Assembly: GCA_032622095.1 (NCBI GenBank)
Contig: CP136061.1
Span: 171,745,107-171,809,106, forward strand
DNA from: Siphonodentalium dalli
Lineage: Eukaryota; Mollusca; Scaphopoda; Gadilida; Siphonodentaliidae
DNA: 64,000 bases
Direction of reading: 5' to 3'
Position 1 is the stretch's first letter. Each line of letters opens with the position of its first letter. The position numbers were made by a program, and so were the translations under genes. A model generated the notes under the pieces. The model was given only the letters and a program-made list of their open reading frames with translations. It was not told the origin of the DNA and ran no database searches. Positions 1-64,000 of the stretch are shown here, piece after piece.

Positions 1-2
1 TC

Positions 3-899
3 GAGGAGGCAATCGTCTGCAAATAATTTGACCTCTGAGGTTACGGCTTTCGGTAGGTCGTTCACATGGCAAAGGAATAGTAGTGGTCCCAGTACCGGTC
101 CCTGTGGTACTCCGGACTCCACTGGTACGTTTTGTGACGCTTCTCCTTCAAGTACCACTCTCATCTCTCTTTTTGTGAGGAAATTTTCCAGCCATTTGTG
201 TGTTGTGCCATTTATGCCATAGTTCTGCAGCTTGTATAGGAGGCCCTTTTGTGGCACTGTATCGAAGGCCTTTGAGAAGTCAAGGATGGCTATATCTGTT
301 TGTTTGTTTTTGTCCAGGTTTTGTAGGAGATCCTCTGTGACATTGACTAGCTGTGTGACGCATGAGTGGCCAGATCTGAAACCGTGGTTTTTGTCGGTCA
401 GTATTTTGTGTTCATCCAGGTGGTCTCTGATGTGCCTGCAGATGATGTGTTCTAGAATTTTGCAGGGTACTGATGTGAGTGAGACAGGGCGGTAGTTCTC
501 TGGGTTGTGCACGTCACCTTTTTTGTAGATGGGAGATATATTTGCACTGCGCCAGTCAGTTGGGAGTTCTCCTGTGTCCAGTGATAGCTGGAAGATGGCT
601 GTTAGAGCAGGAGCTATGTGGTTAGCGCAAATCTTGAGAACTTGGTTTGGTATACCGTCTGGGCCTGGGGCTTTAGATGTTTTTATATCTTTTAGGAGTT
701 TGTATACACCTTCCTCTTTGATGTTGATATCTGCAATGTCTGGTATACTGCTTGATGGTTTTGCAGTGGGTGTATTCTTTAGATCTTTGGTGAATAGTGA
801 TTGAAACTGTTTATTCAATAATGCTGCTTTCTCTGCCCTGTTGTCCGTGAGTGTGGTACCCTTTTTGAGAGGTGGTATCCCAGTAGTGTCTCTCTTCTT
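3..899 (-). pseudogene. CR1-type reverse transcriptase, frame-shifted from the endonuclease and cut by the window edge
   Basis: The minus strand is open without a stop from 899 to 3, in a frame shifted one base from the endonuclease frame, which stops at 898-900. RT landmarks in order are KAPGPDGIPN (about 660-635), SPIYKKGD, NYRPVSLTS (about 490-470), GFRSGHS, LDFSKAFD (about 280-255) and KLFADDC (29-9), the catalytic aspartate pair. The residues joining it to the endonuclease resume at KKRDTTGIPP, skipping roughly the 50-60 linker residues expected in CR1 proteins. I infer a small deletion plus a frameshift near 899. The thumb and 3' end lie outside the window. Confidence 0.85.
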
Positions 900-2526
900 A
901 GACTTCAAGAATTTCTTTGTATTTATCCCATTTCATTGATATCTTCGCTTTCCGATAGAGTTTCCCTTTCCTCCTAAGCATGCGTGATAGTTTCCTGTTT
1001 ATCCATGGGAGTTGTTCTCTTCTTCTACTTGAGGCTGTTGGTACCCTTTTGTCTATGATTTCCTTTATTTCGTCTCGGAAGTATTTCCATATCGATTCCA
1101 CCGATTCCTTTTTTGTATCCGCTCTAGTTGTGATCACTTTGGTGACCTTTTCTACGTCTTCACTAATTATAGTCCAGTTTGCCTTGTTTTTCTTCTTCTT
1201 CCTATTGTGGTTCTTGGGTCTCGGGTAACAATCTGTTACTATCATGGCATGGTCTGATATCCCAGGTACTGTGATGGAGTTCTTCATTATCGAAGGGTTG
1301 TTTGTCAGTACTAGGTCCAATATGTTGTTTTCCCTAGTTGGCTCTTCATTCATCTGTGATAGTCCATGCCTGATGCATACATCTAGCAGAGCTGTTTGTA
1401 CCTCTCTGTCTTGAGCTTCTTCTTTGACTGTCATCTTCTCCCAGTCTATATCTGGGCAGTTGAAGTCTCCACCAATGATGTAGTTGTGGTCTCTTTTAGC
1501 TGCCAGTTTCTTGACTGATTTATCGAGGCTCTTTACTACTTCAAGTTTCCTGTGGGGCATGTAAAAACTGGCAACGTAGATGTCTTTGTTACCGGTGAGT
1601 GATATCTTTGCCCATTCAATTTCACAGTCGGTGATGAATTCTGTTTGTTCTGTGATAATTATGTTTTCATGACATGCAATGAATACGCCGCCCCCGACTG
1701 ATCCTCTATCATTTCTCAAGGCATGGTATGATGGTGGGAATACTTCGGTTGATAGGATCGCGTCTTGTGTTGGAGGTTGCCCTGGTCTTATTCCTTTCAG
1801 CCACGATTCAGTTCCTAGTATGATGTCGGGTTTGATGTAGTAAACTGCTACCTCCAATTCTGCTTTATTTTTAGGTAGACTTCTGCAGTTGACAGTGAGT
1901 ATTCTGAGATTTTCCTTATTTGGGATGTCAAATGTTTTGTTGTTTGAGTCTCTCCTTGATGAGGCATTATCTATTGTGGCCGTTGGGCTGCTGTTGTGGG
2001 TCGGGTCAAATGTGGTGTTGATGCTATCTATAGTTGAGTCCAATAGGTTTAAAGATTCAAATCTGTTAGATGTCTGCACCTCGTAACTGTGGAAGGTAAA
2101 GCTGTCCATATTTAGGCTGTCGCATCTGTAACACTTCCATTCAAGGCTTTGATGTTGTTCGTAGTCTTGGAAGTCGTTTGTATTCATGCTGATACAGCTT
2201 TTATGGTTCCAGATTCCACATCCATCGCAGCAGATGCCTTTGTCCGTCCATGATACGCCGTCTTGACATATTGCGCAAGGGTAGATGGATACTTGCTTTT
2301 TGATGGTCGCTTTTTTCTTCGGTCCTGGATGTGTTTCTATATCACCGGCTCTGATTAGTAACATCTCTGATGTTTCTTTCTTTATCATGAACGTGGGTAT
2401 TTCTGGGTGAGATGTGGGTCTAGCGTGGTGCATTCCACACAACCCCAGTGTTTCCGGGTGCTTCATTTTTTGGCCCGTATCTGTTCTAGATGTTTTATTG
2501 GGTATAGCGTAGTTCAAGCTACACAA
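898..2526 (-). CDS. CR1-type ORF2 N-terminal half: 2A-like motif, PHD finger, endonuclease
   Basis: This 542-codon frame encodes the part of a CR1 polyprotein that nicks the target DNA to prime reverse transcription. Residues 61-69 (GDIETHPGP) resemble a viral/retroelement 2A ribosome-skipping motif, but the key Asn is His. A PHD-like finger follows at about 84-137 (CAIC, CCDGC, HKSC, WKCYRC). The endonuclease spans about 207-435, with NCRSL at 213-217, the acidic residue in GTESWL (E240), GGDFN at 352-356 and SDH at 424-426, so the catalytic set looks complete. The listed start at 2526 is a TTG; the first ATG codons are at residues 21 and 47, so the true start is uncertain. The frame ends where CR1 proteins normally continue through a linker into RT. 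Confidence 0.85.
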   Translation of the reverse strand: MCSLNYAIPNKTSRTDTGQKMKHPETLGLCGMHHARPTSHPEIPTFMIKKETSEMLLIRAGDIETHPGPKKKATIKKQVSIYPCAICQDGVSWTDKGICCDGCGIWNHKSCISMNTNDFQDYEQHQSLEWKCYRCDSLNMDSFTFHSYEVQTSNRFESLNLLDSTIDSINTTFDPTHNSSPTATIDNASSRRDSNNKTFDIPNKENLRILTVNCRSLPKNKAELEVAVYYIKPDIILGTESWLKGIRPGQPPTQDAILSTEVFPPSYHALRNDRGSVGGGVFIACHENIIITEQTEFITDCEIEWAKISLTGNKDIYVASFYMPHRKLEVVKSLDKSVKKLAAKRDHNYIIGGDFNCPDIDWEKMTVKEEAQDREVQTALLDVCIRHGLSQMNEEPTRENNILDLVLTNNPSIMKNSITVPGISDHAMIVTDCYPRPKNHNRKKKKNKANWTIISEDVEKVTKVITTRADTKKESVESIWKYFRDEIKEIIDKRVPTASSRRREQLPWINRKLSRMLRRKGKLYRKAKISMKWDKYKEILEV

Positions 2527-2785
2527 CCCCTAATCCGCTTGTAGTTTGATTCTTCTGTAGCCCTCCTGTTGGTCTTGGACCATACCATGCACTACGAGTT
2601 GATCAGGTTTAGCGTAGTTCAGCCTACACAACCCTCTTATACTGTTTATAGACATTATGCCTGATGGTACGTTGTTGTGAAGTATGGGTAGATGACCTTA
2701 TTTTTAGACGAAAGCTTCTATGCTGTGTAACTCTGTTAGTTTTGGGTATAGCATGGTTCATGCCACACAACCCCAGTGTTGGTTT
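2427..2785 (-). repeat. Four-fold short repeat in the CR1 leader (GLCxxNYAxP coding potential)
   Basis: Four copies of a ~27-bp motif sit near 2777, 2637, 2527 and 2450. On the minus strand they read GLCGMNHAIP, GLCRLNYAKP, GLCSLNYAIP and GLCGMHHARP. The spacing is irregular (about 140, 110 and 78 bp). The last two copies are in frame with the PHD/endonuclease protein and the last lies inside it. This may be a degenerate 5' UTR repeat or an N-terminal leader repeat. Confidence 0.6.
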
Positions 2786-3261
2786 TGAATTACCAGCAGT
2801 CTGACAGCGTCTGGTTCCTGATTTTTCGTAACCAGACCCGACTGAGGAGGGTCCCTGGATGGATACCGTCTTTGTAGAGATAATATGAGTATTTCCAGTA
2901 TGTGGTTAGTCGTCCTATGTTTGGAGGTGCGGCAGATGTCTTGGCTGAATTCTGGGGAATTTCTATTATTCCCATTTAGCCTCTTGATGTCTTTGTTCAG
3001 GTCTTTGTCTTTGTTATACATTGACAAATTAATATTGTATGAACATTATGGATACGAGATCCATAAATCGCTAATTACGGCAACCACCTTGTGCGGGCCC
3101 ATTCCATCTACACTAAGGATTATTGGTATATCAAATCGGCTCAGTAGAAATTACTATTATGCAACATGAAACGCTATTTGGCACTTTGTTGCAAATATAC
3201 ACTCTCTAAAAATTTAATACACAACGTTTTCTAATAGTCCAATAGCATTCATACCAAATGT

Positions 3262-4050
3262 TACTGTAGTCTTGGCGGTGCTGGGGGGTGACCGTCGCAC
3301 ATCGGGGAAATTTATGCGACCATCTTTGTCTTATGGGAAAATTACTCTAGTATTCGATTTTCAGAGGGCGCCGAGCCGAAATAGGTGACAAAATATACAT
3401 TTTCGCTACGTTTCATACGGTACCCTACCGAAAAATAAACACATTTCAGCGGTTTGACAGGCAATAGACAACCGGTTGACCGGGCATCAAAATGGGAAAG
3501 AATGAACACATATTTGCAATTTATATGGCTAATGTTCACACTCAATCAGATTCGACATTGTTTTTTGCTTTCGTTATGATTTCGTGACGTCATGGTAAAA
3601 TATGAAGCGTGACGCGTCAAAAATTCATGGCGATTCAGACAATGTTTCGTGCGTCAACTCTGTGTAAATATAGCATATCTGTCAAATTCTTGCAAGTTAT
3701 ATATTTTTGGAAATGGAAGATGTTGATATCTGTATTATATATCTCCAAATGGTAAACTAATCGACAAAAGCTTAACCCTCACCCCAATTTCACAAATATC
3801 CACTTAAATACATCCATGCAGGTTGTTTCCAATAAAACATCGACAATGCATATTTTATAGTATCATACAGGGTAGAACCATCAGGGGACACATAGAATGT
3901 AAGATTTCGTTCAAATCCTAGATTAGGAAGGTAAGAAAATCCAAGATGGCATCCAAGTTGGCCGCCAAGTTTTATATTGGCACTCTGTACACAACGAGTG
4001 TGCACACCGGAATGGAAAATCGCAAGTGCTTTATTGTAACTGATCTTGAT
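3262..4050 (-). repeat. Dispersed repeat, inverted copy of 14562-14836 plus 16140-16670
   Basis: Read on the minus strand, 4050-3772 matches 14562-14836 and 3760-3262 matches 16140-16670, with perhaps 75-80% identity by eye. Shared landmarks are the 'ggcggccaacttgg' block, the 'gtgaaattgggg' block before a 'gggttaag' run, the 'aatcgccatg' block and the 'ggtcacccccca' block at the far end. No coding capacity is seen. This copy is uninterrupted and serves as the empty site for the insertion at 14840-16139. Confidence 0.75.
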
Positions 4051-4838
4051 TTCATAGAGGCTGTATCGTAATATGTATAAGTCAACTGGTTACGTAAATA
4101 GCATCTGCATGTTATGAGTTTTGTAGCTTATTCGTTCGTGCATATATGTCTGGATAATGTGATCCTAATCCGATAAAACTGTTGGCATTGATAAAGTAAA
4201 TGCTCATTTTTTTCTCAAAATCGACATGCAATGCCAAATTGCCACAATGGGACTGTGTGTCAACCTGACATCCATTTTGAGGTATACAAGTCAACGTTCT
4301 GCTTGATGATGAAACTGCTGAGTTTTATATTAGTACAATAAGAACTGAAGCTACAAATCCGACTAAATATACATATTCAATCCTCAATAACCAATGTAGG
4401 TGTCCCATGGTAATGGTTCATTAGACCCGCTTACACAAACGTCAAGCGATGACAACCAATTTAGAATCCTGATAAGTGCGGGTATGCAAAGGATGGACAA
4501 CTTAGTTTATATATCTCGGCAATGTTGTCAATGCCTACTGGGGTCATTGGTTTTCACGTTCAGTGGAGTGATGTTCCATTGAAATAACCGAAACAAATCT
4601 CAAACAAACCTGACATAATAAGGATCTGTGTCGTTATACTTTCGCAGCTGCTAGGGTCCCATCACACGTGGATTTATGCTTATTTGTAAATGCTAATGCT
4701 TTAAATGATAATGGTAAGTGTGAGGCCTGGGTATTGATTGTGTCCCATGAATTTTGGATGCATGAAAGTTGGTATCTCACTGTAGGTATCGCACGACTGT
4801 CCGCCACACGTACACAACTATCATTGAACTATGAGAAT
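4051..4838. other. Non-coding stretch, nothing recognised
   Basis: No protein-like frame, terminal repeat or obvious array was found. Short frames here lack family signatures. Confidence 0.5.
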
Positions 4839-4893
4839 TAGTCCAGGAGATCGGGAGGTAGTGTTGCTCATATTGACGGACAAGCTGCGACCA

Positions 4894-6460
4894 TGTTATT
4901 TTTAATGTTTTAGGTATGGTAATGAAGAAAAATCATGATAGCAAGAATAAATTTGTAGCCTTCTTTGTTTTTTTTCGATTTTTTGGGCATTTTTCTACAT
5001 TTTAAGCCCAAAATTTTCATTTTTTTTTTCAATGTGTAAATATTTCATTTTAGTATGATTTTGGTGATTAAGTTGAATAGTAATTGTGTTAATAATGTTA
5101 AATAACTAATTGTGCTAAAAAAATTGAAGAATTTCAATGTTTTTTTAATTTTACCATTTTATTTAAACTTTTTTACGCACAATCGTCCAAATTGCAACCA
5201 TTTCATCTTAGTATGATTTTAAGGTTAAATTCACCATAATTATTTTAATATTGTTAAATAATTTACAACTTGGCTTCTACAATGTTTTTAAATGGATTTA
5301 AGAAGGTTTCTACTTGTTTTCTAAGTTGAGGGGGGGTGTCTAATTCAAATCCAATTAAAACATTGTACTGTTCAAAATTAGATAAATTCCTTAAGGCGTA
5401 TGGTAGATATACGTAACTAGTTTTCAAAACGTATACATATGCCTTTCTATCCTGTGCGTTATGCATGCGAGTCGGATTTTACAAATTAAATTATGATGAA
5501 AAACCCTGAATTTTGGGTGTGGTCACATTTGTGGTCATAATATTCCGATTAGAGAGTAGATGGACATGGGGCATGCGACATTGTGCAGTATATATGGATA
5601 TAACAAGCATATGACATGAGACATTAGTATCTTTCTACTAAACTTTGCTTCCAGCGTTAGCAGGAATCGAGTATCGGTGTTATTTCTTACCCCTAAAACA
5701 TGGTCAATTTTAAAACGGGGTATGTGGGTCAAAGGACCACTGGGAGATAATAGGATGTCCAATGACAGTAAAGCTTTTTTTGTAAAATTGGCGCGGTTTA
5801 CACGATCAAAGTTCGATTTTCTTTACAATTATATGTTACAAGCAACTAATTATATAGAGTTACGCTTCTTGAAACTCGAGTCAGCATAACAAAAACATCT
5901 GGCTGCTGATTGGTTAATTATCATTGAGGGAAATATCCCTAATCGTGAACAGAAAATCATAGCCTACGTAAATATGGCGATCGTGTATGTTTAGATGTCC
6001 AGGAAGAGTCTGGTGGTGTCCAGAAGTTACGGAAGGGGTCTGGACATGTTTATGCTTCTGATTTTTGTGCAGTAAATGGGGTAGTTGTGGAAATGCAAGA
6101 TTATCGTTTGAAAAAAATACCGAAAAGGGCGCGTTTGTTGTAACACTTGTGCAGCGGATGACATTCTAAGGGAAAATTGACCACTTGAAGTTCAAATAGG
6201 CTTAACCCATAGCCGGCGGGACTTTTAGTTAACACTGTCGCCTATGGAAAATAATTAGGTGTTTGTAACCTATAGATACGAAGCTTCGGTACATTAATTA
6301 GTATTCATATATTAATATATTTAAATCATATTTATGCATACAGTCGTCGTCGAAACAAAAACATGAATGTACCGATTATTCGTGACATTCAAGTTAAATG
6401 TTCAATAATAGAAAATTATACTGTGACTGTTTCATTCAACATGAAGTTAATCAAGGTGTA
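4894..6460. other. AT-rich non-coding stretch
   Basis: 4960-5260 is very AT-rich with T and A runs. A 67-codon minus-strand frame at 5263-5466 reads smoothly but matches no family I know. A 'gaagcttcggtac' word near 6280 anticipates the satellite that follows. Confidence 0.4.
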
Positions 6461-6462
6461 TC

Positions 6463-7550
6463 TTTATTAATAACAGTATACAGTACTATCAAAATCAGAA
6501 GAAACATGTGGCCTGGGTACTTATTGCTGTGGCAAAAACAAAATTGACAATGCATTCTTAAACCCAAACCTGTGGCGGTTTTTCATCCAATGCACCGAAG
6601 CTTCGTGCCATGTACCGAAGCTTCGTGACGTGTCAGAACTCCAGGAATATACCACCATAGGACAGCATATGGTACCGGTAACAAACGTTGAATGGTCACC
6701 AGAAACCCGAATATTAATAATTTCAGATCATAATTAGCATCGCATTATATATTAACCCATCGAGCAATATGTCATAATGACACACTATATTACACCTACT
6801 ATATAACTGATCCCTCCCTGACACATGGCTACATATAAGAAGTTTAATGATGTCTACTTAATGAGAGTATACAGTTCGTCAAAATCTGGCGAAAAATGTG
6901 ACCTCGCATCGTTAACCCCAAATCTGTGGCGATTTTTCATCCAATTTACCGAAGCTTCGTGACACGTACCGTCAATGGCATCAAACGTTGAATGGTCACC
7001 ATAAACTTCGATATCAGTCATTTCAGATCGTAACTATCATGGAATTATATATTAACCCATGGTGTAATTATGTCAAAATGACACACTATATTACATCCAC
7101 CCTATATAACTGCTTCCTCCCTGACACAGTGCTACATACAAGGAGTTTATCCATGTCTACTTAATGAGAAAATATAGTTCTGTCGAAATCTGGCGAAATA
7201 TGTGACCTTGCATCATTAACCCCAAATATGTGGCGGTTTTTCATCCTATGTACCGAAGCTTCGTGACATGTACCGAAGCTTGGTGACGTGTCAGAACTTC
7301 TAAAATATACCCCATCGGGACATCAAATGGTATCAAACGTTGAATGGTCACCAGAAATCTCGATATTAGTCATTTCAGACCATAATTAGCATAGCATTAT
7401 ATATTAACCCATCGAGAAATATGTCAAAATGACACACTATATTACACCACCCCTATATAACTGCGTCATCCCTGACACAGGCAACATATAACAAGTTTAT
7501 CCATGTCTACTTAATGAGAGTATACAGTTCTGTCAAAATCGGACGAACAA
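6463..7550. repeat. Tandem repeat, ~305-390 bp units, about three copies
   Basis: The unit marker 'ttaatgagag/aaatata(c)agtt' recurs at 6859, 7161 and 7511, with a divergent version near 6465. Each unit carries 'accgaagcttcgtgac', 'caaacgttgaatggtcacc', 'atatattaaccca' and 'aaaatgacacactatattaca'. The short palindrome gaagcttc occurs once or twice per unit. There is no coding potential. The array breaks off at about 7550. Confidence 0.75.
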
Positions 7551-7875
7551 TTTGGTCTATAAATCCCGTAGTGTGACACATTTAATATAGACCAAAACAA
7601 TAAACACCTTTCAACCCAAAGATAGTTAAATTTTAATTGAAAAAATGGTCCAAACATGAAAAGTAAATTTTTGCCGATATTTAAGTCAAGTTTTTGAGAG
7701 AAAAGTCCAATATTTTTGGTGATGTCAGTGGTGACAATAGTAATAATTAACCATGGTATATCAGACATGTTAGTATTCAATGTATAGAAGACAGAATAGC
7801 CAATTGTGTACATCATCCACAACTTGTAATCGATTGCAGGACACGCTGGGGCAATATTTAACATTTTCCATATTT
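7535..7875 (+). repeat. Fragment shared, inverted, with 38470-38790
   Basis: 7535-7875 matches the reverse complement of 38470-38790 over about 330 bp, including 'cagacatgttagt', 'ttcaatgtatagaag' and 'cagaatagccaatt'. At 38.5 kb this sequence lies directly upstream, on the minus strand, of the PIN/FEN-like pseudogene, so this is probably a fragment of another copy of that family's element. The listed frames on the other strand are not recognisable. Confidence 0.65.
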
Positions 7876-9391
7876 TGGCAGCCATTTTGAGCCAAAGTAA
7901 GAATTTTGGTTCCAGTGAGTTGGAATATTCATAGGTATAATCATATGCATCACTTACATTACAAAGTTCTGTTCATTTCTTGTTAAAATATGACTATAAT
8001 CCCAATTGTGATTTTTTTGGTGAAATTCTATACCGCGTTCTGTAAATTCGAGTATTTGAGGGAACGGAAGGGGCTAATTGCCCCAATGATCAGTTAATAT
8101 ACAAACTAAATTCGCATTACTCAACCAGTTCCAAACAGCATGAATCGATATAGAAGATATTTGTAAAAAAAAGTCATATTTTCAACTTCCGGCGGCCATT
8201 TTGGTGGCCATCTTGGATGGTGAGTTTCAATTTTGCCCCAAAAAAGTGACATTATGTCTTAGCTTCATGAAAATATATACATTTGTATACATTTTACAAG
8301 ATTTTCACCGCTATAATTTGCATTAAACTGACTTAGGGTCTGGTCTGAAAAACGGCGGCCATGATGGACGCCATTTTGTCTGGAGTCTATATGGCCACTT
8401 TTTTTGTTGTTAACATTGCTTAAAAGTTGAAGGACATAATAAGGAACAAAATGAGTGAGGATAAGTTAAGTCCCAGGGGGTGCAAGGGTACCCATATTAG
8501 CTCCCGGACTACTAGTAGTACTATGACGTCGCCGGAAAATTCTTTCATTTTCGGTCGTCGGGTATGTCAATAAAAACACGTTTTTCGCCAATTGAGCTAC
8601 AAATTCACCACTGCTATCATGGATTTTCGTAATCTACATATATTTTACTACAAAATTAGACCGGATAGCACTTGTCCGTCAAAATGAGCATCATTTGTTA
8701 TTTCTTGGGGTCGATCTCCTGGACTACGTACAGTACCCGAATGGGATAAAACTATATCATCCAATTTATATATCAGTATGGAGCAATGTAGGCAATTATT
8801 CAAAGATGAAATTTCAAGTATAAGGATTAGAAAGCCACACAGTTAGAAGACGTGCTCAAAATGTCATTTACTCAGTTGCTCAGGCATTAGAATGATGCTT
8901 GTCATACTAAAGTTGTCCCTTTCGCTGATGCTAATCCATTTCAACCAACGGGATGACAACTCGTTGGTCACATGTTACCAGCCATAGCCGCGGAAATAGT
9001 TGGTCTACCCAGCGACTACCTACACAAGACCACTCAGACTACACAAAGCTTATCTGATCAAAATAGAGTAATATCCGCTACATGTGTATGTAAGACATTC
9101 TCGAGAAATATACTAGCCGTTGAGTACTTTTAACACAAACAATAAGTAGCAGCCAATTTTCTGCAATGGAACAACCTATTTATCTGACATATGTCAAATA
9201 TTCATGATTCTGTTAATTCTCCCCAGGATTCATTGTACGATATACGTGAAACATTTATATGTATCTGACCGAAAGAATATATGCAAGCATGCGATTATCA
9301 CAGATATCAGGTAATGTACATAGGTGTGGTAGTTATTGTGTGCATTCATCTAAGTAGACGACCCAGAAAACAATTTATTTTGAATCCTTAT
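7876..9391. other. Non-coding, scattered short dispersed words
   Basis: Words such as 'ggcggccatttt' and 'gccatcttgga' near 8190 and 8350 also occur at 9590-10440, 14640, 34440 and 38790. No gene or bounded element was identified apart from the possible terminal repeat at 8671-8726. Confidence 0.4.
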
Positions 9392-10547
9392 TAGCTCAAC
9401 TTACTTTGTAAGTTTGAGCTATTGCCATGGTTTGGCATCCGTCGTCCGTGTGTGCGTGTGTCCGTCAACAATTTCCTTTGGCGCGGGCTACAGGTCGTAC
9501 CTTTGGTCTGATCTTTATGAAATTTGTCATGAATGTTGACATGTAGATGGGAACGAGTCATTTTGGGGTCGTTCGGTCAAAAAACATGGCCGCTGGCAGC
9601 CATCTTGGATTTCAAAATTCAATCCATTGGCGCAGGCTACAGGTCGTACTGTTCGTCTGATCATCATGAAATTTGTCATGGATCTTAATAATGACATGTA
9701 GATGGGAACGAGTCATTTTGGGGTTGTTCGGCCAAAAAAACATGGCCACCAGCAGCCATCTTGGATTTTACTCTTTGCATGATTAAATCCTTTGGCGCGG
9801 GCTACAGGTCGTAGCTTTGGTCGGAACTTCATGAAATTTGTCATGGATGTTAACAATGACATGTAGATGGGAACGAGTCATTTTGGGGGTCGTTCAGCCA
9901 AAAAACATGGCTGCCAGCAGCCATCTTGGATTTTATTCTTTGCATGACTAAATCCTTTGGCGCGGGCTACAGGTCGTACCTTTGGTCTGATCTTTATGAA
10001 ATGTTTCACGAATGTTGACATTGACATGTAGATGGGAATGAGTCATTTTGGGGTCATTCGGCCAAAAAACATGGCCACTGGTGGCCATCTTGGATTTCAA
10101 AATTCAATCCATTGGCCATTCGTCTGATCATCATGAAATTTGTCCTGGATGTTAATATTGACATGTAGATGGGAACGAGTCATTTTGTGATTGTTCAGAC
10201 AAAAAACATGGCCGCCAGCAGGCATCTTGGATTTTACTCTATACATGACTAAATCCTTTGGCGCGGGCTACAGGTCGTAGCGTTGATCGGATCTTCATGA
10301 AATTTGTCATGGATGTTAACAATGACATGTAGATGGGATTTGTAAAGGCTGTTGACATTGACATGTAGATGGGGAACTAGTCATTTTGGGGTCGTTTGGC
10401 TAAGAAACATGGCCGCCAGCAGCCATGTTGGATTTCACTCTTTGCATGACTAAATCCTTTGGCACAGGCTACAGGTCGTACCTTTGGTCAGATCATTATG
10501 AGATTTGTAAAGGCTGTAGATGGGAACAAGTCATTTTGGGGTAATTC

Positions 10548-10550
<3 letters not shown>
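9392..10550 (+). mobile_element. Hairpin-headed tandem-module repeat (pearl/Helentron-associated-like), family 1
   Basis: A 30-bp imperfect palindrome (9392-9421) is followed by a CCGT/GTGT-rich tract and then by modules of ~150-165 bp. Each module has 'ggcgcgggctacaggtcgta', 'atgaaatttgtcatg', 'acatgtagatgggaa' and 'gccatcttggatt'; modules start near 9478, 9627, 9792, 9956, 10257 and 10459. This layout matches pearl elements of bivalves and the Helentron-associated HINE class. A (TA)n run of about 50 bp follows at 10549-10599. A detached module fragment lies at 36725-36845. Confidence 0.6.
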
Positions 10551-10602
<52 letters not shown>

Positions 10603-10690
10603 TTGATATCTTTAGCCGTATGGGTCTGGTCTAATAGGAAGTTCTTATCAATATGATAACACCAATTAAAGACCCATCAAATCTTTAATG

Positions 10691-10739
10691 TCGTACTAGC
10701 TTTCGGCTATACAGCCTTCGTCGGGTACATGAATGAACA
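10691..10739 (-). ncRNA. Hammerhead-ribozyme-like motif in Penelope copy 1 (degenerate)
   Basis: On the minus strand: GTAC (stem I), CCGACGA (consensus CUGANGA with U4 changed to C), an extra A, GGCT-GTAT-AGCC (stem II with a 4-base loop), GAAA, GCTA (minimal stem III and cleavage base), then GTAC (stem I partner). Predicted cleavage would fall between 10697 and 10696. Minimal hammerheads in Penelope terminal repeats are established knowledge. The U4 change and the extra A make activity doubtful here. Confidence 0.45.
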
Positions 10740-11011
10740 ATCATTTGAAAATACACATTGATATACAGACAAACTTGTTTATCGCGTAACTATGACGTTA
10801 ACGAATGTTACCTGAAAAAATTTGGCGCCAAATGAAAAATGGCGGGAAAACTTACAGGTGAAAGACGCGCCAAACATAGAAGCTACATGTGTAGCGTTGT
10901 GAAGAAAAGTCAATGCTTGAGTATATGGGAACTCATGTAGCTTAGAAGCAGTCCATACAATGTATAAGCATATTTTAGATAATGAGAGTTGGACCAAGGA
11001 TAAATTGTAAA

Positions 11012-11906
11012 TTATGACCAACTCGCCATGAAACCACGGTCCTTATTAATGCCACGATAAAAACTTCCAAACAGTTCTATATGTTGTAATTCGGCCACAC
11101 ACGTCTCTTTCATGTCCGAAAGTCCACCTCTTAATACTTTGATGCGGATGTCATCAGGTGTGTGTTGTGGTTGACAGAAATGTTCTGCTATGGGTAGGTT
11201 CAAGTCCCTGTTGTTGATGTTCTGCCTATGCCCCGTCACTTGTTTGCAGAGAGGTTGACCTGTTTCACCAATGTAATGCATTTCTGGACAATTTGCGCAC
11301 GTAATGATATACACAACACATGAGAACTGGCCCACATCCTGGAACACGCGCCCATTGCGCATAAGAACATCTGCCTTGTTAATTAACACACACATCCCAC
11401 ATCTCGGCCTGTTACATGGAAATGTACCATTGGGTGACTGTCCACCAGAAGATGGTAGCTTGCTTGTTACTAATTTCCGCTTCAAGTTGGGTGGTTGCCT
11501 CATGGCGACAACCGGTCTTTCGTTAAACACGTTCCTGAGATGAAGGTCGCTCGTAATAATGCCATTCAGAGATGTAGTGATTGTGCGTAATTTTTCTAGC
11601 TGTGGGTGGTAGTTTACCACGAGGGGAACTCGATCTGATGATGTTTTGTCCCGATATTGAAGGAGCATCTCCCTGTCCAAACATTTCGCTTTTCCCAATT
11701 GTTTATTAATCGAACGTCAGTCGTATCCCAAATTCGAGAATTGTGAGCGTAGTTCACTGAGTTCACGGGGGAGATTTTCCTGAGAATTGATGCATTGGTA
11801 ACGAATGCCTTGACTGTAGATAATGGCTTGTTTCGTGTGGTCGGGATGAAAACTAATGGGGTTTAGATATGAAAATCTGTCCGTAGGTTTTCTGAATACC
11901 TTTGTG
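11012..11906 (-). pseudogene. Penelope-like element C-terminus with GIY-YIG endonuclease, copy 1
   Basis: The minus strand enters at about 11906 with KVFRKPTDRFSYLNPISFHP, typical of the region just after the Penelope RT, and runs to an in-frame TGA at 11719-11717. After the stop the frame continues to 11012 as a 228-residue segment. This has a cysteine cluster (C95, C100, C103), VVYII at 128-132, HYIGETGQPL at 141-150 and AEHF at 171-174: the GIY-YIG nuclease that cleaves target DNA in these elements. The Arg usually found after YIGETGRPL seems to be replaced (CKQ at 151-153), which would impair catalysis. RT palm and fingers are absent, so this is a 5'-truncated, dead copy. Confidence 0.85.
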
Positions 11907-12504
11907 AATAAAAATTAAATATTTGATGGGTCGTACCTTTGGTCTGATCTTTATGAAATGTTTCACGAATGTTGACATTGACATGTAGATGGGAATGAGT
12001 CATTTTGGGGTCATTCGGCCAAAAAACATGGCCACTGGTGGCCATCTTGGATTTCAAAATTCAATCCATTGGCCATTCGTCTGATCATCATGAAATTTGT
12101 CCTGGATGTTAATATTGACATGTAGATGGGAACGAGTCATTTTGTGATTGTTCAGACAAAAAACATGGCCGCCAGCAGGCATCTTGGATTTTACTCTATA
12201 CATGACTAAATCCTTTGGCGCGGGCTACAGGTCGTAGCGTTGATCGGATCTTCATGAAATTTGTCATGGATGTTAACAATGACATGTAGATGGGATTTGT
12301 AAAGGCTGTTGACATTGACATGTAGATGGGGAACTAGTCATTTTGGGGTCGTTTGGCTAAGAAACATGGCCGCCAGCAGCCATGTTGGATTTCACTCTTT
12401 GCATGACTAAATCCTTTGGCACAGGCTACAGGTCGTACCTTTGGTCAGATCATTATGAGATTTGTAAAGGCTGTAGATGGGAACAAGTCATTTTGGGGTA
12501 ATTC

Positions 12505-12559
<55 letters not shown>

Positions 12560-12647
12560 TTGATATCTTTAGCCGTATGGGTCTGGTCTAATAGGAAGTT
12601 CTTATCAATATGATAACACCAATTAAAGACCCATCAAATCTTTAATG

Positions 12648-12696
12648 TCGTACTAGCTTTCGGCTATACAGCCTTCGTCGGGTACATGAATGAACA
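12648..12696 (-). ncRNA. Hammerhead-ribozyme-like motif in Penelope copy 2
   Basis: Identical to the motif at 10691-10739 because it lies inside the tandem duplication; the same two deviations from the hammerhead core are present. Confidence 0.45.
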
Positions 12697-12968
12697 ATCA
12701 TTTGAAAATACACATTGATATACAGACAAACTTGTTTATCGCGTAACTATGACGTTAACGAATGTTACCTGAAAAAATTTGGCGCCAAATGAAAAATGGC
12801 GGGAAAACTTACAGGTGAAAGACGCGCCAAACATAGAAGCTACATGTGTAGCGTTGTGAAGAAAAGTCAATGCTTGAGTATATGGGAACTCATGTAGCTT
12901 AGAAGCAGTCCATACAATGTATAAGCATATTTTAGATAATGAGAGTTGGACCAAGGATAAATTGTAAA

Positions 12969-13863
12969 TTATGACCAACTCGCCATGAAACCACGGTCCT
13001 TATTAATGCCACGATAAAAACTTCCAAACAGTTCTATATGTTGTAATTCGGCCACACACGTCTCTTTCATGTCCGAAAGTCCACCTCTTAATACTTTGAT
13101 GCGGATGTCATCAGGTGTGTGTTGTGGTTGACAGAAATGTTCTGCTATGGGTAGGTTCAAGTCCCTGTTGTTGATGTTCTGCCTATGCCCCGTCACTTGT
13201 TTGCAGAGAGGTTGACCTGTTTCACCAATGTAATGCATTTCTGGACAATTTGCGCACGTAATGATATACACAACACATGAGAACTGGCCCACATCCTGGA
13301 ACACGCGCCCATTGCGCATAAGAACATCTGCCTTGTTAATTAACACACACATCCCACATCTCGGCCTGTTACATGGAAATGTACCATTGGGTGACTGTCC
13401 ACCAGAAGATGGTAGCTTGCTTGTTACTAATTTCCGCTTCAAGTTGGGTGGTTGCCTCATGGCGACAACCGGTCTTTCGTTAAACACGTTCCTGAGATGA
13501 AGGTCGCTCGTAATAATGCCATTCAGAGATGTAGTGATTGTGCGTAATTTTTCTAGCTGTGGGTGGTAGTTTACCACGAGGGGAACTCGATCTGATGATG
13601 TTTTGTCCCGATATTGAAGGAGCATCTCCCTGTCCAAACATTTCGCTTTTCCCAATTGTTTATTAATCGAACGTCAGTCGTATCCCAAATTCGAGAATTG
13701 TGAGCGTAGTTCACTGAGTTCACGGGGGAGATTTTCCTGAGAATTGATGCATTGGTAACGAATGCCTTGACTGTAGATAATGGCTTGTTTCGTGTGGTCG
13801 GGATGAAAACTAATGGGGTTTAGATATGAAAATCTGTCCGTAGGTTTTCTGAATACCTTTGTG
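12969..13863 (-). pseudogene. Penelope-like element C-terminus with GIY-YIG endonuclease, copy 2
   Basis: This is an exact duplicate of the 11012-11906 copy at a 1,957-bp offset, with the same in-frame TGA at 13676-13674 and the same substitution after the YIG motif. Shared stop and truncation show that the second copy arose by DNA duplication, not by a second retrotransposition. Unlike copy 1, this copy keeps the element's inverted end at 13871-13925. Confidence 0.85.
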
Positions 13864-13950
13864 AATAAAAATTAAATATTTGATGGGTCATTAATTGGTG
13901 TTATCATATTGATAAGAACTTCCTATATATATATATATATATATATATAT

Positions 13951-14560
13951 ACTTTATAGAATCGAAAACGGCTGCACCGATCGAGACCAAACTTCCCATC
14001 TAAGGGTAAAAACCCACAGGAATGGTCGTCGCGGCATTTTGGAGAAGCTCCGAGCACCCGTTCTCCACCCCCAGTCACAAAAAACGGCACTGTCGGGTTA
14101 ATTGCGTTGATAGTTAAAGAGCGTTCGTATCCGCAGTGTCGTTGATAAAGAGCATATGCATGTAGTATGATTCTTACGTCTTACGTGTTGTGTGATTCTT
14201 ATGTACTTAGGGCTTCCTAGGAACGGGGGAGATTTTCATCTGATCAGTTTTTCCGCCCGAGGTGATCTTCACCTTGAAACGGGTACCCACAAATGATATA
14301 TATGTGTGTGTCCTTTATAGACTCGAACCGATTGAGCTCAAACTTGCTACCTACGGGAAATGTCATGGACGGGTTAAATTGTGACCCCGACCTGACCTTG
14401 ACCTTGAAAATGATCAATTCAAGGTCAAATCGGTTAAAATTGAAAAACACAATTAACTCATTGAAAAAAAAAAATTTAATTAAAAAATTAATTATAAAAT
14501 TAATTTAAAAAAATAAAAAATTTAATGTTTCTGACGATTGCCATCAGTGGCGGGCTAACC
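13951..14560 (+). repeat. Diverged hairpin/module-type repeat fragments
   Basis: Blocks near 13955-14010 ('atagaatcgaaaacgg', 'gatcgagaccaaactt') and 14310-14350 ('tagactcgaaccgatt', 'gagctcaaacttgc') are related to each other and to the 'gatcgaaaccaaatttt' core of the pearl-like modules at 14990 and 55200. A/T-only sequence fills 14460-14525. Boundaries are unclear. Confidence 0.35.
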
Positions 14561-14561
14561 T

Positions 14562-16670
14562 GCTAGTATGATATAAAGCACTCACGATGATCTAGTCCGG
14601 TTAGCATTCATCTGGTGTATAGAGTGTCAATATAAAAATTGGCGGCCAACTTGGACGCCATCTTGGATTTGATTACCTTCCTAATCTAGGATTTGAACGA
14701 TGTTTTACATTATCAGTGTCCCTGTACGATTCTACACAATATGACAAGGTAAACTGTGCTTTGTCAATGTATTTGGTGGACACAAACTGCGTGGACGCAT
14801 CTATGTGGTTATTTGTGAAATTGGGGGAGGGTTAAGTTTTTATGTTTACCCATACCATAGTATGGTAAACATAGTGTCGTTGCCCGGATTGACCACTCGT
14901 CGTTGGTCCGTCTGTCTGTCCGTCTGTCTGTCCATCTGTCTGTCCGTCTCTCTGTCCGTAGACACTTTACGAGTAATGCGATAACTCAAACATTTTTTAT
15001 CCGATCGAAACCAAATTTTTTATATGGGTTTCTCAGCCCAAAATACAGATCGAGTTCGAATTTGGGTTTGATCCGAGATTTTGTTACAGAGTTATGGCCC
15101 TTTTTCAACTTAGAATTCACGCATTCTGCCATAGCCCAAAATACAGATCGAGTTCGAATATGGGTTTGATCCGATTAATTTTAAAGGAGTTATGACCCTT
15201 TTTCGAAAAAATAATTGAAAAAAAAAATTTATTTAAATTTTTTTTTACTTTTAACTTTTATAATAATAATAATAAAAAAAATGTCATTGACATTTGTTTT
15301 CATTTATATATTGATGATTATGATAAAAGTTGATAAAAAGATTTCCAATGTGTCCCTTTAATTTTTTTTAAATAATTAAAAAGTTTTTAAGTTAAACAAA
15401 ATTGAAAAACTAACACCATTATAACTCTGTCAAGGGTACCCCGCATCACCACACCAAATTTGATTAAATCGGTCCAAAATCTTGTGATACGTAGTGGTAA
15501 CATTAAATCCAATTCACCAAATACTTAGCTATTGATAAGGCTATATTATTTTCTGATGTCTCTTATGCCAATGTGCAAATAATCTGATAAAGAAGGCTAT
15601 GGTATCTAATTTAAAATAAAGATTCAACAATAAACATCACATGATATTAACAGTAGACATCTCTGCTGCAGAGTTATATCTTCAGATGGTCTGATATCAT
15701 TATAATTGTTATTGGTTTAATAGAGAGGTCAGTGTTCAACATAAATAATTCCTGTGATATTTTGACAGCTCTGCTATATAATTGATATTAATGGGTCAGT
15801 GGTGAGGTTGCTTATCTGTATACTAGGACACATTATTATTGTAAACTTAAATTGGACTCTCTTAACCCAAGTATTCCATGTCCAGGTCACACCTACACAT
15901 TTAACCCATGGGCTTGCTGGCTGTGGCGGTTTAGCATTACAGATCCTGTACCAGTGCATTCTCTTATATAAATGCCAGTGACCCATAAATTCCAATAATT
16001 TGTGTTATGTACATTTGTCTATAATAGTACATAACAGTATACTCTATAATTCAACACCAAAACTCTCATTTATCCGATCATATTAAATTTTTATCGCCAA
16101 GGCATGGGTTAACATCTGCCGATCGTGATCGGCCTCTCGTTGTCTATTATGTCAATACTTGGAGAGATATAATGTAAGTAGGAACATCTTTATATAGGGA
16201 ATATCCTACCATTTCCAAAAGTATATAACTTGGAAATTTTTGGCAGATATATTATGTTTGTACAGAGTTGACACACAACACTTTGTCTGAATCGCCATGC
16301 ATTTTTGACGCGCATTACATTCTTTACCATGAAGTCACCAAATCAGAACGAAAGCAGGAAAATGATGTTGAATCTGATTAAGTGTCTTCATTCGTTCCAC
16401 AATTTGCAAATATGTTTACAATCTTTCCGATTTTGATGCCCTGTTAACCAGTTGGCTAATGCCTGTTAACCTCTGAAAATATGTCATTTTTAGGTAGGGT
16501 GCCCTATGAAACATTGTGAAAAGTTATATTTTGTCACCTATCTTGGCTCGGCGCCCTCTGAATTCTAAAACTAGAGTAATTTTCCCATAAGAAAATGATG
16601 GTCGCATAAATTCCCCCGATGTGCGATGGTCACCCCCCAGCACAGCTTAGACTACTGAGGATGATCAGCA
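14562..16670 (+). repeat. Dispersed repeat split by a 1.3-kb insertion
   Basis: 14562-14836 and 16140-16670 together match the uninterrupted inverted copy at 3262-4050. The break falls in the T run after 'gggttaag', and the right side resumes at 'tgtctattatg', corresponding to 'tgtcgattag' of the intact copy. No coding content. Confidence 0.75.
14840..16139 (+). mobile_element. Pearl/HINE-like element, family 2, complete copy
   Basis: It begins with an imperfect 27-bp palindrome (14844-14870) and a GTCT/GTCC tetranucleotide tract (14905-14958). Modules follow with 'gataactcaaacattttt', 'gatcgaaaccaaat', 'cagatcgagttcgaat' and 'gttatggccctttttc'. It ends with a perfect hairpin GCCGATC-gt-GATCGGC (16119-16134) and CTCTC. 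The interrupted host repeat has an intact paralogue (3262-4050), which fixes the insertion point in a T run. A terminal hairpin and T-T insertion fit Helentron-associated elements; no Rep-helicase is present. A second near-full copy is at 55054-56288. Confidence 0.65.
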
Positions 16671-17447
16671 TTAATCCTTTTTCTACTTAGCAGAAACATA
16701 TTGTAGTTATTGCAGTTGTTCTGATGACCGTAACATTCCCAAGGTTTACCAAGTGGAATAAAATGGATTTGGATAACAGCCGCATATGATTATTTGATCA
16801 GATTCAGTTCCTATCATTCATGTTGTGTTTATTTTTTTTATCCAGCTCAGAACACACTACTCATGTATCACATCGGTAAGTTTTAGAGTGAAAAACTGCA
16901 TTTGATGCTGAATATTTGGTATTGGAATGTTTTAATATAGTCTTGTTTCTTTGCTAAAATATATGCCTAATAAAATACTAACGGTGCTTGTATCATGAAT
17001 AAACACTTTCACTTAATACCCCAGAATGTAGAGCTTTACTCACCATTTGTGCTCAATCTCTTCTTCCATCCATCCGTATATCATAATTATTTGTAGAGTC
17101 GCTTTAATTAGTTTCCATGGAGGCACTCACTTGATTTTGGGGCATGTCTATAGCAAACGTAAAACCACTGCTATAGACATACATGTACCATATGTTCTTG
17201 CTATGACCTGCATATATGGTAATATTTTACTATGGAAAATGTAGAAACATGACTGAAAATGTTGTCTATTATATTAAGGGAATATCCGCGGAGGGGGGGG
17301 GGGGGGGGGGGGGGGGTACTGGTCCCACTTCTATGTTCAAAGTTTCTCACGCTATTATACCATGCTAAGTTCTGTAAACACTAACTAATATAAAGAGCGT
17401 TCATATCATGTTTTCATTTCTACGCAAATGGTGAAAACAAGTGATAA
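16671..17447. other. Non-coding, contains a G24 homopolymer
   Basis: A run of 24 G lies at 17293-17316. No gene or bounded element is seen in the remainder. Confidence 0.5.
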
Positions 17448-17617
17448 ATAAGGATTAACTGTCTTGTGGACTGTTTTTATGGAGATGTATTAAACCGTGA
17501 GGTAGCCTAAGTGGTCATAACTTGTCTAAAACCCGAAGGGTTTTACATACAAGTTATGACCACTTACCTCACGGTTACATCTCCATAAAAACAGTCCACA
17601 TGACAGTTAATCCTTAT
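17448..17617. repeat. Long hairpin with ~75-bp arms
   Basis: The left arm from 'ataaggattaactgtc' and the right arm ending 'gacagttaatccttat' are inverted copies with few mismatches, around a short centre with its own palindrome (aaaacccgaagggtttt, 17528-17544). It lies directly beside the head hairpin of the next pearl-like element and may be a fold-back MITE. No clear target duplication. Confidence 0.75.
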
Positions 17618-17618
17618 T

Positions 17619-20080
17619 ATGCCCCCGATCTCCGATAGTGTTGAAACGATTAGTGGTTTTGAGGAATCGACTAGTCGCCAGAGGGAATCGACTACTAGTC
17701 GACTAGTCGGACCCCTTCCGAAACTTACCGCTTTGTGCTCATATACGTATATAATTTGCCGTTTGTTTTGAGTACCACTGTAACCAACTTTGCATTTTCG
17801 AACGCAAAGCAAGACGTGATTTAATACTATTTGCCGTGATTATTTGGTTTAATATGGTTAATAGGTTATTAATTTGTCCCAGTTATATGATGTTTTATGA
17901 CAATCAAATTACCATCCAGTTGATGTATGTATCCAAACGGTGGTGACAAACACCTGATCGATTGCGGAAACGCTACGGATTACGGAGTGGAAGCGCGTGC
18001 AACAATCAGAAACCGGTGCATTATTCTATATGTTTTGTGTAAAAATGTTCCTTTAAAATTGATATGGTATGGTCTACCGGGCCGTACCGGTTCTTACATA
18101 CAATCGAACATCGTTGTTTTCGAACTTGCCCAGTGTGCTTGTCACCGATTGACTTCACAAACAGGGCTTTAACGGGCATACATGAAGAAATGCAAGATAT
18201 TTTGAGAAACGAACTTCATCTCCGACAGAGTCAAACAAAAGTTACAAAATAAATGTTATAACAGCTGTAGTGCGTACAAACCTTTTATGCTCGCAGAATG
18301 ATGTCATGTACATATATCGGACACGGAATGTGGTAAAGTTCCCTGTATATATAGAGTCCGCATATATTAAAAATGGGCCATGCATTGCGTACATAATGTT
18401 GTTCCTTGTATTCATTGCAAGGTCACGATATGACATAGCTTAATCGCGGACAGTCATTTTCCCGCCAAAACGCACGTGTTTTCACTGTTTGATTTGATCG
18501 CGTACATAATTGTCTCTCGTGCATGGTACATTGTAAATATATACACAATATATACAATTTTACTCGCGAGTCCCCGAATACACAATCGATCGTGTCAGTT
18601 TCAGAAATAAAACTGCGCAGACCGGCGATGTTAAAAGTACATTTCAATGCGATGTCGTAAGTTCTATATTTAGCCCGATTCCAGGAATTTGCGTCATCCA
18701 GATTACGTTTCTGGGAACAGCTTTGTCACCGCCATATTCCGCGAAGGATTTAAGTTTGAGGTGCTAAAATACATTGTAATTTTTCACAAACGCAGCCCAT
18801 AAACGACGTGCATGGGATTTCCGAAGTGACTCGCCAGTTTAGTTCGAAATACGTACGTACGCGACGCTATTCGATGCATAGCATGGCCGACCGCGGGTTG
18901 GCTTTATATTTATGGACTTGTTATTAAACTTTAAACTTAATAATGTCACCTCGCAACTAACTTGATTGAAGTTGAGTCCTGCACACCTGCAAACACGTTG
19001 ACCAGTTATCACTCAGATCAATTCCGTCACGCCGAAATAGACACGGTTGCGATAGGCGCTGATTCTTTGAAGTTGATTATCAAAGCCGGCCGTCTCAACT
19101 TCAAAGAATAAGCCGCCGCGGCGCCGACAAATATATACATTGAGTTGAGGTCATTGGGTTTCGCGCTCGTGCATGACCACCAAGTACTGAAAGCAGTTAT
19201 CGCATCAAAGGGACAACAAAGAAGGCTTTAACATTGTATTTCGATAGCCTGATTGTTTAAATTGTCCAGTAATTCGGTAACAGCAGCAACGGCACTGCTT
19301 TCGCGATAGCATAATGGTGGTGGGTGTGTTCCGACTAGTCGACTAGCCGATTTCGGAATCGACTAATTTAATAATCGCGTCGATTTCGATTAGTCGATTA
19401 ATCGTTTCAACACTAATCTCCGATGGAGATTTGGGGGTATATAGTGGAGCCTTCCGTCCGCCCATTTTTTCCAGAGTTATACCCCTTTTTGGACTTAGAA
19501 AATTCAGTTTTCTGTGGCATACGAACGTTTCAACTCATAACTTTGGTTTCGCTAACTCAATTCAGTTGATCTTTGGTATGCTAATAGACCAGCCGGGGGG
19601 ACAAGATTTCCCCATAACTGCGGTTTCGTCCGCCCATTTTTTCCAGAGTTATACCCCTTTTTGGACTTAGAAAATTCAGTTTTCTGTGGCATACGAACGT
19701 TTCAACTCATAACTTTGGTTTCGCTAATTCAATTCAGTTGATCTTTGGTATGCCAATAGACCAGCCTGGGGGACAAGATTTCCCCATAGCCGTGGTTTCG
19801 TCCGCCCATTTTTTCCAGAGTTACGCCCATTTTTTCCAGAGTTACGCCCCTTTTTGGACTTCAGGTTTTCTGCTACTTTTTTTGGTTTCCGTTGATAACT
19901 TGATTTTGGATTGTTTATTTGCAAAACCCGTTTTTTTGTGTATTACCAATATCGCAATACAGGTCAAGGTAAAATTTTGGTTCAATCGGATAATTTTTGT
20001 GAGAGTTATGACCCTTTTTCGACTTAAAAAATTCAGTTTTTTTTTTACTTACATTAATATTGCGTGCGTGTGAGGTCTCT
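17619..20080 (+). mobile_element. Pearl/HINE-like element, family 3, split by a hAT insertion
   Basis: Joining 17619-17635 to 19424-19440 gives a head palindrome whose arms are 'tgcccccgatctccga' and 'tggagatttgggggta'. Modules of ~170-175 bp follow, with 'ccgcccattttttccag' at about 19455, 19630 and 19800 and the core 'agttatacccctttttgg', related to 'agttatggccctttttc' of family 2. The last part fades into A/T-rich 'gttatgaccctttttcg' sequence near 20010. The hAT at 17636-19415 sits in the hairpin centre. Confidence 0.6.
17636..19415. mobile_element. Non-autonomous hAT element (hAT-1), 1,780 bp
   Basis: The ends are TAGTGTTGAAACGATTA in inverted orientation. They are flanked by an exact 8-bp duplication ATCTCCGA (17628-17635 and 19416-19423), the hAT signature. 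Subterminal DNA is full of the palindromic word 'gactagtcga' and variants (17665-17705; 19333-19400). No transposase domain is visible. The centre has a short protein-like frame (18064-18252) and a hairpin at 19058-19108 (attctttgaagttga / tcaacttcaaagaat). Confidence 0.9.
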
Positions 20081-22244
20081 GTAAGTGTTGTCATATTTTA
20101 ACAAGTCATCCTCTATCGTACTAAATACTCATGAATAACATAACTGTACAAAGTGCCATTTAATAAGTATTTGCACAAAAATAAGAAAAATCCTCTCTGA
20201 TTGTACAGTCGGGGGCGTTACCTCCGCCCAGCGGTGCACTTGTATTTATATACATTTAGCGAAAAAGCCACTTTTGTAAATGTATTTAAATCGAAAAGTG
20301 TATCGTGACAAAACCAGCCCAAAACACCCTTGGCAAAAGTTAACAGGAACAATTTCTTTATATTGAAACTTGATGATTTATTAAGTCAATCCTGCGCGAG
20401 TCCAAATGCGCCCAAAACATTACGCGTACCAATGACGCGGCGATGTAATTATGCGGTTGCAGTTATGACCTCTTGCGCGTTCAACGAGAAATAACTGCAA
20501 CTAGTCACATGGGCGCTGACCAATCGGAATGCTGGATTTAGTGATAATCACACATAGTATGTAAATATATTAGAATAATTCCTAATTTTGCAACATATTC
20601 ACTGGCACCGTAACGTGATGCACGTTCGGAATTGTGCTCATTTCGGGATTTTTTTTGTAGAATTGGCTTCAAATATAGCAGCAGTTTGCCGGTTGCATGC
20701 TGTGTATAATTTACAATTTAATCTCACCGAGTCTCATTCTCAACGACTTGGAGATTTCCGCTGTGCCGAGGAAAATTATTCAGAAATAGCTATATGTGTA
20801 TAAGTTTCTCACAATACATAATTATTACATTACATTACTTATATTTACTCAAATTAACGCTGCATGGGAGGTCAGGTTACTACGTTTTCACATTTTTGCG
20901 ACCAGTAACAAGTATATTCGGCATCGTCGACGGCACGAGACATTATAGTGTGCGCAAATAAAAGACACGAAAAAGTCGCAAAAAAACACTGGCAGAAGAC
21001 ATCCAGATACAGAAAGTTTCATTCACTAAACAGTTGTCTTAACTTTGAGACGGAAATCATTCATTAAAGATTTAAAATGTGCTTTCATTTCCATGAATTA
21101 GAAATTTAGACAGTTTCGCGATAGACTGGCCATGGTCCTTGCTTTTGTTCCCTGAAAAGATGAAAACGTAGCAATTTGACCCTTTCTGCCAAATGAATTT
21201 GTAAATAACTCGCGTTTACGGTTAAGGTGGTGCATGTGTATGCTTGATTAATAATCCATTAACCAGCTTTGTTGCAAAAACAATATTTCATTGAATTAAC
21301 TGTTAATTTGGTCGTATGCATGTGCCATAACTATTTTTCATATTTTTTTAATCGGAAGTTTAATAATATAATTCTATCCAATTCTATCCAATTCTAACCA
21401 ATGTCAATCCTCTTAAATTCTATAACTATTCAACACTGTTACCACCGCCTTAACATGGTGTGCATGTACATAACATTATTATAAAATGTCGTTATATGTT
21501 ACAAATGCATTAAATGTACCAGTTTGTTAGAAATTGTCAAATTAGATAGAATTCAATATAGTATGTTATATGCTATACAAATTAGTTTGCTTCGTTTTCT
21601 TTACCGACATGACTACTTTGGGGCCCCAAAACTAGCACTGTACTGCAATAAAAACAATAGACACCGTTCGCAGAATGTATACGACGACGAATAAGAATCA
21701 CTAATGAGTACTATAATTATACGTATATATATAGTTAGAATTTGTGTTTTTTTTCTATTTGTCGCCCGTTTGCAATCTCCTCAATTATTTACTCCATAAA
21801 TATAAACTCGCCATGGATACCTGAACCACAAGTAAAACATATATTGTTTGTATGCTATCTATCTGTTGTATATATATTTATGTATCTATATGTAATTTTA
21901 TACAAAATAACTGGGATGGAGGAAATAAAGCATTAGGGGTTCTCAGAAAAAAACTGACAATTACATCACATATAGTAATGATTTTGATATTGTTTCTATA
22001 GTTGTCTCTGCGACTATCCATGTTCTTGAATTGCAATCACCATGTGGACTTAATTTCATCTCTTAATTGTATATCTATAATCAATTAATCGGAGTCGGCA
22101 ATTTTGCGAAAAGTTTACTATGGTGTACAACGATTATAGCTATCCCTGATTCTCATCCTCCGTCGTTTACTATATATGCGAACTATATAGCGGAAGCCAG
22201 AAGTTGTTTAAATATTGCATACATGTAATTAACTACTCCTTTCA
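20081..22244. other. Non-coding, no recognised feature
   Basis: No family-level protein match, bounded element or array of note was found; short frames here are AT-rich and unconvincing. Confidence 0.5.
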
Positions 22245-22345
22245 TCTTTCCACATTCCTAATCACTCCATTGACTGTAAAACATGAAATAATTCCCTTTC
22301 CTAGTTGAGCTACAGTGTCATTGACACTTCCATTTAGATTACTGT
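22245..22345. repeat. Short dispersed repeat, copy 1
   Basis: 'tccacattcctaat', 'tgaaataattcccttt' and 'ttgagctacagtgtcattg' recur in the same orientation at 36850-36950, about 88-90% identical by eye. No ends are defined. Confidence 0.7.
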
Positions 22346-22399
22346 ATATTGGGTATATCCTCCATGTAAGAATACACAAATCCACGAACCCCTCCATTA

Positions 22400-22472
22400 T
22401 CCATATGGGTTAGGGTAATAGGGACTAGAGTTGGGCCAGGGTTAGGGCTAGGGTTAGAGTTAGGGTTACGTG
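22400..22472 (+). repeat. Degenerate telomere-like TTAGGG tract
   Basis: Several TTAGGG or GGGTTAGGG hexamers and near variants lie within ~70 bp, mixed with GGGCTAGGG-type changes. Too short and degenerate to be a terminus; an interstitial telomere-like remnant or chance. Confidence 0.45.
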
Positions 22473-22719
22473 GTGTATTCTTATGTGAAGGGCAGTACAA
22501 TGTGCAGACTAGTCTCTTTGAAAAGCCTATATCGTAATTTCGATATAGAGACTGTTACTCTCCACTTAAATTGCATCACCAAATCGGCCGATCAGGGGTC
22601 AGGGAATATTTGTTTCCTATTTTATATAATTTGTAAAAGTTAATAAATCGAGAAAAAACATTGCGGGAGCCGAGGGTCGAATTTAGCAAATTAGCATATA
22701 GGGGGTAGGGTTCTCTATT

Positions 22720-22850
22720 CCGAATGTTCGTTTTTCCGAAAGTTCACTATTCTGAATGTTCATTATTACGAAGGTTCCCTATTCCGAAGTGTCACAATTC
22801 CGAAGGTTCGCTATTCCGAAGGTTCGCTCCTCCAAAGGTTTTCTATTCTG
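22720..22850. repeat. ~17-bp tandem word array (ttcgctattccgaagg)
   Basis: About seven degenerate copies of a word alternating 'ctattccgaa' and 'ggttcg'. The word contains the short inverted motif ttccgaa/ttcgg. No flanking terminal repeat was identified. Confidence 0.75.
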
Positions 22851-23494
22851 GGCAGAAATTTAATCAGAAATGAATCAAAATTTGCACCCCTCCCCCACTG
22901 GCCCAAAAACCACACGACGATAACTCACTTCAGTGGGTTGTTTCAAATCACGTATGTGTGCTATTTTATATTGATTGACCTATTTTTATTTCTTGACGAA
23001 ATAATTATGCTGGGTCTATGAACGCCACTGCATAAATACACAGCGAGTGCCTCCCTAACCCCTTCGAACCATGCAGACCAAACTCCCATATATGTTTGCA
23101 AAATATCATTTGTACCCTTCCCCATTTTAGTTGGAACTCTCCAATCGGTACCTCAAACTTTCCAACTGTTGGAAATTTCCAACCTGACATCCCCCCCCCC
23201 CCACACACAGACTCCATAAAGCCTCAAAGTTTTTTACTGGTGGCCATTTAAGTCCAACAATGGGGAAAATATGCTGCTGTTAGTCTAAAATCAACATGTT
23301 CCCCACTAACTATTGGTTGGATATATAAAACCATCATATTCCCCATTAATTAGTGGATGGAAATTCAAACAATGAGAATAATTTCAACCTATATGTGATG
23401 TAAAATTTCCAACTAATATTGTCAGGCATGCAATTCCCATCTGGTGAATTGTTTTACCAAAGTTCAGCAATAGGTAGTAGGCATACACATCTCT

Positions 23495-23574
23495 ATGGGA
23501 GGCCCTTTTCACATTTATTATTTATTTGCGCTTAAGCGCAAATATAAATAGTAAATGTGAAAAGGGCCTCCCAT
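23495..23574. repeat. 80-bp near-perfect hairpin
   Basis: Arms 'atgggaggcccttttcacat' and its complement are symmetric about 'gcgcttaagcgc' (23529-23540), with only a couple of mismatches over 40-bp arms. Possible fold-back MITE core or cruciform-forming site. It also generates a protein-less open frame on the minus strand. Confidence 0.8.
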
Positions 23575-23831
23575 ACATCTCCACCCCGTGTAGCCACATC
23601 TCTAGTTTCAAACGTTGCCATTTGTTCAAAATTGACATAGAAATTTGGTTCACATGACTAATGTGTGCGCCGACTATAAATAAACCAACGTTATTTATAG
23701 TGCACACGCCCTGCATGATGTTTACTCGACGTTTGGATGAGACGCCACTACGACGACGCAAATTGTTGAACGTTTTATGGCTATTCTCTGTGACATCATG
23801 TGGCAAATCCCGAATGCGTGCCATGCTCATG

Positions 23832-24962
23832 TAGAGCTGGGACGGTTATGCTGTTAACCGGTTAACCACCAACTATGGCCGTGACTGGTCACGGATTTGC
23901 CGTGGTCGGTTAACCGTAACATCACTATTATAGTGTATGATCACTGTGATGGTCAGCTATTTTCAAATTGATCCCAAGAAAATATAAATTGAGCCCAATA
24001 ATTTCCACGAGCAGTCCTGCTTTCTATGATATACTTTTAAAAGTTGCCACGTTCTCTGGTGTTAATTCGTTTACAATCTTTGTGGCTCAATTGCCGTTAA
24101 TTAATCTTGGATTATTTCATTTTAACATGAGGCAATATATATATCAGAGCAGCTAATATTTATATTAAATCATTTTTGAACCATTACATTTAAAATAGTA
24201 TCAGATAATGAGTTTTTCCATTCGAATATTAATCCACCTCGAATTTATAGAGTTATTGTTCTTGTTGCAGAACGTACATAATACGTTTCGTCGATTACCG
24301 CGAAATTCATAAATTTTTTCTTCTTCGAGGAAGATTCTGACGACGACCTGGAGTTCGATGGTTTCGACGACGATGGACTTGTCGTCTTCTGAACTTTGTT
24401 GTTTGAACTTTGTGCTATTTATGTGCGCTATTAACCGTTCCATACGCACGTTTACAACGTATAAATTGTAGTTTTTGTTTTACCTGTCGACATCTGTATC
24501 TTGTTATTATTATATGATTTTATCTTAATAAAACGCATCATTCTCTTTATATAACGCAACTACTCTTGGTATCAGTATAAAATACGATGGTAAACCAGCA
24601 TCTCAATGCTAACTGAGATTTTGCATGGGGGGATACCCGTGAGTAAGCCCAGTACCCACTTTTTGGACAAAAACGTGCACGTGCCCCCTGGGCTTACTGA
24701 CGGCCCGTGACGGGTGTATACAGTACTTAATTAGATATGTGATTATGTGTGTCATGGGTGACGTCATGGGTGACAACTTCTTTGTATAATGGGCAGGAGC
24801 CGTTCTCAAACTTACCATGTCAGTGAGCATCACAATCATCGCCGTTCGGCATACTGGGCTTACCCACCCATAATAGTACCTATAATATGTGGTTAACCGG
24901 TTAATCGCGGTTTTTTGCCGTTCATAACCGGTCACGAAAAACCCATAACCGTCCCAGCTCTA
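23832..24962. mobile_element. Non-autonomous hAT element (hAT-2), 1,131 bp
   Basis: Inverted ends TAGAGCTGGGACGGTTATG (19 bp, exact) are flanked by an exact 8-bp duplication TGCTCATG (23824-23831 and 24963-24970). Subterminal DNA repeats 'ggttaaccggttaacc' and 'ccggtcacg'. No transposase is present. An acidic frame on the plus strand (about 24311-24391, EEDSDDDLEFDGFDDDG) follows a splice-acceptor-like 'ttgttgcag' at 24261-24269; it could be a remnant of a captured exon but is too short to identify. Confidence 0.9.
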
Positions 24963-24970
24963 TGCTCATG

Positions 24971-26277
24971 TGGTTTATCTATGATTGACTCATGCGGTAC
25001 TTGAAATGTAGGGATGTGCTGTCGAAATTAGGGCGGGTTACACTGGGGTGGACTGGTGGATGCTAGTTGGCAAGAGATCATGCCATGAATCTCTACCCTT
25101 GGTATAGCTAGATTAGAGATTCATGGCACTATCCAATTTAGACATTAACTGAATGGAAAGTGTCATGAAATTTCCCTGCATGACAACGGCTGAGAAATTA
25201 GGAGACCTCAATTGTCAGCCCACATTATGACGCCATATATAGCAACCATACAGGGGAAACGAAATCAGTACATTTTACGTTCATGTAGGCGTAGGCCTAC
25301 TCAGTGAAACTGGTCAACGTGCAATAATCAACTTTAAGTTGGGAATAAATTAATTAAATGTGTTAGCCTCATGACTATTAATTCCCTTAATTAACATTTA
25401 TTCAGATTCATATAAATATGCTACCAATTTATACATAATATAACATTGATTGTGCGAATACAATTGCCATAAAGTAGGCCTATATGGCATATGGAGGCGT
25501 ATTATAACTGGATTCAATTAATTCAATCACCGAAAATAGCATCGTGATTTCCGCGGGTGTGAAAAGTAATAGCCTTGTCTCAAGTTGTGAGGCAAAATTA
25601 CATGCGCGTGATTTTTAGATTAGGTAGATAATCGGATTTCTTTAACTTTATTAATCGGCAATATTGTATTATGGGACCACTGATTTTACCAATTTAAGGT
25701 AAAATATAGTGTTTACTTTATACCGACTTCAAGATAAAATAGTTGAACATATATTGGTGCTGTCTTGGCCTATATGTAATCTGGGGGGGGGGGGGGGGGT
25801 AGATTCAACAGCCAGCTTCCCACTGCATGTGGTCGCTGATTGCTGCAATATTCACATGGTATAGACCTACGGTACGTCACATAATGACAAACTATATGGA
25901 ACACTTTCCTCAACGATTGTGTAATAGGTATACTAAATAGGCCTATAGAGGTCAGATTTTGATATAAAATCATAGCCTGGAATACGCACATGTAACCCAG
26001 CGGGTATACTATCCTAAGCCATGTTTTTTTCCAATTAATTAACTAACTTACCTTCCCAAACATTCCTGAAATAGTATTATGTATAAAACATTTCGACAAC
26101 GACCCCACATGTGGCATTAGCCAAAGTAGGCATATATCGTTGCCGTTGAAATGTTAGAGCTAGGTAGGCCTACGTGACCAGCGGGTAATTAGATATATGT
26201 CAATGTAATACACACACACAATTGGGGAAGTTAGGTATACTCGAATATCGATATTTTGTAAGTAAATTAAATTCAAC
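24971..26277. other. Non-coding with one small hairpin and a G run
   Basis: 25081-25128 forms a hairpin with 14-17-bp arms (tgccatgaatctct). A G run lies at about 25783-25799. Otherwise no gene or element was recognised. Confidence 0.5.
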
Positions 26278-26400
26278 TTTGTATTCAACTAAGGTTGCCC
26301 TTAGTCATTTCTGACTAAGGCCTTGGTCAGAAATGACTAAGGCCTTGGTCAGAAATGACTAAGGCCTTAGTCTGAAATAACTAAGGCTTGACTAAGTCAT
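26278..26400. repeat. Short word array (gactaaggccttagtc type)
   Basis: Four to five copies of 'ggtcagaaatgactaaggcc' and variants, each palindrome-like. A related array of the words 'gactaagg' and 'cttagt' occurs at 33025-33130. Confidence 0.7.
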
Positions 26401-26774
26401 CACTGTATCCATTAGTACATTTAATTGGGCCTAATTATTGGGGGTATCATAGCCTTGCAGCCTCAGCTGAACATCGCAACTGCAGATTAAAATAACTGAA
26501 AATAATGACTTACAGGTATCATCATAAATTGTATTAACTATTGAAACAATTAGACAATATAAACAATGTTTTATCTTGAAAGAAAATTATTCATCACAGA
26601 ATACTAGTATGCATTGAATATACATTCAATATCTGACCAGTCGATAATTGTTTCAAATTGAAACAAAAATTTATGCTTACATTAAAATGATAACGAGCGA
26701 CCAACATAGAAGATTAAAATCGGAGGAAATGAAGAGTTTTTTTAGAAGAAAAATTATATGATAAATATCTTCAC

Positions 26775-26910
26775 CACTATGTGTGGAACTGAGCGCTTGT
26801 ATCAAGCCACGGTGGAGTTTCCGACACACATTGTGACTTGCCTTCAAGCTCGTCACAATAATTTCATGAACACCGCCTTGGCTTGATACAAGCGTGCATA
26901 TCCACACAGG
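26775..26910. repeat. Two-tier hairpin, ~136 bp
   Basis: The outer arms share 'cgcttgtatcaagcca' and its complement, with 'tgtgtgga/tccacaca' at the ends. An inner stem 'attgtgac/gtcacaat' lies between. Mismatches and a small bulge suggest an old fold-back MITE; no target duplication found. Confidence 0.6.
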
Positions 26911-28979
26911 CATAGCACTTGGTGAATACCTCTATTTAACAAATGAATGTTTGTTTTCAGAAATGCATGCAATTATGAACGCTTTGTTGCGGTCACATTT
27001 TGAATGAATCGCAGAAACAAACCTCGCAATATTTGATTTAAATGTCACAATTTTGAGCGCAAAGTGTCACCATATTAAGCGCAAAATATTGCAATAATAT
27101 CACAAGCGACATGCTTATAAGCGTTTCCACTTGCGAAAATAGCATGCTTAATATACCACTTCTTTTGACTGGTACTGTACTACTGTATATATCAACAACA
27201 GCTATTTGGGATTGGTCCCTTCAAGACAACAGCAGATCCAATAAACATGTAACTCTGCGCAATGACTTGGCGACAATGTTCTCATGTAGTCGCACATTTT
27301 CCATGAAATATCAGTGAATCAGCCGAAGATAGTTTGATAAGAACGTGAACATCCAAACCAATAATAGGGTACTCCTGGTAAATTGTCGTGATACCGGTAA
27401 CTTGACAATAACATGGCGAATAATGACAATGTCTCATATCCACACGTTTCAATGAACAATGATGAACACGGATGAATTGGTCGGGGTCATTGTAAAGTTG
27501 GAATTGTAGATATGTGATCATCCATCACTACACGGCATCAGTTTCATTGTTTTTGGTGTTTTTGTTGACATTGAATCTCTTGTGAATTACACTGGTGCGC
27601 ACGCCGCACAGTACAGTACTAGCAGTCTAGCACATGTATATCCTCTCTTGTAATTGTACATGCATGTCAATGTGCTCTGAAAGAATCAGATTCTGAACAA
27701 GTACTGTCAACTGCATTTTCAACATTCTAATAATAATAGCTGCTCGTTGAGTCTTTGTTATTATTGTCACTATTGCTTGACATCGAAGCTTGTGTTCATC
27801 TGAATGATGTCAGACCATTGATTCGATTGAATGGATCATGTCATGATTCATCGATTAATTGGCATGCATCTCTGCTCTCGATGAATTTAGTGGAAATTGT
27901 CAATGATTAATAAGCCTTTTTTTTCGCAGAATTTAAACTTGTCCGGTCATCAAAGGAACCGAAATCAGACCGTCTTTAACAACTGTCCGCAATCGAACAG
28001 GTAACAGTCTCGATCACCAAACCAAGCCGGAATGAACTTCAACTTGGGGTACTCGTCCACAATGCCACAGCGAAAAACGTTCACCACACTGTATGTACTG
28101 TACAGTACTGTGTACGGTACATGTAACCTTGAAGGAGTCATCAGGCACAAATCTAATTTTGGCAGCAAATATTTCAGGCGCCGTTCTTTCACATGTAGAA
28201 TAAAGATTCAAGCTATTATTGACAAATTGTCCACTTGTAAGTTGTTGAAAGCAGCTGAATAATTAGTTCAACAATACTCGATGAACGTTTTTTTTCCTAA
28301 ATTCTCTTTTATCCGCTCTCCAAATACGCCATGGTTGTTATTTATGTAATTTGTCGTCTCTTTTAGTTCGTTCGACGCCAATATCACGACTAAATCACTC
28401 TGATTTTAGTGATTTTACCGAATTAAAAATGTCAGCCGCAAAATGGCGAGACAATAATTTGAGTTAAAACTAGGATTTAAATTTCTGAAAAGCCAGAAAT
28501 TTTATACTTCCATTTAATTTTTAATGAACACAATCTTTATATTATATGGAAATTATATATTAAATAATTAAAAGAAATGAATGAGAAAAAGATCATAGAC
28601 ATGGATTGTAAGTTCAGAATTTCGACTTGTTGGTATATTATTAATGATATATGCGGATTTTTTTGTTAAAACTGTCGTGGCGATTACTGCCCTTAGTCTC
28701 TTGTTACGATTTTTATAATGATACTAATATTATGCAATACGCCACAACCCTGGCTGCTAATTTATAACAAACACTCTCACACTACATAAGCGAAATACTA
28801 CATACCACTGTAAGCCATGAAAGTCTTAAGATATATATCATTAATATAATGCTACGGCCGTGCAACATTCTATAGTCGTTCGCTCATAAACTTAGAAAAC
28901 GCACTAAAGTTGCACATATATACTACCCATCACATCCACTCGTCAAGTTTGCATTATCTGGATTCAAGATTCCACCCCG

Positions 28980-29017
<38 letters not shown>

Positions 29018-29356
29018 CCCACCATTGAGTTTCGGTGGAATTTTTCAAACGTGTGAACAATCCCTAACCGAGCTCTCCGTTGGGCAGGTTGCTTTTATAG
29101 CAGAGCGGTCAAAATTTGCGGGCAATATGACAGTATACCGACGTACCTGTCCCTGCATTATATTAATATTAATAAATGTCCTAGTGTATACAGTAATCCG
29201 GTGGTATTTTCCTATTAACATGTGAATGCATGTAATATCGGGCACTTAATCCTGATTAACTCATTGCGCATTTATTTTAAAAGTTAAAACATTTCACGGA
29301 ATTTGCCGAAAGCCTCGACCCACACTGATGCAAGCTCTCTGTTAAACGGATTGCTC
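26911..29356. other. Non-coding, contains a C35 homopolymer
   Basis: 28980-29014 is an uninterrupted run of C (35 bases), followed by TCCCCC. The rest shows no recognisable gene, element or array. Confidence 0.45.
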
Positions 29357-29360
29357 TTAA

Positions 29361-29689
29361 CCTCTTCGCTGCTATGACGTCCGTATCTATTACGGACGTA
29401 AAAGTGCACGCCGTGTGCTATATGGTCCGTAGGTACTACGGACCTACTTCAGCACACTAGAAGTAGGCCATTATACATAACTGGAACTCAGAGATTAGTG
29501 CATCGGAATAACTGTATCTCGACGTTTCAAACAGTGTATGATGTTACACGATTGTGAACAATAATAGCCTTTCAGCTGAGTCACTTTTATGGTTCTTTTG
29601 ACATTCCCGCTATATTTTCCCATTGGAAAATGCCAATAACGTCAACAGCCCAGCACACGACGTCATAACGTCATTTAGCAGCGAAGAGG
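29361..29689. mobile_element. piggyBac-type MITE, 329 bp
   Basis: Inverted ends CCTCTTCGCTGCTA are flanked on both sides by TTAA (29357-29360, 29690-29693), the target duplication of the piggyBac superfamily; the start CCTCTTCGCTGC is also typical. Inside the left end are two hairpins, 'tccgta...tacgga' (29388-29398) and 'ggtccgtaggtactacggacc' type (about 29424-29444). No coding capacity. Confidence 0.85.
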
Positions 29690-29693
29690 TTAA

Positions 29694-30006
29694 ACTACGA
29701 CAGTCAAACTTCCAGGATGTATCTATTGTATACCGATGTACCTGCTAGCGCATTTCACTCGCTCCTTCATTAGCCTGTTTGAATTTGACGGGAATATTGG
29801 AGAATTTCGAGTTTTGCCATATATCTATGGCAGGCTGTGTTCATTTGCATGTAGTACGTATTACGCTATATCGCGTCGCCACTAGTAAACCCTTTGCTCT
29901 GAAACTTAAGAAATCGCACCAGAGTTGGGCATTGATACCCCATATCACACCCGCTCATCAGCAAAATTGTAACTCCGTATTTTATATTTTGAAGTATTTT
30001 TCAACT
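29694..30006. other. Non-coding
   Basis: Nothing recognised between the piggyBac MITE and the tandem duplication. Confidence 0.4.
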
Positions 30007-32846
30007 ATGCTCATTATAAAATTGCTAAGAACGCAAATAATAATAGAGAAAAATAAAAATCACATAAACAATATACTTCCATGTAAAACATGGAAGTATA
30101 ATAAGGGAATCGCGCGGAATTGATTGGTATGTCGATAGTACGGTTTCTTGACATTTCTGTGTTCAGTTGGAACGTTCTGGTATGACCCCCACCCATACCT
30201 CGGAATTAGGTGACGCGGGTAGAAAAGTCACCATATCTCGCCCAATTTTCGAGATATCGAGCTAATTTTTGCGTGATTGTGTTCGCAATTGATGCCCCTT
30301 TATTATATAGTAGGGTTTTAGTAAGATATTGTGGCGATATTCTACTATGTAGGCCTATATATATGCTGTTCAGTATATACATTTCGATTATCTCTGGCTT
30401 TCATCGACATAATACGGCAAGTAGGTAATCGTTTAGAAGTACTAGAAATTCCCCATCGAATGACACCAAAAAAGTGACGATTGGTTGTAGGAATTTAAAT
30501 CCATAGTGCATCTTGTGTAAACTTGATAAGAATTAATGGGCCACAATTTCTACATTTTTCAACCGATTTACAAAATTCTTTCTGGAGTACTCTCAGAACG
30601 TCCTATAGATACTTCACAACAATTTTGGTTCGAATCGGAGACGACAAAAAAATTACAATTTTTGCCCCCCTCCCTAATAGGGACAAATATTTTTGGATCT
30701 TGGTAAAAATTGCACCAGTTCGTCTTCTCTCTATGAATAACACGCTCACATAAACAAAATCCTGCTCATGTGCGTCGTCTAGGAGGAGTTGTGGTCACAA
30801 CCACTTTCTCCTCAGCCAATGTATGAATACAATTTTCGATGGTCTGTAACTTGGACATTTCTCAACCGATTTACAAAATTCTTTCAGGAGGATCATTAGT
30901 ACGTCCTAAAGATACATGGTAGTAAAAATGGTTGAAATCATAGCAAAAAAAAATTGCGAAAATTTCGCTCCCACCCTAACCAAAAAATGTAAGTCCGACC
31001 CTGTCCAAATTATTTTTGTGAAGTATATTGACAACGGCCAGCACTACCATAGAAACTAAATCCAGCTATCTTTCTTGCTATGTGAGAACAGGCGATCAGA
31101 AGATTTCGAGGTTGACATATATATGGGAGATAACTCTGGAGAGGAAAGACGGACAAAGTTTTTGATGTGCTCATGATTCAGTGGATATCAAGATGTATGT
31201 ATCGACCTAATTTCAGTGCTGTACTCCTTATATTTTCGGAGTTCTGAAAACACCAATTGTTCACATAAAGGGAGATAACTCTGCAAATCGAGTGAGGACA
31301 TGATTCTCAATATGCCTAAGCACTAGAGTTTGTATACATATATATACATACAAACTTTTAGCTTTCTAACTCTTGTATTGACTGAGCTATGCTCATTATA
31401 AAATTGCTAAGAACGCAAATAATAATAGAGAAAAATAAAAATCACAAAAACAATATACTTCCATGTAAAACATGGAAGTATAATAAGGGAATCGCACGGA
31501 ATTGATTGGTATGTCATAGTACGGTTTCTTGACATTTCTGTGTTCAGTTGGAACGTTCTGGTGTGACCCCCACCCATACCTCGGAATTAGGTGACGCGGG
31601 TAGAAAAGTCACCATATCTCGCCCAATTTTCGAGATATCGAGCTAATTTTTGCGTGATTGTGTTCGCAATTGATGCCCCTTTATTATATAGTAGGGTTTT
31701 AGTAAGATATTGTGGCGATATTCTACTATGTAGGCCTATATATATGCTGTTCAGTATATACATTTCGATTATCTCTGGCTTCCATCGACATAATACGGCA
31801 AGTAGGTAATCGTTTAGAAGTACTAGAAATTCCCCATCGAATGACACCAAAAAAGTGACGATTGGTTGTAGGAATTTAAATCCATAGTGCATCTTGTGTA
31901 AACTTGATAAGAATTAATGGGCCACAATTTCTACATTTTTCAACCGATTTACAAAATTCTTTCTGGAGTACTCTCAGAACGTCCTATAGATACTTCACAA
32001 CAATTTTGGTTCGAATCGGAGACGACAAAAAAATTACAATTTTTGCCCCCCCTCCCTAATAGGGACAAATATTTTTGGATCTTGGTAAAAATTGCACCAG
32101 TTCGTCTTCTCTCTATGAATAACACGCTCACATAAACAAAATCCTGCTCATGTGCGTCGTCTAGGAGGAGTTGTGGTCACAACCACTTTCTCCTCAGCCA
32201 ATGTATGAATACAATTTTCGATGGTCTGTAACTTGGACATTTCTCAACCGATTTACAAAATTCTTTCAGGAGGATCATTAGTACGTCCTAAAGATACATG
32301 GTAGTAAAAATGGTTGAAATCATAGCAAAAAAAAAATTGCGAAAATTTCGCCCCCCACCCTAACCAAAAAATGTAAGTCCGACCCTGTCCAAATTATTTT
32401 TGTGAAGTATATTGACAACGGCCAGCACTACCATAGAAACTAAATCCAGCTATCTTTCTTGCTATGTGAGAACAGGCGATCAGAAGATTTCGAGGTTGAC
32501 ATATATATGGGAGATAACTCTGGAGAGGAAAGACGGAAAGTTTTTGATGTGCTCATGATTCAGTGGATATCAAGATGTATGTATCGACCTAATTTCAGTG
32601 CTGTACTCCTTATATTTTCGGAGTTCTGAAAACACCAATTGTTCACATAAAGGGAGATAACTCTGCAAATCGAGTGAGGACATGATTCTCAATATGCCTA
32701 AGCACTAGAGTTTGTATACATATATATACTAACTCTTGTATTGACTGAGCTATGCTCATTATAAAATTGCTAAGAACGCAAATAATAATAGAGAAAAATA
32801 AAAATCACAAAAACAATATACTTCCATGTAAAACATGGAAGTATAA
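30007..32846. repeat. 1.37-kb tandem duplication, two copies plus a 95-bp third start
   Basis: Copies begin at 30007, 31389 and 32752 with 'tatgctcattataaaatt' and carry the small hairpin 'acttccatg-taaaa-catggaagt'. Copies 1 and 2 are about 99% identical, with single-base changes and a deletion of ~18 bp near 32727. The third copy stops right after the hairpin at about 32846. The unit repeats 'gggagataactctg' and 'caaccgatttacaaaattctt' internally. No protein family was found. Confidence 0.9.
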
Positions 32847-33544
32847 TTACATACTCGTCCATATACGTACCGACCCGATTAACACAGAATGAATGCGATA
32901 TTATATACATATTAAATGTCAGCAGAGTAAGATTCAGTCATACTGTATGGAGTCATTGCTGTATATAATATGTCGCCGATAAGTATACTATTGAGTTTTG
33001 ACGGCATGACTGAATCAAGAAAATATTAACCTTAGTAACTAAGGTGTGACTAAGGTCAAACTTAGTTACTTTTGGCTACGTTAGTCAAAAATAACTAAGT
33101 TACAGGTTGACTAAGGCTATGACTAAGAAACAACGTGGCCTCCGATGTATATATAAACAAAATACGGTAGCCTATACCTCGCCAGCAATGTAAATGGAAT
33201 TCATAATTGTAATGTTTGTGCTTTCATTGCTTTGTATAAAGTGAACTCGACTGTAATATATTATATACCGTACCGGTAATCAAATGCTATGAACAGCGTT
33301 TGGTCCGCGATGTGCATGTGAATTTAATAGACCTAGGCCTACGATACCGTATCGCACAATTTCACGTTCCTACAATGGTCAACGTCTACATTGAACAAAC
33401 ACTAACACAAATCAAAATATTGTGTTAACTAAACTTATTGAAGACCTAAAGTGACATGTACAAACATGACTGTGACTCCGTACAAATGCTGAAACTTTAT
33501 GGGCACCATGCATAAAACAACATTTCTCCGCTGATTCCATCGGT
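32847..33544. other. Non-coding with a short CTAAGG/CTTAGT word array
   Basis: 33025-33130 holds degenerate copies of 'gactaaggt' and 'aacttagtt' in both orientations, similar to the array at 26278-26400. The rest shows nothing recognisable. Confidence 0.5.
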
Positions 33545-34125
33545 AATTATGTATTCCGGTAATTCCGTGGGCAATGATTTCATGGTTGTTTGCCATCGAT
33601 ATTTTACCGGTAAAATTATCGGTAATTTCGATCCTGTTTATCGGTAATTCTATGGGTAATTTCACAGGTAATTTTATCAGTAATCTCACAGGTAATTTTA
33701 CCGGTAATTTTATCGGCAATTTCACCGGAAATTTTACCGGTAATTTTACAGGTAATTTCACCGGTAATTTCACCGGTAATTTCACCGGTAATTTCACCGG
33801 TAATTTTACAGGTAATTTCACCGGTAATCTCACTGGTAATTTTATCGGTAATTTCACTGGTAATTTTACCGGTAATTTTACAGGTAATTTCACCGGTAAT
33901 CTCACTGGTAATTTTACCGGTAATTTTACAGGTAATTTCACCGGTAATCTTACCGGTAATTTTATCGGTAATTTCACTGGTAATTTTACCGGTAATTTAT
34001 AGCCTTCTACCGGTAATTTTACCGGTAATTTTACCGGTAATTTTTCTTAAATGAACCGGTAATTCCACCGGTAATTTTCCATCGGTAATACCTCTCAAGC
34101 CGGTAATACCGGTGGTATTACCGTT
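33545..34125. repeat. 15-bp word array (ggtaatttyaccggt type), ~580 bp
   Basis: About 35 copies of a 15-bp unit alternate 'ggtaattttacc' and 'ggtaatttcacc'; the core accggt is palindromic. Because the unit is a multiple of three, both strands stay open and would give artificial (GNFT)n and (KLPV)n peptides; I do not regard these as genes. The right end finishes in a palindrome (ggtaataccggtggtattacc type, about 34102-34122). Confidence 0.9.
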
Positions 34126-36724
34126 TTAGTTTTGACAAGGTCCCTTATGTCCGATTTTGGGCTCTCGTGGGAAAATCATGAACAAATATAGAGACCATGC
34201 TCAAGAGCCAGTATATAGTCTCTACTTCAGAAAAAAATTGTTAGATCCCCTGGGGTCGCGACTGGGTGGTCTGATGACTTCGCAAAAATGGCTGCCATGT
34301 CATTTTCTTAAGTTCGCTGTTGTTGGATTTAATCATAAAAATATAATTGTGATATAAAATATATGACAATCCTTTAGTACAGTGTATGGTGTGATGCCAT
34401 GTTATATTTTTGTATAAAAAATTGTCCTCTCGATCAAAGATGGTGGCCAAAATGGCGACCAGAAGTGGGGGAAAATTTATGATTTTCCATACATGTCGCT
34501 GCATCATTTCAGATTGTATCGAACTGGTGACGATTAGGGAATATACTTCTCTTCAATCTTGATAACAAATCACATAGGCATGACTTTAAATGATTTCTTG
34601 GATCATAACCTTGATTTTCTTCTCCAAATGCGATGTTTTAAAGGAAGTGGTATGAATTTTCGGCAAAATATACTTTTTTATTTTCTAACTATTTACTTAA
34701 AGAAAATTAGAATTAATCGGTGATGGAAATGAGTAGGATCAGTATAAGGTATTTACATCTGACTGGATCAAGAAACTGTCAGCTTAATCCATGATGGCTT
34801 CCAAGATAATATGCAAATTTTACCCTCTTTCACCCAATTATGTTTCTGTCACATAGTAGGTGAATGTAGTAGACTAACTTGCTTCTTCCAAATAAATAAT
34901 CGCCATGTTATGACACATTCCAAATAGTTTTCTTACTGCATGACTCAAATTGCGAGTTCATATGTATTATTTTCCAAGTTTATGTGACAGTTATTTTCCA
35001 AATAAGCATCGCGACAATTTGCCAAACATATTTTGTTTATACGTCAAATAACATGTCCACCACTGGAGAATGATATCTCAGTGTTAGATAAATGAATCGA
35101 TGTACTCTGATTTAGATAATACAAAGTTAAAATATCTTACTGAATTCGAGATGGCTGCCAATGTGGCATAAATGTCGAAATTTGACATTAAAATACATTT
35201 ATTTCCGTAAGATATTCCATCGTGTAAGAATGACAGATATGCATTATTATCATACATGGGCTTTCGGTGAGAACATACCATTCACTATATAAATCCGAAA
35301 TATATGTTCAAGCACATTAAGTATATGGACTGGTGTCAAACTCGATTATGATATGATATAAATATTTAATAGAGACCAACATGGTATGTGGAGAGAATAG
35401 GAAAGTTGTCAACTTCAGCACGCTGTCAACTACCAGCGCTCAAATGATGCATGTGATCGCCATACATTCTTGCATATCGATAATGATTGAGTATATCTAC
35501 TCGTGTACTAAAAGGTATAGCGACTGACTCAATCAGATTACTGTATATAGCTAACAATGGCTGACTTTTGAAGACTTTTGAAAATGTAAACCAGGAGATC
35601 GCCCGGGGGGTTCAGATATTATAGCCATACTTTAATCTTGTCCATTTTGCCTTGGTACATTACATGTACACCGCTTGTATAGGCTTGGTTGATGAACAAG
35701 ATGGATGATAGTCTGTCTAGTCTTCTGACATAATATACATAAAATCGTAAAATGGATCCTTGTATGGGTACTCTTTGAGATTGGAATGGAAAATCGACAC
35801 AAAATGATCAGACACCAGCTTCTATTATTCTGGCAAACATATATGTGTAGGAAGAAATGTTGGTGGTTGCATCATGCTTAAACTACTGCTTGTCACCAGG
35901 TCATACCAAGTATCTGTACATTTCATGTTTGCATTAATATGATGACCAGTATGGGGTCTTGACAAATTTTAACTAGAACTCAAGCAATATATTGACTTGC
36001 TTCACAGCGGTATTACTACATGTATATATATAATTTGTTTGTCTCATATACACGTAGTGCTAATGTGTATCTGGACCATCACACTGTTGTTAGGTGGGGT
36101 GAATATAAAATGATTCTTGGAAATGACTCACATAAGCCTGCTCAGTTGATGTCGAATCCGGTCCACGATGAAACATATACGTATTGTTGTTGTATTATTC
36201 ATGGAATAAATACTGTTTAAACTAAAGTCTATCTGATCAAACTGGATTGCTCATCAAGTGAAAATGTATGGAGCTCTTCGTACAATAGCCTCGCCATGAC
36301 CGTTTAGATTTGTGCTGAAATTGATCTATATATGCCACTTGGTTAGGGTTAGATTACAATTATGCGTGCATGTAGCATGATATATACAATTTATGGGATA
36401 TAGCCAGACTGATCTGCTTACTCCTAGTCGAACAGAATTAGAACAGTTTGAGGCATTTAGGATATAGATGGATTGGCCTATATAATATGATCTGAAAGAT
36501 GCCATTATTATTATAGTGAACCATAGTGCTGGGCGGTATTTCGGTATACCGATTATAATCGGTAAGATTTTCAATACCGTTACCGTTACAGTCATTCTTT
36601 TCCATAATCGGTAGACCTTGAAGACAGTATTATCGCGGTTTAATACATGCCATACAGGCCCATTACCAAGTATATTGTGGTTTTCCTTTCTCAGGATACA
36701 AAGAAATTACTTCGTTTCTTTACA
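34126..36724. other. Non-coding, scattered dispersed words and a possible hAT end
   Basis: 34440, 35150 and similar places carry 'atggcgacc/gatggctgcc' words common to several repeats here. 36532-36620 begins 'agtgctgggcggtat' and continues with 'cggtataccg' and 'ataatcggta' words, resembling a hAT end with palindromic subterminal words, but no partner end was found. No gene is seen. Confidence 0.4.
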
Positions 36725-36845
36725 CCGTATTTCACGGGCTACAGGTCGTACCTTTGGTCGGATCATCATGAAATTTGTCATGGATGTTAAAAATGACATG
36801 GCTGCCAGTGGCCATCTTGGATTTTACTCTTTGCATAACTAGACG
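36725..36845 (+). repeat. Fragment of the family 1 module repeat
   Basis: Contains 'gggctacaggtcgtacc', 'atgaaatttgtcatgga' and 'gccatcttggattttac', matching modules at 9480-10440, with an internal deletion. Confidence 0.7.
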
Positions 36846-36849
36846 TTTC

Positions 36850-36950
36850 AAATTTCCACATTCCTAATGACTCCTTTGACTGTAACACATGAAATTATTC
36901 CCTTTCCAAGTTGAGCTACAGTGTCATTGACACTTTCATCTACAAACTGA
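36850..36950. repeat. Short dispersed repeat, copy 2
   Basis: Partner of 22245-22345. It lies directly after a fragment of the family 1 module repeat (36725-36845), so it may be the tail of a truncated element. Confidence 0.65.
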
Positions 36951-37995
36951 TTGCCATTTGGTATGGTAACCACTAATATTTCTCAATTAGTACTCCGGTT
37001 AGAGTATATAGACCGGCCCCCAGATGAGGGTAGTATCACACGAAAGGGTAGAAATTTTGACGCTATCTCCAATTATCCTTGCCCCATGGGGGTTCCAAAA
37101 CACTGAGGTATCCAGGGCGGAGCAGGTGGAAAATAATTTTGTTTGACCTTTTTAGTGTTTTTGACCTGCAAATTTCAGTATTATCAGGAAAACCAATAAA
37201 ACAAGACAAATGTCGAATAAATATACTTGAATATCAGATATTAATCTATCTGGGTTGCTTAACATTACTGATGTGCAATAAATGATATTCTCCAACAATT
37301 TTTGTGAAAAATTCACGAAAATGCCAAAAAAATGCATAAATTGCAGTGCTTTTTAAAAAAAAAATTCCAGAAGATTTTCTATAAAATTTTCATTTTTTGG
37401 TATAAAGCTCTCAGTGTTACATCAAAAATTTCAGCATAATATACCTGATTCACTGATATCAACAGGATAACCACTGATATCCAACAAGCCGAGATATTTT
37501 CAAAAACTTAACCCTCCCCCCAAAAACTGATTTTTTATCTGAAAATACCTGTCATGTCAGAATAGCCCGTTTTGGTTCCGTTTTTTTAACCAATTCAGAG
37601 TCTTATCATATATCATGGAATTATAATTTATCTGAGGAGGTTTATTTTATGGGAGAGTCTATTTTGTTTAAATATTTGATTTTATTTGGGTAAATTAGCT
37701 AAAATTTAATTATTTTTAAGTAAAATATTACTGAAATTCCCATGACTTCATCAGTTTTATGGATACAGCTGCAAAATATGCACCACAATAAGCATAAATT
37801 CATCCCCAGTACCAGACATGAAATTCTATAATCATGTACCAGACCAGAAATAAGAAATAAAGTTAAACTTAACCCTACCCCAAGATAGTGTTCTTAATGC
37901 TTTCAATTCTATGCTATATGCTACTCAACTCGAAACTGGTCACCAGACTAGTGGATATAATTCATACCATATATTGCAATAGTACTGCCCACGGA

Positions 37996-38580
37996 TTATA
38001 CAATCTCATCTTCACTGTCACTGTCAATTTGTTCAAATGTGATGGTATCAGTCAATAGAATTTCTATGCAACATCTTCAGGAAAGATTGGTTCAAACAAC
38101 TCAGGTTGCCTATATAGGCCGTCCATCCATGAAGTGCTACATCGGGAGTGGTTGATTTGGCAATGGTTGCAAGACACCACTGTTTTGGTATCATGTGGGC
38201 TCGTTTGAAGTGTAGAATTAAAGATTCCTTACATGGTGGAAGTGCAGAAAGATCAACTACCTTCTACTGATTTTCAAACTTCTGCTGGAACATTACCCAC
38301 CTAGCTTAATTCACTTTTCTCGAACGTTGACCATATATGTATAAGGCACATGTTAACTTCTCGATTGTATTAAGCTGTCACTGTCCAGAACCCAAATCAT
38401 TCCTAAATAAGCCATGAATTCCATATATTTTGATCATCTTTCCAGCAACTTCCAGAAGTGTTTTTTTCCTTTTCGGAAAACGATGAAAGGTAATTATAAG
38501 ATATTGCCCCAGAGTGCCCCGCAATCGCTTACAAGTTGTGTTTGATGTATAAAATTGGCTATTCTGCCTTCTATACATTG
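37996..38580 (-). pseudogene. PIN/FEN-like nuclease-family remnant, arm A
   Basis: Minus-strand segments in more than one frame give AGKMIK, a weak version of the cysteine and Leu-Pro-Pro domain seen in arm B, and an acidic C-terminus ending IDSDSEDEIV-stop at 37996. I recognise this as a widespread, uncharacterised invertebrate family, usually predicted as single-exon proteins with acidic motifs spaced like those of PIN/FEN nucleases. Several frameshifts and stops are present. Sequence upstream (38581-38790) is shared with 7535-7755. Function is unknown; the nuclease link is inference. Confidence 0.55.
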
Positions 38581-39169
38581 AACACTAACATGTCTGAAGC
38601 ACCTTGGTTAATTTTTACTTAATTTGTCACCACTGACATTACCCGAAATATTGGATGTTTCTCTCACAAACTTGACATAAATATCGAAAAAAAAAGGTAA
38701 AATGTAACTATCTTTGGTATGAAAGGTGTTTATTGTTTTGATCTACCTTAAATGTGTCACATTAATGTGTTTATAAACCAAATTACTCAAAATGGCTTCC
38801 AAAATGGCAACCATTTTTTACATATATCACGAACATTATTCTCTGCTGTTCCGAAAATGTAGCAAATTGTGTCCCACTTGGTTATTATACATGTTAGCTA
38901 ATCAACTGACAACTAAATGTTCTATTCTGGTTGTCCCATTTCCTTATGGGGCATAATAAATTAATTTTAAAGTTGCCTTATGGAATTTTGTCGAGAACCT
39001 CTTTTGGGATACTGGCTATATTTGTTTTTAATAAATGGGCAGAACTTTGAAACGGAATTGAAATGAATCATAATCTGTGGCTATTCTGGCCTATTAGGAT
39101 AAAAATTGATCAACTTGATACAGCATGCAGGTCAAGATGGCAACCAGATAGTTGTGGTCATAGGAAGAT
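38581..39169. other. Non-coding, left flank of the central minisatellite
   Basis: 38581-38790 matches 7535-7755 in reverse. The rest holds no recognised feature. Confidence 0.45.
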
Positions 39170-40410
39170 GTGAGTATGTATGTATACAGGGAGTTATTGT
39201 ATGGTCATGAATGATGTGAATGGGTATACATGTTTATCTATATGTTCTTGAATGGGGTGGCCATTGTGAGATGTATGGGTATACAAGGAGTGAGTGTATG
39301 GTCATGTGTGAGGTGAATAGGTGTACAGGGAGTGATTATATATAGTTATATGGTTATGTACAGGTGTACGCAGTGTGGCTGTATGGGCATTGGTGTGGTT
39401 TATGTTAATAACGAGAGTAGCTACATGGTCATATGTGGGTTTGTGTATCTATGGAGTGACTGTATGGTCATGGGTGGGGTGTACAGGTGTAACTTGTGTG
39501 GTTGTATTGTCACAGGTGGGTGTATATGTATACATGTGTTGTCTGTATGATCATGGGTGGGGTGAATGGATAAATAGATGGTCATGTGTAGATGTATATG
39601 TATATAACGATTGGCTATATGACTATTGATGTGGCAAACAGGTATAGAGTGAGTGACTGTATGAGGTGAATATATTTTCAGGGAGTGACTGTGTGGCCAA
39701 TGGTGAGGTGAACAGGTATATAGAGAGTGACGGTATGATTATGAATGTGGTGAATAGGTTGTGACTATATGGTCATGGGTCAGGTGTAGGAGTATACCTG
39801 CATTGCTGTATTGTCATGTGTAGGGTGTAAGGGTATACACAAGTATGGTTGTATGGTTATGGAGAGGTATGTGTATAAAGTGAGTGGCTATATCACCATT
39901 AGTGAGGTGCATATGTTTACCTGGAGTGATTCTATGGTCATGGTTGGGGAGTATTTGTATATCTTGCGTGGCTATTTTTAGGTATACAAGGATTGACTGT
40001 ATGATCATGAATGATCATCACCTGGTGTGCCTGAATGGTGACTCATGGATGTACGTGTATAAAGCGAGTGGCTAAATGGCCTTTGACGAGATGCATATTT
40101 ATACCTGGAGTGACTCTATGGTCATTTAATAAGGGGTATATATGTCTATCTTGAATAGCTATTTGGCCATAGGTGTGTCGAATAGGTATATGGGGATTGA
40201 CCGTATAGCCAACGGTGAGATGAATAGGTATACAAGGATTGACTTATGATCATGAAGTTGTGTATAGGTATACATGGAGTGACTATATGGTCACGGGTCA
40301 GGTGTATGTGCATAGATTGAGTGACTAACTTGTCATTGGTGTGGTGTTTATGTGTATATATGGAGTGACTGTATGTTAGTGGGTTGTTTGTACTTGTGTA
40401 ACCTGAGTGG
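39170..40410. repeat. Degenerate minisatellite, ~45-60 bp units
   Basis: More than 20 diverged units around the consensus words 'tggagtgactgtatggtcat', 'gggtgaggtgaat' and 'aggtatacag'. G/T-rich on the plus strand. The open frames across it are artefacts of the repeat. Confidence 0.75.
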
Positions 40411-40469
40411 CTATCGCTTTCCACAATAACTCTAGGACATATTAATCAATAGAGAGGTAATGTCAGAGA

Positions 40470-41091
40470 GTTCTCCATCTTGATGGCATTTATGCACAAT
40501 GGAGGAAACGTTAAACCCCCTGACAATAGTCGATCAAATTTGATTCAAGTCGGTGATATCGAGATGTCAAATATACAGAAGAATGCAAGTATTGGGTTCC
40601 ATTCCTTCACGGGTAATGATTACCTTCCAAAAAGGAACTTTTCTGGAAGTTGCTGGAAATACGATTAAAATATATGGAAGTCATGGCTTATTCAGGAATT
40701 AATTGGGTTTTGGACAGTGACACGATTGCTACACTCGAGGAGTTAGCATGTGCCTTATATGATCAACGTTCGATAAAAATGAATCAAGCTAGGTGGATAA
40801 TGTTCCAGCAGAAGTTCGAGAATCAACAGAAGGTGTAGTCTTGATATTTCTGATATGTGAGGAATCTTTAATTCTATAGTCAAAACGAGCCAACATGATA
40901 GCAAAACTGTGGAGTCTTGCAACCGTTGCCAAATCAACCACTCTTGATGTAGCATTTCATGGATGGATGGCCGATAGGCAACCTGAGTTGTTTGAACCAT
41001 TCTTCCCTGAAGATGTTGCACATGAATCCTATTGACTGATACCATCACATTTGATGAAATTGACAGCGACAGTGAAGATGAGATTGCATAG
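40470..41091 (+). pseudogene. PIN/FEN-like nuclease-family remnant, arm B
   Basis: Plus-strand fragments read, in order: LIQVGDIEMSNIQ, GFHSFTGNDYLP (the family's HAFTGxD motif, about 40590-40625), a KYMEVMAYSGINWVLDSD segment, LEELACALYDQRS and RWIMFQQKFENQ. After frameshifts come LPPCKESLILHFKRAHMIAKLW, GWMADRQPELFEPFFPEDVAHE and an acidic tail ending IDSDSEDEIA-stop at 41091. This matches the C-terminal half of the same family as arm A; the N-terminal acidic motifs are missing. Most frames are broken, so it is not functional. Confidence 0.6.
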
Positions 41092-42379
41092 GCAGTACTA
41101 TTTCAATATATGGTATGAATTATATCAACTAGTCTGAATGACCTTTCAAGTTCAGTAGCATAAAGCATAAAATTTAAAGCATTAAGAACACTATATCTTG
41201 GGGTTGGGTTAAGTTTTACTTTATTTCTTAATTCTGGTCTGGTACATGATTATAGAATTTCATGTCTGGTATTGGGGATGAATTTATGCTTATTGTGGTG
41301 CATGGTGTGCAGCTGTATCCATAAAACTGACAAAGTCATGGGAATTTTTCAGAAATTGTTTACTTAAAAATAATCAAAATTTTAACTAATTTACCCAAAA
41401 GAAATCAAATATTTAAACAAAATAGACTCTCCCATAACTAAACCTCCTCAGATACATTCTAATTCCATGATATATGACAAGACCCTGAATTGGTTAACAA
41501 AACGGAACCAAAACGGGCTATTCTGACTTGACAGGTATTTTCAGATAGAAAATCAGTTTTAGGGGAGGGTTAAGTTTTTGAAAATATCTCGGCTTGTTGG
41601 ATATCAGTGGTTGTGATGTTGATATCAGTGAATCAGGTATATAATGCTGAAAATTTTGATTCACCACTGAGAGCTTTATACCAAAAAATGAAAATTTTAT
41701 AGAAAATCTTCTGGAAAACTTTTTTGAAAAAGCACTGCAATTTATGCATTTTTTTGGCATTTTCGTGAATTTTTCACAAAAATTGTTGGAGAATATCATT
41801 TAGTGCACATCAGTTATGTTAAGTAACCCAGATAGAATAAATATCTGATATTCAAGTATATTTTATTCGACATTTGTCTTGTTTTATTGTTTTTCCTGAT
41901 TATACTGAAATATGTAGGTCAAAAACACTAAAAAGGTAAAAATAATATATTTTCCACCTGCTCCGCCCTGGATACCTCAGTGTTTTGGAACCCACATGGG
42001 GCAAGGATAATTGGAGATAGCGTAAAAATTTCTACCCTTTCGTGTGATACTACCCTCATCTGGGGGCCGGTCTAATAACACATGTAATGAGGGCCCACGT
42101 GTAGGTAAATAGCCAGTCGCTCGATTTGTGCGCCAAAATTGATTTTATGGTCTTATTTTGTTCCTCAAATGTCAGTGAATCCAAATAAAATGGTCTACAA
42201 TTTTTTCGTCCAACGGTTGCCATGGGAACGGGCCTTTGTCTGTCATAGAGAGCGTTGTGTGGTTATGTATATATATTTCGCGATATGTGCAGTTTGCATG
42301 GCTTTATCTTTCCAAAAATGGATAAATATGACGAAGTATGATGTTGGAATCGCTACAACAGTCGCATGTGATATAAAAC

Positions 42380-43165
42380 GGAGCTGTGCTGGTGCAGCAT
42401 TAAGCAGTACCTTATCCCATTCATGATGGAGCTGTGCTGGTACAGCATTAAACAGTACCTTACCCCATTCAAGATGGAGTTGTGCTGGTGCAGCATTAAA
42501 CAGTACATTATCCATTTCATGACGGGAGCTTTGCTGATGCAGCATTAAACAGAACCTTATCCCTTTCATGACGGGAGCTGTGCTGGTGCAGCATTAAACA
42601 GTACCTTATCCCTTACATGACGGAGCTGTGCTGGTACAGCATTAAACCATGCCTTATCCCTTTCTTGACGGGAGCTTTGCTGGTGCAGCATTAAAAAGTA
42701 CCTTATCCCATTCATGACGGAGCTGTGCTGGTGCAGCATTAAACAGTACCTTATCCCATTTATGATGGAGCTGTTCTGGTGCAGCATTAAACAGTGCCTT
42801 ATCCCATTCAAGACGGAGCTGTGCTGGTGCAGCATTAGACAGTACCTTATCCCATTCAAGGTGGAGCTGTACTGGTGCAGCATTAAACAGGGCATTATCC
42901 ATTTCATGACGGGAGCTGTGCTGGTGCAGCATTAAACAGTGCCTTATCCCTTTCATGACGGGAGCTTTGCTGGCTCAGCATTAAAGAGTACCTTTATAAT
43001 ATCCCATTCATGACGGAGCTGTGTAGGTGCAGCATTAAACAGCACCTTATCCCATTCATGACGGAAGCTGTCCTGGTGCAGAATTAAACAGTACATTATC
43101 CCATTCATGACAGAGTTGTGCTGGTGCAGCATTAAACAGTGCCTTATCCCTTTCATGACGGGAGC
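42380..43165. repeat. 48-bp satellite, about 16 units
   Basis: The unit is 'gagctgtgctggtgcagcat' plus 'taaacagtaccttatcccat' and 'tcatgacg' (48 bp). Because 48 is a multiple of three, frames stay open on both strands and give 16-residue peptide repeats (for example CLMLHQHSSVLNGIRH on minus). The array abuts the pseudogene at 43170 with no gap. Confidence 0.9.
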
Positions 43166-43169
43166 TTAT

Positions 43170-44860
43170 CCCTCATCGAAGATCGCGAACGGAATTATGG
43201 AAAGCTGTGATGGGAACCCATTCTCCGGTGAACAGGAATTAAGAAACATCATGTCATCATTGGTTATACCAGAACCTGCTAAAACTGAGATTCTATCGCG
43301 TGACAAAAAGGGTGACGAAAAATATCAAACGTTCTTGAAAGACAAACTTCTATCTGGTTTGAAAGAAAATTCGATCTGGGATCGCTTTCCAAAACTGAAA
43401 CTCAAAACATTCATTACATGCAGCAAGAGAACTAATTGTGCCATGGGAAACAAATAGTTGGTTTGCGAGAGGAGCGGTAATTGCTCGCGAGATTTCTGGT
43501 CATTCAACAATCTCGTCCAACAATGTCAGAAAGTTTGCCGAAGCTATTTATTGGTAGGTATGAATTCTCGGTTGTTCCACGCTCCTTGTTCTCACCAGAT
43601 GGTTATGTTCTCATTACAAACGACAAAAATGCCATTTTGAACATCCTCGAGAAAGAAACATCTAATATTCAACTTAATTCAAGATAATCCCACGAATGGA
43701 CAACTTGCATGCATCATAGACGGAATGGTGGTCGTTCAGCAGCTCAAGAAAAATCCTTCTACTTCAACATTTGCTGATCTTGCTTCGATCTTCATCAAAG
43801 TTATTCGAAATAAAATAGCTCCTTACTCTGAGGTGAGGGTGATCTCCGACAGGTACATCAGCAACTCTCTGAAAGAGCGCACAATGCATAACAGATCATT
43901 GGCTGCGGGATCAGATCCCATAAAATACAAAATAACTGACTCGACAAACATGAAAACTATGTCTATGAAGTCATTGTTGTCTCGCATCGATACAAAGGCC
44001 CAACTCACCGAATACTTCACGGACAAACTTCTTCTGGCATTCAAGGATTGGTCCCAACGACTTGTTGTGGTAGCTGGCACTTTGGTGCGTGGGAACATGG
44101 CAGCCCAAATCAAGCCTGGATTGGAGGTGCACAGCCACGAAGAAGCGGACACATTAAATCCATTACATGTGCTGGATATAGGGGATAGTCACTGAATGCC
44201 TGATCAGTATTAATGCTATCCACCAATCCTTATAGGGGCTCACAAATGTAAGTGTTTGCTTGGTCTTCACGCGATCTCTGGAGCTGACTGGGGAGGCAAG
44301 TTTTGTAGCATAACGAAGAGAAGGTGGATGAATTCGTTCATGGGCATCGATGAACCCGATGATTCTGACATTATTGAAGGACTTAAGAATATTGGTACTT
44401 CTGCAGAAGTTGAGGACGGAACACGATCTGCCATTGAGAGTTTTGTTTGCCGCGTATATGAACCAAAGACAAAACAGAAATCTGTCAAAGACTTCAGATT
44501 GGAACTTTTCAGGTTCAAAAACCTCGAAGGCGAGAAGTTGCCACCAACACCGGGTACTCTTCAACTCCATATCTATCGGGCGAATTTCATATGCATGGTT
44601 TGGAGAGCATATGAGAAACCTCATCCGGAACTTCCATCACATTTGGATCACGACTGGGAGTCTAAGGATGGCAACAGTTTCGCGTCGGCGACACGGTCAA
44701 CTGAACTTCCTGCTCCAAAGAGTGTCTTGGAACTTGTTAAATGTGGCTGTAAAGGTCAATGTTCTCAAGTTCATCACTGTGTTTGTCTGCGCAACTCACT
44801 TCCGTGCAGTGCTCTGTGCAAATGTCACGACTGTCGCAACATGCCTAATATGAATTCCAA
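43170..44860 (+). pseudogene. PIN/FEN-like nuclease-family gene with CXC-type cysteine tail
   Basis: Collinear fragments: ELRNIMSSLVIPEP to FPKLKLKTF (43210-43412), ARFLVIQQS to SLFSPDGYVLITNDKNAIL (43483-43660, shifted frame), then VVQQLKKNPSTSTFADL, VISDRYISNSLKERT and HSHEEADT (44130-44153). Next come stops at 44193 and 44211, then KCKCLLGLHAISGADW (44241-44291), LPPTPGTLQLHIYRANFICMVW (44538-44603) and a cysteine-rich CGCKGQC...CVCLRNSLPCSALCKC tail (44742-44825) like Tesmin/CXC domains. EEADT and GADW sit where this family has acidic motifs resembling PIN/FEN active sites; that function is inference. At least two frameshifts and two stops make it a pseudogene. Its 3' end is joined to an antisense retrotransposon. 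Confidence 0.7.
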
Positions 44861-44865
44861 GTCGC

Positions 44866-45915
44866 TGAAGTCTATCTATCTGGTATTTAGGTAACCCAGC
44901 TAGAAGCGAATTACAGTAGTCGATTCTAGACAGAACTGTGCATGTTGCAAGCTTCTTCATGGCAGCTTCCGAGAGATAGGGTCGAAGACGACTAAGACGT
45001 CTAATCTCAATACACAGCGACCTACACACCTGATTCAACCGTGCTTGCATCAACAATGATTTGTTAATAACAACACCAAGATTTTTTGCACAATCTGCAG
45101 GATGAATACAGGTTCCATCAATATTGATGACAGGTATTGAGAAATCTTTGCAATTAACCGGTGGACAAAATAGCACTTCGGTTTTGGCATCGTTAAGTTG
45201 TAGTTTGTTGGCCAACATCCACGTTTTGACCGCACACACACACTGCTCCACGCGCGTTGCCAAAGTGGAGATGTGTACCGGTTGAACGGAGCTGTAAATC
45301 TGAGTATCGTCAGCGTACATGTGTACGTTCAGTTGGTGTTTCCTGACGATTTCTCCCACTGGCATTGTGTACAAAGTATATAAGATGGGGCCTAATACAG
45401 ACCTTTGCGGAACTCCATAAGAAACACTTTTGGTGTCAGAAACTAGGTCTCCAATGCGCACCATCTGGATGCAGTTCGATAGATAGGACTTAAACCATGA
45501 AAGTGCAGTTCCAGCGATGCCGAAAGATTCCGATAGCCGTTGGATGATGATTGAATGATCAAGCGTATCGAAAGCCGCCGATAGATCTAGCAGTGTAACT
45601 ATAGACGCCAGACGGTCATCTCGGGCATTAACGAGGTCCGATGTTATCCACAGAAGAGCCGTTTCTGTACTGTGGCTGGGGCGGTAGGCGGACTGGAATT
45701 TCTCAAACAGGTTGTTACTCACGAGGTGTTCCTGGAGTTGTTTGAGAACTAACTTTTCTAAGATCTTAGAAAGAAAAGGCAGGCCAGAAACAGGACGATA
45801 GTTCTTAAGATCGTTCCGATTAAGTCCTTTCTTTTTTATCAACGGTGTAATAACTGCTTTTTTGAAGCGATGAGCGAATGCGAGTAATTTTATCGCTGAA
45901 AAATGCCCCTTGCTT
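44866..45915 (-). pseudogene. Non-LTR reverse transcriptase fragment (CR1/L2-like)
   Basis: A minus-strand frame with KAVITPLIKK, NYRPVSGLPFLSKILEKLV, LLDLSAAFDTLDH (111-123), GVPQRSVLGPILYTLY (170-185), HMYADDTQIY (201-210) and LPKYQIDRLQRL: a Jockey-superfamily RT. GVPQR replaces the usual GVPQG. The 3' end is cut inside the coding region at about 44866, where the frame runs on into antisense of the PIN/FEN-like pseudogene. At the 5' side a FFSDKITRIRSSL block, normally well upstream of RT, is fused almost directly to AVITPL, so ~150 codons are missing. Confidence 0.8.
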
Positions 45916-46378
45916 CTTTTCATCCAGATCTTTTATAGTCTGCCATGCTTTTAACTCCTCCACCCATCGATTGTAAGGTTTCTTTGTAGTAAAGGCAGTA
46001 GGTACCTTATAGTTCACTGATGACGCCATTATTTATTGTCACTCAACACTGAAGCTAATACGCTAACACTTTAGTCAGTCACTCGCTTTTGTAACTTCTG
46101 CTAGAACTCTCTCATTTTACACTAATATCTTCGCCAATTGTCGCTATCACTGAATTACGCTCGCCGTTTTGTTGCACAGTTTATGTTCATTTCGTTCACT
46201 ATCACTGCTCGACAGCATTTCCTTGAAGCACACAGTCTTCAACCAAGTCCAGAGGGAGATCTTGTATCACTGCTACCATGTAGAGTTGGTCCCATTGACG
46301 TATATATATAAGACTCCAGCTACCTGTGGAGTAGACATAATAATAACATATAATACATATATAACATAATATCTGGTA
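45912..46378 (-). mobile_element. Ty1/copia-like LTR and gag start, truncated
   Basis: An ATG at 46029 opens MASSVNYKVPTAF, then KKPYNRWVEELKAWQTIKDL, typical of marine-invertebrate copia-type gag proteins. It breaks off after about 40 residues at KKQG, fused in frame to the non-LTR fragment. Upstream (46268-46278) TGGTAGCAGTG is a plausible initiator-Met tRNA primer site following '...ctctaca' at the LTR end (46279). A TATA-like run lies at about 46302-46311. The rest of the LTR ends at about 46378 in an L1 fragment. Confidence 0.65.
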
Positions 46379-46793
46379 AAGTGTCCATATCAATAAAATC
46401 GAGCATTTCATTTGATATTAAAAAGTAGTCTAGTCTCGACATTTTTATTGGTGAGGAACTTCTCCAGCTATACCGTTTGCAATTTTCATTTTTTAATCTC
46501 CATATGTCAATAAGGTCGATTTTTTTCATTAGATTGGTTTGAATTTGTAGAGCTTTAGGATTTGGAAGGCTTTTATGGTTGTAAGTGTCTAGTTTTATAT
46601 CTCTGACCATGTTCCAATCACCACAACATATGATCTTACTATTTTCAAATGACTCCACAATTTCAATGAGATTCTTATAAAACTGAGGCTCATCCAGGGT
46701 TTCCGTCGTTCTGTTGGGCGAAAATTTTGTTGTTTGACACTGAAAAGTAGCCATTTTTTTGTGTTTATCCTCCATGCATGTAATATGGGTCAA
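46379..46793 (-). pseudogene. L1-type endonuclease fragment
   Basis: The minus-strand frame gives DEPQFYKNLIEIVESFENS, KIICCGDWNMVRDIKLDTYN, then RYSWRSSSPIKMSRLDYFLIS, covering the GDWN and SRLDYFLIS motifs of L1 apurinic endonucleases. The final SDH motif is absent because the copy is cut after DTLPDI, where the frame reads into the copia LTR. Confidence 0.8.
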
Positions 46794-47386
46794 ATGAATG
46801 ATTTTGTCACTATGAATTCCCGCTATAAAGACTGATTTGGGACAGGTTCTGTATTGTAACAGTATGATAGCACGGAATCTCGGAGGTAGATACCTCCTTT
46901 GGTAGGAGAACCGCCTGTTGCCGTATGTTGATCCCTACTCTGCAATTCGGCATTCTTTGATCAAATTATGTAATCGTACGATACCACGGGATCTCCGAGC
47001 GTGAGTAGTTTCAACCACAGAAATCCCGTGCAAAATAATATCCGTACTCAGCAGTCCGACATTCTTTTTGATGTTACCGCGACATTTATTACGCTGTATA
47101 TAAAGTCGTTATTTCAATGCACACCAAACATTACGTTGTAGTTTGATTTCAAAGGGTTATGCTGTACTGGTAACACACTGTGCTCAATTGACCCGCTTTT
47201 TCACCAGTATTCTGTTTAACCCCCCCGAACTCCCTTTGCAGCCGGATTTTTTATGACATATTGCTACTGACTTTTGGTACATGTATGAATCAAACAGATC
47301 ATCTGCGAGGGGAAAAGGGTCCGTGAGAAGGACCCGCAGCCGGCCTAGCGGAAACCCTGGCTCATCATCATTTGGTCCATATACGT
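46794..47386. other. Mostly non-coding, with an L1-like end at 47350-47378
   Basis: 47350-47378 on the minus strand continues an L1 endonuclease (GPNDDEPGF) from beyond the hAT insertion at 47387. The rest (47184-47345) is open on the minus strand but unrecognised. 46870-46925 has a weak tRNA-like look that does not satisfy A and B boxes. Confidence 0.4.
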
Positions 47387-48470
47387 TAGAGATGGGCGGT
47401 TTTGATTTTTTACGTTCGGTTTCGGTTTTTCTGGGAGAAAAAACCTCGGTTTCGGTTCGTTTTTTTTTTTTTTTTTTACTAGATAGTGAAATTAGACTGA
47501 AATACATACAATTTGAGTATATACTTTCAAAGTTACCGTAATTAGAGTCAATAATGTCCCAATAACGTTGAATATTTGAGGAAGGAAATGCGATCACAGG
47601 TAAACAACGGGACAAAATGCCGACGCAAACTGAATCCAACGTGATAAGATGATACAATTCGGTATTTAAAAAAATAAACACCCCCATCTTCACTATTTAT
47701 CCCTTTCTGACATGTTTAAAACATATTTATCATATTATATGCATTAGTATCTGAGAATTCAACCGCAAACAGCAGCAAAATCACAACCAGTGGGCGTCCT
47801 TGACCTGACTGTAACAATTCTTGACACGTGCATGATTGCATGACCCACATTCAATGACTGCGGTGTGATCGCTTTGATGTTGCGACATAGTTTACAAGCT
47901 GCACATGGCTGCAAAGTTCTACCAGATTACGTCACATCGGAATGTCCAGACGATCAAAGTGTTCATACCATTTACTTGGTTTAGTTTTCGAGTTAGCAGA
48001 CGCTTCCATTTTTTTGGTTGGCGATTATCGCCTTATTTGGACTTGTGTTCGGCATTCATATAGTTAGCCAGACTCTGGCTTAAGCGACGATTTATGACAT
48101 ACATGTATTAAGCAGCGACATTTCTTGGAGTCGTCTCCAGTTAGACGCATAAAATACCTCCAAACAGGGCTTTTTGTTGAACCATGTTCGTTATTTTGTT
48201 CGGCCATGTTTGAAAAAGAACAAAAACAGTTGCCTATGATATTATAACAATACATATCTGAGACGAAATGGACACATTCCGATATAATATTGATCAGAGA
48301 GGCCGATAATTTGATAACAATATCAACTAATAAGTACCTGGGGCTTATGTGAAAAATAAACATATAAAAAAAACCGTAATGTCGGTTTGAGCAGAATCGT
48401 GTCGGTCGGTTTTCGGTTTATTGTCAAAAACCGAAACCGAGTTGTTTTCTCGGTTAACCGCCCATCACTA
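47387..48470. mobile_element. Non-autonomous hAT element (hAT-3), 1,084 bp
   Basis: Inverted ends TAG(A/T)GATGGGCGGTT are flanked by an exact 8-bp duplication ATATACGT (47379-47386 and 48471-48478). Subterminal DNA repeats 'tttcggttt' words. A T run (about 47461-47479) lies inside. No transposase found. The element splits an L1 endonuclease fragment exactly within NVYGPN. Confidence 0.9.
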
Positions 48471-48478
48471 ATATACGT

Positions 48479-48545
48479 TAATTAAGGTAAACCTAACATA
48501 ATCAACCGTTATATCTAATACAAGATTACCATTTGGATCTTTTTT
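48479..48545 (-). pseudogene. L1-type endonuclease fragment, 5' side of the hAT-3 insertion
   Basis: Minus-strand NLVLDITVDYVRFTLINVY ends at the hAT target duplication and continues at 47378 as GPNDDEPGF, a standard L1 endonuclease segment. The upstream part is replaced at about 48545 by the next repeat. Confidence 0.65.
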
Positions 48546-48546
48546 A

Positions 48547-49145
48547 ATTATCCCCCGCCAAATTGAAAATTTGCGGGGGATATAGGAATGGGTTCCATCT
48601 GTCTGTCTGTCCGTCTGTCCCGAATTTGTAAGAGTCATAACTTTAACAAATGTCAACGGATTTCAAAGATTTGTGGTATATGAGTTCACCTGACCATTAC
48701 CTAGAATGAGTTCGCAAGCCAGGTCCGGCCAGTTATTTTTACCGGAGTTATTGGACTTTTATTTATTATTTTTGTCGAATTTACCAAATAGCAAATAGAC
48801 GACGTCACAGGGCTCATTTCCACAAATCTCAACGGATTTCAAAGATATTTGGTATATGAGTTCACATGATGATTACCTAGAATGAGTTCGCAAGCCAGGT
48901 CCAGCCGGATATTTTTACCAGAGTTATTGGACTTTGTTTATTATATTCAGCAGAGTTATTGGACTTGTGCAAATGGATGAAGTCACATGGCTAATTTCCA
49001 CAAATGTCAGTCCTAAAATGAGTTCGCAAGCCAGGCTTTTGACAAAATCCCACCTCTTGTTTAGCACATACTGAGAACGCAAATATTATTGAGAATGCAC
49101 TTCCCCAACTGCACATTTCGGCGGGGGATACCGCCGTCTGCGACT
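48547..49145 (+). mobile_element. Pearl/HINE-like element, family 4
   Basis: The head palindrome has arms 'cccccgccaaatt' and 'aatttgcggggg' (48551-48580), followed by a GTCT/GTCC tract (48598-48620). Modules of about 150-180 bp contain 'caacggatttcaaagat', 'tatgagttcac', 'tagaatgagttcgcaagcca' and 'gagttattggactt'. It ends in 'cggcgggggatacc' near 49122-49135. Confidence 0.6.
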
Positions 49146-49179
49146 GCTTGTTTTATGTAGATTGTATTGGAAGTTATTT

Positions 49180-49910
49180 TTCAGTTATATTCTAGTTAAT
49201 TATTAGCCAATTATTAGCCAGTCACATTAGCCAACATTTAGTTAAGGTCTAGTCAATATCCTAGTTACTATTTAGCTTAACTAGATATTAGCTGAAATTA
49301 GCTAGATATTAGCTGAGATGAATTTCCTTTGATAAAAACCCATGAGCGTTAGTTAAGTTCTAGCCGTTTCAATTATGCAAATTAGGTATTAAGCTATCAT
49401 CTAGCTGACAATTAGCTACTTTTTAGTTACATCAATAGCCATCATATAGTGTGGTTTTAACTAATGTTTAGCTAATATCTAGCTAGGATTTAGTATGTTC
49501 TTGATGCTAGCTGATAATATACTGTACTAAATACCAGCTAAAATTAGCTAGATTTTAACTAGAATATAAATAAATATTAGCTAAATATATCAGCCGGTGG
49601 TATCATGCTATATTTTTTAGCTAGTATTTAGTACAGTATTAGCCAGCATCTAGCTATATTCTAGTTAATATCTAGCTAATAGTTAGTATAATATTAGCTA
49701 ATATTTAGCCTAATGTTAGCTTGTATCTGGCTATGTAGCAACCTGTAAAAGGAAGGGACCTAATTAAAATAAGTATTTTAGCTATCTCATTAACATACTG
49801 GAAAATGTGCAGCTAACAATTAGTTACTTTCTAGTTAATACTGAGTATTTTTTTAGCTAATATTTAGCTATGAATCTAGTCATATTCTAGTTATATTCTA
49901 GATAGTGGTC
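49180..49910. repeat. Degenerate TTAGCTA/CTAGTTA word array, ~730 bp
   Basis: Dozens of copies of 'ttagcta', 'tctagcta', 'ctagttaat' and similar words lie about 10-15 bp apart with no strict period. The core tagcta is palindromic. No terminal repeats were identified. Confidence 0.7.
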
Positions 49911-50514
49911 CTGAAGGTCATTTTTGGAAATGGTAAAATAATTGTTAAAATGACATCATAAATAAAAATATCACTACAACCATATTCTATGAGTCAAACA
50001 GAAAACATTAATATATATATCTTTATTTTCCTCCATATAATGAAGAGATGTTAAATACAATCACGAAAATTTAACATATATACAATTAGAAAACATGACC
50101 GCACAAAAAGTATAAATATGTCATATCTATACAAATAACAATTAGAATAATAACACAACACACGCAGCACAATCAATAACTTACCTAAATATTGTTGTGA
50201 TTAAACATGGATTAAAACTCAGTGCACAGTTGATTCAAAATGTCTGCCATAGAATAGTTCTGATTTTTCATGTACAGTAATTCCCAAAGCAATTGACCAC
50301 TTAACCACAGCAGAACCATGGGCAACCTTTCAGGACCCAGTCAGAAACATGGCCCGCCACCATTCATCGGGGAGCCACATTCCCGACTAAATCCAAAAAA
50401 ACCACCCTCAAATCCGCCGCGGCCAAGCGGTCAATTACTTTGGGCATCACTGTATATAAATCTTGTTTCATGTATATAAATCTTGTTAAGGTATTTTTCA
50501 TAGATTTAAGCAGT
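49911..50514. other. Non-coding
   Basis: Nothing recognised. Confidence 0.4.
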
Positions 50515-50890
50515 TTTTATGTTTACCCATACCATAGTATGGTAAACATAGTGTCGTTGTCCGGATTGACCACTCGTCGTGCATCTGTCCATAGACACTT
50601 TACGCATGGTGCGATAACTCAAACATTTTCTAACTGATCAGAACCAAATTTTGTATATTAGTTTCGCAGACCATAATACAGATCGAGTTCAAATATGGGT
50701 TTGATCCGAGTTTTTTTTACGGAGTTATGGCCCTTTTTCGACGTAGAATTCATGCATGCTGTCATAACTCAAACAATTTTAATCTGATCAGAACCAAATT
50801 TGGTATGCAAGTTTCTCAGCCCAAAATACAGATCGAGTTCGAATATGGGTTTGATCTGATATTTTTTAATGGAGTTATGGCCCTTTGATT
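50515..50890 (+). mobile_element. Pearl/HINE-like family 2, truncated copy
   Basis: Carries the same head palindrome (50520-50546) and two modules ('cagatcgagttc', 'gttatggccctttttc') as 14840-16139, then stops. The hAT at 51017 lies 126 bp further on. Confidence 0.7.
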
Positions 50891-51016
50891 ATTTTATTCA
50901 TCTCTAAAATATATCAAAGATACACAGTTTGCACTGTCCAGATAGAATCTAATAAATCAGGTTTACAATGCCATGAAGTTCTCTTCTCACACAGAGAGAC
51001 AGAGATAGTATCCAGT

Positions 51017-54000
51017 CAGGGATGTGCTCACGCCGGGCGGCGCCGGGCGGGGGCGCCCACCACTCAAAACAATCGCCCGGGAGTCGCTACGTTTTCAAAC
51101 CAGTGCGCCCGGCACATTTTTACGATCACAACTGTACTCGCATTGTAAATTGTGCCGAGTTCTCTTGATGATAACGACGTCTTGCATGTCTGATAGCGAC
51201 GACATGTTGCCGTCTGAGGCATTTTTAATGCCTCATATAAAGCACGTGGGGAGCCTTAATTAATGAGGTGTCAAAAGGTCTGCGATGACCGGTGAATTTT
51301 ATTACAAAGAGCCGACATAATCAAATACTTTCCGCGCGTGCTGAGCCGTAGGCACGCGCTGGAGTTAAAAGTTCGGGGTGAATTTGAAACGTCCAGTTTC
51401 AATGATCCTAAGCCAAAACGATGTCGTTATTGAAATTTTTCACTCAAACTTCGAAAAGTAAAAAGCTGCCGGATGATGACAAAGCAAAACCTGTCGATAC
51501 TAACGTGACTGCATCTGGTAGCTCAGAATGCGATGGTTCCATTCAGAAAGAGAAGAGAAAACCTGTCGATACTGTTGCACCAGATACCGTTAGACCAGAA
51601 TGCGATGCTGTAATCCAGAAAGAGAAAAAGAGAAAGCTCCCATAATCTGAACAGACAGAACCAAAACGATCGAAGCATGCCACGTCATTTAAAACATCAT
51701 GGAACAAGGATAGACCGTGGCTACTGTACGTGACAGATGTGGGCATGTTTTGTGAATTCTGTCGGAAGCATGACATGCGGCCATTTGACCGCGAGACATG
51801 GAACAAACAGCCATGTAAACGCCTTCGCTTAGAGAGCATTGTGGATCACGAGAAGTCGAATGCGCACAAAATTGCATCCAAGCTTAGCGTCGATAAACAC
51901 CAAACGGACGTCAAGGAAACTATAGTTCCGTCGCTGTCAATGAACGACATGAGCAGAACTTTCGCATGCCTGTACTTCTTGTGCAAACAAAGAATTTCGC
52001 ATACAACAAACTTTGTACCTCTACTCGACCTCATGGACTATATGTCTCTGAATCTAAAAGAGAAAATTAGGATGGGGAAAAATGCACACTACACAAGCAG
52101 AAAGTCAATCCAGGAAATGTTAGCGTGCATATCGTCAGTAATCGAAGAAAACATCATGGAAAGACTTCGCTCATCAGTCAGTTATGCATTGATGTTTGAC
52201 GAAACGACTGATTGTTCTATTCAAGAGCAGATGATCGTGAGGGCACGCTATGTACATTCAGGTGAAATTGTGACCAAATATCTCAAGATTATTCAGCCAC
52301 TTGCATCATCCGATGGTTCAAACAAAGACCTCGTAGTTAGACTTGACGGCAAGAATATCGCCAAGAAAGTAACTGATTTCGTCAAAAGTAAAGATCTGTC
52401 ATTCCAGAAATTGAGAGCCATTGGTACAGATGGGGCCTCGACCATGGCTGGAAAGTTCAATGGCGCAGTTAAGCTGATTATAGATGAACAAGAAGCTGAC
52501 CAAACTAAATTTCCCGAAGTCGATCGTTGTAAGGCCATCGGATGTCACTGTGCTGCCCATAAGCTAAACCTGGCAGCGTCACAGGCAGGCGACAAAGTTC
52601 CATATATCAAGAAATTTAAGGACATAATTCGGCAATTATATGACTTCTACGACAACAGTGCCGTTCGTGCTGCTGGGCTAAAAGCTGTTCAGGATCTGCT
52701 AGATGAACCAGAACTAAAGGTGTTAGAACCCTTTTCAACACGATGGCTTTCTATTGGGTTATGTGTGGCTCGAATAAAGAAAACATTGGCCAGCATTATT
52801 ATCAGCTTGGAGAGAGAATCTGAAGAACGAGGTGATGCCAAAGCTGCAGGTCTGAGCACGTTTATGTCGGACTTTCAATTTATTGCCACTCTACTTTTGT
52901 TCTGTGATATTCTGCCCAAAATCAACCGACTGTCCAAAATATTCCAGGACAGTGAACTTGATTATGCTCTTGTAGCTCCCGTTGTGCAATCAACAAGAAA
53001 TCAAATCTCGAAAATGTCCGAAAGTGATTATGACGGTGACAACTTAAAAGAAATTTTGGCATACATCAATTCTTTGAAAGAAGCAGGTGTTAATGTAAGC
53101 TACAACAAACGAAATATTCGTGGAAAGGGTGACACTGAGAGTGAAATGGTGGACAAATATCGTGCTGACGTGAAGATTCCCTTCATTAACAATATTATTT
53201 CAAACTTGGATAACAGATTTACCGATTCCGGTGTAATTACTTCATTCAGAATATTCAACCCTTCTCATATGGACAAAGGAGATAAAGATTACGGAAAGAG
53301 CGAAATTCAGACCCTCATCAACCAATTTGGCGGCTATTCAGTTGATGAGGCAAAGGAAGAATGGGATGATTTTCGGGAATACATGGCATTGAACATGAAG
53401 AAGATGAATACTCGAGATGTTGTACGTGCTTTGACGGGGCATTCGAAAAACCCACTGAAAATGGTTTATCCAATAACATCACACCTGGCTGAAATATATC
53501 GAGTGGTACCACCACATACCGCAGACGTTGAGCGTGATTTCAGCCAGATGAAACTGATCAAATCATGTCTCAGAAACCGCATGGTGGAGGAAACGTTAGA
53601 CGCGGTCATGCGTATAGTAATTGAAGGACCGCCCCTGGAAGATTTCCCCTTCCACGATGCGGTTAAACTGTGGGCAGACGGAAAGAATAGGCGATTGAAA
53701 GTCCATTCCATGAAAGTGTGACGTAACTGAAGTTGTATAAACAAACATTGTAAATAGACGACACTGTGTATAGTAAAAAGAAGGAAATCACGTGGGAAAT
53801 ATGACATGACGCGATTAGTACTCAGGCGATGATTGGCACGTGTTCGTGTGACGCTGTTGTTAGTTCTCGCCAAGACAGCCTTTGATATAATGCCGCCGTT
53901 TCAGTTTAGTGTACCGGATTAACCTGTTAAATAATTGGATTTATATAAAGAATATGCAGAGGATTCTTATACCGGGTGAGTTACACTGACTTTCAAATTA

Positions 54001-54207
54001 TGTTCGCCCAAATTTAAAATATGAAATGTCCCTATTTTATGATAATTTGTCCGAGGCCTTGTGGTGCATTTTACACCCGAAATGCAAGGAAAACGCGTTT
54101 GCGGGCGCTAATAATCAAAATTTTCTTCCGATTGGGCGAACCATGGTCGCCCAATCGGACCGATGACCCTCCCGCCCGGGACTATTTTGGGGATTGGCAC
54201 ATCCCTG
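51017..54207 (+). mobile_element. Near-intact autonomous hAT transposon (hAT-4), 3,191 bp
   Basis: Inverted ends CAGGGATGTGC (11 bp, exact) are flanked by an exact TCCAGT duplication (51011-51016 and 54208-54213). GC-rich 'cgccgggcgg' words lie inside both ends. A single large transposase frame fills 51421-53721. A 6-bp duplication is shorter than the usual 8 bp of hAT, but 5-6-bp classes of hAT are known. The one visible fault is an in-frame stop. Confidence 0.9.
51421..53721 (+). pseudogene. hAT transposase (ZNF862-like group) with one in-frame stop
   Basis: A 767-codon frame starts MSLLKFFTQTSK and ends at 53721, broken only by TAA at 51643-51645 (codon 75). A TTF-type zinc finger surrounds RPWLLYVTDVGMFCEFC and DHEKSNAH (about codons 98-148). 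The RNase-H-like core follows: FDETTD (about 259-264), GTDGASTMAGKFNG (about 335-348), CHCAAHKLN (about 375-383), PFSTRW and, near the C-terminus, HTADVERDFSQ (about 715), carrying the catalytic Glu. The full set of hAT catalytic motifs is present. An ATG at 51730 downstream of the stop would give a 663-residue protein lacking part of the finger. Whether the stop is real or a sequencing error cannot be told here. Confidence 0.9.
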
Positions 54208-54213
54208 TCCAGT

Positions 54214-54668
54214 TACAAAGACTCTCTCTTGCATGGAGTTAATTAACTGCAGGGAGATGTGATGGCCATATGATGAGATATCATAGATGGAATGTTTATA
54301 CTATTATATTTTATTTGCATGGTTAATTAAATTTTATCTTAAAGGCATAATCTGGTTTTATTGTTTAATAGCATTACTATTGGAGGTTAATAATGTGATT
54401 GTGTTTAGTAGATTTGTTGGAATTTTGTTGGTTGCATGGGAAGACAACTTTGGTTTTCAAATTTTTTTAAAACTTGAGAGCTCTGTATCAGTCTATGAGA
54501 ACAAAATAATTGTTCATAACACTTTTAGAACTGTAGGTCTAGTTTGTTATATTTATTTATTAATGGAAAGCTTTTTCGACATTGATTTCAATTGATTACA
54601 AATGTGAATTGAAATATTAAGGGGCACACCAGGTTTGATATATTTTTCTTGTACTCTGCATGAGATAA
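54214..54668. other. AT-rich, no feature recognised
   Basis: A 102-codon frame at 54287-54595 is AT-driven and matches no family. Confidence 0.4.
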
Positions 54669-56470
54669 AACTTTTTATGTGTACCCATACCATAGTATAG
54701 TTCACATAGTGTCAACGTCCGGATTGACCACTCGTTGTTCGTCCGTCAGTCTGTACGTCCATCCGTCTGTCTGTCCGTCCATAGATACTTGAGGCATAAT
54801 GCGATAACTCAAACATTTTCTATTTGATCGGAACCAAATTTTGTATATAGGTTTCTCAGTCCAAAATACGGATCGAGTTCGAATATGGGTTTGATCCGAG
54901 TTTTTTTTACAGAGTTATGGCCCTTTTTTTTACTTAGAATTCACGCATGCGGCCATAACTCAAACATTTTTTATCTGATTGACACCAAATTTGGTATGTG
55001 AGATTGTCAGCCCAAAATACAGATCAAGTTCGAATATGGGTTTCATCCAATCCTTTTTTATGTTTACCCATACCATAGTATGGTAAACATAGTGTCGTTG
55101 CCCGGATTGACCACTCGTCGTTCGTCCATCGGTCTGTCTGTCTGTCTGTCCATCTGTCTGTCTGTCTGTCCGTAGACACTTTACGAGTAATGCGATTACT
55201 CAAACATTTTCTATCCGATCGAAACCAAATTTTGTATATGTGTTTCTCAGCCCAAAATACAGATCGAGTTCGAATTTGGGTTTGATCTGAGATTTTGTTA
55301 CAGAGTTATGGCCCTTTTTCAACTTAGAATTCACGCATTCTGCCATATCTCAAACATTTTTTTTCTGATTGGAACCAATTTTGGTATGTCAGTTTCACAG
55401 CCCAAAATACAGATCGAGTTCGAATATGGGTTTGATCCGATTAATTTTAAAGGAGTTATGACCCTTTTTCGAAAAAAAATTTGAAAAGATTTCCAATGTG
55501 TCCCTTTAATTTTTTTAAATAAAATTAAAAAATTTGAAAAACTAACACCATTATAACTCTGCCAAGGGTACCCCGAATCACCACACCAAATTTGATTAAA
55601 TCGGTCCAAAATCTTGTGTTATGTACTGGTAAATCTGTTTGGAGCAACATAAAATCAATTCACCAATTGCCTTTGGACTACTTAGCTATTGATAAGGCTA
55701 TATTATTTTCTGATGTCTCTTATGCCAATGTGCAAATAATCTGATACATAAGGCTATGGCATCTAATTTAAAATAAAGATTCAACAATAAACATCACATG
55801 GTATTAACAGTAGACTTGGACATCTGTGCTGCAGAGTTATATCTTCAGATGGTGTGATATCATTATAATTGTTATTGGTTTAATAGAGAGGTCAGTGTTC
55901 AACATAAACAATTCCTGTGATATTTTGACAGCTCTGCTATATAATTGATATTAATGGGTCAGTGGTGAGTTTGCTTATCTGTATACTAGGACACATTTTT
56001 ATTGTAAACTTAAATTGGACTCTCTTAACCCAAGTATTCCATGTCCAGGTCACACCTATACATTTAACCCATGGGCTTGATGGCTGTGGCGGTTTAGCAT
56101 TACAGATCCTGTACCAGTGCATTCTCTTATATAAATGCCAGTGACCCATAAATTCCAATAATTTGTGTTATGTCCATTTGTCTATAATAGTACATAACAG
56201 TATACTCTATAATTCAACACCAAAACTCTCATTTATCCGATCATATTAAATTTTTATCGCCAAGGGATGGGTTAACATCTGCCGATCGTTATAGATTGAA
56301 CTCTCCTCGCTCAATTTAACACGCAAAAAATATTAAAAAACTTTTATAATAATAAAAAAATTATTTAATTAAAAAAACAATTTGTCATTGATACTAATTT
56401 GTTTTAGTTGTATACCATTAATTAGGTGCGATGTCCTATTTTGAAAATATGAAGATTTTATTGCAATAGT
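54669..56470 (+). mobile_element. Pearl/HINE-like family 2, outer copy split by a nested copy
   Basis: 54669-55053 has a diverged head palindrome and two modules. Its A/T-rich tail ('ttataataataaaa', 'tgtcattga') resumes at about 56289-56420 after the nested element, matching the tail of 14840-16139 at 15255-15310. The outer copy is therefore older than the inner one. Confidence 0.6.
55054..56288 (+). mobile_element. Pearl/HINE-like family 2, nested near-full copy
   Basis: Homologous end to end with 14840-16130: head palindrome 55062-55088, GTCT/GTCC tract 55129-55169, modules, and 3' unique part ending 'gggttaacatctgccgatcg'. It lacks the second arm of the terminal hairpin (GATCGGC) present at 16128-16134. 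Confidence 0.7.
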
Positions 56471-57004
56471 TGCATGTAATATAATGATATCAATAAATTG
56501 CCATGTGAACATCCAATACCCAGAGTATATGAGAGTACTTTTATCTCCCCGGCTTGGCGTAAAGGGTTAATCAAGATCTATTGCGATGTGGACTACCTTT
56601 ATATAACAAAAATATGTATATATGGTTCACATAATAAATAAGATAAAGGTAGCCAAATAAATGTTAAAAAACATATGAACAGTGGGTTCAAAGACGCCAC
56701 TTAATGAGATGAAAATGAAATAACCGGGTAACGAGTCGGCGGTGAATTTAAGTGTATAATGATAAAAACCAGTATCCGTACCGGTAGTTTCAAAGGTGAA
56801 ACCAGAAATAGATGAAATCTGGTTTGAAAGGAAGGACTGCGACTTAAGTACCTAATACCGACCAGTCACCCGGTAAATGAAAAAAGAGATATGTCAATGG
56901 GAAAGAAATGACGGCTCGTGAGGGCCAGACTAATATAACCCGTGATGTACAGCTATGCTCTCAGTAAGCGACCTGTTTAACGAGGTTATGGGCCGGTCAT
57001 GACC
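56471..57004. other. Non-coding
   Basis: Nothing recognised. Confidence 0.4.
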
Positions 57005-57290
57005 GCGGTCATACCGCCACTACAACGCGGTCATGCGGTAGTACACCGCGGCCATGCGGTAGTACACCGCGGTCATACGGTAGTACACCGCGGACATGCG
57101 GTAGTACACCGCGGTCATGCGGTAGAACACCGCGGTCATACGGTAATACACCGCGACGTGCGGTGACACGCAGTATCTGACCGCGATCGTGTTGGAAGTC
57201 CACCGCGGTAATTTAAACCGTTACCGGCGTACACCGCGGTAGTATTTTCCACGACCGCCTTACACCGCGGTCATTCCCCGTGTCAACCGC
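57005..57290. repeat. GC-rich ~21-bp word array (accgcggtcatgcggtagta type)
   Basis: About ten copies of 'caccgcggtcatgcggtagta' with variants; accgcgg/ccgcggt is palindromic and CpG-rich, unlike the AT-rich surroundings. The minus-strand frame across it is a repeat artefact. Confidence 0.85.
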
Positions 57291-57895
57291 GTTCGAATAA
57301 TCTGCCGATAAAAATCTGCTTTTTCTTTTTCTTTTGGAAGACTCAAGGTAAGAATTTCGATCTGTATTGTTCAGGTTGGCCTATAATTTGCGTCAATATA
57401 TTAAGAAACTGACCTTACATTCATTCCTCGCGCCAAACTAAATTTATTTTAGAGTACTGACGTCTTCAATGGTTGACGTCCACACGTAATTCCTTGAGCC
57501 AAATGATTTTTGTGTCGGTGAAATGTGCACATGGCGATCGCATAATTATCTTGCTCGAACCGAAAAGCCATTCTAATTCTTAATCGCGCACGCCTTATCC
57601 ATATACCATATCACGAATAAACAGACGCTCTTTATTTGGCACGCTTAAGGAAATCGGGGCCGTGGTAAATTAGAACCGATTTATTTTCAATTTCAGATTA
57701 ATATTTTCCATGCGCAATATGTCAGTTTATTGTCAGATAATTTAAAATGCTCAGTTGCGATACGGACGCTAGGTTTTACTGTGGTTTAAACTTACACAGC
57801 GGTAGTGGACCCAAATAAGTTTCAGCGATTATTTTTCTCCGATATAGTATCTCTTTTGGTGATATTGTGTTTACAAACGACAGATCTATGAGAAT
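57291..57895. other. Non-coding
   Basis: No feature recognised upstream of the candidate exon. Confidence 0.4.
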
Positions 57896-58096
57896 ATGTC
57901 AAAGCCGCTCAAACAAATGAGGCCGAAAGTCGTATATTCGGTAACACAACAAGATGCCGACTCAGACAGTGGTTTGAGCAATTATTTCACTCAAAAAATA
58001 AGTTTTCCCGATCATGTCGTATATCGACGTGTTGACAAAAGAAGGATTTACAAGAACATTATAAAATCAGTTGGTACGTTCACCAACACCTCGTAG
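57896..58096 (+). CDS. Candidate small coding exon, unknown
   Basis: A 66-codon frame starting at an ATG reads MSKPLKQMRPKVVYSVTQ and continues with a mixed charged and hydrophobic composition (DSDSGLSNYF, DKRRIYKNIIKS) unlike the repeat-driven frames nearby. A possible splice donor (G|GTACGT) lies at about 58072-58078. The duplicated segment shared with 61105 begins right here, so the first part of the frame is unique. No family is recognised and it may be chance. Confidence 0.25.
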   Translation: MSKPLKQMRPKVVYSVTQQDADSDSGLSNYFTQKISFPDHVVYRRVDKRRIYKNIIKSVGTFTNTS

Positions 58097-59600
58097 CTCC
58101 TGACACGAACGCCGCGAAGCCGATCTCCAACTTACGAATATTCAAAATATACTTCGTGTTTAACAAAATTTCTCAATTTCGTAAACCACGTAATTAGGCC
58201 GTCACGATTCCAAAGTGAAATTCTTCATATATTTCTGTATATTTTATGTATAAACAGATATATCAGGAATGACAAAACTGTCGCAATGCACCATGCGTAA
58301 CGTTACGTAACACATCCGGTGGTCAGATTCAGATAGCTGAATGGTATTGCTGGCAAGGGTAATCACACCAGTGGTTGCTAGGAGACAATGTGTCTATAAA
58401 TAGGCGCTCTCTCGGCCTGTCCATAAATCTACTATTATTATTATTATTTGCATCTTCTGAAAGTGTTATTTATATATAAATTTGTACGCAAATAAATTGC
58501 CTGAGGCAGGTCAAGAGGCGTCATTATTGTGTTCTCTAATGCTGTATATAATAGTTTGAGAATAAAATATTATCTATTTATCTGTCTGCATAAAATGTTA
58601 AGGTTTATTAGCGCTTGTGCTCATGTTGTGACTAGACGAAACAGTCTCCTTGATGCTCATTCATTTGCATATTGATATTTTAAACATTTTGATTTTTATT
58701 TTAAAAGAAGAATGTTTTTTTATTTATTTTTTAATGTGTTTAGATTGAATTTCTTGCTCATTTTAACATTTTACCGAAGTTATATTCATAAAATATCCGG
58801 AAACTTCCCCTTTTAATATTAGTTATTAGTCTGTATTGAACATATCAAAATGTACACCGAATAACCACGATTCTACGAAATAGAAAACATGAATATATTA
58901 AAACTAATCATGCATATATATGTATCATGCAAACATTATCAGGAACGGATTTGGCAGGGAAACTGACCACATTGAACGCTTGCCATGTCTCAACATGTGA
59001 CAATGATGCAACCAACTTGAAGTTACCTTTGCAGCTAACTTAAATTTATGAAATTTATAACCACAAGAGAACGTAATGACATTAAAACATTTAAAAAATC
59101 CCCAGCATAAGTCATAAAGAACAGGAATATGATCATTGCAACAAATTTTGCATGAACGATATCTGACCAATAACACCCAGCTATACTTCCAAAGAGAAAT
59201 TATTACGTCACCATTAGTCTATTTATATGAATCACGTGCGACAGACTGTGTGGCAATTTGTGACAGTCTGTTGCTAAACTAAATTCTTTGCGTGAGTGAT
59301 TGCTTATTGTCACTTTCTCTGCGAGTGTTATATCATTCTGGATCAAAGGTCGTTTGTATAATTGGGTTCACAGAATTGACGCCGGCTAAACAAGTTGAAA
59401 GTTGAGCTCATCTAGCGGAACGCGACCTGTGCACATGTACAGAACACATGTAGACATCCATTTACCCTACAGGAAATAAATTTACCCTACAATTTATTCA
59501 ACAGAATGAATCAATAAAAAGCGTTTATTCCTCATATAATTATAAGATTGATATAAACGATTAACATTAAGTATCCCGTGTATTTTTAATACTCCAAACA
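58070..59600. repeat. Segmental repeat, copy 1 of a direct pair
   Basis: Matches 61105-63165 in the same orientation at perhaps 80-85% by eye, with landmarks 'ccaaagtgaaat', 'caccatgcgtaacgttacgt', 'ggttgctaggagaca', 'tatcaggaacgga', 'caatgatgcaaccaactt' and 'ataattataagattgatata'. Copy 1 has extra DNA at 58400-58850. At 59283-59312 it preserves the site without the MITE seen at 61986-62788. Confidence 0.8.
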
Positions 59601-59638
59601 TGAAAAGTTATCCCGACATTCATAATAATTCCTTTGAG

Positions 59639-59813
59639 CACAGGGGCCTGTAACGCGCTCCGCTGTCCGCCCCCTTTTGCACTGCCCATATACGCCGCTC
59701 TATATACGCGCGTTCTTCGTGTTCCATTAACGCGAAGAAGGCGCGTATATAGGGCGGCGTATATGGGCAGTGCAAAAGGGGGCGGACAGCGGAGCGCGTT
59801 ACAGGCCCCTGTG
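59639..59813. mobile_element. Fold-back MITE, 175 bp, ~82-bp arms
   Basis: An inverted repeat with arms of about 82 bp beginning CACAGGGGCCTGTAACGCGC, two or three mismatches near the centre and an ~11-base loop (about 59721-59731). It is flanked by CTTTGAG (59632-59638 and 59814-59820), a 7-bp duplication. The paralogous segment near 63145-63160 continues 'attcctttgaaac' without it, so it is an insertion. GC content is far above the surroundings. Confidence 0.85.
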
Positions 59814-59820
59814 CTTTGAG

Positions 59821-61104
59821 ATTCAGGAATCGCGTTACCATTGCGATGTATATATGCACATATATAGCGCTCAATCGAATGGACCATATGCATTTAGTGA
59901 TACGAATAATTTTTTGTGCTAAAAACCTGTACTTTTCGCACTAATTGTGGAGGCGACCGTTTGTCACACGTAGTATTAGCATTGCTATTGCAGATAGAAA
60001 ACACGGCGCCCAATATAATAAATATAATATCATGTAACATTTAATGATGCATCCCGAGACCCTCTGGTCGCGTCTTTGGGAATAATTGCGTTAATCTTTT
60101 TTTTTCAGTTCCTATATACTCGCGATCGAATTATATATACATTCAAATTATATCTACCGACATGGACGTAAAATCTGGTCTGATTTCGTGTTTTGTTTTT
60201 GTTTTTCGGGTGTACAAAAAACTTTTGCTCGATCATAATATTCTGTACATAAAATGTCCACATTGGAGATGTGCATAGAGCATGTGAAGGAACAACGAAT
60301 GTTTCACTCCAGTGACTAATCTAGCATTATATATGTAATCAATGGGGCGAGTAGACGAACTCAGTATTGTATACTACAGCTGCAGATGAATTAGGTAAGG
60401 AAGAAATGTGGCATGTTATACAAGAGTCAGTATATTTTTATTGTTCTTCGGTACCATGACAAATTATAATAAATAACAGATAACAATGCTAAATAAATCT
60501 ATATACATATGTACATATAGCATATGTTAGATATGATACATCGTAACTGGGCATGAACACAGGAAACATTTATTTGATCATTTATACCATAATTGGCTAT
60601 ATGATATTGCGTGTAAACACTTATTTTGTAAACTTCATATTTACACCCTAATGTGGGTATGAAGACTCCTCAGTTGGTATAAATTTCTACTGTTGTGTAA
60701 ATGTGTCAACGGCACTTTATGGGTTAAGCGTTTATACCCATAGTAGAACGACCCGGCAATTGACCTCTGGCGGCCTCACTGTCGAAATTTAGCCCAATTT
60801 TTGTCATGCCGCTTCGCGAAGCAAATACAATTTTCCGACTCAAAACTCACTCTGAACTGCGATAAGTGGTCTAAGGGGAGAATTTTGTATACAAACAATG
60901 ACGTCACGGCGACCACGTGTGTTGGCTGCTGGTAGGCAAAACAAAGGCCAGCTGTGTATAGATTAACACAGAAACACACAATGGTGTCTCGCAAAACACC
61001 CTATACTTTCCTCTTATACATGAAATATTTAACGTAAAGTTCTTCCAGTGGCACAATAACATATATGTACGTGAACACTGGCGCGGATTATAATTATAAC
61101 TGAC
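59821..61104. other. Non-coding
   Basis: No gene or bounded element recognised. Confidence 0.4.
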
Positions 61105-63165
61105 GATTTTGATACGTTCATCAACACCTCTTAGGAGGTGCTGACTCGATCGCGATGACTGAAGCCGATCTTCAAGTTGCGAATATTTAAAATATAGTTC
61201 GTGTTTAACCTATTTCTCATCGGATTTTAACTTGCGATTTCTCAATTTCATACCACGAAATTAGTCAGTCATGATTCCAAAGTGAAATCCTTCATATATA
61301 TAACGTTTCGTATATGGACAAATCAATTAGGAAAAATCAATTAGGAATTACAAAACAGTCGCAATCCACCATGCGTAACGTTACGTAACACGTTCGATGC
61401 CGATGGTCACTCCAGAGTCAGATGTAGACTTTTTACGAATATTCACTAGTGGAATGAGCTTACGGTTGCTAGGAGACAAGGAATCTTCAGAAATAGTTGA
61501 ATTGATTTATCAGCGTTTGTGATTATGTCAGACGAAACACTCTCCTTGGTGCGCTTTGCTTATACATATTGATATATTAAAACTAATAATGCATATACAT
61601 GTATTATGTAAACATTATCAGGAACGGATCTGGTGGGGAAACTGACTACATGGAAAATTTGACATGGATTAAACCTCAAAATGGGACAATGATGCAACCA
61701 ACTTGAACTGATCTTTATGACTAATGTAAATTATTGAAATGTATGACCACACGGGAAAGTAATGACATTATAAAAATAAGAAATTTCCCCAGCATAAAAT
61801 TCACAAACAGGAATATGATCGTGGCAACTAATTTTGTTTTAACGATATCTGACCAACAACACAGCTACATCAATAGAGAAATTATTACGTCACCAGTACT
61901 GTTGCAATCTATTTATATGAATCACGCGCGACAGACTTTGTGGGAATTTGTGACCGCTGTTACTACACTGATATTCATTGCGTTAAGCCCCGGTTCCATA
62001 TTCCCGATTTTCTGTCCCGAATTAGTATATTCGGCACCAATTCGGGACCAGACCAAATCGGCAGCATTCGAGATAATTCTGGACGAGTTTTATTCCAAAA
62101 AGCCGCCGAACTGATGCCGAATTATGACAAAATTTAATCGTCCCGAACATTGCCGAGTATTCCAGAATGCTTCCGAATTTCTTCCCGAATGATCAAGAAT
62201 TATCCCGAACTGATACCGAAATTTCGTGCGAGTGGCTGCCGAATTGCCCAGATTACTACCGACTTACACCGAATTGTTGCCGAATACCCCGAATCAATGC
62301 TGAACTGGTACCGAATTGATGCCGAATAAATACCGAATTGGTATTCAATTGCTGCCGAACGTCCCGAATCGGTGCCGAATTTTGCAGATACACCGGATCT
62401 CAGTATAAAAGCAGCCACACATGGCGAATTCTGGAATAACATACCGAATACTGCCGACTACTCCAGAATATCCACCCGATTATTGCCGAATACTGCCGAC
62501 TACTCCCGAATAGGTGCCGAATTGCTCCCGAATTTTTCCCGATGATTGACAATTCGGGAGCGATTCGGCTTGGTTCCCGATAGTTTTGAACATTTCAAAA
62601 CTGTCGGGAGCAAGTCCTGAATTGTCCCGAATCGACCCCGATAGCACCGATATCCCCGATCATGTTCGGGGGTAAAAATTCACTGTCCTGACTTGTCCCG
62701 AACTTACTCCACGATTTTTGCAAAATTATGATTCGGGAGTCATTCAGGAACATTCGGGGTGGGAAATCGGGGATATGGAACCGGGGCTTTAAGGATTACT
62801 TATTGTCACTTTCTCTGCAAGAGTTATTTCATTCTGAATCAAAGGTCGTTCACAAAATTGACGCCGGCAAAAAATGTTAAATGTTGAGTTTTGGCGGAAT
62901 CGACCTGTGCCATAACTGCATGTTATAAATAGTTATTTCAAGAAAATATGGCAGTCTTTGGAACACATGTAGGCATCCAGTTACCCAATAGGAAATAAAT
63001 TTACCCTACAATTTATTCAACAGCATGGATCAATAAAGAGCGTTCATTTCTCATATAATTATAAGATTGATATAAACTATATACATTAAATATTTTGTAT
63101 ATTTATTAATACTTATACCATGAAAAGTTATCCCGACATTCATAGTAATTCCTTTGAAACAATCA
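61105..63165. repeat. Segmental repeat, copy 2 of a direct pair
   Basis: Partner of 58070-59600, enlarged by the 803-bp MITE at 61986-62788. The order of shared blocks is kept. Confidence 0.8.
61986..62788. mobile_element. PIF/Harbinger-like MITE filled with a CCGAAT word array, 803 bp
   Basis: Inverted ends AGCCCCGGTTCCATAT(T/C)CCC are flanked by TTA on both sides (61983-61985, 62789-62791), fitting the TWA target of PIF/Harbinger. TTAA with a one-base asymmetry cannot be excluded. The paralogous site at 59283-59312 reads through without it. The interior (62100-62560) is a degenerate array of 'gccgaatt' and 'cccgaat' words, then larger hairpins such as 'cccgatagttttgaa' with its complement. 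No transposase. Confidence 0.85.
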
Positions 63166-63424
63166 CCAAAAATAAATTATTGTAGTGGCTTCCACAACGT
63201 TAATTTAACACCTGAATTAATTGAATAAAAACGCGGCCCAAGACAATTGCAGTTCGTTTTTTTAACCATGCAATGTGATCGCGTTTAAACTATGGGCATT
63301 TTAGAATTTACTATAAACTTATCTTTACAGCTAACGTATTGAAATTGATAACCGCAAGGGAACACAATGACATTTAATATCGAAAAACACATGCTAGACA
63401 AACAAATGTATTAGCTGTGTTCCG

Positions 63425-64000
63425 GTGTGACTAAACACCGCCCGGACCAGCCCGGACCAGCCCGGACAAGCCCGGACCATCCCAGTCCAGCCCGGACCCC
63501 CCATATGGACTATATGAGTGATTTTAATGGCAATATAAGTGCAGGGGTGTCATGGAAACCCACTCAGGGTCGCTATTAACTCTCAAAATGCCGGCATCGG
63601 CGAAAATGTTCGCCGTGAAATGAAGCTAACAGCCCGGACCGCCCCTGCTGCGTCCAGGTATGATTTTAGTATCCATACATGTGCGAGGGTGTTAATGAAA
63701 CCCAAATACGCACGGAGAGTGGTCAAAGTCAAACGGAAGTGCCGCTTATTAACCCCTAAACTTCCCAGATTCAGCCAGAATTAAAAAATTGCGCCCCCAA
63801 TAAACAAATTCACAGCCCGGACCCCCTTAATGTCCTCGTACTTCTAATAACTCCTTACATATGTGTTGTGGAACTACCCTCGACTACAATCACGAAGATA
63901 TAAGGGCGAGTCGCCCACGAATGCCTGGCAATTAACCCCCAAAATGCCGCCATCGCCGATTATGTTTACCGATAACGACGCTGACAGCCCGGACCATCCC
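63425..64000. repeat. CCCGGACC satellite, ~175-bp higher-order units
   Basis: 63438-63500 has a 10-bp tandem 'agcccggacc'. The same word recurs about every 175 bp (near 63630, 63812, 63987), each time after a related segment containing 'ttaacccc', 'aaatgccg' and 'catcg'. The array continues beyond the window. Confidence 0.75.

Follow-up and report, generated by a model that had tools for sequence, protein, structure and literature searches.

The segment at positions 37009–42074 of the window (the whole 64-kb stretch of DNA that was analyzed) is 5066 bp long and carries two inverted arms of ~1.46 kb each, and the arm 37009–38478 shares an identity of 89.2% with the arm 42074–40625 over 1483 columns (blastn). 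Both arms contain broken C-terminal pieces of a single protein family that read outward, and a minisatellite lies between them. This layout agrees with the initial annotation, which had described an inverted composite with identical outer starts, members of one family directed toward both ends, and a central minisatellite. The features of the locus and their relatives in the window are as follows:

7549..7857, plus strand: dispersed fragment akin to the left arm's inner extension (78% identical to 38501–38784)
37006..37008, no strand: candidate target duplication ATA, left side (flank reading)
37009..38478, minus strand: left arm, a long terminal inverted repeat with TAGACCGGCCCCCAGATGAG at its start (blastn and MAFFT of both arms)
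37999..38575, minus strand: broken C-terminal fragment of a nuclease-like family, in and just inside the left arm, reading to the left end (translations, tblastn)
38501..38784, minus strand: inner extension of the left arm, absent from the right arm (78% identical to 7549–7857)
39172..40410, plus strand: degenerate minisatellite with a ~41-bp unit, in the spacer between the arms (repeat analysis; limits approximate)
40537..41088, plus strand: broken C-terminal fragment of the same nuclease-like family, in and just inside the right arm, reading to the right end (translations, tblastn)
40625..42074, plus strand: right arm, an inverted copy of the left arm with CTCATCTGGGGGCCGGTCTA at its end (blastn, MAFFT, tip search)
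42075..42077, no strand: candidate target duplication ATA, right side (flank reading)
43062..44894, plus strand: separate, diverged, longer broken family member outside the element (blastp)

The GC-rich tips are exactly alike in both arms. Searching the 64-kb window for the 20-bp tip TAGACCGGCCCCCAGATGAG with up to three mismatches gave two matches (0.00 expected), the outer ends of 37009–42074, and no further copy. A 12-bp tip search allowing two mismatches returned five matches in the window (1.27 expected), namely the two ends, a pair made from one by a 1961-bp duplication, and one other. Arm-to-arm homology ceases within ~4 bp of the tips, where identity peaks at 98% in the first 100 columns of the MAFFT alignment. 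Across columns 1–900, 838 of 890 aligned pairs (94%) are identical, compared with 480 of 574 (84%) in columns 901–1500, a few of which lie past the blastn arm end and from which the last 20-column block (6/12) was left out; within the inner arms, identity drops to 76% and 74% in the two worst full 100-column blocks. In the left arm, the outer ~1 kb has no recognized gene and is followed by the C-terminal family fragment. At the inner ends of the arms the DNA likeness fades, and family coding continues on both sides. The spacer between the arms consists of the minisatellite and unmatched DNA.

Both flanks of this single copy of the element carry ATA, a candidate 3-bp target duplication that is poor evidence by itself; two random 3-mers of the window agree with a chance of 0.019. 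A search of the window for an empty site found no locus at which the two flanks adjoin. The left flank holds two dispersed repeats, 36735–36841 with relatives between 9484 and 12474, and 36836–36942, which resembles 22230–22336, and the right flank contains a 48-bp array. Elsewhere, the window includes a perfect 1961-bp tandem duplication and another at 98%.

The protein pieces of the two arms, with X placed at the frame breaks to link their segments, share 68% identity (E=3e-65, one-against-one blastp). The right-arm fragment includes GFHSFTGNDY and ends with the residues EIDSDSEDEIA, and the 3′ end of the family gene lies ~1 kb from the sharp terminus in both arms. Frameshifts and stops interrupt both coding copies, which also share what looks in the alignment like a +2 frameshift between PEDVA and ILLTDT. 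Codon positions were counted in three in-frame right-arm segments, leaving out the breaks between segments and 40537–40631; the 49 coding differences between the arms fall on the three positions as 23/13/13 at 143/142/143 sites, which led us to reject selection on the gene within the arms. Given the frameshifts and stops, the shared apparent frameshift, and the lack of a third-position excess, the arm copies are not working genes, and the element, most likely dead, shows no sign of function.

The protein family may be a FEN/XPG-like nuclease, and the suggested FEN/PIN fold comes from motif order in the sequence. A FEN-like succession of acidic motifs (D, D, E, DxD, GxD), picked post hoc and without significance, can be traced in a relative (D5, D48, E104/E105, D131, D190, with HAFTGCD from 184) and in the neighboring member at 43062..44894 (D27, D70, E167/E168, D216), in which the DxD stretch is missing. 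In 24 archaeal FEN1 rows, acidic residues occupy position 27 in 12, position 80 in 22, position 152 in 20, position 173 in 11, and position 236 in 15. Against these rows, a two-row profile, one row of which was the relative, gave an hhalign score of 17.0, which 36 of 100 column shuffles at least equaled. The best stretch was FDG..PDLK of FEN for the relative alone and LVGTDY..G.GPKKA for the two-row profile, both of which we take to be FEN motif regions; the neighboring member alone aligned elsewhere, over 9 columns only. Pfam returned no match supporting FEN/PIN, and no nuclease was among the matches of a PDB sequence search. Two AlphaFold2 predictions made without an alignment were uninterpretable (pLDDT 32 and 36). 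Across Pfam, PDB, hhalign, and structure prediction, all tests of little depth that a distant relation could escape, nothing of significance linked the family to FEN/XPG in sequence, profile, or fold.

Four family-related pieces occur within the 64-kb window. The relative, used as a blastp query, matched 43641–44891 of the neighboring member over 395 columns (E=7e-29, one-against-one), and the family identity of the arm pieces leans on the same query, with E values of 2e-5 for the right and 8e-8 for the left piece. The first ~105 bp of the neighboring member are still inside the 48-bp array, and its C-terminus has a cysteine-rich, CXC-like stretch with a weak Pfam TCR match below the cut-off. 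A related fragment had also been noted at 7535–7875; the relationship is real (7549–7857, 78%), but it concerns only the left inner side at 38501–38784, which is lacking in the right arm. This fragment abuts a 304-bp tandem array.

Among viral contigs, 2, 12, and 42 stretches fit a short protein pattern, none of which encodes a relative, and exact tip DNA was absent. In prokaryotic genomes, 31 pattern stretches yielded no relative of the protein, and the tip had a single 20-bp match in a MAG, which does not extend past 20 bp. Phages and plasmids contained no relatives of the protein family, and PHROGs gave just two weak matches, at E 0.53 and 0.14, both to families whose function is unknown. 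A tblastn search of the window with a fragment of an Academ-type transposase produced no match at E<=1, so the element is at best a non-autonomous derivative. A literature search joining Academ, XPG, and transposon found nothing, a search with the tip letters gave no paper on transposons by title among the matches listed, and Academ is absent from a curation guide.

With moderate confidence, we interpret 37009–42074 as a dead, non-autonomous foldback-type DNA transposon, the arms of which come from a nuclease-encoding transposon, most likely Academ (AcademX). The arms would represent the last 1.46 kb, at the 3′ end, of a transposon encoding a nuclease-like accessory protein, and two such 3′ ends may have been joined in inverted orientation around the minisatellite spacer, producing a unit with two equivalent ends. 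An autonomous relative would supply the transposase in trans, presumably an Academ transposase, which would bind the identical ends, move 37009–42074 as one unit, and leave the 3-bp duplication ATA, with the coding pieces in the arms as passengers.

The AcademX lineage, an inferred assignment, is probably the source of the arms; neither a transposase nor a second copy was found in the window. The nuclease of AcademX is of the XPG type. The passage on AcademX in PMC10045372 gives target duplications of 3 or 4 bp, a range that would include the candidate 3-bp ATA, and by its wording AcademX apparently encodes a nuclease. According to PMC10294476, Academ has expanded in bivalves and its curated elements average 5565 bp, near the 5066 bp found here. 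The segment differs from AcademX in having no recognized transposase and only broken C-terminal pieces of the nuclease family, and also in its two 1.46-kb inverted arms.

The five-kilobase layout is unusual, and its type is already known. Features of foldback or long-TIR elements found here are the 1.46-kb arms with exact 20-bp tips and an internal tandem repeat, though in the spacer. The Tetris and Galileo foldback elements of Drosophila similarly have long or variable TIRs, internal tandem repeats, and non-functional or non-autonomous copies, but here the spacer, not the arms, holds the tandem repeat, and the arms contain coding fragments. For Galileo elements with variable TIRs, PMC4168063 describes the ends as more conserved than the rest, and the 98% identity of the tips versus the lower inner identity here resembles the long TIRs of Galileo. 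However, Galileo, a member of the P superfamily, generates duplications of 7–8 bp in contrast to the candidate 3 bp. KolobokP also combines paired long terminal segments with an accessory nuclease and is rich in bivalves, as stated in PMC9587614. Its terminal repeats are direct with 5′-RR ends, its nuclease is of the His-Me finger type, and its superfamily makes TTAA duplications, whereas here the ends start with TA. The inverted arms and ATA/ATA flanks of the segment, in place of direct repeats and TTAA, do not fit KolobokP.

A possible but less likely explanation is that two independent 5′-truncated copies of one transposon family happen to sit 2 kb from each other in opposite orientations and never moved together. 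The inner blocks at 76% and 74% identity fit such an origin, as do the end of DNA homology within coding sequence that nevertheless continues on both sides, the left inner extension shared with 7549–7857 and absent from the right arm, and the presence of four family-related pieces in the window. Yet both copies would have had to lose their opposite ends while keeping near-perfect outer tips, identity over the outer 900 columns is 94%, and matching ATA flanks the pair. An inverted segmental duplication unrelated to transposons, or an assembly artefact, is improbable. The perfect 1961-bp and the 98% tandem duplications imply that recent duplication or assembly doubling occurs in the window, but the homology stops at a GC-rich tip exactly common to both arms, and the ~11% difference between the arms, with its gradient, shows that they are not an assembly copy.

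The initial annotation had further suggested that, if the genes lie within elements with this end, the mobility or defense enzyme may be the nuclease-like protein. Its inverted-end unit stands, together with the candidate ATA; the enzymatic role is not supported here, in view of the broken C-terminal fragments, their common apparent frameshift, and the missing third-position excess. That the protein itself mobilizes a new type of transposon with TAGACCGG ends is very unlikely, even though each arm places the gene's 3′ end ~1 kb from a sharp terminus and four family-related pieces occur in 64 kb, as the copies in the arms are broken and their divergence bears no mark of selection, and a nuclease beside a DDD/E transposase is already described in the AcademX passage of PMC10045372. 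Also very unlikely is a TAGACCGG-ended family whose only gene, a FEN/PIN-like nuclease with a cysteine-rich tail, would move the element, with two-armed inverted units as the amplifying form.

If the segment does derive, as a foldback form, from a nuclease-carrying DNA transposon, this would tie a widespread multi-copy gene family of animals, for which neither a clear role nor a name is known, to a defined transposon terminus. The tip TAGACCGGCCCCCAGATGAG would then be a concrete end sequence for collecting autonomous copies, and many genes now listed as "uncharacterized" could be annotated as transposon parts.

The unit at 37009–42074 is most likely a foldback or long-TIR non-autonomous DNA transposon. 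Its two arms (37009–38478 and, inverted, 42074–40625) share 89.2% identity over 1483 aligned columns, and both outer ends read TAGACCGGCCCCCAGATGAG, a 20-mer that was found, allowing up to three mismatches, at these two ends only in the 64 kb searched, with none expected by chance; the identical inverted ends claimed in the initial annotation are thus borne out. The identity of the arms declines from 98% in alignment columns 1–100 to lows of 76% and 74% in two full blocks of the inner arms. In columns 1–900, 838 of 890 aligned pairs are identical, compared with 480 of 574 in columns 901–1500, where a few of the last columns lie beyond the blastn arm end and from which the final 20-column block (6/12) was omitted. 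The flanks read GAGTATA / TAGACC ... GGTCTA / ATAACAC, and the ATA on either side is a candidate 3-bp duplication, a match that lends weak support because two random 3-mers from the window agree with a probability of 0.019. The main alternative, that two separate truncated insertions came to lie tail-out, accounts for the diverged inner arms and for an extension present on the left only, but is a poorer fit to the outer 900 columns, which are nearly identical, and to the ATA on both sides, and we regard it as rather doubtful. An assembly artefact is unlikely, as the arms differ by 11%.

The coding pieces and spacer features in and next to the element are as follows.

38575–37999, minus strand: left-arm coding piece, C-terminal part of the family, reading outward
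40537–41088, plus strand: right-arm coding piece, C-terminal part of the family, reading outward
43062–44894, plus strand: longer, diverged and broken family member (the neighbour) with same-frame ORFs, outside the right end of the element
about 39172–40410: degenerate minisatellite in the spacer, unit ~41 bp
38501–38784: spacer segment adjoining the left arm, 78% match to 7549–7857

The last match confirms the related fragment noted earlier near 7.5 kb. The same family had also been proposed in both arms, pointing outward, and the two pieces indeed match each other at E=3e-65 (in-frame parts joined with X, one-against-one). Both are broken: relative to the right arm, the left piece carries stops as well as an apparent deletion of 1 bp and an insertion of 2 bp, and relative to the left arm, the right piece carries a 4-bp deletion and a stop; in the alignment, both share an apparent +2 shift that falls between PEDVA and ILLTDT. 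Excluding the frame breaks and 40537–40631, 49 substitutions were found at 428 counted coding sites, with 23, 13 and 13 at codon positions 1, 2 and 3 (chi-square p=0.13 for the uneven counts). A third-position excess is absent, and the counts thus do not indicate that the arms were functional genes while they diverged.

In one-against-one blastp, with E values lacking composition correction, a relative from animal genomes matched 43641–44891 of the neighbour at E=7e-29 over 395 columns, the left piece at E=8e-8 and the right at E=2e-5. The family label leans on this animal sequence, since the neighbour matches the arms directly more weakly (E=1.4e-5 left, 0.003 right). The neighbour's match to the Pfam Tesmin/TSO1-like CXC domain is weak (E=0.0096; 16.6 bits, not reaching the cut-off of 23.5), and its first ~105 bp still lie within a 48-bp array. 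A reverse transcriptase ORF (44796–45932, minus strand), the remains of a non-LTR retrotransposon, overlaps its 3' end.

The nuclease of AcademX is of the XPG type, and the protein family of the arms and neighbour is presumably this nuclease. As to the earlier PIN/FEN label, the acidic motifs follow a FEN-like order. All five are present in the animal relative (D5, D48, E104/E105, D131, D190), and the neighbour carries D27, D70, E167/E168 and D216 in FEN-like order, with the DxD stretch absent; in this comparison, made after the fact, the motif patterns occurred among 24 archaeal FEN1 sequences at position 27 in 12, 80 in 22, 152 in 20, 173 in 11 and 236 in 15. Pfam returned no family at E<=10 for any of three queries: the animal relative, a stretch of the right arm and the first half of the neighbour. 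A search of PDB sequences with the neighbour's second half yielded a single match (E=0.55, a petrobactin biosynthesis protein), and a two-row profile including the animal relative gave four (E 0.54–2.9), no nuclease among them. The hhalign score against FEN1, 17.0, was matched or exceeded by 36 of 100 column shuffles, even though its local alignment fell on the GTDY stretch of FEN1, and two AlphaFold2 predictions without alignment reached pLDDT 32 and 36. These independent tests failed, and the FEN/PIN fold is plausible but putative here. That the nuclease-like protein itself moves the element, as first suggested, seems very improbable, the dead copies in the arms giving it no support.

Scans of viral contigs, prokaryotic genomes, phages and plasmids returned no relative; the sole 20-mer match, in an archaeal MAG, did not extend past 20 bp. 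Three tandem arrays, at 42378–43166 (48 bp), 39172–40410 (~41 bp) and 6682–7555 (304 bp), adjoin nuclease-like family pieces of the window or sit within about 0.6 kb upstream, which could be coincidental or could be characteristic of the element. Elsewhere in the window, 9972–11932 and 11929–13889 form a 1961-bp tandem duplication (100%, zero mismatches). It contains a 234-aa ORF, GIY-YIG-like by eye, together with an (AT)n tract, and is either of very recent origin or an artefact of the assembly. Another tandem duplication, of about 1.48 kb and 98% identical, lies at 30005–31484 and 31387–32847, and one repeat has two dispersed copies (14837–16126 and 55055–56289; two aligned pieces at 95% and 92%). 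An uninterrupted 691-aa ORF (51646–53721, plus strand) matching zf-C17orf113, DUF4371 and, weakly, the hAT dimerisation domain is probably a hAT-type transposase gene. Non-LTR retrotransposon remains at 898–2529 (minus strand) include an endonuclease with a weak PHD-finger match (22.1 bits, not reaching the cut-off of 24).

In the descriptions of Tetris and Galileo, foldback and long-TIR non-autonomous transposons show the marks seen here: long inverted arms with the tips most conserved and the inner arms variable, internal tandem repeats and the lack of a recognised transposase (PMC4079207, PMC4168063). As regards the lineage, duplications are 3 or 4 bp for AcademX and 9 or 10 for AcademH, a difference linked to the helicase and nuclease they encode (PMC10045372), and Academ is reported to have expanded in bivalves, its curated elements averaging 5565 bp (PMC10294476). 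The repeats of the window suggest that it comes from an animal, perhaps a mollusc. For the foldback or long-TIR element, we propose that two 3' ends of an autonomous element were joined inverted, via aberrant repair or neighbouring insertion, which would place an identical binding site on both outer ends. A transposase acting in trans could then move the arm pair as a single unit, with the nuclease-family pieces as passengers, and exchange between the arms, strongest close to the tips, would account for the identity gradient.
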